DNA of 64,000 bases from Gaertneriomyces semiglobifer (taxonomy: Eukaryota; Chytridiomycota; Chytridiomycetes; Spizellomycetales; Spizellomycetaceae). The notes beneath the pieces were generated by a model. It searched no databases, was not told the origin of the DNA, and was given only the letters and a program-made list of their open reading frames with translations. Below are positions 1 through 64,000 of this stretch, one piece after another (the first letter of the stretch is position 1; each line of letters starts with the position of its first letter). The stretch spans positions 124,001 through 188,000 of the forward strand of contig JAHLKF010000026.1 in assembly GCA_025558075.1 (NCBI GenBank), given 5' to 3'. The position numbers and the translations under genes are program-made.

Positions 1-1944
1 TCATCTTCAACAAACTATGAACGGCAGGCAATCAACCATTTCATCTCTCTACGCACGATGTTAATGGTCAAACCTGAACGGAGAGAAGTTATGACGCCGC
101 TTCATTGGCCGGTCAGCCTTTTTCGGTGCTGGTTGGCAATAAAGGTCCTCGCACATCATGTTCGTCCAAGCATTTTTAAAAGTGCGGGCGTAATATATGT
201 TCTGAGAAATTTCACTAAACCATCCACGATGTTTGGGAAGCAACGTTAGCGCTTGCACTCCTCCGCTTCATCGAGTTAATAACAACTTCATGGACCTTTC
301 CGGGGTCCAGTCAGAGTCGCCCGGGTCGGATGCTAGACCCGCAGTGTCCCAATGGCAAATGCGCAAGCTCGTGCTCGTAGTTATTTAAATTGTCTGCCAA
401 AATGCAAGTTTTCCAAACAGTCACAAGGATAGCCTCATGAAATGGGAAACCTTCCAGCGACCTATCATCCTCATCACTTCGTAACGAATTCTCACCAGAG
501 TTTCGGATAATTTCTACCTTTTGTCAAGTCCTCTGACCTCCATGGGCATACCACACCTCGTCCTCATGTACTTCAGGTTATGAGATACACCTCTGTCCAC
601 CCGAATATTGTTGGTTCGCAAGCCAAAGCGAGCGTGATATCATAATCGTACGAATACTCGGGTTGGCAAACTAGTCGGAACCATCGTCTACAATAGCCGT
701 ATCACTGCGAGTGCAAGGCGCCAAGTGCACACTTGCATGGTACCCGCGAGTCTCTTGTTTGACATAGCCATCCGTAGGCCATGCACATGGCTCATCAACC
801 GTACCACCGCTACCGGACTACCATCATCATAACGGTTCTCTTGCTCGTCCGATGTAGACTGTACTCGCGGGAAGTCATTCGTTGGCGGGTGAGTTCATCT
901 CGTGCAGCTGGACGCTGTTTTCATTTGCTCTGCTGCATTCTCCGATGCATGATTCCTGTAATCGGAAAGTTAGGCAGTGAGAGGAAGCTGTCGTCCCAAA
1001 ATTCACAAAAACAGATCAGGCCAACCGGTTCTCCATGCAGTGAGGGTAAGAACTGGACAGGATGGAGGAAGACGGAAATAAAAGCTATTCACAATCTTTT
1101 ATGCGTTCGTTTACGTCTGGCTCGCTGAAAATCGCAGGCGACGCGTCGACGCCAGGTCCGACTCAACAAGCCCCTCAATTCAACCCCCGACGTTTTTTTG
1201 ACAGCAATGGTTCAGTATAGCCTTACCATCAGAGCATCAGACAACCCAGTTGTACTTTTCCGAAACGGTTCCTCAGACAAAGTCAATTGGGGACCTGCTA
1301 TCTCTGACTGGGATGACTCAGCATGCAAACGCTTTCTCCTTTATCGCGCCAGCGACGGATCATCTCGGATGGGTCTGGTATTGAGTAAATAGCGGTAAAC
1401 AGGATGTGGATCTATGTTTGCAGGTCCTGAGCACAAGCCCTCGATGATGACGTTGAGTAAGGAGCAAGAGTTTAGAAATCCCAGACGTCTATTGAGTATG
1501 AACGAAACGTGCTACTATGTTTAGCCGGCGGACTTCGAAAGTGTAAAAACACGGTGCTATCCCGCCAGATCTCACGAACCCCAGTTATGCCATTGTTCTG
1601 GCTGGGACGCCCTATTCAAATTCAATACTTGATGACTCGGCCCCATGAGCGCATGTTCTATTTTGATGTGCCAGGACGGCGGATATTTTCAGCAACAGGG
1701 CAGGTGTGGTCCCCGGTGCCCTTCGCAATCAGAGGGAGCGTCGATGAGGAGGCATGCTGGGCTATATAAGGGCGGAGGATTCGGCAATCCCTTTGGCTTT
1801 GGAAGTATACCGACTTAGTGGAACGTGAAGGCACGTAATAGTATCTGTGATATTTTTTGGGTAACCGTAGCAGATACACTGGAGTAGTGGATCGGTTGGA
1901 AAGCTGATATCTCGTCTGAAGAGTTATATCCACCAAAATCTATA
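1..1944. other. Gene-free stretch upstream of homeobox gene
   Basis: No open reading frame here has recognisable domain content or convincing splice partners; short frames (for example 781-1128) lack family signatures. A TATA-like TATATAAGG lies at about 1763-1771, roughly 175 nt before the ATG at 1945, and is the likely core promoter of the homeobox gene. The rest looks like unconstrained intergenic DNA. Confidence 0.5.
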
Positions 1945-3480
1945 ATGTCAACGATGACCGACAACATGGTGGAGTCGCCATCGCCGCTGCCGTCGCCGCG
2001 CAAGACGATGTCATCAAACACGAATACTCCTGAACCTTTGAATATCCCGCATCAGCGTGCAACAAGGACTGCCGCAATCGCTGCCGAGGATAGCGAGGAT
2101 GCCGATGCCCACAAGAGAGAAAGGCAGTCTCGGCGACAGAGTCGCGTTCGCACACCCGAGAGTGACGATGAGACTATGGATATTGATGATGGACGAGCGG
2201 CAGGATTACAAGGTCCGGATCAGGCGGTGGGAGTCAAAGAGGAGGTTAGTGACGAGGACAAGAAGAAAAGAAAAAGATTAAGCACGGAACAGATGCGAGC
2301 CTTAATGGAAGTATTTCAAAAAACGGACAATCCTAGTTCAGAAGTCAAGGAACAGTTGGCAGATCACCTTGGTATGACCCCAAGAGATGTGCACGTATGG
2401 TTTCATGAACGGCGGACCCATTTGCGTTCGGCGCTCAATCAGCAGCAGAAGGCCGCGGCAAACCAACGCCCTGCACCACCACCACCCCGTAGACCGTCTC
2501 TTCAAGATTTTACGACCCGACGCGGTTCGTTGATTGTCATGCACCCACCAGGTGGAGAACCATACGCCACCTGGTCTCCTGCTGTGCCAGTTGGTCCTGA
2601 TGGAAGGCCTGTTCCGCCTGGCACAGTGCTCCCTCTTGAAAGAGCTCAGTTTATGCCCCCTGCAATACCACCACCTCCGGCACCAATGCGCGTTCAATCT
2701 GCGTTTGCACCTGGGCCAGGCATGATGCAGGTCCGTCCGGGTACGCCTCATCCAAACAAAGCAGGTCCCGGATATTTCTATCCTCCACAGCATCAGGCAG
2801 CGCCTCCAATGAAGAGGGAAAGCCAACCAAGAATGTCGCATCACCCTCAGGAGCGCCAGGCGGCCTCGCAGTACCGACAGGATGCAGCGCATGCGGCTGC
2901 CGCCCATGCCCATCGGCAGCCACAGGCTCAGGCGCACCCTCACCCATATGCCCACGGTCCCTCGTACGGTTATCCCCCGGCACCCTACCCGTACCCGGTT
3001 TCGTATGTCCCATACTATGCCCCTGTGCCAAGTATCCCACTTCCAGCTTCAGAGGTGAAGAAGATCAACATGACCGCCGTTTCACGAAGGGCATCCATGT
3101 CTTTACCAACTCAAGCGGCGATGCCTGTCAAAATGGGACCCGCCCCAAAATCGCGTCCCAGTCAAACAACTCCTGTGGCCAGAACTCCTTCCACTGATTC
3201 TGTAGCCAAACCTCGCGAACAACCTCACATCGACGATACAAAAGATGGGCAAAAGAAGAAGGACGATACCAGCACCGTGGATGATGATGCGCATGAAGCG
3301 GCACAGCTGTTGCTCAATGTGCGTCGAGCCTCCATGAATGCGGATGAGATGAAAAAGTATCAAGTTCGTGAAAGAGAACAGGAGGGTGGAACTTGTCCAG
3401 CTCAAGATCAGGATCAACATTCAGAGGATGTATCAAACACCAAAGCTAGGCGCAACAGTCAGTGGAGACCATGGCAATAA
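1945..3480 (+). CDS. Homeodomain protein with atypical recognition helix
   Basis: This single-exon gene of 511 aa encodes a probable nuclear DNA-binding regulator. The homeodomain is at about residues 106-167, preceded by a basic KKKRKR stretch, and its third helix reads VHVWFHERR. The hallmark is WFxNRR; W48, F49, R52 and R53 are present, but position 50 is His and the almost invariant Asn51 is Glu. The N-terminus is Ser/Pro rich and acidic (residues 1-105). The middle is Pro/His/Tyr rich (residues 170-375, many PPAP, HPHPYAH and YPYP runs), like a disordered activation region. The C-terminus is charged. The start at 1945 is the first ATG after a TATA box at about 1763. Targets are unknown. 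The missing Asn51 means specific DNA contact may differ from ordinary homeodomains or be lost. Confidence 0.85.
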   Translation: MSTMTDNMVESPSPLPSPRKTMSSNTNTPEPLNIPHQRATRTAAIAAEDSEDADAHKRERQSRRQSRVRTPESDDETMDIDDGRAAGLQGPDQAVGVKEEVSDEDKKKRKRLSTEQMRALMEVFQKTDNPSSEVKEQLADHLGMTPRDVHVWFHERRTHLRSALNQQQKAAANQRPAPPPPRRPSLQDFTTRRGSLIVMHPPGGEPYATWSPAVPVGPDGRPVPPGTVLPLERAQFMPPAIPPPPAPMRVQSAFAPGPGMMQVRPGTPHPNKAGPGYFYPPQHQAAPPMKRESQPRMSHHPQERQAASQYRQDAAHAAAAHAHRQPQAQAHPHPYAHGPSYGYPPAPYPYPVSYVPYYAPVPSIPLPASEVKKINMTAVSRRASMSLPTQAAMPVKMGPAPKSRPSQTTPVARTPSTDSVAKPREQPHIDDTKDGQKKKDDTSTVDDDAHEAAQLLLNVRRASMNADEMKKYQVREREQEGGTCPAQDQDQHSEDVSNTKARRNSQWRPWQ

Positions 3481-4153
3481 AGTGAACAAATTAAAAAAGA
3501 GACAGTGAACCATATTGTATAGGATGTTTGTTGAGTTTGTGAAAACGTTAAAAGACTGTAACTGTTAACCTCCATCTGGCATCTGATGCGCGTGTGTTCG
3601 GTTGTCAGCGCCCTTGTTGATGCCGTACCTACATGTTTGAACACCAGTAGCTCTCCTCTAATATCCCGATTCGCAGGTTCCCCAACTTGCTCAACTACGG
3701 CCTTTGTTAGATAATACCATACTGCATCCAGTCATATATATGCCCAAAAGGAACTTTACAGCGTGGCGCAGCTTGAATCTGGAAATCAATCCGAGGTCCT
3801 CTTCCACGCGTCTTTGGACGGTGCTTTACAGCCCAACCAGTCGCTAGTTGCCAGCGTGGTAACTGACACATCGATACGCTACAACGAGGTTCCTGCAACC
3901 GGGTTATGGTGATTACTATTTTGGCTCCTACGTCTGCTGGAAGTGATTGTACGCCCACAACTTGGATGCTCACAAGCTGAATCCGAGCTCCCGCCTACCA
4001 AAGTGCGCCCAAAAGCTTCCCAAGCCGAGATCATACAATTGTCGCACGACAGCATCGATATACCGACATAGCCTCGCTTCACCAACAATACATATCTGCC
4101 ACATAGAGAACAGTCCTGAGAATTTTTGCCAGCAGAATCCAACGTTGTGAAGG
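3481..4153 (+). other. Intergenic region, homeobox to SAPS gene
   Basis: It holds the 3' UTR of the homeobox gene and the promoter of the SAPS gene. Small frames on both strands here overlap each other and show no domains. No RNA gene or repeat was seen. Confidence 0.5.
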
Positions 4154-7100
4154 ATGTTTTGGCGCTTCGGCTTTCATAGCGCCTCTGCCATCGATGCCCT
4201 GCTGGACAAGGAAGGACTGACGCTATCTGAACTTTTGGAAGAAGATGAGCTGCTACAGGAGTGCAAGAGCCATAACTCCAAACTCATAGAATAGTAAGTG
4301 CTCAAGTTTTTCCGATGGTGGTGTGGGTCGGCTAATGAAAGATATTCCACCTCAGTCTGGCAAAACCTGAAATTTTGAAAGAGCTACTAGGGTACATTAC
4401 AGCAGAGGACTTGGATGAGAACAGGGCGTTCAAGTAAGTACATAACTTTATGGTCACATTGCTTGGTATGAATGCGGGTACTGACAGTGTTTGTTTGGCG
4501 GCAGGTACCCATATCTGGCATGTGAAATATTTTCATGTGAAATATTTAGCATCTGCGAGGTTATCGTAGCAAATAATGAGCTTCTTGAGGATTTTTGGAA
4601 AGTTTTGGATAGAGATGCCCCGCTCAACCCGCTTACCGCGAGTTATTTCAGTAAAGTCAACGGAGTGCTGCTTCAAAAGAAATTGCCGGAGGTGAGATGT
4701 GAAGTTTATTCTTTCGTACTTTGCGATTGCGTCGCTGACTGTTCATTTGAAAGATGTTGACTTTTATCCGGGCTAAAGAAAACGTTGTAAAAAAGCTTTT
4801 GACGCATATCGGCAGCTCTGCCATTGCAGACTTGTTGCTTAAGCTGATCAGCTTGGAAGAATTGCCGGAAGGTCAAGGAATTGTAGAGGTACCATCGATG
4901 CACCTGCATTAGCCGAAATTGACTTTACTCATTAACGTTTCTTTTCTCAGTGGCTAAGCTCAGAAAATCTTGTTGAGACGCTAGTTTCTAGGTTAAATCC
5001 TGCTTTAGATGGCGATGTAAGAAGGCTTATTGGTATTGCTTGGAATGCGCTTAGACTAAGTGTTGCTTTCGCAGGTGCATAATACGGCTGCGCAGACGCT
5101 ATTGGACGTGATTGCCGTAAGCTATCAGGCAATGGGACCCCAGGAACCTGTTCTACCAGGTGGCATGGGTGCTATCATGAATGATCAGCCTCCGAGTTTT
5201 CCGCAAACTGTTGGGGGTAACGCTTTAGTTGATGAGTTGAAGAGGTGAGCTGCCGTTGGACTTGTCGACGTAGAACTTGAACTAATTGCCTTCCTTCCGT
5301 AGCGGTCCCATAATGGTCAAACTCGTTAACTACATGCTTGATCGTTCTGCACCACATTCCGGAAGCACCCTCACCAACGGCATTAATATCATTATCGAGC
5401 TCATCCGAAGATATTGCAGCGAAATCGAACAAGCAGAATATCAGCAACACCAGTACCAAATGAACCGCCAAGGATCACCCCTTCCCTCGGACGAAAAACT
5501 TCAAGCTCTTGCGACAGATTTGAACGATCTACTTCATGTTATCGGGAGCAAGTTGATTGAGTTTGCGGATCTCCTTCACCACCCTAGAAACATTCAGCAC
5601 GTTGAAACAACGATTGGCAAGCAGATTCCGCTCGGTCCCGAAAGATTAAAAACCTGCGAACTTTTTGCGGAGATACTGCATTTGCAGTATTTGTACACGT
5701 CCAGTCCATTGTTTGAGAAGCTTGTAGATATTAAAAAACCCGTCAGTCTTGCGGCTGTGCAGGTGACTCGCGCCGATGCGGAGGAGACTAAAGATGAAGA
5801 AAAGAAGGAAGAAAAAGAAAAAAAGGAGAGCGGAAATCAGACAGCACGACCACAGGAGACCAGTGTGGCCGACGAGCTCATTGCTGTGACGGACAAATTC
5901 ATCGACGCACGAATTTTGCCTGTCTGTTTGGTAAGCGTTGGCAGTTTGGGCGTACCCATTCAACTTTGCCCGTTTTAACACGCGTCATGACGGCAGGATC
6001 TCTTCTTTGAATTCCCGTGGAATAATTTCTTGCATTCCGTCGTATACGACATGATCGCCAAAGTCTTCAACACTTATTCGTACACCAGTAGCGCCAACTT
6101 TTCATTCAATCCACCTAAATCCGATGATGAAGGCGTGTCGAATGATGGCAGCAGCAAGGAAGAAGGGGCGGAGAAGGAAGTTGCTGTTCGGAGTATCGCG
6201 GAGCAACGGATGGAATCTGTGAAACAAATTGTCAGAAAGCTGGTGGTCTCCATATTTGTGGATGGAGAGTTGACAAAGCGTATCACGACTGCACAGAGGC
6301 AAAATGATCATAAGACGTGAGTTGGCGGGACGACCCATTGCTTGAGCCTAGGCTGATTTTGGTTTTCTGCTTCACAGGGAGCAACCAAGAGGCGTGCGAC
6401 TGGGGTATATGGGCCACTTGACGTATATTTCCGATGAAGTGTGCAAGTTGCTTGACAAATGCGCTACAGACCTTGGCGACGACATTGGGGGTGAGCCATT
6501 CTTGCTGCAGGGGCTTATGAATGATGATTCCGTATTGATGTGTTCGATGACAGACACGATAGCCTCAGAAACATGGCAAGAGTACGTCAACGGAGCGCTG
6601 CGAGACACCAAAGACCGGGACCGGCAGCCTTTGGGGGGCACACGGCCCGTAGCGTCCAACCAGCAAGTACATCTTCCCCATGTCACGGGGGTTGGCGGCG
6701 GCTTCAGCCTTGACGACGCAGATACTGGAGGCAGTTTCAAGCCTGTCGAATCGACGAAACGCGAGTCAGACGATGATGATGACGAGTTGGACAACCTTGC
6801 AGCTTCCGAAGTTTTCCGTGGGGAAGTTGAACAGAGCGATCAGGTGAGATACCCATCGCATGATTCAAGGTTTGGTGGGAGTGGTGATGATGGCTGGAGT
6901 GAGGAAGGCGGGTATGATTAGAACACCGCGCTGCAGAACGTGATCTTTTGTATGGTGTACCATAGAAGTGGGACGCATACTCACGTGGAACAGAGATCGG
7001 GTTGTGACAAATGACTTGATGCTGCGAGGAGGCTCTGTTCTTGGCTGCTTCTTCCTTCTTTTATGAACACCCGGGTCCGCATGGCGCTTACACTTTTTTT

Positions 7101-7725
7101 TTCTCTGTGCTTTTTTCTTTTTTTCTCTCCTTCCTTTCAATTTCTGTTTTGCCTCTGTGCCCTAGTTTGCGCGATACCTTTGCCAGCAGATCGTTGCTGA
7201 GCTTCCGGACCGATTTGCAGGGGCGAGTTCGGATGAAGACGATGAGGGCGAGAACTGGATTGGGTAAGGAATCTGGCGAACGCAATACTATTTGTGCCAG
7301 CTCATTGGTTTACTTATTGGCATCATGGATATGTTTTGATAGAGAGTTCGAATCATCTAAAGACTTTGATCCGAGAGAAGCGTTTGACCCTGACAACCCG
7401 TTCCCTGACAAGGTCTCCAGCTTTGATGAGTTCAGTGGTGATGTGAGTAGCCATCTGTGCTTTTTCTATCTGTCGCATTTGCGACCTTTTTACCACACGT
7501 TGCTCATCTTTATGCCCTTTCAAGTATGGCTCGACGATATTCGACCGGTCGCGGTCGACGAGCGAGAGCGCGAGCGAGGCGAATGCGTCCGCGGAAGGAG
7601 CTCCCGACCTGACGCAGCTAAATGATAGCGAGCCAGCCGGAGTCTTTGATACCACAGAGTTAAGGAAGGCGCTGGAAAGTACTACTGAAGGCGACGACTG
7701 GAGAGAAGGCCGAGGAGAACCGTAA
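4154..7725 (+). CDS. SAPS-domain protein, Sit4/PP6 phosphatase regulatory subunit
   Basis: Homologue of yeast Sap155/185/190 and animal PP6R, which bind the Sit4/PP6 catalytic subunit and direct its specificity. Twelve exons can be joined in frame: 4154-4293, 4356-4433, 4505-4691, 4754-4888, 4951-5016, 5075-5244, 5303-5930, 5997-6316, 6378-6843, 7166-7263, 7343-7442, 7525-7725. The N-terminus begins MFWRFGFHSASAIDALLDKE, typical of the family, and the SAPS helical repeats run through exon 9 (for example LGYMGHLTYISDEV). The region after the core is acidic (DDDDDELDN), followed by FARYLCQQIVAELPDRF and a Ser/Asp/Glu-rich tail with SSDEDDEGENW, as in other SAPS proteins. All junctions are GT-AG. 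The intron at 6844-7165 is unusually long for this window and T-rich. The small internal duplication CEIFSCEIFS in exon 3 (near 4525) is odd. Confidence 0.92.
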
Positions 7726-8416
7726 ACTTATTTTTGCAAGTGTTTGCATGCAACCTCACACAGTGTGTTATTGATACTTTGAAGGAAGTGATTGTTGTAA
7801 TATCGATATAGAGATGTGTTGTTATTAGTTCTGACGCGCGTTTTGACTCGTGCGGTTATCTGACGTCAGATGTGAACACAAATTGAGTTGGGGGATTATT
7901 CGGGGAGAAAGCGCTGCCATTCTGCAATTTGACAGCAAAAACCGGGGAGAGGATCGAGAACAACAGCCGATCCGGGGACAAACGGGGCCATTGGGGTGGG
8001 GCGAAACTAAAGTTTGCCCAAACGTTAATCGAGAATTGAACCGTTTGGTGCGGCTCTGGTGGCCAGCGCCAGTTCAAATTCAGTCGGGAAACGGCCAGAC
8101 TCGCAAAAGGCTCGGGAGTGTATCCAGTTGCCGAAATCGCCGCATCACTATCAATTCATGTATCAGTTCATGCATGTCTTGGAAATGAAAAGCCCAAAGT
8201 GTCTCTATGTGGTGATCATCATTACGTGCGCGTAATACACGGACGGCCGTTTGACGTGTGGGCGCTGAATTTTGTCCCTCATCCTTTCTGCCCGGTTCAG
8301 ATCATTATTACCAGCATGGCTAACCCCATTTACTTATTAAAAATTACGCAAGTGTCCACAAGGGCTTGTTCAACTTTAAAAAAAATTGTGGGATTATGAT
8401 TATTAGCGTAATTGGA

Positions 8417-8440
8417 AGGGTGTGTGTGTGTGTGTGTGGA
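8417..8440. repeat. (GT)n microsatellite
   Basis: About ten uninterrupted GT dinucleotides follow gggtgtgtg. Simple sequence, no function implied. Confidence 0.9.
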
Positions 8441-9128
8441 AGAGGGCCGAACCACACGGCGGTGTAATTTTCACCTCATGTCCGAGGCCAGTTTCGATCA
8501 ACGAGTAACGAGTTGACATCAACAAGAGGAAAGGACCGAGATGACAATTACCAAGAAAGCGAAATGCGCGGGAACTTGTCCAATCAAAATCACACACCCC
8601 CTTCTTTTTGATCTATGTTAGCATTAATTGGGGCGGATGCGATTTCCAAATGCAGGTGATGACATGGGAAGCATGCTACCCCCTTGCAATTGCTGGCCTT
8701 GCGCTTGCCTGTGCTGGGTGCCGCCGTCTGCCCTTCGATCCATTCCATTCCTTTCTTCCATTTCCATCCATCCCACCACTCATCCTCCTCCCACGCCCCA
8801 TGCAGCCCAGCCATCCAACCAACCAATCCATGCTTTCTTGAATTCATTGCATAAGGACGTAACGCCGTTATGATCACATACACAACCTTACATGACGCTT
8901 ATCCTGTCATCATCATTAAGAATGTCTGTGTGTGTGAGCAATGCAATTCAATGCCAATGGCCGTGTGATCAAGGCTCTGTGGCAATTAAAATCGACCGTT
9001 CCCCGTCACGGCGGTGTACTTTGTTGTTGTTGGAACCACAAAACACACCCTTTTTGTAGCCCTGTGCTCAGCGAACACACACACACAACCACAAACACCT
9101 CTCATTTCTTTGCCTTCCCACCCGCAAA

Positions 9129-9137
9129 TATAAAAGG
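9129..9137 (+). promoter_or_regulatory. TATA box of KNH-like gene
   Basis: TATAAAAGG about 210 nt upstream of the ATG at 9342. A second TATAAAAGA lies at about 9250, closer to the gene. Which one is used cannot be told from sequence. Confidence 0.5.
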
Positions 9138-9341
9138 CGGACGTCCTGGTCGGCACCCCTCCTCATTCCTTTCCTCCTTTCTTCAGCACCTCTCTCATAT
9201 TCAATACCTCTCATTCCCACACACACACACACCATATACAACTCACACTTATAAAAGACCTAAAACAGATTCACTTTGATCAAAGCCTCTTGCATATCTC
9301 ATCATCTACACAACAACAACAACACACTGACAAATCACACA

Positions 9342-10052
9342 ATGTTCACGAAATACGTCGCTGCTTTGTTGGCCTTGACTGCCTCTGCTCAGGCTGTTGG
9401 TGAGTATCAGATGATGATTTCACACGCAAGATGTGCGGACAGGAGGAACGGCTATTGATAGTCATTTGCGTTATCAGGTATTACCATCACTGCCCCGATA
9501 GCAGGCGCCCAGCTCGAAGCGAACAAGCCAACCACGGTCACATGGCTGTTCGAGCCCAACAGGCCATTGTTCAAAACCGCCACTCCTGACACTCAGATCT
9601 CCTTCATCCTCAATGATATGCGCAACGGTGACAACGCCGGAATCTCTGTTGGCGAAGCCCTCTGCACAGCCAAACTCTCGGAAGGAAAATGCACAGGCGC
9701 CGTTGGCGATGTATACGACGGCCCAGCATACTCACTCCGCGCTATCATTCCGGGCGAGGACGACATTTACACCCCAAAATTCGCTATTAAGGGCAAGCCA
9801 TTGACCGGAGGCGCTGCTCCTGCTCCTACTGCCGGTGCTCCCGCCCCTACTGCTGGTTCCCCTGCCCCCACTGCTGCTCCTCCTGCCGGCGGATCACCAT
9901 CTGCTCCCGCACCTGCCTCCCCCGCCGGCTCTTCTCCGTCGGCAACTCCCGCACCTGCACAAGGCAAAGGAAAGAACGGTGCTGCCTCCCTCGGTGCCAG
10001 CGCGCTTCTTGGCCTGGTCCCTGTTGCCGCTGCCGCTATTGCCTTCCTTTAA
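9342..10052 (+). CDS. Secreted GPI-anchored KNH/Kre9-like cell-surface protein
   Basis: The protein has 210 aa in two exons (9342-9399 and 9478-10052; GT-AG intron). It has a signal peptide (MFTKYVAALLALTASAQAV). A KNH-like immunoglobulin-type domain follows, starting ITITAPIAGAQLEANKPTTV and containing TWLF and YSLRAIIPGEDDIYTPKFAI. Next comes a Pro/Ala/Ser/Thr-rich linker (about residues 130-185, PAPTAG-type repeats, likely O-glycosylated), a Gly/Asn/Gly-Ala-type candidate omega site, and a hydrophobic C-terminal tail, the pattern of GPI anchoring. In fungi such proteins sit at the plasma membrane or wall; Kre9/Knh1 relatives act in beta-1,6-glucan assembly, but many small GPI members have no known activity. 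The two TATA boxes and compact leader suggest high expression. Confidence 0.88.
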
Positions 10053-10356
10053 ATGACACTGTACTTGCGATATAAGGACGGGAGTGATGTATTTAGTATG
10101 ATTCCGGCATTTATAGCGGGACACCTAATGCTTAAAATGGGTCAGTTGTGATCTCGGCGTATCCGATCATGTACTTATGTGGTAGATATCATAGTATATA
10201 GTTTTCTTGATAATAAAATTGTGGTTAACGAGGTAAAATGGTTGCTCAATCTAGTTTCTCTCATCTAAAGTGGCAGACTTCCATCACCATCGCGAAAAGC
10301 TTCCTCCCATCCCTTGCCGCACTATTAAAGTCTCATTCCAATGTCGGCGCGTCTTT
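10053..10356. other. Convergent 3' intergenic region
   Basis: The stretch lies between the stop codons of two convergent genes. It contains AATAAAA at about 10213, a plausible polyadenylation signal for the upstream + strand gene. Nothing else was seen. Confidence 0.5.
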
Positions 10357-11197
10357 TCAGTTGGCGCCTTGCTGAGGGACAACGTCGCTCAGCCACTTGG
10401 CAAGGTCTCTCAACTCTTGCATATCACTGGAGTGGCCCACGCCTTTGTACGTCTTGAACTCGACGTTTCTCCCAAGTTCCTTTATTTTTTCAAAGGACAT
10501 CTTTCCCCATTGATAGGCCACCACCTCATCAGCATCTCCGTGGCACATGAGCATAGGTGTTTCCTTATTGACATCATTCATCTTTGTCCGTAGCGTATCC
10601 GGGTTCAGCGGCAAGTACCCACTCAAACACGCAAACCCAGCCAGTTTCTGTTCAGACAGCATCGAGTAGGTAATGGACACAGCCGAACCCTGCGAGAATC
10701 CACCCAAAACAATGCGAGACGGCGGGATACCAGCTTGAATTTCCTGTTGGATCAAGTCGCCGATTTTCGAGACACTGTCGGTGACGCCGAGGGTGTCTTC
10801 TTTCCCGCCCGGGCTGAGTTGGTAGATGTCGTACCACCCTGGCATGGCCATGCCCATGTTGATTGTGATGGGACGGGAGGGGGCGTGGGGGAGGATCCAT
10901 TTTATGTGGGGGAGGAGGGGTTGGAGCATTTTTGCGACGGGTGCCCTGTACAGAAAGTGTGAGTTGGTTTGGTTTGGGTTTTGAGAGTGGTTATGTCGCT
11001 TGTTTCTCGCTTTTTGCTTACCAGCCATGTCCACTGTCACCGAGTCCGTGGAGGAAGAACACCTATGAAAGGAAGATTATTTTTTTGGTTCGTTAGCTGG
11101 CTTGTAGAGTAGCATGTTATGTTTAAGGTGTGCTTACGGTTGCGGTATGAGTGGAAGTCGCTGGGACAATGATGCTTTTCAGTGCTGCGGTGCTCAT
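10357..11197 (-). CDS. Acyl-protein thioesterase 1 (lysophospholipase-like)
   Basis: The protein has 229 aa in three exons (11138-11197, 11022-11062, 10357-10945 on the minus strand). It is an alpha/beta hydrolase that removes palmitoyl groups from cysteine of membrane-associated proteins such as small GTPases and G-alpha subunits, in the cytosol. Family hallmarks are the oxyanion-hole segment VFFLHGLGDSGHGW, the nucleophile motif GGFSQGSAVS, the acid residue in CHGDADEVV and the histidine in GVGHSSD. It also has WYDI after PGW, typical of APT1. Length matches the family (about 230 aa). The first coding exon, MSTAALKSIIVPATSTHTAT, was assigned by splice sites in frame with the hydrolase. It is divergent from the gene at 11394 with about 200 nt between them. 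Confidence 0.93.
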
Positions 11198-11393
11198 CGT
11201 GTTGTCGAGTGGGCAATGGGGTGGATTGCTGTATACAGCTGCTTTGTATACGTTGAGGGCAGAAATTCATTAGGAGGGATCCTCGGTTCGTTTTATTGAT
11301 AGGGAACGGCGGACTATGACAGCACGCGTTTGTGGTTTCGAAGTAGAGTTCAGTTTGGACTGTTCGAAAGATACAAAGGCGAATAACCGAGCA

Positions 11394-12188
11394 ATGGCTG
11401 ACCGAAATTCCTCATCTTTTCCTGATAAACCGCCTACCAAGGCCCGCTCAATGTTCTCAAAAATATTTGGGCTGGACAAGTTTTCGGGGTTGTTTTCAAG
11501 ACGAAGTGATAGTCAGCAAGCGCAACACGCCCAACCCTCGTCGCTTAGGGGACCTCATGAACAATCCGCCAAACTAGGGCGAGAGATGTCTGCTGCAAGG
11601 CAAGATTTGGCAGGGAGTCCTACGCATCACGCGTCCCAGGCAGGTGGGACGGACGCTGCCAAAAGCTTTGCGGAAAAGACAGGCCGGTTGGCTGGCACAT
11701 GGGCGTATCAAGCTCAACAAGCAGCATACGAAAAGGGATTGTACGCAGCAAATAAAGTGAATGAAATGACCAAGTCACAACGGGAGGCGGTTTTGGAGAA
11801 GGCGAAGCAGGCTGCTGACGTCGCCCAACAGAACGCTGGCGAGGTAGCTGGGAAAACCGCATCCGCAACGGGTCGACTGTTGGGGAACTTGACTTTTCGA
11901 GCGCAGAAGTTGGCGTCACGAGCCATTGTGGATACTTCGAAGGGTGCTGTAGGAGCGTCGCAACAAGTCGCAGATAAGACCAAGGATTATGTTATGTCAC
12001 ATATACCGGGTTATCGATCGCGAGCTAAGAGAATCAGGAATTGGGCGCTGGGCTTGGCGTTCGCGGGGTTGTTTGCGTACGGGTTGGGAAGCGCTGTACC
12101 TAGCGCGGTCGGATGGTATTATTTGAGAAAAGCAAAACTGGAGCTGGAGTTGGAGAGAGCCAAGACCACGCGTAGCGAGAAGTCATAG
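11394..12188 (+). CDS. Unnamed protein with amphipathic Ala/Lys repeats and C-terminal membrane segment
   Basis: Single exon, 264 aa from the ATG at 11394; an in-frame ATG at 11316 would add 26 residues but lies close to the divergent promoter. The N-terminal 100 residues are Ser/Pro/Gln rich and low in order. Residues about 105-215 are rich in Ala, Lys, Gln and Glu with 11-mer-like periodicity (SQREAVLEKAKQAADVAQQN), like apolipoprotein or LEA-type amphipathic helices that lie on lipid surfaces. Near the C-terminus is one hydrophobic segment (WALGLAFAGLFAYGLGSAV, then YYLRKA) followed by a charged tail. I do not recognise the family. A lipid-droplet or mitochondrial outer membrane location would fit, but this is inference only. 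Confidence 0.65.
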   Translation: MADRNSSSFPDKPPTKARSMFSKIFGLDKFSGLFSRRSDSQQAQHAQPSSLRGPHEQSAKLGREMSAARQDLAGSPTHHASQAGGTDAAKSFAEKTGRLAGTWAYQAQQAAYEKGLYAANKVNEMTKSQREAVLEKAKQAADVAQQNAGEVAGKTASATGRLLGNLTFRAQKLASRAIVDTSKGAVGASQQVADKTKDYVMSHIPGYRSRAKRIRNWALGLAFAGLFAYGLGSAVPSAVGWYYLRKAKLELELERAKTTRSEKS

Positions 12189-12322
12189 CGGTTGCTTCTA
12201 GAATAGATTACTGTCGTCGTAGATTGATCGTGTCGGTGCCTGCTAGTGCGGGCTTGTTCACGAGACATACGGCATACTCTCTTGCACCGACAAGAGATCA
12301 TAAGATTCGTGAGTCCAAAAGG

Positions 12323-12871
12323 ATGGAGATTGCTCCATTCGTAAAGGCTGCTGCGACATCCACTGGGAAATCAATTGTATCATACTCCATTCCATGGTCG
12401 CCCACACCGTCACTGGACGAACAAGTTTACCGAGCCGCCGGTCTCATTCGTACCACAGGCACTGTATTTCGTCTACCTCCATCAAATTGTTCTCTCATCG
12501 AAGCATTTACCCGACCCTACAAAGGCACGCTATTAACGGTGGGCGCGCGCGCGCTGTCAAAACACTATGAACGAAAGTCCAAGGACGCTTCTCATCGGTA
12601 TTGGGTTTCGTTGAAAGGGAGTGAAGCGGATAAGAGTGAACAGGCAGAACAGGTCGTGAGGCAGGTGTTACAGGACGCAGAGTGGAAGAACGTACATCGG
12701 CTGAATAGGGAGACGGTCGTGTACGAGGTCCGAACTCGCGAAGGATGGGGAGCTAGATGGACGCTGTTGAACAAGGAGCACCAGATGATTGACACAGAGT
12801 TGGAGGAATGCATATTTCGTGGGTTTGTAGAACCACAGGAAGGATACAAAGAGTTCATGAAGTGGGGTTAG
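12323..12871 (+). CDS. Conserved-looking protein of unknown function
   Basis: A 182-aa open frame starts at MEIAPFVKAA; an upstream in-frame ATG at 12224 would add 33 residues that could be a targeting sequence, but it lies only 36 nt after the preceding stop. No named domain is recognised. The frame has normal coding character, with mixed helix and strand. The C-terminal part (HRYWVSLKGSEAD, then VVYEVRTREGWGARWTL, then FRGFVEPQ) looks like a compact globular domain rich in Trp and Arg. It is in tandem with 11394-12188. Function is not assigned. Confidence 0.6.
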   Translation: MEIAPFVKAAATSTGKSIVSYSIPWSPTPSLDEQVYRAAGLIRTTGTVFRLPPSNCSLIEAFTRPYKGTLLTVGARALSKHYERKSKDASHRYWVSLKGSEADKSEQAEQVVRQVLQDAEWKNVHRLNRETVVYEVRTREGWGARWTLLNKEHQMIDTELEECIFRGFVEPQEGYKEFMKWG

Positions 12872-13735
12872 AACGACTTTGTGCCTTGATCAACATTCCT
12901 TTACTGCGGGATCTTCATAGATGTATATGTAATGAGCAACTTTTTTTTTATTCACTCACTGCTCTCACATCTGTTCATCAAAACAATTGATATCGTATCC
13001 TTTGCACACTGGGATCTTGAGCGACGGCTGATGGTATTGGGGTTAGGGTTGGCGCACGCGACAGTCACAAAAGGGCATCGCGTGGTGCCCATTGGCCCAG
13101 TTATGACTAACCAGTATGACACATGCACGTGAAAAATTTAGATCTTATCTTGCCAAGCCACTTGAGATGCGCCTCGCGGATGATCCCGGAAGCTGCTTTT
13201 TTGGAGATCTCGCGACGAGGATTGAATTTGGGGTTCTGATCTGCGTCGTTATTATCACTTTGAACCATCAATGGGATGCAGAGATTTAGGAAAAAAAAAG
13301 GAAGAAAAACTCAAAATATAACGAGGGTGTTGTGAATTGTGAATTGGATGTGGGCCTGAGCTTGAGTGTGCTGTTGTTCTCGCATTCCCAATTCCAATTC
13401 CGATCAGGCAGAAAGGGGCGCGAGAACAAGTGTTCAAATGCTCGTTCGCGTGTTAAAAGTAGTTCCTTAAAAACCCGCGCAGGTTTGGTCGGCCCACGTC
13501 CCTTTCAACGCACACACCACCACCACCTGTCATTTTCATTATTAGCCTGTTCCGGAAAGTGGAGAAAATTGATTCATTGCTACCACCGTCGTGCCAAAAG
13601 AGATCCCATCCTCGCTCCACACCCACCCACACCCGCACACACACACACACTCACACATACACCGCCCATTTCCCTTGGCCCCCCCCATCTGCAGAGCCAT
13701 CTCCTCCCGAGCTCAGTCATTGCATCTCCCGCGAC
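12872..13735 (+). other. Intergenic region upstream of malic enzyme
   Basis: No gene is supported. A CA microsatellite (about 13634-13650) and a C/CT-rich leader precede the ATG at 13736. Confidence 0.5.
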
Positions 13736-16080
13736 ATGAGCCTGGCAAGGCAACGGATCATTGCAAGGGGTATTTCAACAGCTGCGATCCTTCAAAGCGC
13801 ACCTGCTACAAGAGCGGCTGCAGTGACAGAGACCATAGGTTCCTTTCCTCCACACCTTCCCATACCGACCATTACTCGGCCTCCAAGTAAGATGCTCACT
13901 CCGAACAACGGGCACACTGTCGCGGATGCCCTAACAACAACCAAGGAAACCATGGTCAACGGTTACAAGGTTTTGAAGAGCAAGATCGCCAACCAAGGTA
14001 ATTGTCTGCAGTGGATTTACAAAGCTTTCCGGCTGTTCCACTGATCCTAGCTTCGTGTTCTAGGCACAGGCTTTGCTCAGCCTCTACGATCTCGCCTTCG
14101 GTTGCGCGGACTCGTCCCAACAACTGTTGAAAGCCTTCAGCAACAGGTGGACCGTGTCATGACATTCCTAAATACTCTGGAATCGCCAATTGAAAAGTAT
14201 TGTTACTTGTCGCGATTAAAGAGTGAAAATGTGACCCTGTTCTATCGCGTGGTTCTGGATCATTTGCAGGTGAGACCCTGGGTGCTTTTTTATACATACA
14301 ATTCACAGTGCTGACACTTTTTCATCTCCTAGGAAATTACACCTCTCATATATACCCCTGTTGTTGGAGAGGCGTGTCAAAAGTTTTCGCTGATATATAC
14401 GCCAGGTAAGTCAATCAATACCGATGTGGGCAACAGTCAAGAGCCTCGATCACTCATCTCATCATCATCAAGGTCTTGTCGAGGGACTCTTCTTATCTGC
14501 AGAGGATAAGCCGCATCTTCCCGATATCCTGGACAGCTGGCCATATCCAGAACCCGAAATCTGCGTTATAACGGATGGAAGCCGTATCCTGGGCCTTGGT
14601 GACCTCGGTGTCAACGGGATGGGTATCCCGATCGGCAAACTCTCACTGTATATTGCCGCTGCTGGCTTTGACCCCGCAAAGACGTTGCCAATTACGCTCG
14701 ACCTTGGTACAAATAATGAGCATTACCTAAAGGATCCGTTCTATCTCGGTTCACGACAGAAGCGTCCAAATGATCCCGAATTCTACGGATTTGTGGATAA
14801 TGTGATGACCGCATTAAAACAAAAGTGGCCAAATGTGAGTATTATCACGCACTCTACAGACTTTTGCTCGAACCATTAACTGATATATTCTATAGATGCT
14901 GGTCCAATTCGAAGATTTTTCGTCCGAGCACGCATTCGGCACGTTAGACCGTTATAAGGACTCTCACTTCTGTTTCAACGATGACATCCAAGGGACCGGC
15001 GCCGTGATCCTTTCCGGTTTCATCAATGCCCTCACCATGTCTGGCGTACCCCTTCACGAGCATCGCATCCTATTCTTCGGCGCTGGTTCCGCCGGAGTTG
15101 GTGTTGCGTCTCAGCTCGAAGAACACTTTATTAAAGCTGGCGGTATGGCTGAGAGTGCTGCCAGAGACGTCTTCTACCTTGTGGACTCCAAGGGTTTGGT
15201 CACCTTTGATCGAGGCGATAAATTACCGCAACACAAGACCTTATTCGCCCGCAGAGATAACGATGGACAACAGCTCAAGACTTTGATGGATGTCATCGAG
15301 TACGTCAAACCGACGGCCCTGATCGGACTTGCTAGCCAAGGCGGTGCATTTACACCGGAAGTCCTGAAAAGAATGGGAGAGCTCAATGAGCGCCCGATTA
15401 TTTTCCCACTTTCAAATCCTCTAACGGTATGCAAGTGTTTAACTTCCACCTCAAAATAACAATCATTCTTACAGTGCTCCTTACTCTTTTATAGAACGCA
15501 GAATGCACGTTTTCCCAGGCCCTTCAGCACACAGGTGGCCGCGTGCTTTTCGCATCCGGTACAGCCTTCCCTCCTCAACTCTGTCCACGTACCAAAAAAA
15601 TCCTTGAACCTGGCCAAGGAAACAACATGTACATATTCCCTGGATTAGGTCGGGGCGCTGTGTTGGCGAAAGCGGAACGTGTGTCGAACGACATGGTCTA
15701 TCAGTCGGCTGTTACCCTTGCGCACAGTATGACGTCGCAGGAACAGAGCGAGGGAAGATTATATCCCAATCTGAAGAGGATCAGAGAAATAAGTGCGGAA
15801 ATTGCCAGAGATGTTGTGTTGCAGGCTTTAAGAGAGGTGAGATCAAATCATGGGCTTTCTTTACTCGGGACTTGGAAGCTAAACGGTTTTGTTCTAATGT
15901 TAGGGTCTTGCGCATGAACCTGCTGTCCTTCACATGTTTGATGCGACACCCGGAAAGGCGGTGTCAGAATCTTATTTAAATGATGCGAAGCGTAAAGAAA
16001 AGCTTTTGCAATACGTCCAAGACCGTATGTGGGACCCCGTGTATGAGACGGATGTTGCAACTGTTCGGAGTAGGATCTGA
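13736..16080 (+). CDS. Malic enzyme (NAD(P)-dependent malate dehydrogenase, decarboxylating), mitochondrial
   Basis: The protein has 650 aa in seven exons: 13736-13997, 14064-14269, 14333-14405, 14473-14834, 14896-15426, 15495-15836, 15904-16080. It converts malate to pyruvate and CO2 with reduction of NAD or NADP. Family signatures are CYLSRLKSENVTLFYR, the catalytic-Tyr segment PLIYTPVVGEACQ, VITDGSRILGLGDLGVNGMG, the metal-binding segment VQFEDFSSEHAFGTL with FNDDIQGTGAV, the dinucleotide fold FFGAGSAGVGVA, and PLSNPLTNAECT. The first 80 residues are Arg/Ser/Ala rich and non-conserved (MSLARQRIIARGISTAAILQ), a typical mitochondrial presequence, which favours the NAD form. The size is slightly above the usual 560-620 because of this leader. 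All splice junctions are GT-AG and keep the frame. Confidence 0.95.
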
Positions 16081-16160
16081 ATTGGACTGAAGTGGGATGC
16101 GGGGCGTTACATGTATTTTGCATTTCTTTAGTGTAAATATTAAGAGTTACTATCTCTCGA

Positions 16161-16330
16161 GATGGTATACTGATTTCTTTGGAGACATGCAACCGTCGCT
16201 ATCTGATGGTATACCGATTTCTTTAATGTCATACACAAATGCTACTTCTGTAAATTTTACGAGTGGCTATCTGATGGTAGGGTATACTGATGTCTTCAAC
16301 GTCATGCGTCGCTACTTGATGATGAGAACA
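16161..16330. repeat. Degenerate tandem repeat, about three units
   Basis: Units begin GATGGTATACTGATTTCTTT at 16161, GATGGTATACCGATTTCTTT at 16205 and GATGGTAGGGTATACTGATG at 16273, each followed by a related CRTCGCTA(T/C)-type end. Unit length varies from 44 to 68 nt. It lies between the convergent ends of the malic enzyme and the beta-helix receptor. Confidence 0.7.
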
Positions 16331-16408
16331 TATATACGGTCTCACAGTATCTAGTGCCAGCTCTCTTGCTGGGGTATATATAATTCGGTAGCCATGCAAT
16401 GCATGTGT

Positions 16409-19400
16409 CTAAGCCGTTCTACTAGGGATGCGGCCCTGCACGAACGATAAACGTGACGGTGTGGTGCCACTGGCGGTTGAAGCTGCAAAGAAGACACTGT
16501 CAGCCAACCACACTCTCAAGTAACCGGTCCAACCAGAATACTGCGAGATGATTCTTACCTGTTTTGGAATGAATCTCGTTGATATACGCCTGCAGAGTCT
16601 TGCTGTTGGTGAAGATAATTGGCAGGCTATAGTCACCAGCCTGCAGGAGCATGCTCTTATCGTTCTTGTCCCAACTGTAAGACGTCATGTGTTCCAAACG
16701 GAACGAGATTCCAGCTACCAGCTGCTGCGAAAACACAAAAACGAATGAGCACATTGACTTCGGCACTTGCTGTGAACGAACAATGTACTCACCTTTTCGT
16801 TCTTGGTGTTACTCGGGGATATGAGAATAATCCCAGCTTGGGTGTCCGTGACGATCGAACAGGGGGTATATTTGCCGGCAATTGCACCTTTCATGTAAAC
16901 TGAACACTGAGCAGGTGCCTGAACGATAGCCAAGTCTTGTGCTGCTTCTTGCGGGCTTCTCTGAGCTTGTGCAACACTGGGTTCTTCGGAAGACGAGGAT
17001 CCTTTGCCGGATGAGACCTTGCCGGCGGTTGATGATCCCATACGACGACTAGTGCGCCTCGTAAAGGTGCGTAAAAAGCTGTCGTTTCCAGATTCAATAA
17101 CCATGGCAGAGTAAAGCTTGGGCCAGAACAGACATATGTTTGTCACAACTCCAGATAACAGAATTCCAGCCGCTTTGAGGTAGAATGCAGTCTGCGATTC
17201 CGTCTGAGGAAGGAACACCACTGGCACTACGATCGCACCAGCAAGCAGCATGACATATGAAGAAGCACCGATCGCTTTACTCTCTCCATACATGACGTCA
17301 ACGTTCCGGGTCAAGAAGGCAAGCACGCAAGCGGTCAACAGTAAGATCGCTTTCCATGCAAGGTTCAAAAAGGTAAGCGGTCTGTTGGCCGCATTCGGTG
17401 AGTCGCAAACCCAGAAACGGCTACCGTCCGTTTCTTTCAAAGTCGGTTCCAATGGAGCAAGGCCAGTCCATAGTGCGTCCAATGTCAATTCAACTGCAAG
17501 CATCCCGAGCGTTAACATAAGCACGTGAATGTCCTTCATCGGTCGCGCTTTTCCTCTGGTGGTGAAGATCTTGTAGATACGCCAGGTTTTGCCGACGAGG
17601 TTGCCCACTGCCAACGTGTACGCCACGCCTCCAACCCACACCTGGGACACGCACAAAGCGGACGAGGGCGTTCCCACGTAGAGGAAGATGAGCGAGTATC
17701 CTAAAATCGTGCCGAAGATAATCAGCTGGCTGAATACAAGGGACGATGCCTTCACTGAACGGGTGTCTCGATATATGGTCAAAAACCCGGCGAATGTAAT
17801 GGAGATTAACATGGCAATGCCGGTGAGCACCATGATAAGAATGGGGACAAATCCAGAGCCAGTCACCCGACCCTTTGGCGATTCTTTTGTTTCAACAACC
17901 ACCGGTTCGCCAACCACAGGAGCCAAAGCGGTGCTGACGACCCCACTGAACGTGGTAAGAGCGGCCTGTTCAATGTACTGGCCACTGGGACTCTTCAAAG
18001 CAACACGGAAAATAGTCACAGGGTCCGCTCGACGAAAGAGGGAGCCGGCGCTTGCAGATGTCTCAAATGACCGAAACTCGACAGTGGCGTTTGTAGAGAG
18101 TTTCTCCTGAATCGTATCCAACAAGTTATCACGATTCTCAGCGGTCGGCGTCCAGGAGTTAGGAAGTGTCAATGTGAGTACATCGCGATTGCCCTTCTTC
18201 AACCCACAGTTGATTCCTTCACGATCGGGAGCCGTGCAATGGCAGAAATTGTTCCGGCAATATCCATAGTCTGACAGGCATCCATTCGAGCAAACGGCCT
18301 TCAAACAAGCTGGGTGGGGGCTCGCAACCAGTACTCGCTCTTCCAATCCCTGCTGCGTGCAGGGTAGGGTTTTGACGTTCAATTTCGTTTGGTAGCGCGT
18401 GGCATCATACGTGGAGATCGCTGGCGCAATCAACAGCTCCTGAGCGCCGACAGGCGCATACAGCTGAATCTGGGCGAACTTCACAGTACCATTGAGTGCA
18501 AACTTTGCGATCGATCCTACCAGTGTTCCACTGTTCTTCAATGACAATCCTAGCTTTGGCAACGCCGTTCGAGGAGGAAAGTAAGTATTGTTATATTTGT
18601 CAACGGCGCGGACTTCTATATCGGCCAGCGTGGCGCCAGATAGAAGCGAAAGTGGACGACTAGGAGTCGCTTCTAAATGGTCCAATCCAGTGGCAAAGTT
18701 ATCCCCCTGCAATGTGGCTTCGTTTCCATTCAACTGTATCTGCGCGAGTGCATTGGTTCCTATGCTGGAATGCTCGCTCTGGGCTTGATAAAGTGCACCA
18801 CCCCTCTGAGCCTTGTTGTTGCTGAACACAAGATTTTCCACGATCAAAGGGTCAAAGCCAGCGTCAACATAGACAGCACCACCATCATTATCTGCCACGT
18901 TGGAATCAAACAATGAATTGAGCAAAGTCAAATAGCCTTGACCAGATTTGGGCGTGTGACGGATGGCGCCTCCCTTTGAGGTTGCGATGTTGTTCCTGAA
19001 GGTAGAGTCGGATACGGAGACACTACCGCTAGATACAATAGCAGAATTTGGGGCATTTCCTTCGAAGGTGGAGCTCTTCACGACCAGTGACGCTTGACTA
19101 TCGACTACAATTGGATTTTGGTTTGCCGCGAAGTTAGAGTTTTCAAGGGTTAACGTTGTCCCCGCGGTTACACGCATCAAGTCCTTCCGTAGGGAAGCAT
19201 TGTCTAAGGATCACATCATTAACAGGGACGTTCGATGAAAGCGAACCGGTAGATGGAGAGAAGAGCATTACCTAGGAAATTACTCTGAGTAATTTTCGCA
19301 TTGGCCGAGCGAATTTGAAGGAAATCTGTTCTTTCCGCTTCATTCCCAGCAAAGGTGGCGCGATCGATTGCGATGCTACTGGACGCATCCACCACTAACG

Positions 19401-21506
19401 TGCTGTGAAACGTACGCGAACCGATGATGCTTGTTGTAGACAAAGAACCCGCAGCGTTGTTGCGCAAGTTGATGAAGGAACCTCGCTCAATGTGGGAACC
19501 TGTAATTCCTAGAGTCAGTCGATAGATAGCACAGGCCTGACAACACACGCCTTCTTACCTGTAAAGGTCGAATCAATGACGTTAAACTGAGAGTTATCGA
19601 CATCCACAAAGCTGCCGGCGGTTCGATATCCGTTATCTGGTTCAACATGAAGGTTAAGGAGCATTCGATGAGTTAAACGCGAACACAGTCGCACCTTCGA
19701 AATGGGAGTCATGAATATCCAATGTGGAGCCATCCACCACGGAAAACACACACTCATTCCTCGCTTTTGAAGGTAATACAGATAGTCAGTACAACCGCGG
19801 TATCCAGTAGACTTTCAGTAATCAAGCACCTACCGAACACGGTATCTGACATTGCAAAGTTCGATTTTGAAATCCGTATACACTCGGGGGCAACGTTTCC
19901 TTTTTCACATATTGAGTCATTACCTGATCAAAACTCCTACGTGACACCGACTCCTACCTTCCATCCGGCTCTGATCCATCATAATCTCGGCCTCGGCGCC
20001 GATAGCGGTGTGCACCATCAAGTCCATTACGTTATCTGTGATGGAACGCACAATCAATCACGACGGCGCCATATATGATGCGACGTATTAACAGACCTAT
20101 AATGTTTACGTTTTCCATTATCAATTTGCTCCCTGCCTGTAACCGCACGAGAGAGCGCCTTAACATGTCGTTCGTTGGGTCGGGCCCAACTGCCATATTT
20201 CCAGCAATCGTGACGTCGGTGAACTTGCTATTCCCAATTTCGAGACGGACAAGATGCTCGCGCAGCATGTTACCTGTAAAATAACAAGCCAGTGAGCGCG
20301 ATGCACTCAAGTTGGTAAATATCACTGATGCTGACCTTCAAACTTGACGTTCTTTAGCGTCAAACCGCCGGTTTGAAACTCAGGGGTATCTTTTCCATTG
20401 CTCATTTGAAGTGCGATAAGCGCCGAATAGTGCTGCAATGTCGGTGCGCCTATGAAATCGAAATCCTCGACGAGAAGGCTTCCAAAATTTCCTCTCAGTA
20501 CCGACCCGGTTCTGGTATGCATGCCCATTGCGGATCCGCCTTTAACAACACCAGAAGTCATGCCATAAAGCGTAGTAACGAGCCGCGTATCTGTAAATGA
20601 TCTTCAGTAACGTTAACGAAACTGACCCCAGCACCGAGGTTGAGATGGTTACCCTTATACGTGGTTCTATAGGAGTGGAAGTGGGCTGGGCGCGCGGGTA
20701 TCGCTGAATCGATGGCACCCACACGGAAATAAACATGTGAGTTGGACCCACCAACATCATCAAGTTCGCCTATCCGAAGATGAGAATGATTAGCATATCA
20801 GATCTATGTTACTAATGAGGGTAACTTGCGCCTGACTAACCCTCTACAATGCAATCGGTGATATTCAAAATCGTGTTTGTTCCTTCGAGTCGGACTCCAA
20901 ATGACGTATTTCTCGCAAGCGAAATGTTTATTCCTGTAAATTCAAGATATGTGTTCACACCGTAAATGTTCTCAGTGAACGTGTAGTAAGGTGTCATCTC
21001 CTCGAGATCGGAAAGTTGATCTGGGGCAGCCTCAATCTTCACCGTGCCAGGTGACTCGGCGACATTTCGCATAGAGAAATTCCCGATGGGTCGACCAATC
21101 CCGTAATTATTACTTTCATCTTTGTCTTGAATGGCTGTAATGGGGTAGGTGCCGGGAAGGAAGGTAACGGTCGCTTCCGTATATTCGGGAGAGTTTGCCG
21201 CGGCGAACTCAATGACATGATCCCAAGCTATTAAACTTTGTTAAGGAAGGTAACAGATTGAGCAACATTATAAATGGAATCGTTGCTTACCGTCAGTTAC
21301 ATCCTTAAACAAAGCATTCGGCACGTCGTTTGACGCTAGAGTGGCATCGACGGTAACTTCCACCTGAGCCACAGCTGACAACAGTGTAAGTCAGCATGTT
21401 AACTGACATTAGCTCAACACTTTATAGGTCCCTCCTATCCCTTACCCTGGACTTGTGGTAAAAGCTGCACGCACACAAGCAGAAATGATACAAAAGTCAA
21501 ATGCAT
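16409..21506 (-). CDS. Beta-helix ectodomain class C 7TM receptor (GABA-B-like core) with PH-like tail, copy 1
   Basis: Many exons; resolved ones include 21446-21506, 21291-21374, 20841-21227, 20653-20769, 20336-20590, one starting at 20273, 16793-19203, 16559-16724 and 16409-16482. Order of parts: signal peptide (MHLTFVSFLLVCVQLLPQVQ); a long extracellular region of short repeating motifs (GTTLTLENSNF, VVKSSTFEGN, SVSDSTFRNN, GGAIRH), typical of a right-handed parallel beta-helix; an EGF-like cluster (CLSDYGYCRNNFCHC); a juxtamembrane domain of about 100 aa; then seven membrane segments. The 7TM core has class C marks: Cys before TM3 (CVSQVWVGG), the intracellular KTWRIYKIF, an extracellular loop Cys (WVCDSP), TM6-side LAFLTRNVDV and IGASSYVMLL, like GABA-B receptors. 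After TM7 the tail is Ser rich, then a PH-like domain (YMKGAIAGKYTPCSIV through AYINEI). It would be a plasma-membrane G-protein-coupled receptor; the ligand is unknown. TATAAAAGG on the minus strand lies about 90 nt before the ATG. Confidence 0.88.
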
Positions 21507-21744
21507 CGTTAGAGAGGTGCCACTATACGGAGTAGCTGACGGCTACAAAGCGCTCGGGCAGCTCTAGAAGAAACTCTTTAGGACTTACCTTTTATATTGT
21601 CTCGCTGGGGCGCCATGTGAATAGCGATCAGGGCTCGGATCTTTTTAGATCGCGTGGGACACTTGCAACAATAGCAGGCATATCCAGTTCAATACCAGCT
21701 TTCGCTGGCTTTACCTGCGTCGGCTTTACAAATTCCGAGGTCCA

Positions 21745-21769
21745 GGATCCAATCCTAGGCTATTTTTAG
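21745..21769. promoter_or_regulatory. MADS-type (MEF2/Rlm1-like) box with adjacent GGATCCAATCCTAGGC motif, left copy
   Basis: CTATTTTTAG at 21760-21769 matches the consensus CTA(A/T)4TAG bound by MEF2-class MADS proteins, which in yeasts include Rlm1 of the cell-wall-integrity pathway. The 16-mer GGATCCAATCCTAGGC directly abuts it. The box lies 254 nt from the minus-strand ATG at 21506. Confidence 0.5.
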
Positions 21770-22545
21770 CTGCTGAGCTGGTTCCACTTATTGATACCCA
21801 GGGGCTTGACGGAGCCTGGGGGTTGGCCTTTATGATTTATATAGGGCGACGCAGGATCCGCTGTGAGACAGTTCGTCTAAGCCTAGTGGACGTGGGGGCG
21901 GCCAATATTAATGGTACTTACAGCCATGGTACGTCGCAGAAGCAAACTTAAATTCAATCCAACAAGACCCTGAAATCGCCGAGGAAAGCAAATGAAAGAG
22001 AGATACCTGATTTTTGTCAATGTGGGTGGTGAGAAAGAGAAAGTGGTGGTGCATTGCGCGTTTTCGCAGGACGGTAGCTGTTGGGCTTCCACTTGCTTAT
22101 ACATTAGATCGCGGACTGCATGCCCCAGTCATCAAACATTGGCCCAACCCCTTTCGGGAGGTGATCAAAGAGTAGGATGTGCATGAAGAAAGCATCCCTC
22201 AGTTGTTAACAGCAAGCGCTGTGGTAGCATACATTCAAGGATGCAGCCATTTCATTTCAGAGCACATATTCAAACACAATTAAGAAGTGATCGTTATATC
22301 TCACTCTTAGACTTTTCCTTAACGGGTAGCCGACTGGTGGATGTCAACCATTAAGTATGGCTGGTGCATGTTGGTGGTGCATCTACGCGTGGAGGGGCCT
22401 TAGAAATCGGTGCTGCTACGTCTTCCACTGAACCTGCATTGAACGGATCCACATCTGGCCCGCGGCTAGTTTCAACAGGCCATCCTGAGCGGAACCAACC
22501 ACATTGGTGCCTATTCCTGTGATCGGACCAGACCGATGGCGGCCA

Positions 22546-22579
22546 CTAAAAATAGTGACTGCTGGGATCCAATCCCAGG
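22546..22579. promoter_or_regulatory. MADS-type (MEF2/Rlm1-like) box with GGATCCAATCCCAGGC motif, right copy
   Basis: CTAAAAATAG at 22546-22555 is the reverse complement of the class seen at 21760. GGATCCAATCCCAGGC follows at 22564-22579, 15 of 16 bases identical to the left copy. The box ends 254 nt before the plus-strand ATG at 22809, mirroring the left spacing. Confidence 0.5.
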
Positions 22580-22808
22580 CCATCGGGTCGTCGTGAAGGG
22601 ATGTTTAAATAAGGTATGAATACAAATGGACGCAAACACATCATCCCTCAGGAACACCACAGCGTTGGCTCAAATTCCTGCCTAGCACTCTCACACCCTG
22701 CTCTTAAAGGACGTATCAAGCGCTCTTCCCGCTTAGAAAGTGTTGACGACGCACATTGAAGGCAGCGCTTACCGCCAAGTACTATTAGATACCCTCATCG
22801 ACGACAAC

Positions 22809-25800
22809 ATGCGGTGTAAATTTGCTCTAGTTGTGTTCGCCTTACTCAACTGGCTGCCACTTGTCTTTGCTTATGCCGATGTCGAGTATTGGGTGGACTG
22901 TGCGGCAACTTCCTCCGGGGACGGAGTAAGCGAGTTGAGCCCGTTTGCGTCGCTTGACGAAGCATTGGACGCTACATCTGACTTTATGGATACCATGGGG
23001 GGAGTTGTGCAAATCAATCTAATGTCACCCGGAGAATACCCGTTACAAAAAGAAGAATACTATTTCTGGGGATTAGGAATTTTCGGGTGGGGAGATGCTC
23101 TTACCATTACGGGTGCACCGACATCATGGGTGGGAGACCAGGGTCCTACCATTGTCCGTGGTGGTCCCGACTCCAAGGTTCAGTTCACCATGGATGGGCT
23201 CGAGGTCACGATGACCAACCTCAAGTTCGGCTTGCCTGCACAATCCGGAGAAGCCAGTGGGACCTTGTTTTATTGGCTTTTCCTTGAATATCACATGTTC
23301 TTGTACAACAATTTCGAGAACGTTACCTTTGAAGGTAGATACCCATGCCTGCTCAGTAGTGTGCGCAATGACATTACATTTACTTGCTTTCCGATGATAG
23401 GCAGATCCAACGCGAATTTCTTGACGAAGGACAATCTGTTAACGATCCAGTTTTACACCGAAGCTTTCGACGACTCAGTTTCACCAAGCACTTTCAACAC
23501 ACTAGATTTCGTCGACTGTACCGTACTACCAGGTGAGGCTGATCAACGTTTAGCATTGGTACATGTGTGCAATACGCTCATTTGCAGCTTAGGTGTCGTG
23601 CTATATCCGAGCCTGCATTACGCGTATACAACGATATCGAACTTACAGCTACAGGGTAAGCTCACGAGGAAACGCTAATTCACGCACTTATCTCATTAAC
23701 TTATTGCCCAACGAAGGTCCCTCCGCGGCTATCGTGAGGGCTGGCTTCGCAGACCTGACCATCAAGGACAGCCAATTCATAAGTAAGTCCTCGTCATCCT
23801 ATCCACGCATGGCCTTCTCAACTCATCACCGCACTGCAATGTAGACCCGTAAGTTCGAATATCGGGACCACACATAATCATGACCACTTACCATAGCGCT
23901 TGCCTACCATCAGCCTCTGTGTGGAGCACGCTTCAGTTGTTATGGTAAGTCCTTCGTATATGGCTGTCGTGTGGCTCGTTCCGCGTGGTTACGGAATGTG
24001 TTCCTTAGCAACGTGGGGGAATCGGGCCGGTCACCATCGAAAACGTACTCTTTGAACGAAACGACGTTTCGGACCCCCTACTCTGGTGCAATAGTATCGT
24101 AACTAGAAGAGCAAGTGAACTCGTTTCATTGAAAGATGTCATCATCAAAGGTACAGTTCGCTACTCTGGGCATCGTTTTCTCATTTTAAACATTTCATTT
24201 TAGACTGGAGCGGAAGCATTTTGGACGCCGATTATGGATTAACTGATCTTAAAAACGTCACCATTTTGAGTAAGTGGGAACGTCTCATCCATTGTTACGT
24301 ACCGCGTGATGACCCTATGTAATTCAGATAGCAGAGCGGATTATCCCAATGAAGCGTATTTGCAGTATGACGCGGACACTTTGCCGAGACAGAAGTATTT
24401 CATAAACATCAACGCCTCGGCCGAAGTGATTATCGAGGGAGGCCAGTTTGAAGACAACATTGGGCGGACCCAAGTTGCAGGAATCTTGGCTATTAGTGAT
24501 TCCGTCCTTTTGAACCAACGCACGGAACCCGGCAATGTCTGGGAACATGAGGCGCATTTTTTCAGTGTGGTTGAAGCGGGACAATTTGACTTAACGGGCA
24601 CTCAGATTAACGCAACAACGAAGTCGTATTCCACTGGGTTACTGCTTTCAAAAGGCACATCAAAGACCATCATGGATGACGTGATTATATCTGGTTATCA
24701 TTGCAAGGATGACTGCATTCATGTGAGCGGTATGGCAGAGTTCAAGGTTGGAAAGAGTACTTTCAATGATATATCTACCGACGGATCCGTTCTCTTCTGT
24801 GAACGTTCAGACATCGACGACAATTGGCCTACTACACGTATATCTGAATCTACATTCACTGGCATTCACAACACTGTGCTGCGAGGTTCGCTGGCTTCGG
24901 TTGAGGTTGAAGAGAGTACGTTTTCAAACTTTCAAGGGTCGTCCTTGCTTGTACCGCAAGACGCGAGCCATTTTACCTTTATGGATTCGTCTTTCTCAAA
25001 TGGCAACACTCCGGGTGATGGCGCTGTGTTGAGCGAATGCCATGGTGTAGTCGAATTCACTAACGTCGATTTCATTGGGAATCACGCGGATGGCCGCGGT
25101 GGTGCACTCGCTGTCAATGTAGCACCAGGCGCATGTGACATTAAGCTCATGAACAGTGTGCTCAGAGAGAACACAGCTCGAGTTGGTGGCGGCATGTTCA
25201 TTGACTGGTTTACCGAATCGCCTGCGGTTCTCATGGAAGACGTCACGTTCGACAGTAATGTCGCTGAACTGTACGGTGGCGGTTTATATACGCTGGCGAT
25301 GAAAAAGATGTTGCCCGCCGACGCTAGCGTCACCTTAATCGGGAATCAGGCGCCTTATCTACCTCAGCGCGGCACGTCAGCTTCAGAATTCGAGCCCTTC
25401 GACACCTGGTCGGAATTGAGGGTGTTATCGGGCGAGCGATTACCTACGTTTGGTATCAAAACTCGGGATGCGTTTGGGCAATATGTTCCGTTTGACCAAG
25501 AGAACCTTGTGATCGTGTCCTTAAGTGTATGGAACGAAGCTGGCACTGCATTGACTACCGATGCAACTTTGTCTGGTCAGATTTTGGAGGTTGTGCAAGA
25601 AGGAACTCGCACTTTCGAAGGTATGGGCACTGTTTTGTCATCATGCGGCAATTTCGTTTCTGCTCACGCAAGATCTTAGGTTTGCGCATTTACGGTAAAA
25701 GTGGGTCTTACTTGATCAAACTTGCGGACGACACCGCCTCTGGGATTTCTGATTTTGAGCCCGTGGTGCTGCCTGTGCGAATTGTCGATTGCACTTCTCC

Positions 25801-28148
25801 AAAGCAAATGCTACCATCGTTCGACACTGGCGAACTCGAGTGCCGCCTTCCTGTGTGTCTCCGTGGTTGTTCTTCACCAGCAGGAGTGTGTGTTGCTGAT
25901 GGTAATTGCACGTGCGTCGACCGTTCATATGAAGGATATGCCTGTCAATTGAAGAAAGGAGCGAATGACAGTCTAACAATGTCCTTTGATGCCGGCAACC
26001 CGGTTTTTGAGAACGCATTGGACACGTTCGATTTCTCGGTTACCAGCAGAGATGCGATGATACAGCATTTGGAGGGTCTGTATGATGGGCAATATGGCGT
26101 TATCTTCCGTGATTTCTGGACGGGTAGTCAGCGGAAGCTGACTCGCCGCAGTGGAGGAGATAGCACGGTTTATTTGAAGTTTTCCTTGGTTGACAAAGTG
26201 GGAAGTTACCTCGACTATCGGCAGCTACAGTCTGCAGTAGGCGTTTTGAAGTCGAAACTTATCTCTCCCGATACGTCTGGCTTGCAAGTGACGACCGGCG
26301 CATTGGCTAATACTGACATTACCGCTGTTGGCTCTATAATCGCAATCATTTGTTGCGCCCTTGGCGTGGTCACTGTGACTGCGTTAGCCGTTTTGCGTTT
26401 CCGTAAAGGAGATGGTCCAGCTGTTCGGGGTACCTCTCGCCATCTTGATTTGTATGTTGCACTGTGCTTTGCTGAACCGATTCGATGGATCTGACCGTTG
26501 TTTATTCAGGCTATTGGCATTTGGCCTGGCGAACTTGTTTGCGTTGCCGATTACAGATACTATGACACCAACGGCTGCCTCTTGCAGGGCACAAATTTGG
26601 ATGATACCGCTTTCGTTTGGGATCATTGTGCCGTGAGTGCTTGATGACGGCTGGTTACTGGTGAACAATTATCCTGACCATTGCCTGACAGAACTCTTGT
26701 GGTGAAATCCTTTGGCCAATTTACTCGCCGTAAGAATAAGATTGCCTTACGGTCCGACATTCCCTTGAGATCGCAAAAGCTTGGTGCCGCTTTCATTGGT
26801 GTCATGCAAGTAATGTACTGGGTATGTGTCATCGGGATGGTGTTCGAATTCGTTCCAAAGCTCATGAATTGTCATATCTCCCCAGGTGCTGGTGATAGTG
26901 TGGCAGGTAATTGAGGCGCCTGCCCCGCAATTGACGTTCTCCAACAACGAACGGTTCTGGACTTGCACGGGCACAACGGAAAAGCAGCTAGGGTTCATTA
27001 TAACTTTCGTTGGAATTACCGGCCTTCTTTTAGTCGCTGCCTGTCGGTTGGCCTATGATACCATCACGGTGGGATGGCCAGTCCCAGCTCTGGAGGACCG
27101 CCTTTTATTCGCCAATTCGGCCAACATGGTTGTACTGGGAGCAGTTGCGACAGGGCTTCTTTTGTCTGGGGTTATGAACGGATCCACCCAGTTTGCAATC
27201 CGTGTTACAGTTGCGCTCGTGGTTGCCAGTTTTCTCACATCATCAATGCTGGTCTACAAAGTGTGGTTGCTCCGCCTCCCCGATAAGACTGAGGATCACC
27301 TTGAACAGAAAATCAGGAGCATGGCATCGGTGGGTTCTCGTTCCTTTGGAGCCGCTGCTTGAGTGGTAACTGACTCAATGGCGTGTTTAGAAAGGACAGA
27401 CCTCCAATATTTACCAAAAGGTGAAATACTTGCCTTGCAAGCCTGAATCTGGAATTGTATGGCGTGCCTCGCAAATTTCGTTACTGCGTCAGTACTTGGA
27501 GATAACGGACATCGATACAATGAAGGTTCGTGATCTCAATAGTTGCATGGTATTATTTGTCTTCTAACTCTGCATATCTGCAGGGCCGTTTCTTTCGCGT
27601 GAGCGATCTCACTGCTACTGCCGATATAGCAAGTAATTGCGTTATAGTGGAGCTACCTGGGGAAGACCCATTGCGTATCCAGCTAGAAGACAACAGAGAG
27701 GTCGAAAGTTGGGTGAGGCGCCTGAATGAATCTCAAGCCAGCCTTGCGAGGGTATGTTCATCTGTTGACTTTACTCCAACGGTGGACGAAAGGTTAATTG
27801 TTCTGAACAGAAGGGCAATCGTATATCGGTGGGGATTCCGGAAGAGGATGGTGGGGAGAAGAAAGAAAATGTTCACGCCGGTGTTGCTAAGGTATGGTCA
27901 TACTTTGATGAACTACTACAGACGACCTAGTTTATTCATTGACATTGTCATCAGTCCAACCGTGTCCCTGCGGTTATTACGGAAGAAGGTGGCCGCACCG
28001 CTGGCGAGAGTCCCGCCACTGGCGAGAATGACATTGTGCAAGAAGTGAGTCCCGCCACTGGCGAGGATGACATTGTGCCAGAAGTGAGTCCCGCCACTGG
28101 CGAGGATGACATTGTGCCAGAAGTGAGTCCCGCCACTGACGAACTGTA
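22809..28148 (+). CDS. Beta-helix ectodomain class C 7TM receptor with PH-like tail, copy 2
   Basis: Multi-exon gene starting at 22809 with a signal peptide (MRCKFALVVFALLNWLPLVFA). The extracellular part has the same plan as copy 1: a beta-helix with repeats such as FTFMDSSFSNG, VEFTNVDFIGNHADGRGG and VLMEDVTFDSNVAELYGGG; an EGF-like cluster (CLRGCSSPAGVCVADGNCTC); a juxtamembrane domain with a basic RKLTRRSGG; and seven membrane segments from about 26310 to 27270. Class C marks are weaker than in copy 1: Cys and Trp before TM3 (CRAQIWMIPLS), loop Cys (FWTCTGTT). After TM7 comes a PH-like domain (KVKYLPCKP to the helix VESWVRRLNES). The last exons are 27811-27891 and 27955-28148 (phase-0 introns), giving an acidic tail with 13-residue repeats. 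The ectodomain introns I could resolve are phase 1. Protein identity to copy 1 is low, so the duplication is old. Confidence 0.85.
28012..28145 (+). repeat. 39-bp tandem repeat in receptor C-tail
   Basis: About three and a half units encode SPATGEDDIVPEV (first unit SPATGENDIVQEV, last truncated SPATDEL) at the C-terminus of the 22809-28148 gene. Unit length is a multiple of three, so the frame is kept. The last two full units are almost identical at DNA level, so expansion was recent. Confidence 0.9.
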
Positions 28149-29569
28149 ATTCATTGCTTCAATTCTTGGGTTCGATCGTTTAAAATTTTTTGGAGCGCTC
28201 CTGCGAGTATAGCAGTTGAAAGGATACCCGTTAAGTAGTCAAGAGCAACTCGGAAGATAGATGGATAACTGCATGTATTGCATAGCCCTTGTGTGATTGA
28301 CTGGAACTTTATTACCCATAGACTCAATATCGTCTGATACTCATTAGGGACCTGTAGACTACTCGTCTGATGCGTTACTGAATACTTGCGTGCTGAGCTC
28401 TGAAGTCCTCTCGCTAGCACTTGGCAGCACCTGCAACTTTACAAAGGCCCCAACTGCGGCGGTAACCAGTCATGCCGGCAGCGCCCAAGCCAGCTGCACC
28501 AGTGGACTGCAACATTACACAGGTGCTACCCGTTGCCATTGTGCCGCCATAGGAGCTCATGAAAGCCTGCTGCCCATGAGGCCGCTGCGACTCCATTGGC
28601 TCCGAAACGAAGCCATGACACGATTCCTAGGGGTGGCCGAGGCCTCCTACCCTTTGGCAATTCCAACGGGCATAGCGATGGAAAGTCTTGGTTCTTGTCT
28701 AGCTTCAACAACATCGTTCCTACGACGACGAAGCTGTGTGGTTACAGCATTACCGGATGTCGTAATACAACTGCGAAGAGCAAGGCCTCATGCTGTTCAA
28801 AAAGCAGTTGACCTCCCACCATCCACTGACAAAGACTGGAGCGCCTTTCAGTTGTTTCGGACAAAGGGAGAACCTAGCGGATACCCTCCTCTAAAATCCA
28901 AAGTAGCCAACTTGCGAGTGCTTTCGGCGTTATCAAGGGCACCGGCAGTTGCGAGTGAGCTATTGCGAACCTCTGAAGGTATCCCTTTCCTCTCGCTCAT
29001 TTCAAGAAGAGGCTGACGAAAGGGGTTCCACAGTCGTTAATGAGTTGACGAAGGTGTTCCAGTGCCCGTGTAATCCTGTCAATAGACCCATCCATAGCGT
29101 TTATGATGCTTGCTCCATTAAAAGTTGACACCGTTTCATGGCGACCTGTTGTTCAAACCACAGTGAGTCAGTCATGAGCGACCACAAGGCAGTGAGAGCA
29201 CATTGTCATCCATCAAGCTGGTCTCAGATAGAACAGTAACCACTGGATCCTGATCCATCCACGTTCAGCGGCAACCATGGCATTGAAATGATGTCCTGTG
29301 TGTTTTGTGAAAGAGTGTTCACTGTTCAGTGCAAGTGTTGCGGGGATGACTCCTGGTCCGCTTCTCGTGTCAAACTTACTCGTGTGATACACCGGCGAAC
29401 GGTTCGACATGAATTCCTTGTGTGGCTCGCAAATGTTGGGCCGCTTTTTTATGTTTTTGAAAGGCATAAAAGGCTTGAGCAGACTGGAGCGTTGATCTGG
29501 ATTTTACATCGGGTGGTTTGACATCAAGACGAGCACCATTTGGTAGACAGAGGATAACTGGTGGCAATC
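28149..29569. other. Intergenic region without a supported gene
   Basis: A 208-codon frame at 28390-29016 (+) and overlapping frames on the minus strand are present, but none shows a domain, signal peptide or splice support. I see no RNA gene. It may hold a decayed gene. Confidence 0.4.
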
Positions 29570-31030
29570 ATGGCGGCAACAAGTGAACCAGAGTCCAAGA
29601 TGAGCACTTTGAAACGGAAAATGTCGACACTACGCAGAAAGCCAACGAAGGCCAATGACAAGGAAGTGGAGAAGCAACCTGACCTGTCTGACGTGGCGGG
29701 AGGCGACTACTTTACAACTAAAGACGGCTCGGATGTTTACTTTAAGATTTGGAAGGTACGCTGCACCTGCAATATGGCCACTCAGACGTGTGTTTGTGTG
29801 TGCCTTGTTAGGGCATCGAGGCACAATTCACATACTAACTTGTGCTCTTTAGCCCACAGTAGACCCGGTAGCCACTGTGCTGGCCATTCACGGGGTTGGT
29901 GAGCATTGCAACCGTTACAATGACATGTTCTCCGCTTTTGCCGCCGACGGCATCGTCGTGCGAGCTTTGGATCTCCGCGGTCACGGTCGCACTCACTGTA
30001 AGAATGTGAATAACGGGAGCATTCAAGGCTACCTGAATGGTTTCAAATCCATTTTCGAGGACCTTCTCCAGCTCAATTCGCTCGTCATCGACGGTTTGCC
30101 AGCAGCTGGAGAACTCCCTACATTTGTCTTTGGCCACAGTATGGGCGGTCTCCTCGCGCTCGCCCTCGTCAACGAGCATGCCGATCGTATCCCGAATTTC
30201 CGTGGTGTAATTGCTCAAGCACCTTGCATCCGCACCACAAGGACTTTCCCTGCCGCCGTGTTGAACCTCATTAAATTTCTCTCTCCACTCGCATACAAGC
30301 TGCAGGCAGCTCCCGGCCCTTTGCGCCCTGAATATATTCTTGATGAGGAATTTCATGAGGGTTTCCTCGGTGATCCTTGGCGGCACAATTTCATGACGCT
30401 GCGGACCTTGCGTGACTTTATTGTCTACGGCAGGAAACTGGAACGGGGTGCAGCAAACTTTACATGGCCTGTTCTTATCTATCACGCCCAAGGAGATGTA
30501 TTGACAGACTGCAATGCCAGTGAAAAGTTTATCAAGGATGCCGCAAGTGCAGATAAGACATTGCGCATCTTTGTGAATGCAAAGCACGAACGTGAGTGCC
30601 GAACCTTTGTTAAATGCGTATACGTCATGTTTAGCTGAGACGCATTTGTTTATCAGTGCATTATTGCTCTTCCATTCGAGCTGAGGTTACCTCGGAATAT
30701 ATTGCCTGGATGCTTAAACGAGCGACCGCAGTACCGCCGACACCACCAAAGACCGCCAGCGAGCCGCCCAAGGACCCCGTTGTTGTGATTTCTGTGAAAT
30801 CCCCTGAAGTCTCTGCTTGTAAGCTCAAGAGCCCTGAAGCGACTGTTGTTGAAGAAGAAACCCCTGCACCAACACCCGAGGAAGAGAAGCACGCTGACCA
30901 ACCGCCGCCGGTGGAAAAGGATGAACAACCACCAATGCCGTTGGAAAAGGATGAGCTACCACCAGCGCCAGTGGAAAAGGAGCCGGCCAGTGAGAGCGAA
31001 CAGACCCCGCCCGCTGTTCCGACAAAGTAA
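29570..31030 (+). CDS. Monoglyceride-lipase-like serine hydrolase with Pro/Glu-rich tail
   Basis: The protein has 432 aa in three exons (29570-29755, 29853-30591, 30657-31030). An alpha/beta hydrolase of the monoglyceride lipase type (yeast Yju3 class), it would cleave monoacylglycerols to glycerol and fatty acid. Visible signatures are HGVGEHCNRYNDM (oxyanion region), DLRGHGRT, the nucleophile motif FGHSMGGLLAL, the acid segment YHAQGDVLTD and the His in KHELHYC. Two features are unusual. The N-terminus has a basic Ser/Thr/Lys-rich extension of about 45 residues (MSTLKRKMSTLRRKP). The C-terminus adds about 100 residues of low-complexity Pro/Glu/Lys sequence (PPVEKDEQPPMPLEKDELPP). Typical members have about 300 aa. 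The start is the ATG of MAATSEPESKM. It is convergent with eIF3e. Confidence 0.9.
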
Positions 31031-31371
31031 AACGCCAATAAGTCAGTGACCAATTCGCGTTATTGCTCATGATATGTAAGAAATGTACCAAAGATGTCGG
31101 ATATCCTGTAGCAGTAATGTAGTAGAGTACAAGTTCGCAGTTCGTAGCAGTAGTAGTATCATAGTGCAGTTAAGAAGTTTCTTTAATTCGCAATTCATAA
31201 GCAACGCAAAGTACCCGTCCATCTACGCGGTCGGCCGCATTCCAACATATGTACAAACCACCTTGCCCCGCTCTTGTTCCTTGTGGTGGCAAATTACTAC
31301 CGATATTGAACCTCTTCATTCACAGTCAACTCTACCATATACACATGTAACAGATCTGGTAGCAATAAAGA
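31031..31371. other. Convergent 3' region between lipase and eIF3e
   Basis: No gene; 3' UTR sequence of both convergent genes is expected here. It contains AGTAGTAGTA-type short repeats near 31148. Confidence 0.5.
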
Positions 31372-32933
31372 TTATTTCACTTCCACCGCGCTGGATTTTG
31401 ATTCGTGGCCCTCGATGTTGCGGTGGTGCTTTCCGCGACCTTTCCGTCTGTTGGCCAGTTCTTGCTCACGCTTCTCAATATTGGATGCAAGTAGGGATGA
31501 TCGGAAGGATAGAGCGCGCGTACGCTCAATGACTTGAGAATAAATGGAGCTTTGTTGTTGACCCATGATAACAGTATTCTGCAGCCAACATGAGGTTGGG
31601 CAACCAAGGCAAAATAATAACGATAACCATGTAAACATACCGTGCTAGAGTCTATTTTGGCGTCCATCCTTGCGTTACGGATTAGGTTCACTATCCACTT
31701 CTCGCCTGCTTCTGCTGACATGTCAAGCTTTTGGCTCACATCGTGAATATCGATGCATTGATGAATACGGCAATATGTTTCGAAGATGAATAATCGACCA
31801 TTCTCCTTGAATTCTTCTTGAAGTGACACCAAGAAGAAGTCATTTGCAATCACCTCGTCACACTCTTTCAGTTTTTGTTGAGCGCCTTCAAAGTCGAAGT
31901 TCACGTTCAAGCACTCCATAAACTCGGTGATGGGATCCCGGTAAACGTTTCCTTCCTGGTGCAGGACCTTGATCAAATCCTTGATGACGTTTCGCCGCTT
32001 CTTGTTGACAACAACAGCTGTGGTAAGGTAACGCAGGACCCACGGGCATGCAGTTTGAATTGTGTTGAGGTACTGAGGTTGGAAAAGAAGGTCCACGATT
32101 CCGTCGCGCCCTTTCGGGTGGTTGAAGAAAACGTAAAGCGACCAGTGGATTAACCACGCTCTTTGCTGCAAGGCTTGCAGATGTGATGCGAAATGACGCT
32201 GCTCAATCATTTCTTTTAGTCTGTTCAAGTCTTCAAATGCGGTCTCCCAGTTCTGTGTAAGGATTTCGGCGGCGAGCTTTCCCCATAATGAACTAACGTT
32301 CAGGTCGTAATCCGTGGACTAAATTCAACAGATACACGGTCAGCGGTCAGCATTGCGAGTTACGACTGCAAGAGCGACCCGGACTGTACCAGAATGCGAA
32401 AGTGGTACAGCATCTCCGCCGCACTAGAATAATTCCCAATATCGTAGTTGAATAGTGCCAGATCGTACAGTGAGTTGAGCATTTCTGGTTGGAACTGCAA
32501 AAGTTCAGTAGTGAGCACGATGCTCCTCCAAATTTGCGAACGCCGCCTGAAAGAAACATACGTTGTGGTTCTCAGTCAAAAATTGGATGTTGGCAAGCTT
32601 GTCTTGCTTCAGTTGCTGAATGACCGTTGGGTCCTGGATTATGTCCATGATAGGCGCACTCTCCTCTGACAGTTGCTGGAACTTTTGCAAGACTTCCCCG
32701 CGCCGCTCTTCGTACCCCGGCTCATTCTGATCTTCCTCTTCTAAGCCATGAATCTCCTTGTATATTTGGTTTGTGTAATCTATCATCTTGGTTTTGGAGA
32801 GAAGGTCATACTTTGCCTGCATCAAGTCATCGTGGGCGTATGTCTCATTGCCCAGAAGAAACTCCAGAAGCGGGGCGACCATATGCCTGTCAAGGTAATG
32901 GCCGATCTTCGTCGTGAGATCGTACTTTGCCAT
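31372..32933 (-). CDS. Translation initiation factor eIF3 subunit e (Int6)
   Basis: Multi-exon gene of roughly 445 aa. It begins [20 protein letters not shown] and continues [11 protein letters not shown], the eIF3e N-terminal domain start. The next exon opens [20 protein letters not shown]. The helical repeats and PCI domain follow ([68 protein letters not shown]). The last exon is [20 protein letters not shown] with a basic, variable C-terminus. The subunit helps assemble eIF3 and recruit mRNA to the 40S ribosome in the cytoplasm. Introns include one at about 32500-32565 (GTATGT donor) and one before the last exon. Presence of eIF3e fits early-diverging fungi; it is missing from Saccharomyces. 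Confidence 0.95.
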
Positions 32934-33544
32934 GATTGCAATCTTTGTTCTTGAGGGGCCGGCCGTCTATGCACCTTTTGCCGCCGAGTAAAACTGCAAA
33001 GATCTGTTTGCATTTCACGGTCTGGTCAAAAGTATTTGTTGGGATGGCAACACGACATTCTACGCGCCTTGACAGAGCCATGAGCACTTGCCATCGCACC
33101 AAACGCAGCTGCGACTGTATATGGGTGTGGACATGTACTTTGTCTCCTACTACGCAGCGGAGGTCCCTATTCCCCTGCTGCTGGGGTGATGTTTGAGGAT
33201 TGACATCAGAGTGCATGGCACTGACTGGCAGTCAATTGCATTTTGCAAAAGAGGAGTCTTGTACATGTAATGTATAGCAATCTGTTAACAGTAGCTGCAG
33301 TCGCTGCACTGGCTGCACCATGGGAATTGTCATATGTCCCATCTCCATTCCATTTGAGGCGGACCATGCATATGTTGCTCAATGTCGCGAATACTGACAG
33401 TTCAAGCCTCCAGAAGGCGTCACCCTCCACGATGAGTCGTTAATAACATGCCAGATGATGACTATGCTAAGCAGTCAGTCTCAGTGACAGGTCCTTTTTA
33501 GCCCTTAGGCTACTGCCATTTGCGAGCCATATGTACCGGCCACT
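32934..33544. other. Divergent promoter region of eIF3e and the membrane protein
   Basis: No gene supported. It serves as the upstream region of both flanking divergent genes. No strong TATA box or repeat was recognised. Confidence 0.5.
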
Positions 33545-34555
33545 ATGCCTCGTTGTTCTCATTGCTGTCAATTCGTATCACTCGTCCTATCTGCGCTCGC
33601 CGTCTGTTCAGTCCTCTCATTGTTCACTCCCCACAAAAACAAGAATCTGAAGATGGAGGCGGCAGGATACTATCCACCTAACAAAGATTCACTCTATGTT
33701 CCTCGCTATCATGTCCACCGCGACTACATGAGAAGTCTATGGATTGTGCCAACAGTACTGTTGGGCTTGTATATGGTGAGAAAAGATGATTGAATGTTGT
33801 TAGATGAACCATCGCTAATTGCCCATCTTTCTTAAGCTCACACTTCTGTCATACTTTGCGGTCACAGTTGCGTTTGAGAGCGTACTCTCGGTAAAGGCCG
33901 CGCTCAAGACTCGCGCTGAGCAGTTGGTCCGTAGCGTCCCAGGTGCCTCGCGTGTTGCCCCGGGATCCCAGACTGAAGAAATTGAGGAGGAGCAAGTTCA
34001 GGTCGTAGCAGGTCCAGGTGGTGAAGAAGAAGAAGCCGGCGATCAAGAAACACCGTCGTCCATTTGGGTACTGTAGCTTCGACTGTTTGGAGAAACTTTG
34101 CTTACCGGCTGACATCTGGTTTTTTGTGGGTGGTTAGCAGCGTCGCTGCGATCGTGCGGCTCGCTCTGCTAGGACCGCATTTACCCTCTCCCTTGTCATT
34201 GCGACCATTGCATCTCTACCTATCGAATATCGCTGCCGCGGAGCTGATTTTCCCACCAACCCCATTCCTCCCTCATGCCACACTTGCCTGACCAATGCAT
34301 CCACTATGGGGATGGCAGTGGTCGGATGGATCTTCATGGCCTTGAGTATTGTGAGTATTAGTCGTGCGAAGCTTCAGGACAACGTTCCACTGATCCTCTT
34401 GACAGGCCTGGGTTGCGCTCGACCTGTTCATGCATCATGTATCTACTGCTGCCATGAACCAGTTGGTTATGACACTGGTGGCTGAACCGCTAGTCGTCAT
34501 CGCCTTTGTCATCTTCATCCGAACTTGGAGGGACCATAAGTCTCAGTCCTGCTGA
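33545..34555 (+). CDS. Small polytopic membrane protein, family unknown
   Basis: Four exons can be joined in phase 0 (33545-33775, 33837-34067, 34138-34350, 34406-34555), giving 274 aa. Four to five hydrophobic segments are visible: SLVLSALAVCSVLSLF near the start, IVPTVLLGLYMLTLLSYFAVTV, TLSLVIATIASLPI, VVGWIFMALSIAWVALDLFM and LVAEPLVVIAFVIFI. Between the second and third is an acidic hydrophilic loop (EEIEEEQVQVV, then EEEEAGDQE). A loop with Cys pairs (YRCRGAD, then CHTCLTN) lies before the fourth segment and may be extracellular with disulphides. The layout recalls tetraspan proteins, but no CCG motif is present. I assign no function. Confidence 0.65.
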
Positions 34556-34767
34556 GGTGTCGAATATCAGTTTACGCAGAGTCCCAACGAATTTTGTGGA
34601 GTTAGTTGATTCATCAATTATAGTCATTCCAGTAGCATCTATGGGGGTATTATTTACACATGATCACAACCATTAACGAATGTACAAAAGTAATATTCCT
34701 ATCATACTCCCACCAGGCTGGGCAGCCTTAATTGTTGCGCACTTCCAGTCGCTCCTACTTAGGAGGG

Positions 34768-37700
34768 TCAGGACTTGCATCTCCGTTTAACTTCAACAAT
34801 CAGTTCCATACCTTCAGCCACTTGCGGCTTCTCCGGTGACATGGGACGTTTTCCCACTGCAAGCAGTTGAAATCTTTTCAACTCTTTCTCACTGTTTTTA
34901 CTCCGCGTTTGCGACCGCAGCTGGCCTATCTCTCTGTAACGTGCGTCAGCATCGGTAACAGTCCATTGAATGCTGCTGCGATAGTTACCGAATGAGCTCC
35001 CGATTCACCAATATATTTCTGAAAGAATCCTCGCGAAACTTCAGTGCATTCTTCTCAACTTGCTTCTTCAAGTCTTGCGCGGTGCGTTGGAGCACATACG
35101 TCTGTGTTTCGTATTCGCGCTGCACTTCTGGGTCTGTATGGGATCTCCGTGCACCGTGCACTGTCAAGTATTTCTTCGTGAGGTTCTCGATAGATTGCTG
35201 GGAAGCCAGTGGAAGTTAGGAACTATGACCACAAGAAATGGCTTGCTGCTAATCCACTTACCCGCAATAGGTTCGGGTCTTGGATCCATTGTACGGTCTC
35301 TTCTACGTCAACCAGAACTCCGCGAATTGCTCGCTCCAGGCGCGTACAGCGACGATGCTCTTCTGCATATTCGGAAGTTACAATTTTAAGTTTGCCATCA
35401 AGATCGTCAATCTCCAGCTTATACTGATGTTCATGACTAGACAACGTTTCTAGAGCCATATTGATGTCCTGTAGGGAAATGCATCAAAACGTGATGCACC
35501 AGTAACCGCATTCGGTGAGATTACCTTAATATTATTGTGAAGCTCGGAGATATGGTTCTCTCGTGGTTCGACCTGTTCTTTTAATTCCTTAATTCTAAAG
35601 TCCAACACGAATTTGAATTTCTCTAGCTCTTGATTCTTTTTCTTCAGGTCATACACTCTACGCTCCTTCTCTTGTATAAGCGCGTCGCGCTCAGCCATCT
35701 CCCTCTTCAGCGCAGCGACATCTTTCTCAAAAGACTCTATGATGCTCCGTAAACGCTTTTCGTTTTCCTTGAGCCTCAATTCTTCGGACCGAGCGTCATC
35801 GATTTCTTTGGTGATGGAAATAAACTTTTTACGCATGATGCCGTTCTCTCCCTTGAGTCGTGCCCCTTCCTCTCGTTCCTGCCGTAATCGCTTCTCGTAT
35901 CGTTGGAGCAGCAGCTGCATTTCCGTGTCTAGGTCAACGGTCGCTTGCTCGATAGTCTCATTATGTTCAGCCCGAGTAGTTTGAATAAGCGCTTGCAGCT
36001 GGGTCAATTGTAAACGACACTGTTGCTTGCAAGCACTAAGGCACGCGATACTCACCTTCTCAATCTCGCCCTGTTTGGCCTTCACCCTAGCTTCACCTTC
36101 CGCTTGAGCGTCATTAAGACTTTTCCTTTGAGATATCTGAAAGTCTTTCAGCTGGGCTTCCCACGATGTCTGCAGCCCTTGAGACCTCTCCTGCGCAAGC
36201 TGAAACTTTTCGTACTGATCCATAAGTTGCTGGTTGTACTTCGTTTCTAAGGCCTACGGAGACAATCATTGAGCACAGGAGACAATTGTGACTGTGCAAG
36301 TACTCAACCACTCACATGCACTTGCTCCTTATGTTTATCCAAAGCCATTGATCTCTCTTCTTCCCTTCTGACCTCTTCCTTATCTTTCTCAGCCCTGACA
36401 TTGTTTAGGGTAATCTTTAATGCTTCCAATTCTCCACTATATCGTTCAGTCACTTCTTTGAGCTTTTCATTATACGTCATATCACATAAACGAAGCTGGT
36501 ACTCGTGCTCAAGCTGAAGTTCTGTGAGTTGATGATTAAGCTCAGAGGTGAGAAGCTGGCGCTCCTCCAGATCCGACTTTGTGATGAGTATCTGGACAAC
36601 GGATTGTTAAGGAATGTGTCAAGACAACTGCAAGCAGGCGAAAGCAGAAGTACCGACCTCGTCCGCCCAAGCCATATTTCGTTCAGTGCGCACGCCTTTC
36701 TCACCGCCTGCAATGCGAAAGCAATACACTGTTCCATCGGCGGCACTGGAGAACAGGTATTGATCGTCATACGAGATGCGTAACTTCGTCACTGGAGCAG
36801 AATGTGCAGCGTGTTCCTGAAACTCTTCGGGTCGTGAGGACAGCGGAAACTTGAGCGCCCTAATGGCGCCCGTTGCAGTACCTAACGAATCAGAGTGTCA
36901 GTAATGATCTATACAAAAAAAAAGTTTCGCATAGCTCAAAACATTCTTACCAGTAAATAACATCTTCTTATCATGCGAAAGGGCTATCTGGGTTAACGCC
37001 ACATCAGATGGCCATTCAACCGAAACGGTTGACTCTGTGACTTCCTTTACAGTGCTGTCGGATCCACAGCACCACATACGTCCGCCGCCATCACCACCAA
37101 CAGCGCTGGTATAACAGTTTCCCTTGACAACGTGCTCATTCACACGGCGTCCATCTCTAACGTCCCAGCAATATACGGCGCCTTCCGCTCCCGCGCTGAC
37201 CAGGAAGCGATCGTCTTCCGACCACTGAAGGCTGTTGATGCGCTGTGTATGTCCTTTGAGAGTCGTGTAGAGATCGAAAGTATAAGTATGGTACAAGTTG
37301 ATGATGTTGGTGTGGGTGGTGGCAAACAGATGGCCGCCATTTGAGAATCGACACTATCAAGCAATGTCAGAATGGGGCTTGCCGTGCAGTTCTAGATATC
37401 AGACATACTTCTCGGCAGCCACGAACGCCAATTTCCCGGTTAATCCTTAGCTCCCCGTCGAGGATGGTACATATACGAATTTTGTCGCCCCCCACAATCA
37501 GACACCAGAGGCCACTAGGGTGCAGTGCCACGCTCCACAGCTCTTCGGAAAATGTTCGCTCTATGATCATTTGATGGGTTTCATAGTTGTATATACGAAC
37601 AGTGCGGTCAGAGGCACACGTCATCAGGATTGGTTTGCGGGTACAAAGATCGAGTGATGTGATAGAAGCTGTATGGAACCCAGGAATCAAGAGAGTCGGA

Positions 37701-38840
37701 GGAGAAGCCTCTTCTGCCTGTCAGTAGGGCTTTAGTTTACATAAGTGCGTGGACATAGTAAGCCACCTGGTGTTCTCACCCCTGGGCCTTTGGTCTCCCC
37801 GATATTGAACTTCCAGATCCCACCGGCCCGAACAACCCAAATAGCCCTGTCCACTCCGCTACCTGTAATCCAAGGGGTGGCACCTTCGCCTATTGGCACA
37901 CGCTTGACCTCTCTCACATTCAGTCGTTCGCTCTCATCATAAAGGATTACTTCGTTTCCATCGCTCCCTGCCACAGCAAATCCGCGGCCGATTCCTAACA
38001 AGGAGGTAATAGCGCCAATCCGACTATCCTTAATACGGTGAACAATATTCCATCCAGATAATACATGAATTTCGCCGTGGGTTGTGCCCAATGCAAGACG
38101 CGCTCCTGTGGTTTCTGTTGCAGATATCCATAGCGTGGCGCTATAAGAAACGTTCTTATCACCAGCTTGCTCTGCGCTCCATACCCCGGCCTCTCCGCAT
38201 ATGCCCCGATAACACTTCCCGCCCACCAAGAAACAGACATCTCGGTCCTCTACTGCAAGCTCCACTTGCTGCTGCATCTCTTCCTCAGTCACGGGAAACT
38301 GGAACCCGCCGACAACTTTGCCTCGTTCCCAACTCCACATAAGCAATCCGCCGGTGGGTTCGACTCCGACGAGATATTTTCCATCCGAAGAAAAAGCAAC
38401 ACAGACAAAGTCCTTTTCTCCATTCGGACCAACGACGAGCTTACGCCGTCTCCATCCCGCGACCTCCCACTGCGTCACACCCTCCCCGCCTGCAACAGCA
38501 ATTATTCGGTGATCGCTGGACACTGTAAGGTGGCGTATGCCACCCGGAATGGGAATGAACTTTTGCTTCAGGTTTTCCAAATTGGTGACTGCGTTGCATG
38601 GAATGAGCGTGCGTAGGGAATGGGTAAGGTAGAGGAAAACTTACCAACCATATTCCCTCCCGCCGCCCACACGGCGGTATTCTCGTCCACATAGCAGAGG
38701 GACCCATGACAAATTCCACCAAGCACATAACGATGCGACACCGAAGCAATGGACATGGCGCAACCGCTTTCTTCCCAAGAAGAACCGCCCCACCTACATG
38801 CAAGATCAAAAACTTCAATACGCTCGACGCGTAGAGCCAT
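34768..38840 (-). CDS. CFAP57/WDR65-like cilia- and flagella-associated protein
   Basis: Large multi-exon gene, probably 1,100-1,200 aa. The N-terminal half is WD40 propellers: NLENLKQKFIPIPGGIRHLT, VCVAFSSDGKYLVGVEP, LCTRKPILMTCASDRTVRIY, LKGHTQRINSLQWSEDDRFL, VSAGAEGAVYCWD. The C-terminal half is continuous coiled coil (KEIDDARSEELRLKENEK, EKERRVYDLKKKNQELEKF) ending FREDSFRNILVNRELIREIG, then a short tail with stop at 34768. WD40 domains followed by a long coiled coil, with the opening pattern around DENTAVWAAGGNMV, match CFAP57, a part of the axonemal inner-arm/regulatory machinery needed for flagellar beating. This gene is strong evidence that the organism makes flagellated zoospores. 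At least nine introns; the last joins NRELIR to EIGQLRSQ. Confidence 0.85.
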
Positions 38841-38974
38841 GCTATGGTAAGCGAAGGTCAGGTGACAAACGCGCTTGGATGGACTTGTCCGAGACGTCTA
38901 TTTTACTTCTGTGAAATGTGTACAATGCCGATGCCTCTATATCTAGTAGATCTAGCGACTAATGATCTGAATTA

Positions 38975-39403
38975 TCACTCCAGCTTGTCTATGCCACAAG
39001 CACACTTCATGATCTCAGAGCCGCAGGAACAGCATGTGAGCATTCTATGTTCTTGATTCTTTGTTGCGGTCAATGGTTCAAGTACCCGCAAACCGCCGCC
39101 CAAGGTTCTGATGAGAGAGTTCCTGAGCTGACGAGTTTTGTGCTCGTCAGTGGTCAGAGCAGCAGGGATGCGTTCGCGATGGAACAGGCAGTAACCGTCT
39201 GGATGGCTAGTCAACGCGGTGCACTGTGCTACATGCACATGACGGCAACGGAACTGTCCGCAAATGGACAGACGTTTAGGTTGGGGGCAATTCATTGGCT
39301 CATTTTGGCTGCCCGCGTTTTGCTTTGAGTTGCCGGCGCTTGAGATTTTAGGAAGGCGAATGCCCGTTGATGGCCGCGTTGCAGGAGTAATCGGAGAACA
39401 CAT
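38975..39403 (-). CDS. Possible small Cys-rich protein
   Basis: An uninterrupted 142-aa frame on the minus strand. It is Cys/His rich in two places: FRCRHVHVAQCTAL with CLFHRERIP, and CCSCGSEIMKCACG near the C-terminus, which could bind zinc. TATAAATA on the minus strand at about 39652-39659 could serve as its promoter, although a short upstream frame (39348-39569) overlaps its start. No homologous family is recognised. It could be a chance frame. Confidence 0.35.
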   Translation of the reverse strand: MCSPITPATRPSTGIRLPKISSAGNSKQNAGSQNEPMNCPQPKRLSICGQFRCRHVHVAQCTALTSHPDGYCLFHRERIPAALTTDEHKTRQLRNSLIRTLGGGLRVLEPLTATKNQEHRMLTCCSCGSEIMKCACGIDKLE

Positions 39404-39790
39404 CTTTGAAGCGGGTTGCGATTGGTGAGCCGGTTGTTATTGGGTTGGTGAGCGGATTGTTAGTGGGTGGGTGGGAGAGAATTCGCAACCTCCACCGCCC
39501 TTTTAAAGCCATCATCGCTGCAATGCAGTCTGCCTCCAGAACGATACGAACAGGTCTTGCATCTGTCAAGCCCGACGTTCACCTGTCATTCCTGACATCG
39601 GAGGATTCGCGCTATGTCAAAATGCTCCTTCAGCTGTCACGGAGAAAGTACTATTTATAGATTGAAGTTGACGTTTGAACAAAATGACTTGCGGTGCACG
39701 TTACATGCAAACGGCTCCTCGTTCTACTGAATGGCATTGAAATGATAAAACAGAACAACAGTAGTCTGAACAGACAAAATAAAAAACAAC
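39404..39790. other. Intergenic region with minus-strand TATA
   Basis: Contains TATAAATA (minus) near 39655 and GGTTGG-rich short repeats at about 39420-39470. No gene is supported other than the short upstream frame noted for the preceding entry. Confidence 0.4.
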
Positions 39791-39861
39791 GAGCTTACCA
39801 GGGATCGAACCTGGAATCTCCTGATCCGTAGTCAGGCGCCTTCCCATTTGGCCATAAGCCC
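39791..39861 (-). tRNA. tRNA-Arg (ACG)
   Basis: Read on the minus strand, the 71-nt sequence folds as a cloverleaf. The acceptor stem is GGGCTTA pairing with TAAGCTC (one G-U). The anticodon stem CCTGA/TCAGG encloses the loop CTACGGA with anticodon ACG. The T-arm is CCAGG TTCGATC CCTGG. No intron. ACG decodes CGU and, after inosine editing, CGC/CGA. Confidence 0.93.
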
Positions 39862-40966
39862 TGTAGTTGAGTCATACAGTGAAACACACTTGGAGTAAAT
39901 AAATAGCTTGCAAAGATCGCTGGCGAATGATCCGGACGACCCCAACCCCAAGAGCAGAGATGAGAATATTAGACACGTTACGCTACCTGATAAAAAGCAT
40001 ACGCATCGGATGCTGCTACGTACTGCACGAACGCCTTCTGTGACAAAAATTGAAAGCGAATCGGTTGCCGTCATGCTTCCCCTTTTCTGTGATCATTTAT
40101 GCTTCATCCTGTAATTCAGTGTCAAGCAACAGGTAAAATACAAATACGGCGGCTGTGGGCATTTGGAAAGTCGTTCTAGGCCAGTAATGAGTCAGTCGAC
40201 GCCCAAATTATTCAGCATCTGCCTTCAGCAACAAAGACCACCTCTGAACGTTTGCAGTCGGGGTAATGCATGAGCAACCGGCTAGGAAACGCGGACGCGA
40301 ATTGAGTATTATGTCATCGTCAACTCCGACTTTTGGTCGCGCCAGAGCATTCCCCATTCCAACAGCAGCTGAGTATCCTACTAGTTCCCGGCTCATAACA
40401 TAATCACCAGCAGCAATTCTTACAGAAACTCATGTTTGAGCGACAACATGCATAATGTTTGGCATCATTGTGGCTATTCCGAGCCATCTGCAGATGGCAG
40501 CACGCGCAACATGGAAGCCAGGTGAGTTCACTTATACTAGATCAGTTCTAAAATTGGCTACAAAAGCTGACTACCACAGTAGTGCCCCGACGGAGTTTTG
40601 AGGGAATTTGCCCATTCTGCTCAAGTGGAGTACGTAAAGCGGCTCAATATATGCCCCTTGACCTTATGGAACTTTTGGCGGCTGGGCTCACTTGTTAGTT
40701 CTTGGTCAAAGGCTCTGGGGATCGCGACTCCATTTAGAGTGTTGAGCGTTCGCTACCCATCCTTTGCCTGCTGACAAAGGCGTACACATACCCCAGTGGA
40801 TTGGGGATATCGGGCAATTTGCTAGCGCCATTGTTTCATTCAGGGCTAGGCCTTAGTAAGTCCGACTTTATATCATCGACGAAGTTGGGCTGCCAACAAG
40901 AAATTGAGGGAGGCTTGTCCGCCGGTGTTCGTACTGCACCATTGCAGCTTGCATATTTCGAAAAGC
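39862..40966. other. Intergenic region upstream of CHY/RING gene
   Basis: No gene supported. A short hydrophobic frame starting near 40457 (MFGIIVAIPSHLQMAAR), followed by a GTGAGT donor-like site at about 40521, could be a leader exon but has no convincing partner. Confidence 0.4.
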
Positions 40967-42841
40967 ATGTCCTACGCCGCTAACCTGCAAAGCATTTTTC
41001 GGAGCTTGAGTGGAGCCTTACTGGTCCCTAACCAACAACAACAGACACCTGGGCAACAAGATCAAATCATGGGTGTTGGAGGCCCTTCGTATTCTCAAGT
41101 CGCAGCCACTGGTTCACTACCTGGTTTCGCCAGTTGGGGCCACCGTGGTTCATTCAGCGCTCGCGGCTCGAACAACTCGTTAACGAACATAGGTCGCGGC
41201 ATGTCATCGGGCAGCGTTGTCGAGCATATGGAAACTGATAATGGGCAGGCTCACGATCATAACCAGAATCATCATCATCACCACGGACATCGCCACTCAG
41301 TACAATGGGTTGAAGATCAAGACCAGGAGGAGAGCTCTGACGAAATGGAAACCGATGATGAGGGGACGGACGATGATGAAAGCGATGAAGGCGCACAAGA
41401 CACACAATTAGATGAAGAACAACAAAAGCAAATTCAAAACCAACAGCAGGAGTTGCGGAAAAGGATTATGATGATTCAGCAAGACACTAGCATACCTGCT
41501 GCCGACAAGGCCAAGAGAATTCAGGTACTTCCACATTGCAGCGCATGTTGAAATGTCTTTCTCACTCGTTTCCGAACAGGAACTTATGACGTCGGGTTGG
41601 TCTGAAAAACAACAAGTGCGCGCAATGCAAAGTACTCGCGTGACCAATCGTCTGGCAAACCGGCGAAGAGACTTTGACGAAGTGACCGACACCGATCGCC
41701 AACCGACGTACTACGATAAAGCGGGTGGCATTCTTGGTTGCAAGCACTACCAACGTGCCTCAAAGTTGCAGGCTCACTGCTGCGGGAAATGGGATACCTG
41801 TCGCTTCTGCCATGATGAAGTTAGCGACCATAACATTGTTAGGTGAGACTTTTACCTTGGAATGACCGCGGTGTTAAGGCCAACACCTAATACTTCCTGA
41901 TAGGAACCTCATTACTACCATGATGTGTATGTACTGTGGTACCGTCCAACCTGCGGGCCAGGACTGCATCAACACCGCTTGTAAGCGGCGTGTCTCAAAG
42001 TACTACTGCAAGGAGTGCAAACTTTGGGACAGCGACCCGCGGAAGAATATATACCACTGCTACGACTGTGGCATTTGTCGGATTGGAAAAGGTCTTGGGA
42101 TCGACTATTTCCACTGTAAGAAGTGCAACGTGTGCATGGCAATCAGCCTGAGAGGCCGACACAAGTGCATTGAGAGAAATTTGGAGAGTGATTGCCCCAT
42201 CTGTGGCGAGTACATGTTCACCAGTACCACCACAGTCATCTTCATGGTCAGCAAGTGTTTGTTTTGCGCTTTGTGGTCATTGCTAACTGGTTTCTTTATA
42301 CAAGCCATGTGGGCATTGTATCCACTACAAATGCCATCAAGAATATATCCAAACTTCGTATCAATGCCCGACATGCCTGAAATCACTTGCTGACATGACG
42401 GATTACTTCCAGCGCATCGATGCTGCACTGGCACAACAGCAGATGCCACAGGAATACGAAAATCTTTACAACCAGATCTATTGCAATGATTGTGAAAAGA
42501 AATGTTTCGCGAAGTTCCACTTCATGTACCACAAATGTACGTCCTGCAAAGGGTACAACACAAAAGTTCTTCATACTCTGGACAAGTGTCAAGTTCCCAC
42601 TGATCAGCTCAGACTTGTCGAAGATGCCGCGGTTTCCCCAAATGCGGCTACTCCGACTACCGCTGTTAATCCGGAGCCGCCCGCATTGGATGAACAACGA
42701 CGGCGCTCAAGGAGTGGAAGCATGGTTCAAAGGAATGTTGCGTACTTCTGTCACCAGTGTCAATCGTCAACGCATCCCGTCATGGTAGCTGGAAGTCAGC
42801 GGTGCGGAACTTGTGATTCGGACTTTTTGGAGCAGTTGTGA
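40967..42841 (+). CDS. CHY/CTCHY zinc-finger and RING ubiquitin ligase (RCHY1/Pirh2-like)
   Basis: The protein has 566 aa in four exons (40967-41524, 41580-41842, 41904-42246, 42305-42841). Domain order is that of RCHY1: a CHY zinc finger starting GGILGCKHYQRASKLQAHCC with TCRFCHDE; a CTCHY finger with KYYCKECKLWDSDPRKNIYH and CRIGKGLGIDYFHCKKCNVC; a RING finger DCPICGEYMF through MPCGHCIHYKCH to YQCPTCLKS; and a C-terminal zinc ribbon with YNQIYCNDCEKKC and YHKCTSC. Such ligases pass ubiquitin from E2 to target proteins. The N-terminal 200 residues are extra relative to animal RCHY1: Gln/Ser/Gly rich, a His cluster (NHHHHHGHRH) and an acidic block (SDEMETDDEGTDDDESDEG). A further Cys pair region (YFCHQC, RCGTCDSDF) ends the protein, giving a longer form than the usual 260 aa. 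Confidence 0.93.
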
Positions 42842-43137
42842 AACAGTTAAAGGGACTTTTATCGGCATGTTAGACCTCATATAGCACAGAAGCTTGTGTC
42901 AGGTGCTACTGCTTTGATGAGTGCGAGGCATTGATGGACTGAATTAGATACCTGGAGTTTGCGCACAGATCAATGCAATAGACCGTCAATACAGCTCGTA
43001 GAACAGCCATGATTATGTTGGAACATTTTTGGTTGACTTCCTGACAATCTCTTCATGGCCTAATGATCAACCAATCATTTGTTGGTAAACATGTTGTTAA
43101 AATACTCTGATATGTACATGACGATTGGACTATAATT
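42842..43137. other. Convergent 3' region
   Basis: Short AT-rich intergenic stretch between convergent genes; only 3' UTR sequence is expected. Confidence 0.5.
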
Positions 43138-46100
43138 TCAAGGTGTCATACTTAAATCACCGCTTTCCGACATTTCCATGACGCTTCTTCTCCGCCCTGT
43201 ACTCCCGCTCTGAGGCGACACAGGTAGTAGGGAGGCGCTCATTGCCTTTTCTTCTGCCCACTTCGAGTTCACGTGGATCGCGGAGAGCTGTGAATTGGTA
43301 AGGTTTGCCATGGACGAACCCCGCCTTGAAGCGACCTGGCGCAGCGCAGACGGAATGGCAAGCTCGACGAAGGAACTACGGCGAGTGGCGCCTTGCTCCA
43401 CGTCGAGCACTTTTTCCTTGCCCTTGTCGCTGATTTTATGACCAGTAAAGCTCTGAGAGTCTCCAAGGCGCGGGTCCGGTAGCACTGCGCGGGTTGCATC
43501 TCGATCAAGCCCGTCTTCATCGTCAGAATCATGAGACTCATCCATGCCAAATCCGTTTTTACTTTTCCGTCGTGGTTCCCGTTTTTCCTCTAACGGTCCC
43601 AGAATTCGGAGTTTCCAATACATCAGCCATTTTCTCACCCTTGGAAATGCTAATATTATACAACATGCTACGCCGGCACATAACCCGCCAAGCTCGAGTT
43701 TGTAGAGTACACCTTTGAGGTACGAATTGTTATTGGTGGTGAGGCCAACGGTCTGGTTCTGCGTGAGTGCGTGATCACCCAGCGCGAGTCCGGCAAGCAA
43801 GAACAAAATCAACAACAGCAACTGCTCAATGCGATTATCCCGATTCTTCCTCCAGGGTCGGACAAGGAATGTCAAAACAAGGACATTGAAGAAAGCCAGC
43901 AGCAGTGCAGCAATGGATTTGCTAACCTATTTGATTTCCATAGATGGTCAAATCGCCAATACTCTTACGCACAAGGAATGGCAGAAATGAAAGAACTTAC
44001 TGGATCAGATACCGTGAACACATCCAGCAGAACGATCACGACCTTTCGCAATAAGAATACAAACTCGTAATACCAGTATCTTGGTCGAAAATCTGCGTAT
44101 ATTTGCCCAAGCGCTTCGACCCAGAACTGAGCTCTGGAGCTTCCTCGTGAGCCTGCCCACAATGCCCACTTCAAGAAGGCAAGCAGCAACACAGGCAATC
44201 CGATGACCCAGAGCACCAAAAGCGTCCACGCGATCGCCCACCACGTGTGATGAACGCCTTCCCGGCACGGTTGGTCGGGCGCTTCCGTAACAACCACTCG
44301 GCCCGCTATGGTGCTACAGCTGAGAAGCCGCATGACCACTCTGTGAACTGCTAGTTAGCGCTAAGTGACGCGGAAGTGAGGTTGATCACTTGAGACTGAC
44401 CTTGACACAAGCAGATACGCCCAGAGGACAACAAACAAAAATGCATTGATCCATGCAATAACCATTTCCTTAGGCATTTTGCCTGAAGGTCTCTCAGCAA
44501 TATTGGACTGGTTAAATCGTGCTTTCATCCAAAACCAAAACCGTAATAATAATCCCCAAGCAACGCATGCTAATAGTGCACAGAAGGGAATGAAGCCACC
44601 AAAGAGGATGCGTCCCAAATTGTTGATGCGCAAAACGCAGTTGGTACCGGTAAGCTTATTGATCCAGTCGAACGCGAAATTGCCGATTGTGAGTGTGATG
44701 GCGTCGGCCGAAGGCGATGAGGGAAGGAGAATATTGGAGAACTGTACAAAAAATATGAGTGTCGTGAACACGGAGGAGCTGCATAGCGAAGGGAAGCGTA
44801 AGAGAACGCCGACTGCTATGAAAGAGGTGGCGATGGGAACCAAGAGCCAGGCTGGCGCATCTTGATCACAGCGTTCGCAAATGCCGGTACCGCGCCAGTC
44901 GCTAGGAAAGTAGCCGGGTCAGCGCGACGCACACGCTACTATGAGATGCACAATAATACCTGCTGCATACCTGTAATTTTCCTCGCATTGGGAGCATAAT
45001 ATTCCTTGTCGGTGTGGTGCGCAGAGCGAGTTGCCGACACAGTTTCCTGAATCACACCGCCAAACATCTGGAATGTCCGTGGATGGAGTGTCGGGGTCAA
45101 TCCAGTAGCCCGGATCCGCGGTGACATTTGAGCCTTGGCAAGTAGCTCCCAGCGGACATGGAAGGCAGTCTGAATTCGGGACTCTCGAAAACGAACCTTG
45201 GCAAAGGCTGCATCTGTAAGGCTTGGTTTCAGGATCCTCGCTGTTTTGATAACCTACAGCAATACCTAGTCAACTGTCTGCGCGCTTATACGTGAAGGAG
45301 AAGGACATACCAGCTCCACAGCTAATTATCTTCACAGGGACCGATATTTGAGGAAGGGAAGCGCACTCGGCCAAGATGGAGTAAGTCCGGTTAAGTAAGC
45401 CAACTGCTGTAATGGGCCCAAACTCGACGAAGCCATTTTCCACAGTACGTTTTGTTAAGTGATTCCCAATCAATAGGAGATCATTGTTGGGATTGTCTTC
45501 TGCGGCGTCCGAAGTACCATTCAAAGCAGGATCATTCGCCGTCCGCGTGAGGAGATAGACAACCATTTGGTCTACCGTATCGGTGACGACATTACCGAAG
45601 GCATCGTGCAAGGTGAAGTTGAGAAAAAAACTATCCTTCGGTGAGATCTCAATTTTGGTTGGATCAGGAAACAGGTACTGAGGTGATCCACCTTCTTCCG
45701 GGCCATATGACGCTGTATTGTTTGCAATGTGACACTGGGACCTTTTGCCTGGTTCATCACGGTATACGATCTTCCCATTGGGTGAGACGCAGTCCAAGAG
45801 TGATTTCTCGCCGTCATAGTAAACACCGCCTCCACCACCGCCCAAATTCATAATATCCGGCTGCTCTGTGGTGCCATTGGGCCCCTTTTGCATCTGTGCA
45901 AAGTGGCCGGCAATTTCCTGCGCAGACATTTTTGCCATTCTCAGAACGATATCCACCCGTTGTGCCAAGTTTTCTGATATGATGCTGTTCGTATCCATGC
46001 GATTTCTGGCCGTTTCCAAAAACAATCCACCGCCAAAGCGTGCTATGTTCCGTACAACTTTTGAGGAGCGTAAATACAGCGGTACGATAGAATCAACAAA

Positions 46101-48107
46101 GATGCCCCCGCCTTCCTCAGCAACGTTGCCCGTGACAGTGGTATTCAAAAGGTCAACGTGCGCATCGGGACGCTCCTCTTCCTTCATCGACCACACCGAA
46201 TGCGTTGCAAGTAGTAAACCCCCTCCATGTACGTGCGCTATGTTCTCACGGATAACGCTGCTATGAATCGCTACCATATCGCGCGTCTCAATGGCTATCC
46301 CGCCTGCGGTCGAGTTGGCCACATTCTCAGCAATCGTAGCGCCATGTAATATCAGACGCGCGTTGTCTGTCACCTTAATAGCGCCCCCCGAAGCAGATAC
46401 CGTATTACGGACGAAGACAGTCCCATTTCCGTGAAATTCTGAACTGACACGGACAGATATAGCTCCTGCATCCTGGTCGCAGGTGTTCTCCGCGAATACC
46501 GAGTCGACATCATTCACAACTACCGCATCAGCAATTTCCATTCCACCGCCCAATCTGGGAGATCCATTTCCTTTGATCAAACAGTTTCGCATTTTCACCT
46601 TTGCATTTAGACGTCCACTGAGCGCGCCACCGCCTGCAACAGCGACATTGTCGATCAGTGTACAATTCGTCAAGGATACGTTTGCAGCTATCTCTGCGGC
46701 AAAGGCGCCGCCTGTTCCGCCTGCTCGGTTGCCGGAGAGCGTACAGTCGACGAAAGTGGGGACAGCATTCGCAGTTACTTCCACTCCGCCTACAAACAGC
46801 ACAAAGGCCAAGTTAACATGTGCAGCTCCGATTACCACGGATGATTCGTCGTACCTCCGTTCGACGTCGCAAAGTTCTGGGAAATTTCGCAGCGCGTGAA
46901 AAGGTTAACACTATCAGCATAATGATAAATTCCTCCTCCCAGTTCTGCCCGGTTATTTGTAAATACCGAATCAAAGAATTCGGTTACGGATCTACAAGGA
47001 TATTTTAGAAAGTTGATCGGAACTCAGGAAAAAGAGGTGATAACCTACGTTCCGCCAGAATCATATGCACCGCCATATTGACTCCAGTTACCATCCCACA
47101 CACAGGACTCAAATCTGCCCTTGCTGAAATTTTCTGTAACCAGTGAGCCACCATACAACCTCGCACTCTCATTGAAGAATGTGCATTCCCGGAAGATTGG
47201 AGTTGCGAAATCGGTTAACCACACCGATCCACCTACGCAATGCATGAGTACGTCGCACATGTCACGGTAAACAAAACAAATCGAACCTCCAAGGGCAGCC
47301 CAATTCGACGAAAACTTGCATTGCTCAAAACTTGGATAGGCCTTTCCCCCAATGTATACTGCACCGCCTGCACCGCTCTAATGCCGGGCATGATGTCAGT
47401 TCCGTGGGTGGCGGTGGAGCATGTGCCCACACACAAACGCACCTGTTCTTGTTGTAGCGATGGACTCGCTTGATCAGACGTTTTACAATTCGTGAACACG
47501 CAGTTTCGGAAGGTCTACCTAGCAATCATTAGGATGCGTTTGTAGGAAGTTCATAGCAATCTACGCTCACCGGTGCCGCATCCTCATGTATCTGCACGCA
47601 CCCTCCCGTGCTCGCATAACCATTTCGAAAAGTAATTCCCTCTATTTCAAATCGATTGTGGTCCTCTGTCAAGTTGTGCTTCACTTCCGCCAATGTGGGC
47701 GACACGGGGTTAGCGGTAGCGTTCGTGGTTACGCTGGCGAAGATGAGTATTCTATTGCTGCCTGAAGCGTCAAAGATGGTCTTCTCAGGGCCTTCAAGCG
47801 ATCGAACCCGGGCCATCGATGACGGGCGATGGTGAATGGTGAGGCCGATATTGCCGGGACCAGTGTAGGTGCCAGGGTATACCACGATTTCTCCGCCGCC
47901 GCCGGACAGGCTTGCAATTGCAGATCCTAGGGTCCCACATGGCGCCTCCCGCGTAACGCCGCATCCAGGCTGAGTTGAACCTGTCGGCGACAAGTATATT
48001 GTGGTTGGCTGCGTAGGTTGGGACCATAGCCGAGGGAGTAGTGACAGAAAACTTTGGAGGAACAGGAAATATGAGATAAGGCTAGAAGGCCTCCGTTGTC
48101 GTTGCAT
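43138..48107 (-). CDS. Large beta-helix membrane protein with Cys-rich (GCC2/GCC3-like) region and multi-TM C-domain
   Basis: Multi-exon gene, probably about 1,400 aa. Signal peptide (SYFLFLQSFLSLLP) at 48107 downwards. Extracellular opening TIYLSPTGSTQPGCGVTREA and GGEIVVYPGTYTGPGNIG is the start of pectin-lyase-like/beta-helix domains. Then come many helix coils with GGG/GGA motifs (CTLSGNRAGGTGGAFAAE, VAGGGALSGRLN, LGGGMEIADA, FGGGLFLETA), as in Chlamydia polymorphic-membrane-protein type repeats. A Cys-rich segment follows (YRCSLCQGSF, CLPCPLGATC, CRSD-like spacing, ILCSQCEENYR). At least seven to eight membrane segments follow (VPIATSFIAVGVLL to GLCAGVACCIILAF), including the conserved-looking FRPRYWYYEFVFLLRKVVIV. 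The C-terminus is cytoplasmic, Ser/Asp/Arg rich with ATRRSSFVEL-type phosphosites. The TM part is unlike the class C 7TM at 16-28 kb and resembles the C-terminal channel-like domain of giant GCC2/GCC3 proteins of algae, oomycetes and amoebae. Confidence 0.85.
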
Positions 48108-48643
48108 TCTTTCCTATATAGAAGCATTTGGTGATTTGAAACCTTTCCAGTTACGAAGCGAGAAGTGTTTTATAGTAGACACCACCAGAATCGACAATCA
48201 GCGATCGGTGACCGAACATAGCAAGCAGTCCACGTTGACATTTTCCAAAGAATACGCCCTCCGATGATCCTGTTCCTTCTCGTATTATGCTGGCCATTGT
48301 TCTTCAAGTCATCAATGGTAGTTACCCGTAGGAACGACGTAGGGGTTGGTCGCAATTCCTTGGTCCTGGAATCATTGGAAAACACGCGAAGGCCCACATC
48401 GGAGTTTCAATCCCGCTTACGTGAGCACAGCCTGAGGGTTCGTGAAAGGGACGGCCCTTCACCTACGCTAATTGAAGGCGGGCAAACGACGGGTACGAGG
48501 GGTGGATGAATCCCGGTCCGGCAGGCCGTCGTTCGGCGTGAAAATCCGCTGAGTTTGGCTGGATTGGAATCATTATCCTGTAAATGCTATGTGCCGGCAT
48601 TCAACAAGTGGTGCTGAGCGGTGCCATTTCTTGGTAATGCGAT
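48108..48643. other. Divergent promoter region, beta-helix protein and RBR ligase
   Basis: No gene supported. A TATATAG element at about 48114-48120 is only about ten bases from the minus-strand ATG, too close to act as its TATA box, so the start of that gene or its promoter is uncertain. Confidence 0.45.
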
Positions 48644-50132
48644 ATGGATATCGACGAGATCTCAGATAACAAGGAAAGGCGAGCGAATGAGCTACTGGCG
48701 CTGGAGGCAAGTTGAAGGGTTCGAATTTCATTCTAGAACTGTCTAAGTTAATGTTTGTCATCCATAGGCCATTTACTCTCATGACTTCCAATACGAAACT
48801 TCAGAGCAAGGCGATATCTATGGCACACTGCATGTGAGACTCGACCTCGGAGACGAGGTCCTCATTTCAGTTCCGTCACTTTCACCTACGATAGAGACGA
48901 TTCATTCGGATATTGAAAGGTCGGCCGTGTCCGTCCGGTTTCTTCCTTCGGTTGTGATTCGATTCCGATTATGTCAAGAATATCCGAGCAGAAGGCCACC
49001 GCAATTCGTAATAGAGTGTCCATGGTTAGGTTTAAAACGTCGTGGCGAGCTTTCACGAGCGTTGATGGGTGTATGGAACGAAGAGAAAGATGTTTGCTTA
49101 TTCCGATTTGCTGAAGTGTTAGAGGAGGAATGTATAGGGAGGGTGAAGACCAATGTTGCCAACAGATTAGAATTGGATGGAGATATCAGTAACAAGGCAG
49201 GAATTCTGAATGTGCTGGTAGAGTCTGACCGACAAATGGCCCAACAGGAGTTTGAGCAAAGCATGTTTTTTTGCGGGATATGCATGGAACAGAAGAGTGG
49301 GGTGGCATGCCACCAACTGAGGAGTTGCCGACATGTGTTTTGCCGGCCGTGCTTAGTGAATTACTTTACGTTGCTGATCACAGAAGGCAATGTGTTGAGT
49401 GTCCGCTGCCCTCATCGTGACTGTAAGAAGGCCGAGGTTGATGAGAAACGATCGAATGCATTAGCAAATAGCGAACGTCTAACGATGCTTGCCAGTGACA
49501 TACGCGAGTTGCTATCAGCGGATCTGGTGTCGCGGTATGAGACGCTCCTGTACACCCATCAATTATCTCTGACAAATAGCCTGTTCTATTGCCCCCGCCC
49601 CGATTGCCAAGCCCCTGTCGCCAGGGATCCGAAGCAAGAAAAACTGTGCGTTTGTCACAGCTGCGGTTTTGCCTTTTGCAGTTTTTGCAATTCGACATGG
49701 CACGGAAACGCTCAATTCTGCCGAATGAACAACACGGATACGGTTATACTACAGTATCTGGCCGCGGAAAAGGAAAACAACACCAAAAAACTGCGGGAAC
49801 TTGAAGTGCGGTATGGAAAGACCCGGTTGCCCAAGATGGTGAAGGCATGGGTTGAACAGGAAGCGTCACGAGAATGGCTAGAAAGCAACTCTCAAAAATG
49901 TCCGCGATGTTTGGCGTCGATTTCGAAGAGCGAGGGCTGCAATCATATGCAATGTCAGTTCTGCCACACTCATTTCTGTTACCGGTGTGGAGCGAAATTG
50001 GACTCGAGTACACCGTACTATCACTATCACGACGTGAAGAGCCCATGCCATGGGTTGCTTTTTGACTTTATGCCTGCTGAAGTTAATGACGTAGACGACA
50101 ACTGGGCGAATGATCTGATATTCGAGAACTGA
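48644..50132 (+). CDS. RWD-RBR E3 ubiquitin ligase (RNF14/Itt1-like)
   Basis: The protein has 475 aa in two exons (48644-48706, 48768-50132). The N-terminus is an RWD domain (NELLALEAIYSHDF to YPSRRPPQFVIECPWLG). The catalytic RBR follows: RING1 CGICMEQKSGVACHQL with CRHVFCRPCLVNYF; IBR FYCPRPDCQAPV with CVCHSCGFAFCSFC; and RING2 CPRCLASISKSEGCNHMQC with HFCYRCGAKL. The active cysteine of RING2 is the Cys of GCNHM, as in other RBR ligases that form a ubiquitin thioester. The RWD plus RBR order is that of RNF14, and Itt1 of yeast, which deal with stalled translation and ubiquitylation of ribosome-linked targets in animals. The intron begins with GC instead of GT (GAG|GCAAGT), and joins LLALE to AIYSHD, conserved sequence of the RWD domain, so the splice is secure. 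Confidence 0.93.
48707..48767 (+). other. GC-AG intron in RNF14-like gene
   Basis: 61-nt intron with donor GAG|GCAAGT and acceptor CATAG|GCC. The donor is otherwise an excellent match to the U1 consensus, typical of GC-AG introns. Confidence 0.85.
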
Positions 50133-50225
50133 TGATGATAGAACGTGTGTACATAGGGAGAGTTACTACGAAGATTGCCTAGGAAGTTTACTACGAAGAT
50201 TGACTAGGGAGATTGACTAGCATTA
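50133..50225. repeat. Short tandem repeat downstream of RBR gene
   Basis: GTTTACTACGAAGATTGACTAGG-like units occur about three times (about 50163, 50188 and a truncated one at 50210). They lie in the probable 3' UTR. Confidence 0.7.
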
Positions 50226-50784
50226 GTACATGTGTAATAGGCATTCAACACATTTTCTCACTGGGCATACGCATACCTCCATTGCAACAACCTGTCACTC
50301 TCCTGCAGTAGTTCCGCACACTGCGAACACGAACGCGCTTTCGGAGATCTCAAGCCCTACCCCCATGAGTGACCCACAAGTCACTACACATCACTCCACT
50401 CAGCAGTTATTCTCACTCTGACTCGACTCGGATTGTTGCAGCGGAACCCGGCCATTGTCAGTCGAGACTCGCAGCGGTTCGATTAATTGGAGAGTGGGTG
50501 AGTAGGTGGATGTAAAAGAGCCGGGCAAGGCACACCAGATATCGAACCAGCAAAGGAAGGGTGCGAGCGTCTTGCTTCTGCACGACTGGTAAGTGGATGT
50601 AATAGCATTCGGTTCATATTCGCTCGTGGCGTGCAACTTGGGAAATGGCCATCCACTCCGCCCGCCGCCCTCCCCACCGTCATTTCCGTTAACTGCCACC
50701 CCCTTTGACGGCTTGCATTTTAACTCACCAGCCGTTTTTGCACAGATTGGAATTGGAGACAAGACGTTCATTTTGAGAGAGTTG

Positions 50785-51012
50785 TTAAGCTTGCGTAGAA
50801 GATAAATTACCTTTGAGAGGAATATCGGATCCAGCCAAAGGTAATTGATCCTGGGTGAAACCAAAACACTTTTGCAAGTGGATCGACAGAAGTGACATGG
50901 ACATACCCGCCATAGCGTGTTGGAGGGTAAACGATGAAAGTACCTGCTGTGGCGCCAGGAGGTCGCTGTTGTCATTGATCAGCGGTTCAAAAGAAGCGAA
51001 CAACCTTGGCAC
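50785..51012 (-). CDS. Possible short protein or 5' exon, function unknown
   Basis: An open frame of 75 codons begins MPRLFASFEPLINDNSDLL and contains LQHAMAGMSMSLLSIHL and FTQDQLPLAGSD. Composition is protein-like. A donor-like GGTAATTTA occurs near its end (about 50814), so it may be the first exon of a longer minus-strand gene continuing towards 50400. No family is recognised. Its 5' side is divergent from Cdc42. Confidence 0.35.
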   Translation of the reverse strand: MPRLFASFEPLINDNSDLLAPQQVLSSFTLQHAMAGMSMSLLSIHLQKCFGFTQDQLPLAGSDIPLKGNLSSTQA

Positions 51013-51224
51013 ATCATCCCGTTGACGCGCCTCTAACCACCGTAATTCATACAGGCACCTACGAACCTATCACCACCAACCACTACTATTACTATTGCTG
51101 GTAGCAGTACAGCCGGACCCGCATTCATACGCATCCCTCGCTGCGGGTTGTCCCATCACTCGGCCATTCCATCAAGAATCATACACCCATAGGCAGCAGT
51201 ATCAACATTCACCCCCAGCATTAA

Positions 51225-51990
<766 letters not shown>

Positions 51991-54103
51991 AAAAAGAGAG
52001 AAAAAAGAAATGGATAATTTAGGGTGTTTCCCCTTTTTCACACGCTTCTGGAATGAAGCCAAACCCTCGCTTTTTCGTTATTTGGAAAGAGAAGGAGCTT
52101 TATTTTCAGCTTTTGCGCGGGGGACTCACCGTAACCATTAAGTCAAAATTGCCGAGATTCTTTTTTTTTCTACTTTTTTTTTACTTCCATTTTTTTTTTT
52201 GACGGTGCACACGAGGGGAACATGTAATAGCAAAGGGGATGTGGTGGGAGACTACTGGTCTGTGGTGCGTCGTCAGGCGAAAGATGGTGGAGTTAGCCAA
52301 ATGTTATTGGATGTATTGGGTTCAGGGTGGGAATGCTACATGGGGTGGGGAATCGGCAAGTGTTGAGGTGATCAGGGTGTCCACCTTTTTTTTGGAGAGG
52401 TGGTGGCATAGGAGGGGATAGTTGGAATGCTTGTGTATGCTTTGGGTACGTGCAATAGAAGTGGTCTTTTTTCTGCCTTCTTTTTGTTTTTTGGCTCCGT
52501 ATTGTCATGAATGGTTTTGGTTTTCGCTTGATGAGAAGCGTGTTGCAGTGGCCCACATATCGTATCAGCCCATGGAGAACGATCGTGTCCCAAGGGTATC
52601 TTGCCATTCGAGTGTTCTGACTACCAGAAGTTGATATAATTTTCTCCTGAAAGGGCGTTTCGCGTTAATGCGCATCGAGTCCTTGAAGTTTGGCCTGACA
52701 GCCTTGCGGCACTTGACCACGCTGATGAGAAACTTCACACTGGACGAGTGTGCCCAGGGCACATCACACATGGAACGCGACCTCTCATGGAGTTGCGCAT
52801 GTCGTAAACCCACCAAACAGGCGCTCGTACTTTTTACCTTTGCATTAAGCAAAAACAGCGGTTAATAGCACAGCAGAGAAAAAAACTTGCGGTGGCAATG
52901 GTACGTCCGCCGAACCTCCATCGACATCATCTTTGACTACTCATTCCGAAGTTTGAATGAACACAGGATCTGGCCTTTCTTTTGACGTAGTTTCTGGCGG
53001 GTTTTGGGAAGTCATTTAAGGCAACCGAGACCAGGTGTTCCGTGTCGCAGACAGGTGTTTGTGGCTCTTCGCTGATATATGTTATGCTGCGCAGCCCGCT
53101 AGCATCCGACGAAAATGATGTTTCCACCCAAATTTTGGAACTCCTTTATATGGCAATATGCGGGCCAGTTTCGCCAAACCCCAACAGGCAAACATTCGCG
53201 TGTAAACCGTTCAACTTCGGCCATTTCGGATTGTCGTTTTTAGGCGTCAGGGTCGTGAGGGAGGTTTTTCCACCTTGGAATATCCAGTCATCCATCCCAG
53301 CACCCCAAAATCGCCCTTTTGTATCTTCCTGTCTCACAAACTGATCAGTTGGTGAGAAGCCTCGCTCAATAAGTAATATCATCGTGCACCGAAACAAAAG
53401 AGTAACCTGCATCATCGTCGCCAGTACACACTCAACAAAAGTGATAAAACCCAAAAACGGTCATCTCATCCTCTTCTTTTTGGTTTCAACGTTTCTCTCT
53501 TCTTCAGCAAAACGAACCCCATTTTCAATGAACGGCGATTCTTCCGTCCGCGGGAAAAAGGTCTAGATCTGTGGCGTGAGCAAACAACTGACACGACATG
53601 CACCATGTGAGAAAGCTGCATGTTAAGTCCCGATCCCATCTTGGATTTTGCTTTTGGTACTTTCGCGACCATCGCCGCCAGGCGCAATCGAAACTCGACT
53701 CTCACAGATTGGGTTTGAGGTATTTATTGCGCGGAGGAACCACAAGGCCGTACATGCTGGGTTCCCGCAGCATCATACATCCAGAGCTACATGCCGCCAC
53801 CACCGTTGATCTTGAATTCAGATGTTTACGTTGAAAGCACGAGGCGACCGCTCTCTTTGGCGTCAGCTGTCGTGTTCTGCCGCGGTTGAACGGGATTCTG
53901 ACATTCTGTACGATACTCGTGTGCTCAGAAGTTGATGAAGCGGAGAATTCAGATTGTCCGCTGCGGCCATCTTGATCTGTTGCAGACAGCAAAAAGTAAC
54001 AATGCTACATGCACAGGTTACCCGGGAAAAACCAATCAAGCGAGAATCGGATAGACGTGGTGTTGGTTCTCCTGGGTCAAGGTTGAAAGAGCAAAAAGAA
54101 AGT
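51991..54103. other. Gene-poor region downstream of Cdc42
   Basis: Contains long T-runs (about 52161-52200). Frames on both strands near 52565-52865 overlap one another and show no domain. I see no supported gene. Confidence 0.45.
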
Positions 54104-54176
54104 GGTTTCATCCAGGTTCGAACTGGAGACCTCCTGTGTGTTAGACAGGTGTGATGACCAACTACACCATGAAACC
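54104..54176 (-). tRNA. tRNA-Val (AAC)
   Basis: Minus strand, 73 nt. The acceptor stem GGTTTCA pairs with TGAAACC. The D-arm contains TGGTGTAGTTGGTCATCAC. The anticodon stem CCTGT/ACAGG encloses the loop CTAACAC with anticodon AAC. The T-arm is CCAGT TCGAAC-type (CTCCAGTTCGAACCTGGAT). No intron. Confidence 0.94.
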
Positions 54177-55580
54177 GCTGATGGATGTCTAGCATTGGTT
54201 AAAATAATAATGTAACACTCGCCTGGCGTTGGTCTTTTAATCTTGTCTACTTTCATTCATTTATCTTTGACGCTCATCATCAGCCAATTCATTTACTGTT
54301 AAAATCCGCTGAAAGCAACTGAGCTCAGATACAAACCTGTTCAAGATGTGCGAAGATGTGCGAGGCCGGCGGACGTGACGTGTTGAGCAGATCAGAGGAG
54401 GTTAAGTTAGCGTGTGGTGGCGGGAAGTTGTGACAGCTTCGCGATCCAGACGCCAGATATGAGCGTATTTGATCGCATGGAACAGGTAATAGTTATAAGA
54501 AAAAAAGTTGAACTCCGCTCTTGCCGGACGAGAGCGACAAGCAGGTTGACCCGCCAAATAGAAGTTGAGCGAAGGATTTGGGTTTTTTGTGGTGGCGGGA
54601 AGCTTGGCGCGCTCGAAAAGGGAAAAGCCCAAGTTCATATAACTCTTCACCCTCAAAAAAACTCCCCGAGATGAACCCGTCAAAAAAGTTGATCCCTGAC
54701 GTTGGGAAGCGGACTACCACCACCATGGTCAAACCCGCGGTGGTTGAATTGAACTGAGCGAGTCGTGATGATGACCGCAAGTCCCGGAAAAGTAGAGAAT
54801 CCGGTTATAGGAGCATGTATGAACTCAACAGGTTCCGTTTAATGAAGTTGGACCCATTGAGCACCGATGTTTCACCATGGGCAATGCCGGGGGTTTAGCG
54901 TTACCGCACGCACGTAGTTACCATGAAGTGCTGAGCACGATGATGATGATGATGATGAGGGAGGCGGTTAACCGTTCATCGTCTTGTTGCTGGCCGTCGA
55001 TGCGACCACAAAGCCTATTGCTTTTTACCCTTCCCTACGCCGTTGTTTGTCTCACCCAGTTGCTTTGTACCGATGATGATGAGGGTGTGCTCTCATAAAC
55101 CGTAACTCCGCGCATGATGGATTCACCCAGAAACTAGACAGGGTGCCGGCCGTATCGTTCACGATAATGGCAATGGACCGATACTTTGTTGACAGCCACC
55201 AGCGAATCGTCCCGCTTGAATTGGGATCTGGTCTCGTTTAGATCCATGTGTCCTGTTAAGAGCGTAGCGTGAGACGCCGAGGGTTTCCCCCCCGACTTTT
55301 TCAACTCGCTAGATCCAATCGCTACTACATAGAACAGGGAGAATAAAGCGCTTGAAAAGGGAGAGTCCCTTGCTTTCCTTGTAGTTGGTTGTGATGTAAT
55401 CCCGTTCTTTCGGTTCGCTGTGTGCCTTGGAAACATTGGAATAACCCTGATAACTGTTGGTCTAGCCTTTGTATGAACTTGTGTGTTCCAAAGGTTTATA
55501 CGTTGCAAGAGAAACTTATAAAGACCCCACTTCCCCCCTTTTGTGTCCCTTCATTTATTTCTCCCCCTCAAGTTAGCCTT
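54177..55580. other. Intergenic region upstream of homeobox gene 2
   Basis: Contains a GAT trinucleotide run (about 54938-54957) and TTATAAAG at about 55516-55522, roughly 60 nt before the homeobox ATG and its probable TATA box. No gene is supported. Confidence 0.5.
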
Positions 55581-57107
55581 ATGCTGCAAGTATTAGCGGC
55601 AGGGATGGATCTGGACGGAGACCTAACGAGATTCCTCCGTGAGTTGGAGAACACCTCCATCTCAGGGCAAGATGATATGTCTGCCATGCCTATCAACAGC
55701 AAGGATACCCTGAGTTCAGACTTTTATCACCTTCTACCGTCTACCTCACACCCTTTCGGACAACATCAATCACCTACTCCTCAACCGTCACCTGAAAGCA
55801 AGCCTAGTGCACCGCCTTCCGTTGAAAGCTCCGACGGGTCACAAGAAGAAACCGATGTGGAAGCAAGTGTGTCCCCTCACCCAGTTCCGTCCAAACCGAA
55901 ATGGAGAGCCAACCGTATTCCACCGCATCGTCGGCGGCCACGGGCGACTCAGGCGCAATTAGAGTTGCTGGAGCATACGTATCAGAACACAACGATCTCG
56001 CCCAGAGGAACCTTGCGGACGGCCCTTGCTCGTCAGCTGGGGATGAGTGAACGATCAGTTCAAGTGTGGTTTCAAAACCGGCGTGCAAAAGGACGACGAG
56101 GGAAGAAAAGGGAAAAAGATCAGGGCAGCGGAGAAAGAAAACAGGATAGCGAAAGAGCCTTGATCAGTAGTGGGACTGAGGAGCAGCACTTGGCCAGCAG
56201 TGGTCTGGTGACATCGACGAAATCGTTGATACCGTCCAACCCACCTATCGCTACGAGCCCGCAATCGGTCTGCGCTCCTCACCTCACGCCACCAACAACA
56301 CCGATGATTCTTCCCTCTCCGCCTATTCACCCTGCTCTGTCCCTCACCTCCCTCACCATTGGCACTTTTCATCGGCTCTCTCTCCCGCAATCTCCGATCC
56401 ACTTGTACCTCTCTCATCCCGCTACACTCCACACCACTCTGTCGACTCCAACAACCCACTACCGTTTTTCGCTACCACTCTCTTGCATCAATACCCTCTC
56501 CCTTCGTCCCTGTTCCGAGGTTGAAGCCGAACTTGTCATTTACCTCCACAAAACTCCTGCATTCTATATCAAGGAAACGGTGAAGCCTCCTCACATCTGG
56601 ATGCCCACCAGCGATTTTACGCAGCAGACACAAGCGAGCACGGTGCCTTACCATGTCTTGCGTGCGCCTCTTGCCGAGTTTTATGCGTTTCTGACCAGTG
56701 CGGCGAGAGATAGCCAAGAAGTGAGGGATGCTTTGCGGCGGGGGTTGAACCCACATGTTCCGTTCAATAACATGCCACTGCACCACCACCATCCACAACA
56801 ACAACAGCAACAACAACAACAACAGGTGCCGACATCTTCTTTACAATCCCACCCTGCGCTACTACAGCCACAACTACAACCGCAGCAACAGCCTGGTTGT
56901 TTAACATTTCCCGTGGATCCATTGTCCTCTGGTGGACTTTTGAGCCCAACAAACAATATACCTCACACGATCGACCCGCATACCATGACCTTGAATACCG
57001 TCCCCACGATGTTCGCCTCGTTTCCGATGATGGGCTCGGCATCCGCTCCTGCTAATCCATTTCAAAACGGGGACATTGACGCGGCCTTACTGGATATCCT
57101 GTCATGA
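55581..57107 (+). CDS. Homeodomain transcription factor (canonical WFQNRR)
   Basis: Single exon, 508 aa from the ATG at 55581 (MLQVLAAGMDLDGDLTRFL); the frame is open further upstream to 55422, but a TATA-like TTATAAAG at about 55517 favours this start. The homeodomain lies at about residues 113-178: RRRPRATQAQLELLEHTYQN, the second-helix region LRTALARQLGMSERS and the third helix VQVWFQNRRAKGRR with normal Q50 and N51. Flanks are Ser/Pro rich. The middle, residues about 240-390, has a partly ordered segment (IGTFHRLSLPQS, AELVIYLHKTPAFYIKETVK, PYHVLRAPLAEFYAFL) of the kind seen C-terminal to homeodomains in some early-diverging fungal regulators. A CAA/CAG-rich polyglutamine run follows at about 56796-56825. 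It is a nuclear regulator with unknown targets. Confidence 0.9.
   Translation: MLQVLAAGMDLDGDLTRFLRELENTSISGQDDMSAMPINSKDTLSSDFYHLLPSTSHPFGQHQSPTPQPSPESKPSAPPSVESSDGSQEETDVEASVSPHPVPSKPKWRANRIPPHRRRPRATQAQLELLEHTYQNTTISPRGTLRTALARQLGMSERSVQVWFQNRRAKGRRGKKREKDQGSGERKQDSERALISSGTEEQHLASSGLVTSTKSLIPSNPPIATSPQSVCAPHLTPPTTPMILPSPPIHPALSLTSLTIGTFHRLSLPQSPIHLYLSHPATLHTTLSTPTTHYRFSLPLSCINTLSLRPCSEVEAELVIYLHKTPAFYIKETVKPPHIWMPTSDFTQQTQASTVPYHVLRAPLAEFYAFLTSAARDSQEVRDALRRGLNPHVPFNNMPLHHHHPQQQQQQQQQQVPTSSLQSHPALLQPQLQPQQQPGCLTFPVDPLSSGGLLSPTNNIPHTIDPHTMTLNTVPTMFASFPMMGSASAPANPFQNGDIDAALLDILS
56794..56827 (+). repeat. (CAA)n/(CAG) tract coding polyglutamine
   Basis: About eleven CAA/CAG codons inside the homeobox gene at 55581-57107. 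It is likely length-variable between strains. Confidence 0.9.
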
Positions 57108-58768
<1,661 letters not shown>

Positions 58769-60870
58769 AAAGGGGGCTTATCCGTGTCCAAAACATGGGA
58801 AAACGTGCCTCTTTTTATTCTGCTTTCTTTTTTGTTCGTGCATCTGGAGATTGAATGCGGGGGTCTTTTTTTCTGGGTCGGAAGGGTTATGTGGTAGAAC
58901 GAAAGGGTTTTCGGCTTTTTGTTTTTTTCTTCTTTGAGTGGATGGATGAAGTAGGAGGTTTGTGGAAGGCGCTGGAGATGGTGTGCTTCTTCTGAGCGGG
59001 GGTTCTGGAAGATGGGCTCCGTTTCTTTCTTTGTCTTTTTCACGTTCACTGTTGTTTTCCTTTTTTTTCCTGTTCTTTTCTTTTTTGTGGGACGTCATAC
59101 TCTTGCGTTGAAGGGGAGGGGTTTTCACTTTTTGTGTAGTGGGGCTGCGTGAAGGGGGTACTTTTTTGTGTGTGCGTGTGTTGTTGCGGGGCCAAAGGAG
59201 GGATAAATTTGTTAATGAAACGAGAAAACAACACCTTTTTTATCTATACAAGTGTATCAAATGATGCTTCCTTTGAACTATCTAACTCATCGCGACAGCA
59301 TCCCCTCTTTGTGTGTGTATCCTGTTTTTCAAAACACTGCAAAGGCGGTCACCATACAATATGAATCCGGCTTCCCAAGTTCGCAAACCCTATTATCCCA
59401 GTGCAGCCTTTAAATTTAGACAAATACAAAGTGGGAGGACAGGAGGGGGGGTTCTTCAAAAGTAAAAACCAGAATGAGAGAATAGAGAGGTATGTGGAGT
59501 AATGTGAAGGAGTGAGAATATATAAATACGGTGGGTTTTTGAGGGTGGTACCGACTGAATCTTTAGTGTTTTAAAGGTTGCCTTATAAAACTGATGTAGT
59601 GAACATAGGATGATAGGATGTAGCTCAACAAAGATTTTCGTTTTCTGATGTGGTGTTGGGTTTTTCGGTTTGGGCAGATGAAATCGATTTGGTTTTGAAT
59701 GTGGGAAAGAAGGTTGGAGTAGAACGGAAGAGGGGAATGGCGGGAAGGCGTTGATGGAGGACTATCGACCTTTTTGTGTATATTGTTTTCGTTTTGGAAG
59801 ATGGGTATGTTGCGTGGAAAATGGGCGGTGAAGGAAGGGTTTGAAATGCTCGCATGTTTGCCGACCCTCCCACAATCAAGAGAGCTCTTGGCTTGTGGGG
59901 TTTTGTTTTTGAGTTGGTTTGTTTTTTTTGGTTCGTGGGTGAGAACGCACCCCCGACTTCAGGATTTCCAAACAACCCATTCGATAGTTTAAAAACGTTG
60001 AAACGTTTGGAGTTTGCTTTGATTTGTTTGTTTCGACAGTTTTTTGGAATAATACCACGCGAAGGACTATTTCTCGGGGACTAATACTCGTTAATCGTCC
60101 CCTAGTAATAGCCCCGATCGTGTCGCCGGCGACAAACGTGGGAAAAACGAATGCACACATGAGTATGATCTCTGATCTAACGTTAACAGCAATCAGAAGT
60201 TTGTTGAAGTTTAGATCATTGCGGCGATGTGGAGTGTTGCAACTCACAGGCTCAAGTTGATCCAATGAAGTAACAATCATTGAAACGCAGACAGAACATC
60301 AACAGGTAGCAGCTCTTCTCTTAGTGCTAGTGCTAATAGTGATGGTCAGATTGCTTCGGGTTGTAGCGTTGCCTTCCATGTGCATATTGTTGTACGTCTG
60401 TTCATCCTCAAAGCCCTCCCAACGTGGCATTAATAATGAGCACGCTTGTTACGGGCTATTTACGACAATCAGTGCCCTTGAACTGCTACTTGGTGGTTTC
60501 GTGCTGTGTAGAATAGCCCGAAGTTGGTGCTATAACTGGTACGAGTAGGAAATGTCTGTTTCCGGTTGATTGGTGAGCGCCTTCTTTGTTTTGTTCGAAA
60601 CGACCATATTGAGTGGCCCGATGTGTACACACATATAGCGGGAATGTTGATCGATGGTGTTGGTTTCGTCGTCGTCGACTTGGTCTGTGAACGAGGTATG
60701 TATATGTAGTTCTCCGTCCAGATCTCACTATTGAGTTCGGCTTCTGCTTTCGACGTTGGATGAGAGAGCGTTTGAGGGATGCCGTTGTTGCACGCATGTT
60801 CTTAATCTCAACATCTTCTTTGGACGCTTTCGAACAGATTTTGCTCAGAGGCACGACTGTTGGTTTCAGT
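58769..60870. other. Gene-poor T-rich region downstream of ARF1
   Basis: T-rich + strand (for example 58900-59250) with GTGTGTG runs. Frames on the minus strand are Lys/Pro rich products of the poly-A composition, not genes. TATATAAATA at about 59519 has no associated reading frame. Confidence 0.5.
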
Positions 60871-60873
60871 ACA

Positions 60874-60932
60874 TTGAATGCATGAAGGCGAGGCGAAACC
60901 AGTCAAGCATATTATACGACACATCTGAACAA
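60874..60932. repeat. Dispersed repeat, copy 1
   Basis: The segment from TTGAATGCATGAAGGCGAGG to ACATCTGAACAAC recurs nearly identically at 63685-63743, in the same orientation. Confidence 0.85.
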
Positions 60933-61020
60933 CGAAGGTTGTCCTCTTTGGTGGAACATAGGTTTATAAGAGCAACGGTATGAGAAGCCGGCCGTAAAAG
61001 TTTATCCAAAAAATAATCGA

Positions 61021-61225
61021 TGCAAGATGCCCAGGGCATCCATCATCGCAAAGTGGACCTCCCCAGAATCGATGCAAGATGCCCAGGTCTAGACCACTCG
61101 GAAACATTCGGAAGATTACTCTTCGTCGCTGGGCACTGGAACGACCGGCGTGCAATTCATATCGCGATTGTCCGGACGCGTAGTTTCCCACGCGTGTGTG
61201 CAGGATTACGACAACGTTTAACACG
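61021..61225 (-). mobile_element. tRNA-derived SINE-like element, copy A
   Basis: Minus strand carries a tRNA-like head (A-box GAGTGGTCTAGACCTGGGC on the reverse strand of 61083-61101, B-box region at about 61058-61070). A tail region ends with a sequence shared with copy C (GCAGGATTACGACAAC at about 61200). A short internal duplication, ATCGATGCAAGATGCCCAG, occurs at about 61018 and 61070. Confidence 0.65.
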
Positions 61226-61356
61226 CGGACGGAGCACTCAACGGGACTCATCGTTCCTGATACGGTTAGATTGCTGTGCAGCTGTGCCATTGTTTTGCAA
61301 TCTATTGGTGGCCCAGTTGCTGCTGTTGTTCATTCATCCTTGAATTTTAGATGACG

Positions 61357-61870
61357 AATGGCGCCATCGCATCAGCCAAAGGGCTGTCCTCTCGGATATA
61401 AAAGGGGCCCCCTCGTTCGTCTCTCCCTCCCCTCAGTTTTCCTTCAGTTCGCTTCCCTCGACATCTTCGACTACTTACTGGACTTCGACTGCTGGACATC
61501 GCCTTGTGGACATCGACTACAACAACCACGACTGCTGGACTTCGACTTGTGGACATCGCCGTGTGAGCACCGCCGTGTGAACAACATCGCCGTGTGAACA
61601 TCGCCATGTGGACTTCGACTACACAACAACCTCGATTACACAACAACCTCGACCACTGGACTTCGACTCTCCGGACCTCGACACCAGGAGCAAGGCAAAG
61701 CGGCCGTGAGACCCGGCGGCAGGTGAAAACATGCTTCGGCATACCTTTCACTTGACAATTCATCATTTCCCGTATTACCGTCTATATAGACTTTTGGTTT
61801 CATTTTGTACTTTGTGTTGAATAATAATATATGTTTTAAATAAACCTTATTGGCTATGAAAGCGTCTTGT
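61357..61870 (+). mobile_element. LTR-like promoter element with imperfect dodecamer repeats
   Basis: The segment has a strong core promoter (GGATATAAAAGGGGCC at about 61397-61412) followed by a pyrimidine-rich leader. Imperfect 12-mer repeats (CTGGACTTCGAC, TGTGGACATCGC, CATCGCCGTGTG) run from about 61480 to 61690. A poly-A signal TTAAATAAACC sits at about 61837. No reading frame of note lies between. Promoter, repeats and terminator within 500 nt are what a solo LTR would show, but no clear TG...CA ends or target duplication was identified, so it could also be a noncoding RNA gene. Confidence 0.35.
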
Positions 61871-62349
61871 AATGCATCGGAAAACATTGTCTACGGCGGC
61901 GTCTTGTTATTTGTATGCACAGGAAACCATTCACAAGATGCCCTTCATTGCAGGACATTGAATAATGATGTCTGTGCCGACCCCTTGTAGTGACGTTGGC
62001 AGCGCTCGGATAGTATTAGTGGCAGATGGTTGTATATGTAGATTTGAATCAGAAATACGTATACAGCCGTGCATTTAGCAGAAGACGTGGGTATGCCTCT
62101 ATATCTATACGTAAAGATCCTGAGTGGTAAATTCTAAAAAAGCAAAAAGTACCGAGCTCACACGATCTACGGCCTGTTCCTAAGTCTGAATGAAACGGAG
62201 CATTCAAAGTACTCAAAAGTAATCACTTCCATTTCCGGGCGCTTTTTGATGTCCCACTCGACGATGCCTTCTTGTCTGATCTGCCATGCGAGCCTGTCTG
62301 CGGGAACACGCTGTCATCCTTCATATATATACACATAAGTATATAGGCA

Positions 62350-62580
62350 ATCAAAAATAACAAAAGTACCGAGCCCAGGGCATCCATCATTGCAAAGTGC
62401 ACCTCCCCGGGATCGAACTTGCGTTCCCGGCCTTACAGCGCTCAAGATGCCCAGGTCTAGACCACTCGGCTATGGCGGCGTCTTTGTTTTACATAGGAAA
62501 CCCCTCAGAGGGTACCCTTCGTCGCAGGGCATTGGAACAAACGCGTCGCGACCTGCCATGCGAAGGCCATTTTCACACTT
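62350..62580 (-). mobile_element. tRNA-derived SINE-like element, copy B
   Basis: On the minus strand from 62480 to 62398 a tRNA-like (class II, Leu/Ser-type) sequence is visible: A box TAGCCGAGTGGTCTA and B box AAGTTCGATCCC, each good pol III promoter matches. The acceptor ends do not pair, so it is not a working tRNA. Beyond it on the minus strand is a body ending TACTTTTGTTATTTTTG, a plausible pol III terminator. A 5' part (about 62490-62580) is shared with copies A and C (CTTCGTCGCAGGGCATTGGAAC on + strand). Confidence 0.7.
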
Positions 62581-63009
62581 ACACAATCACACGTTGAACT
62601 GACAAGAGCAGAGCATAATGCATAGCAAAGAAGGAGAACAACGGGCCCCATCGCTTGGAAAGCCTGCTAATAGCAGCTATAATATAAGGTAAGCACCTCC
62701 CGTGATTTTCGCGTGACTTTAGAGGTCCGATGCAGATCCAAGCATGCTGCGTAAATATCTCAGTGTTTTTGCACCAATTAACGCTGGGGACGCCCGGCGA
62801 TGGGAGACGTAGGGTCACTGCAGGGACCTGAACTTCCTGGAGATGCTACTAGCCTTCATGGGCACGAGTACGAACTCGCTATAAGTGAATAGGATGTAAA
62901 CGGCCGCTTCCCGTGTTCGCAGGTAGCATCACCCAAATTTTTGCATCTCTTCCAGGTTGGTTTCCCTTTGGGCATCCCTTTGAATTGGATATGCAACTTT
63001 GTGCTTCTT

Positions 63010-63402
63010 GGGTAGCCCACCTATGCAGGCGCTTCAAGTGAGGTACTGCTTCTCACACCTAGTTTCAAATTTTGCTCCTCTCCCAATGAACAGCTGAATT
63101 CAAGGCCAGCTAGAGCAAAAAGTAGCCGTTGATCCAGTAACCGCCAAGTGTCTGGGCAGCCACCTATGCACGGGCTACATAGCACTGCTTCTCACACCTA
63201 GTTTGTTTTCCTTGCATTCTTGTCGAAGTGAGCGTTTCGCATCTGCTTCCTGGATGGTAGTCCTAAGCGCTCATGGACTGGGCCCACATGTACTCGTAGA
63301 TAGCAATCTTCCAAAATGTGCTTCTCTCACTCATACTAAATCCAAAGAGGAGTACGACGTTCACTTCTTGGCAGCTGAATTTGATGCCAGCTAGAGCAAG
63401 CG
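63010..63402. repeat. Degenerate direct repeat of about 110 nt, second unit with 130-nt insertion
   Basis: Units share three blocks in order: CACCTATGCA, CTGCTTCTCACACCTAGTTT and CAGCTGAATT...GCCAGCTAGAGCAA, at 63018-63118 and 63160-63402. The second unit has an extra 130 nt between the last two blocks. Confidence 0.75.
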
Positions 63403-63684
63403 TCCTTTGGACCATGCGACGAAGAGTCAACAAGTGCAACCTGGGCGAAAAGAATGCTTGTTTGGTGAAGGCTGTCACGGCCGCCTTCTGGCCTTACGGT
63501 GTGGGCTATGCATGTATATACGATGCAAGAGAACCCACTTACCCGTCGACCTATCATATGAAAAGCAAACGACCTCGTCCATACACACATTCGAGGTCAA
63601 TCGATCAATGTCGAGTGCTGGATCGGGCTGTGGCAGCCTTGTGTTTTCAAGAACAAACCCGCAGCCCTCGTTGTGATCCCAACG

Positions 63685-63743
63685 TTGAATGCATGAAGGC
63701 GAGGCAAGCCAATCAAGCATATTATACGACACATCTGAACAAC
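63685..63743. repeat. Dispersed repeat, copy 2
   Basis: Matches the segment at 60874-60932 in nearly every base (AGGCGAAACCAGTC versus AGGCAAGCCAATC is the main difference). Confidence 0.85.
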
Positions 63744-63754
63744 AGGTTCCCCAT

Positions 63755-63970
63755 TCAAAAAAATAACAAAAGGTACCGACTACCTCTCACTGCAAGTGCA
63801 CCTCCCCGGAATCGAACCGTCGTTCGCAGGAAACCATTTCCAGGATGCCCTTCGAATTCGTCGCAGGGCATTGGAACACCTCGCGTGGCAGGCCAAGACG
63901 CGTCTGTGCTGTCCGGACACCTATTAGTTTCCCACGCGTGTGCAGGATTACGACAACTTCCGATCCACGC
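63755..63970 (-). mobile_element. tRNA-derived SINE-like element, copy C (truncated head)
   Basis: Starts with the same AAAATAACAAAAGGTACCGA border as copy B, followed by the B-box side of the tRNA-like head (CACCTCCCCGGAATCGAACC on + strand), lacks the A-box half, then has the shared tail (CGTCGCAGGGCATTGGAAC and TTTCCCACGCGTGTGCAGGATT). Partial tail fragments are also seen near 61895-61965. Confidence 0.65.
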
Positions 63971-64000
63971 TGCAGCAATCAACCGTATCGGGAAGGAACA

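Follow-up and report, generated by a model that had tools for sequence, protein, structure and literature searches.

We found that the window, a stretch of 64,000 nucleotides from the Spizellomycetales chytrid Gaertneriomyces semiglobifer, carries two receptor genes arranged head to head, here called LEFT (A-type) and RIGHT (B-type). LEFT occupies 21506..16409 on the reverse strand and encodes 1419 aa in 14 exons (21446-21506, 21291-21374, 20841-21227, 20653-20769, 20336-20590, 20097-20273, 19958-20035, 19834-19899, 19695-19763, 19559-19636, 19272-19508, 16793-19203, 16559-16724 and 16409-16482), modelled by GT-AG splicing with frames guided by the homologues P0001-P0005. RIGHT spans 22809..28149 on the forward strand and encodes 1456 aa in 17 exons (22809-23334, 23401-23532, 23593-23655, 23717-23782, 23845-23848, 23914-23944, 24009-24150, 24204-24269, 24328-25620, 25680-26451, 26510-26632, 26692-26821, 26886-27329, 27391-27525, 27584-27751, 27811-27891 and 27955-28149), based on a spliced GT-AG model and the deposited G. 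semiglobifer protein P0010, with the last exons placed by reading frame, by splice sites and by comparison with orthologue P0011. P0010 is a product of the same gene and follows our model up to the first exon of the tail, sharing its 4-nt microexon; a small piece of the ectodomain is missing from it, and its C-terminus is premature. The gene limits leave an intergenic region of 1302 bp (21507..22808), presumably a shared promoter region. The spliced models thus bear out the divergent pair of the original prediction, whose coordinates (16409..28148) were correct to within 1 base.

Both proteins display the same domain order, namely a signal-like N-terminus, a beta-helix, an EGF-like module, a juxtamembrane domain of ~110 aa, a class C 7TM core and a cytoplasmic tail, with the N-termini, earlier claimed to be signal peptides, assigned by hydropathy only. 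A single open frame of 831 aa in LEFT takes in approximately the last, membrane-proximal quarter of the beta-helix together with the EGF module, juxtamembrane domain and 7TM, and orthologues of both proteins in other genomes, where this order was to be sought, keep it; the worry that beta-helix and 7TM might be transcribed from separate genes is therefore ruled out.

Regarding the ectodomain, the LEFT beta-helix (18685..21374, reverse strand, limits approximate) is matched by the Pfam families Beta_helix (8.1e-13) and Chlam_PMP (2.6e-9), and the introns within this region are of phase 1. For its membrane-proximal coils, represented by residues 1-130 of P0001, AF2 predicts strands with a block pLDDT of 87-97. 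RIGHT has no Pfam Beta_helix match, and Chlam_PMP reaches 18.2 bits over the whole protein, below the cut-off of 20.6; the frame holding exon 9 alone scores 27.4 bits, and P0010 is annotated with PF13229 in the source database. No match to the flytrap families (ANF, periplasmic-binding), common in class C receptors though not found in all, was observed in LEFT or RIGHT in Pfam at E<=1; the predicted replacement of the flytrap by a beta-helix is supported. A whole-model Foldseek search was uninformative on the helix, with only class C receptors among the 50 matches listed. The EGF-like modules (LEFT 18206..18307, reverse strand; RIGHT 25841..25945, forward strand, placed by alignment) are called from seven cysteines that all 9 proteins in the alignment share, with no Pfam match behind the call. 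Because the coils nearest the membrane give a match to the PMP repeat of Chlamydia, surface adhesion would fit the role of the beta-helix at least as well as a carbohydrate ligand.

Next, we examined the juxtamembrane domain (LEFT 17858..18202, reverse strand), which is predicted to fold as beta-alpha-beta-beta-alpha-beta (AF2 pLDDT 77, pTM 0.66); the RIGHT domain (25949..26335, forward strand) belongs to the same family. Upon searching with the LEFT model, Foldseek and VIA-align matched the MAD domains of PCDH15 and CDH23 as the best extracellular fold and, lower, the Gpr126 ectodomain, so that a ferredoxin-like domain resembling SEA/MAD domains is predicted, while Pfam SEA had no sequence match at E<=1 in either protein. 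The MAD domain likewise lies directly before the membrane; protocadherin-15 and cadherin-23 are, unlike LEFT and RIGHT, single-pass mechanotransduction cadherins. The predicted beta2-beta3 loop carries a dibasic RR in LEFT (residues 927-928, 18029..18034, reverse strand, context SLFRR-AD) and in RIGHT (residues 930-931, 26144..26149, forward strand, context KLTRR-SG). This (L/I)xRR site of Kex2/furin type is found in 9/9 orthologues and in one of the two C24 paralogues, being absent in LEFT', and its RR is conserved within an otherwise variable loop (background 0.11% per dipeptide). The conserved (K/R)R of a Kex2/furin substrate is present in a loop predicted to be exposed, and the position is a candidate cleavage site; Notch2, MUC1 and human GPR126 are cut in the corresponding loop.

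The class C identity of the 7TM cores is established in both proteins by Pfam 7tm_3 above its cut-off, with LEFT (17117..17842, reverse strand) at 5e-48 and 164-169 bits and RIGHT (26327..27236, forward strand, introns included, placed also by alignments) at 1.1e-16. The proposed GABA-B-like character holds for LEFT, with GABA-B2 as its best PDB match (4.3e-24) and 6wiv_B as the top Foldseek match among those listed, whereas the best PDB matches of RIGHT are mGlu1 and not GABA-B. An adhesion-GPCR identity was ruled out, as neither GAIN/GPS nor 7tm_2 was matched in LEFT or RIGHT in Pfam at E<=1. In the alignments, the G-protein-contacting arginine at the end of TM3 (GB2 R577) is present in 6/6 A-type sequences and 0/5 B-type sequences; RIGHT has a glycine in its place and has lost the ICL2 and ICL3 motifs. 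This asymmetry would be expected if the two proteins formed a GABA-B-like heterodimer in which a single subunit couples; like the gene pairing, it is an indirect sign that they may dimerise.

As for the cytoplasmic tails, we compared them by hhalign with a profile of 12 PH sequences from the same genome, using five shuffles as control. Four RIGHT-type tails match at P 1.1e-4 (probability 56%, 73 columns; shuffles 0.12-0.44), as do C8 (3.7e-4), RIGHT' (8.9e-4) and C25 (1.2e-3), whereas the LEFT-type tails (0.012; shuffles 0.05-0.7), C6 (0.062), C12 (0.11) and LEFT' (0.28) do not stand out. Pfam PH finds one of the four RIGHT-type tails at 0.022, that one not RIGHT, PF00169 finds 0/4 LEFT-type tails, a syntrophin PH model finds 1/4 of these at 0.028, and PDB profile searches with both tail types recovered no PH chain. 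Of the two PH-like tails predicted, that of RIGHT (27391..27751, two exons, forward strand) thus stands with moderate confidence, and that of LEFT (approximately 16559..16910, two exons, reverse strand) is at most a candidate. Such tails are not special to LEFT and RIGHT, because elsewhere in this genome Pfam PH gives a borderline match directly behind the 7TM of a class C paralogue of flytrap type.

The genome holds a second divergent pair of a LEFT-like and a RIGHT-like gene (LEFT' and RIGHT'; C24), whose models lack exons between TM3 and TM4. In a tree of 13 sequences, from which P0005 (garbled 3' end), P0011 (without a stretch of TM5) and P0010 (the same gene as RIGHT) were left out, as were the class C paralogues other than C6, C7 and C8, LEFT' joins the LEFT clade with a support of only 63%; its identity of 37-41% to LEFT-type sequences, vs 18-23% to the others, is the better evidence of kinship. 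Additionally, a protein search with the region from EGF to tail of LEFT returned 4 proteins, three of them already known and the fourth a lizard mGluR5. We also observe that two Thoreauomyces proteins come from separate short contigs and have locus numbers far apart, which is compatible with pairing or its absence.

The basic beta-helix/EGF class C architecture is already known from gut fungi (Neocallimastigomycetes), in which ~30% of class C GPCRs (51+24+32 in the table) have a pectin-lyase fold and beta-helix repeats, a few of them also an EGF-like domain, without an ANF domain, according to the available text of PMC5168858. That text, compared with LEFT and RIGHT by description only, has no mention of a juxtamembrane domain, dibasic site, PH tail, gene pairing or subunit asymmetry, and in the accessible part of the open-licence literature we found no report of fungal class C receptors with Kex2/SEA features, pairing or PH tails. 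In mGlyR/GPR179 an EGF-like module is likewise part of a class C ectodomain, with a Cache domain where LEFT and RIGHT have the beta-helix (PMC12716839, in the portion available). GPR126/ADGRG6, with its furin-cut SEA, comes close to what is predicted for LEFT and RIGHT in having a long, adhesive ectodomain and a basic protease site placed in the beta2-beta3 loop of a ferredoxin-like domain (PMC6954182), but has an adhesion-class 7TM and a GAIN domain, and its SEA is not membrane-adjacent. GABA-B resembles the pair in having two unlike subunits (GB1/GB2), one of them coupling, and in GB2 being the closest solved 7TM to LEFT, but has a flytrap ectodomain and no beta-helix, EGF or cut domain. What is new here is the predicted juxtamembrane ferredoxin-like fold with its (L/I)xRR site, the second divergent pair and the A/B asymmetry of the TM3-end arginine. 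The original prediction mentions neither the dibasic site nor the second pair, nor that RIGHT has lost coupling residues.

We propose that LEFT (A) and RIGHT (B) would join as the two subunits of a single heterodimeric, cut class C GPCR in zoosporic fungi, a model which in its full form, with adhesive beta-helix and single coupling subunit, we consider evenly poised between right and wrong. From each subunit a long right-handed beta-helix, built of adhesin (PMP) type repeats, would project and attach to a surface or to a polymer of the wall, connected to the membrane by the EGF-like module and the ferredoxin-like, SEA/MAD-like juxtamembrane domain. During secretion, a Kex2-type protease would cleave the latter at (L/I)xRR in the beta2-beta3 loop, yielding two chains that the fold keeps joined, like those of Notch and human GPR126. 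When the beta-helix binds or is pulled, the latter amounting to force sensing, the juxtamembrane domains would change or part, and the B subunit would pass the signal to the A subunit, which alone retains the class C G-protein-contact residues and would activate G-alpha; the PH-like tails may keep the receptor at phosphoinositide membranes or adjust its activity there. No receptor for chytrid zoospore surface recognition was found in the literature searched, and the gene pairs are named candidates for it, with a candidate cleavage site and a putative division of labour. Should cleavage and heterodimerisation both prove true, a cut extracellular domain and a non-coupling partner subunit, best known from animal GPCRs, would be present in fungi too, both on the class C family, whose members otherwise sense ligands through the flytrap. 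It is a tentative and rather unlikely extension that zoosporic fungi, independently of animals, evolved such a protease-cut two-chain adhesion receptor, a GABA-B-like A/B heterodimer in which beta-helix adhesins pull Kex2-cleaved SEA-like domains and the single coupling subunit fires at zoospore-surface contact; within class C, such a receptor would be the counterpart to adhesion GPCRs and Notch.

Alternatively, LEFT and RIGHT could be two independent homodimeric class C receptors, paralogues lying head to head by chance, each with its own ligand bound through the beta-helix and with no cleavage. Their identity of only ~21% would suit such independence, and mGlu and calcium-sensing receptors act as homodimers (PMC9360005, in the portion available), but with a second divergent A/B pair, the coupling arginine lost in all five B-type sequences and RR kept in a variable loop, we regard this as improbable. 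That RR is a mere basic surface loop and no processing site would agree with its absence in LEFT', and cleavage there is a prediction from sequence; we doubt this reading, given its presence in all nine orthologues, with Leu or Ile directly before the basic stretch, against the low dipeptide background.

Plant debris and pollen are frequent habitats and substrates of Spizellomycetales chytrids, and the beta-helix might act as a sugar sensor that binds soluble or wall polysaccharide, a reading that concerns the ligand only and is compatible with pairing and cleavage. Plant-feeding gut fungi have class C receptors with a pectin-lyase fold, and the authors who described these take the same view (PMC5168858, in the available text), as does the original prediction, but lyase families were unmatched in Pfam at E<=1, the helix being matched by the generic Beta_helix and PMP repeats only, and we consider a sugar sensor a real possibility that falls somewhat short of even chances. 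Finally, the divergent 7TM and long branch of RIGHT in the tree could suggest a degenerating receptor becoming a pseudogene, which is very improbable, since its frame is intact over 17 exons, its residues 620-1350 show 42-87% identity to orthologues from three genera, and it retains the TM3-ECL2 cysteines.

We found that the divergently transcribed receptor genes LEFT (A-type; 21506-16409, minus strand) and RIGHT (B-type; 22809-28149, plus strand) lie 1302 bp apart in the 20.9 Mb genome of Gaertneriomyces semiglobifer, a Spizellomycetales chytrid under whose name one protein encoded in the window, which spans C26:124001-188000, is already deposited. Spliced models, with GT-AG introns and homologue-guided frames, comprise 1419 residues for LEFT and 1456 for RIGHT. 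The receptor pair of the original prediction is real and was well read: the class C identity of the seven-transmembrane (7TM) cores was confirmed by profile search, with Pfam 7tm_3 matched by LEFT (5e-48) and RIGHT (1.1e-16), and the proposed beta-helix in place of the flytrap was borne out for LEFT (Beta_helix, 8e-13; Chlam_PMP, 3e-9), with no flytrap, GAIN or SEA family at E ≤ 1 in the Pfam scan of either protein. Human GABA-B2 (GB2) is the nearest solved structure to the LEFT core, both by sequence (4.3e-24) and by Foldseek, and RIGHT matched four PDB sequences, every one mGlu1 (best 1.7e-6). The two proteins are about 21% identical over their alignment. LEFT orthologues (45-55% identity) were found in Powellomyces hirtus, Thoreauomyces humboldtii, Geranomyces variabilis and a Fimicolochytrium, and RIGHT orthologues, compared over residues 620-1350, in Gaertneriomyces sp. 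JEL0708 (87%), P. hirtus (50%) and T. humboldtii (42%), such that both types occur in two genera beyond Gaertneriomyces.

Upon searching the genome with the Powellomyces RIGHT orthologue, exon matches were obtained at the window locus and on contig C24 (48255-53136, minus strand). The latter gene, RIGHT', begins near 53169; its first residues are signal-like and lead into a beta-helix start resembling that of RIGHT (SGDG...PF..LDDAL), and it groups with RIGHT-type sequences with 100% support. A LEFT-like gene, LEFT', lies about 300 bp away on the plus strand, as measured to its first matched frame (from 53476) and not to its signal exon; it is 37-41% identical to LEFT-type sequences versus 18-23% to the rest, with weak tree support (63%) for its joining the LEFT clade. 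The couples on C26, the window contig, and C24 are the only adjoining class C loci among those found, and the four beta-helix class C genes identified, a minimum since the Pfam scan covered nine of the 14 loci besides LEFT, are arranged as these two divergent A/B pairs. Since LEFT' is less identical to LEFT than the Powellomyces orthologue is (37% versus 61%), the sequences suggest that the duplication is older than the split from Powellomyces.

Next, we compared the residues for G protein coupling. For GABA-B, PMC9360005 states that coupling goes through GB2 alone, in which the TM3-end residue R577 and ICL2 lysines touch the G protein, and it assigns ICL3 no strong polar role. When LEFT is aligned to GB2, R577 corresponds to an Arg, and the three ICL2 positions that form salt bridges in GB2, K586, K588 and K590, are occupied by basic residues. 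The TM3-end Arg is present in all six A-type sequences (LEFT, its orthologues P0002-P0005 and LEFT'), as well as at 10 of the remaining 13 class C loci (seven by pattern; L032, L037 and L038 by eye), the position not being located in L035, L039 and L040. None of the five B-type sequences has it, with Gly in RIGHT and its orthologues P0011 and P0012, Ile in P0013 and Tyr in RIGHT', the last read from an open frame and not a full gene model. The ICL3 signature TRxV...ESKxI follows the same division, present in A-type and lost in B-type. Because the TM3-ECL2 cysteines, present in both types, are kept while the coupling Arg is lost, the B-type subunit probably folds yet does not couple.

The juxtamembrane domain of LEFT (residues 871-985, ten alignment rows) was modelled by AF2 with pLDDT 77, and its elements (8-13, 21-35, 40-49, 62-70, 79-97, 102-106) are predicted in the order beta-alpha-beta-beta-alpha-beta, as in a larger AF2 model. 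Foldseek returned three matches at E ≤ 0.001 (PCDH15 EC9-MAD12, 7.7e-4; Nup54, 9.3e-4; carbamoylase, 9.9e-4), and VIA-align scored nuclear-pore chains at 9.2-9.3, PCDH15 at 8.4-8.6, CDH23 at 8.2 and the Gpr126 ectodomain at 6.9. The modelled topology and these matches place the domain in the ferredoxin-like fold class, the likeness to SEA or MAD domains being a resemblance and not proven membership. An RR pair falls at model positions 57-58 within loop 50-61 (pLDDT < 50 at 52-57). An RR occurs here in every one of the nine orthologues, with Leu/Ile two places ahead (Leu directly before RRR in the LEFT orthologue P0003), and the loop is otherwise variable in sequence and length (18-23 residues). 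Upstream of the domain, the same ectodomains contain 8 [KR]R in 7032 dipeptides, so that a chance pair is expected in about 2% of loops (≤ 6% for any single sequence). Among the paralogues, the dibasic site is present in RIGHT' (LSRR) and missing from LEFT'. Two loci of the genome encode kexin-type P-domains. PMC6954182 states that the beta2-beta3 loop is where MUC1 and Notch2 undergo cleavage and where the furin site of human GPR126 falls, and that the halves remain associated after the cut. By the predicted topology, the conserved pair lies in this loop, the one used by Notch-like receptors.

The cytoplasmic tails, for which PH-like domains had been proposed in both genes, were compared with a PH profile of 12 members from the same genome, with five shuffled controls for each of the two tail types. 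The proposal gained moderate support from RIGHT-type tails (P 1.1e-4 over 73 columns; shuffles 0.12-0.44), whereas LEFT-type tails reached only 0.012 (shuffles 0.05-0.7). Among six paralogue tails, those of C8, C25 and RIGHT' gave 3.7e-4 to 1.2e-3 and those of C6, C12 and LEFT' 0.06-0.28. The C25 paralogue (L036, 6362-7330), with an ANF/flytrap ectodomain, combines a borderline Pfam PH match and the 7TM half in one open frame, scoring 25.9 bits in the genome search (cut-off 25.1) versus 23.2, below the cut-off, in the protein scan. Given this and the other matching paralogue tails, PH-like tails may extend more widely across these receptors, a feature of which we met no mention in the available parts of the open-licence literature searched. 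The acidic C-terminal tail of RIGHT is encoded by 3.5 copies of a 39-bp repeat (28008-28142), with SPATGEDDIVPEV repeats.

When searching the genome with 7tm_3, we obtained 26 exon matches, which we grouped into 15 loci, a lower bound as RIGHT and RIGHT' are absent from this list. We surveyed the flanks of the 14 loci besides LEFT. In nine, whose main frames were scanned with Pfam, the ectodomains were ANF (three), Big_9/cadherin-like/LamG-type (three), TctC (one), Kelch (one) and Beta_helix (one, on C24); in the other five, frame parts read by eye had a flytrap- or binding-protein-like look. These differences indicate one 7TM chassis on which ectodomains are swapped freely, as in other early fungi, for which such exchange is described in PMC3251606 and PMC5168858. 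The Kelch repeats (1.2e-26) of L037 (C1:578000-586700) stand a little ahead of the 7TM exons of this class C locus. By eye, frames of class C locus L039 (C40:55800-64500) look flytrap-like, and the locus also has a cysteine stretch of EGF-like type, CDRGCDHGTCVAHDTCVC, preceded by SRRS; from this locus the placing of an EGF-like module before the 7TM may be wider than the beta-helix receptors.

As beta-helix class C receptors are already in print for gut fungi, this architecture is not categorically new. As far as our literature searches go, the combination of two A/B gene pairs, a partner subunit lacking the coupling Arg, and a predicted protease site conserved in the loop at which Notch-like receptors are cut is undescribed, and together these features make the finding a specific, testable mechanism.

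The receptor pair has neighbours of ordinary metabolism, a malic enzyme gene (14394-15917, plus strand) and a serine hydrolase gene (Hydrolase_4; 29853-30638, plus strand). At 43138-48113 (minus strand), 15 kb from the pair, an apparently multi-exon gene opens with a signal-like sequence and matches Beta_helix (2.9e-9) and Chlam_PMP (3e-7), followed by frames with several hydrophobic segments and no 7tm_3 match; from its sequence, it is apparently another kind of beta-helix membrane protein.
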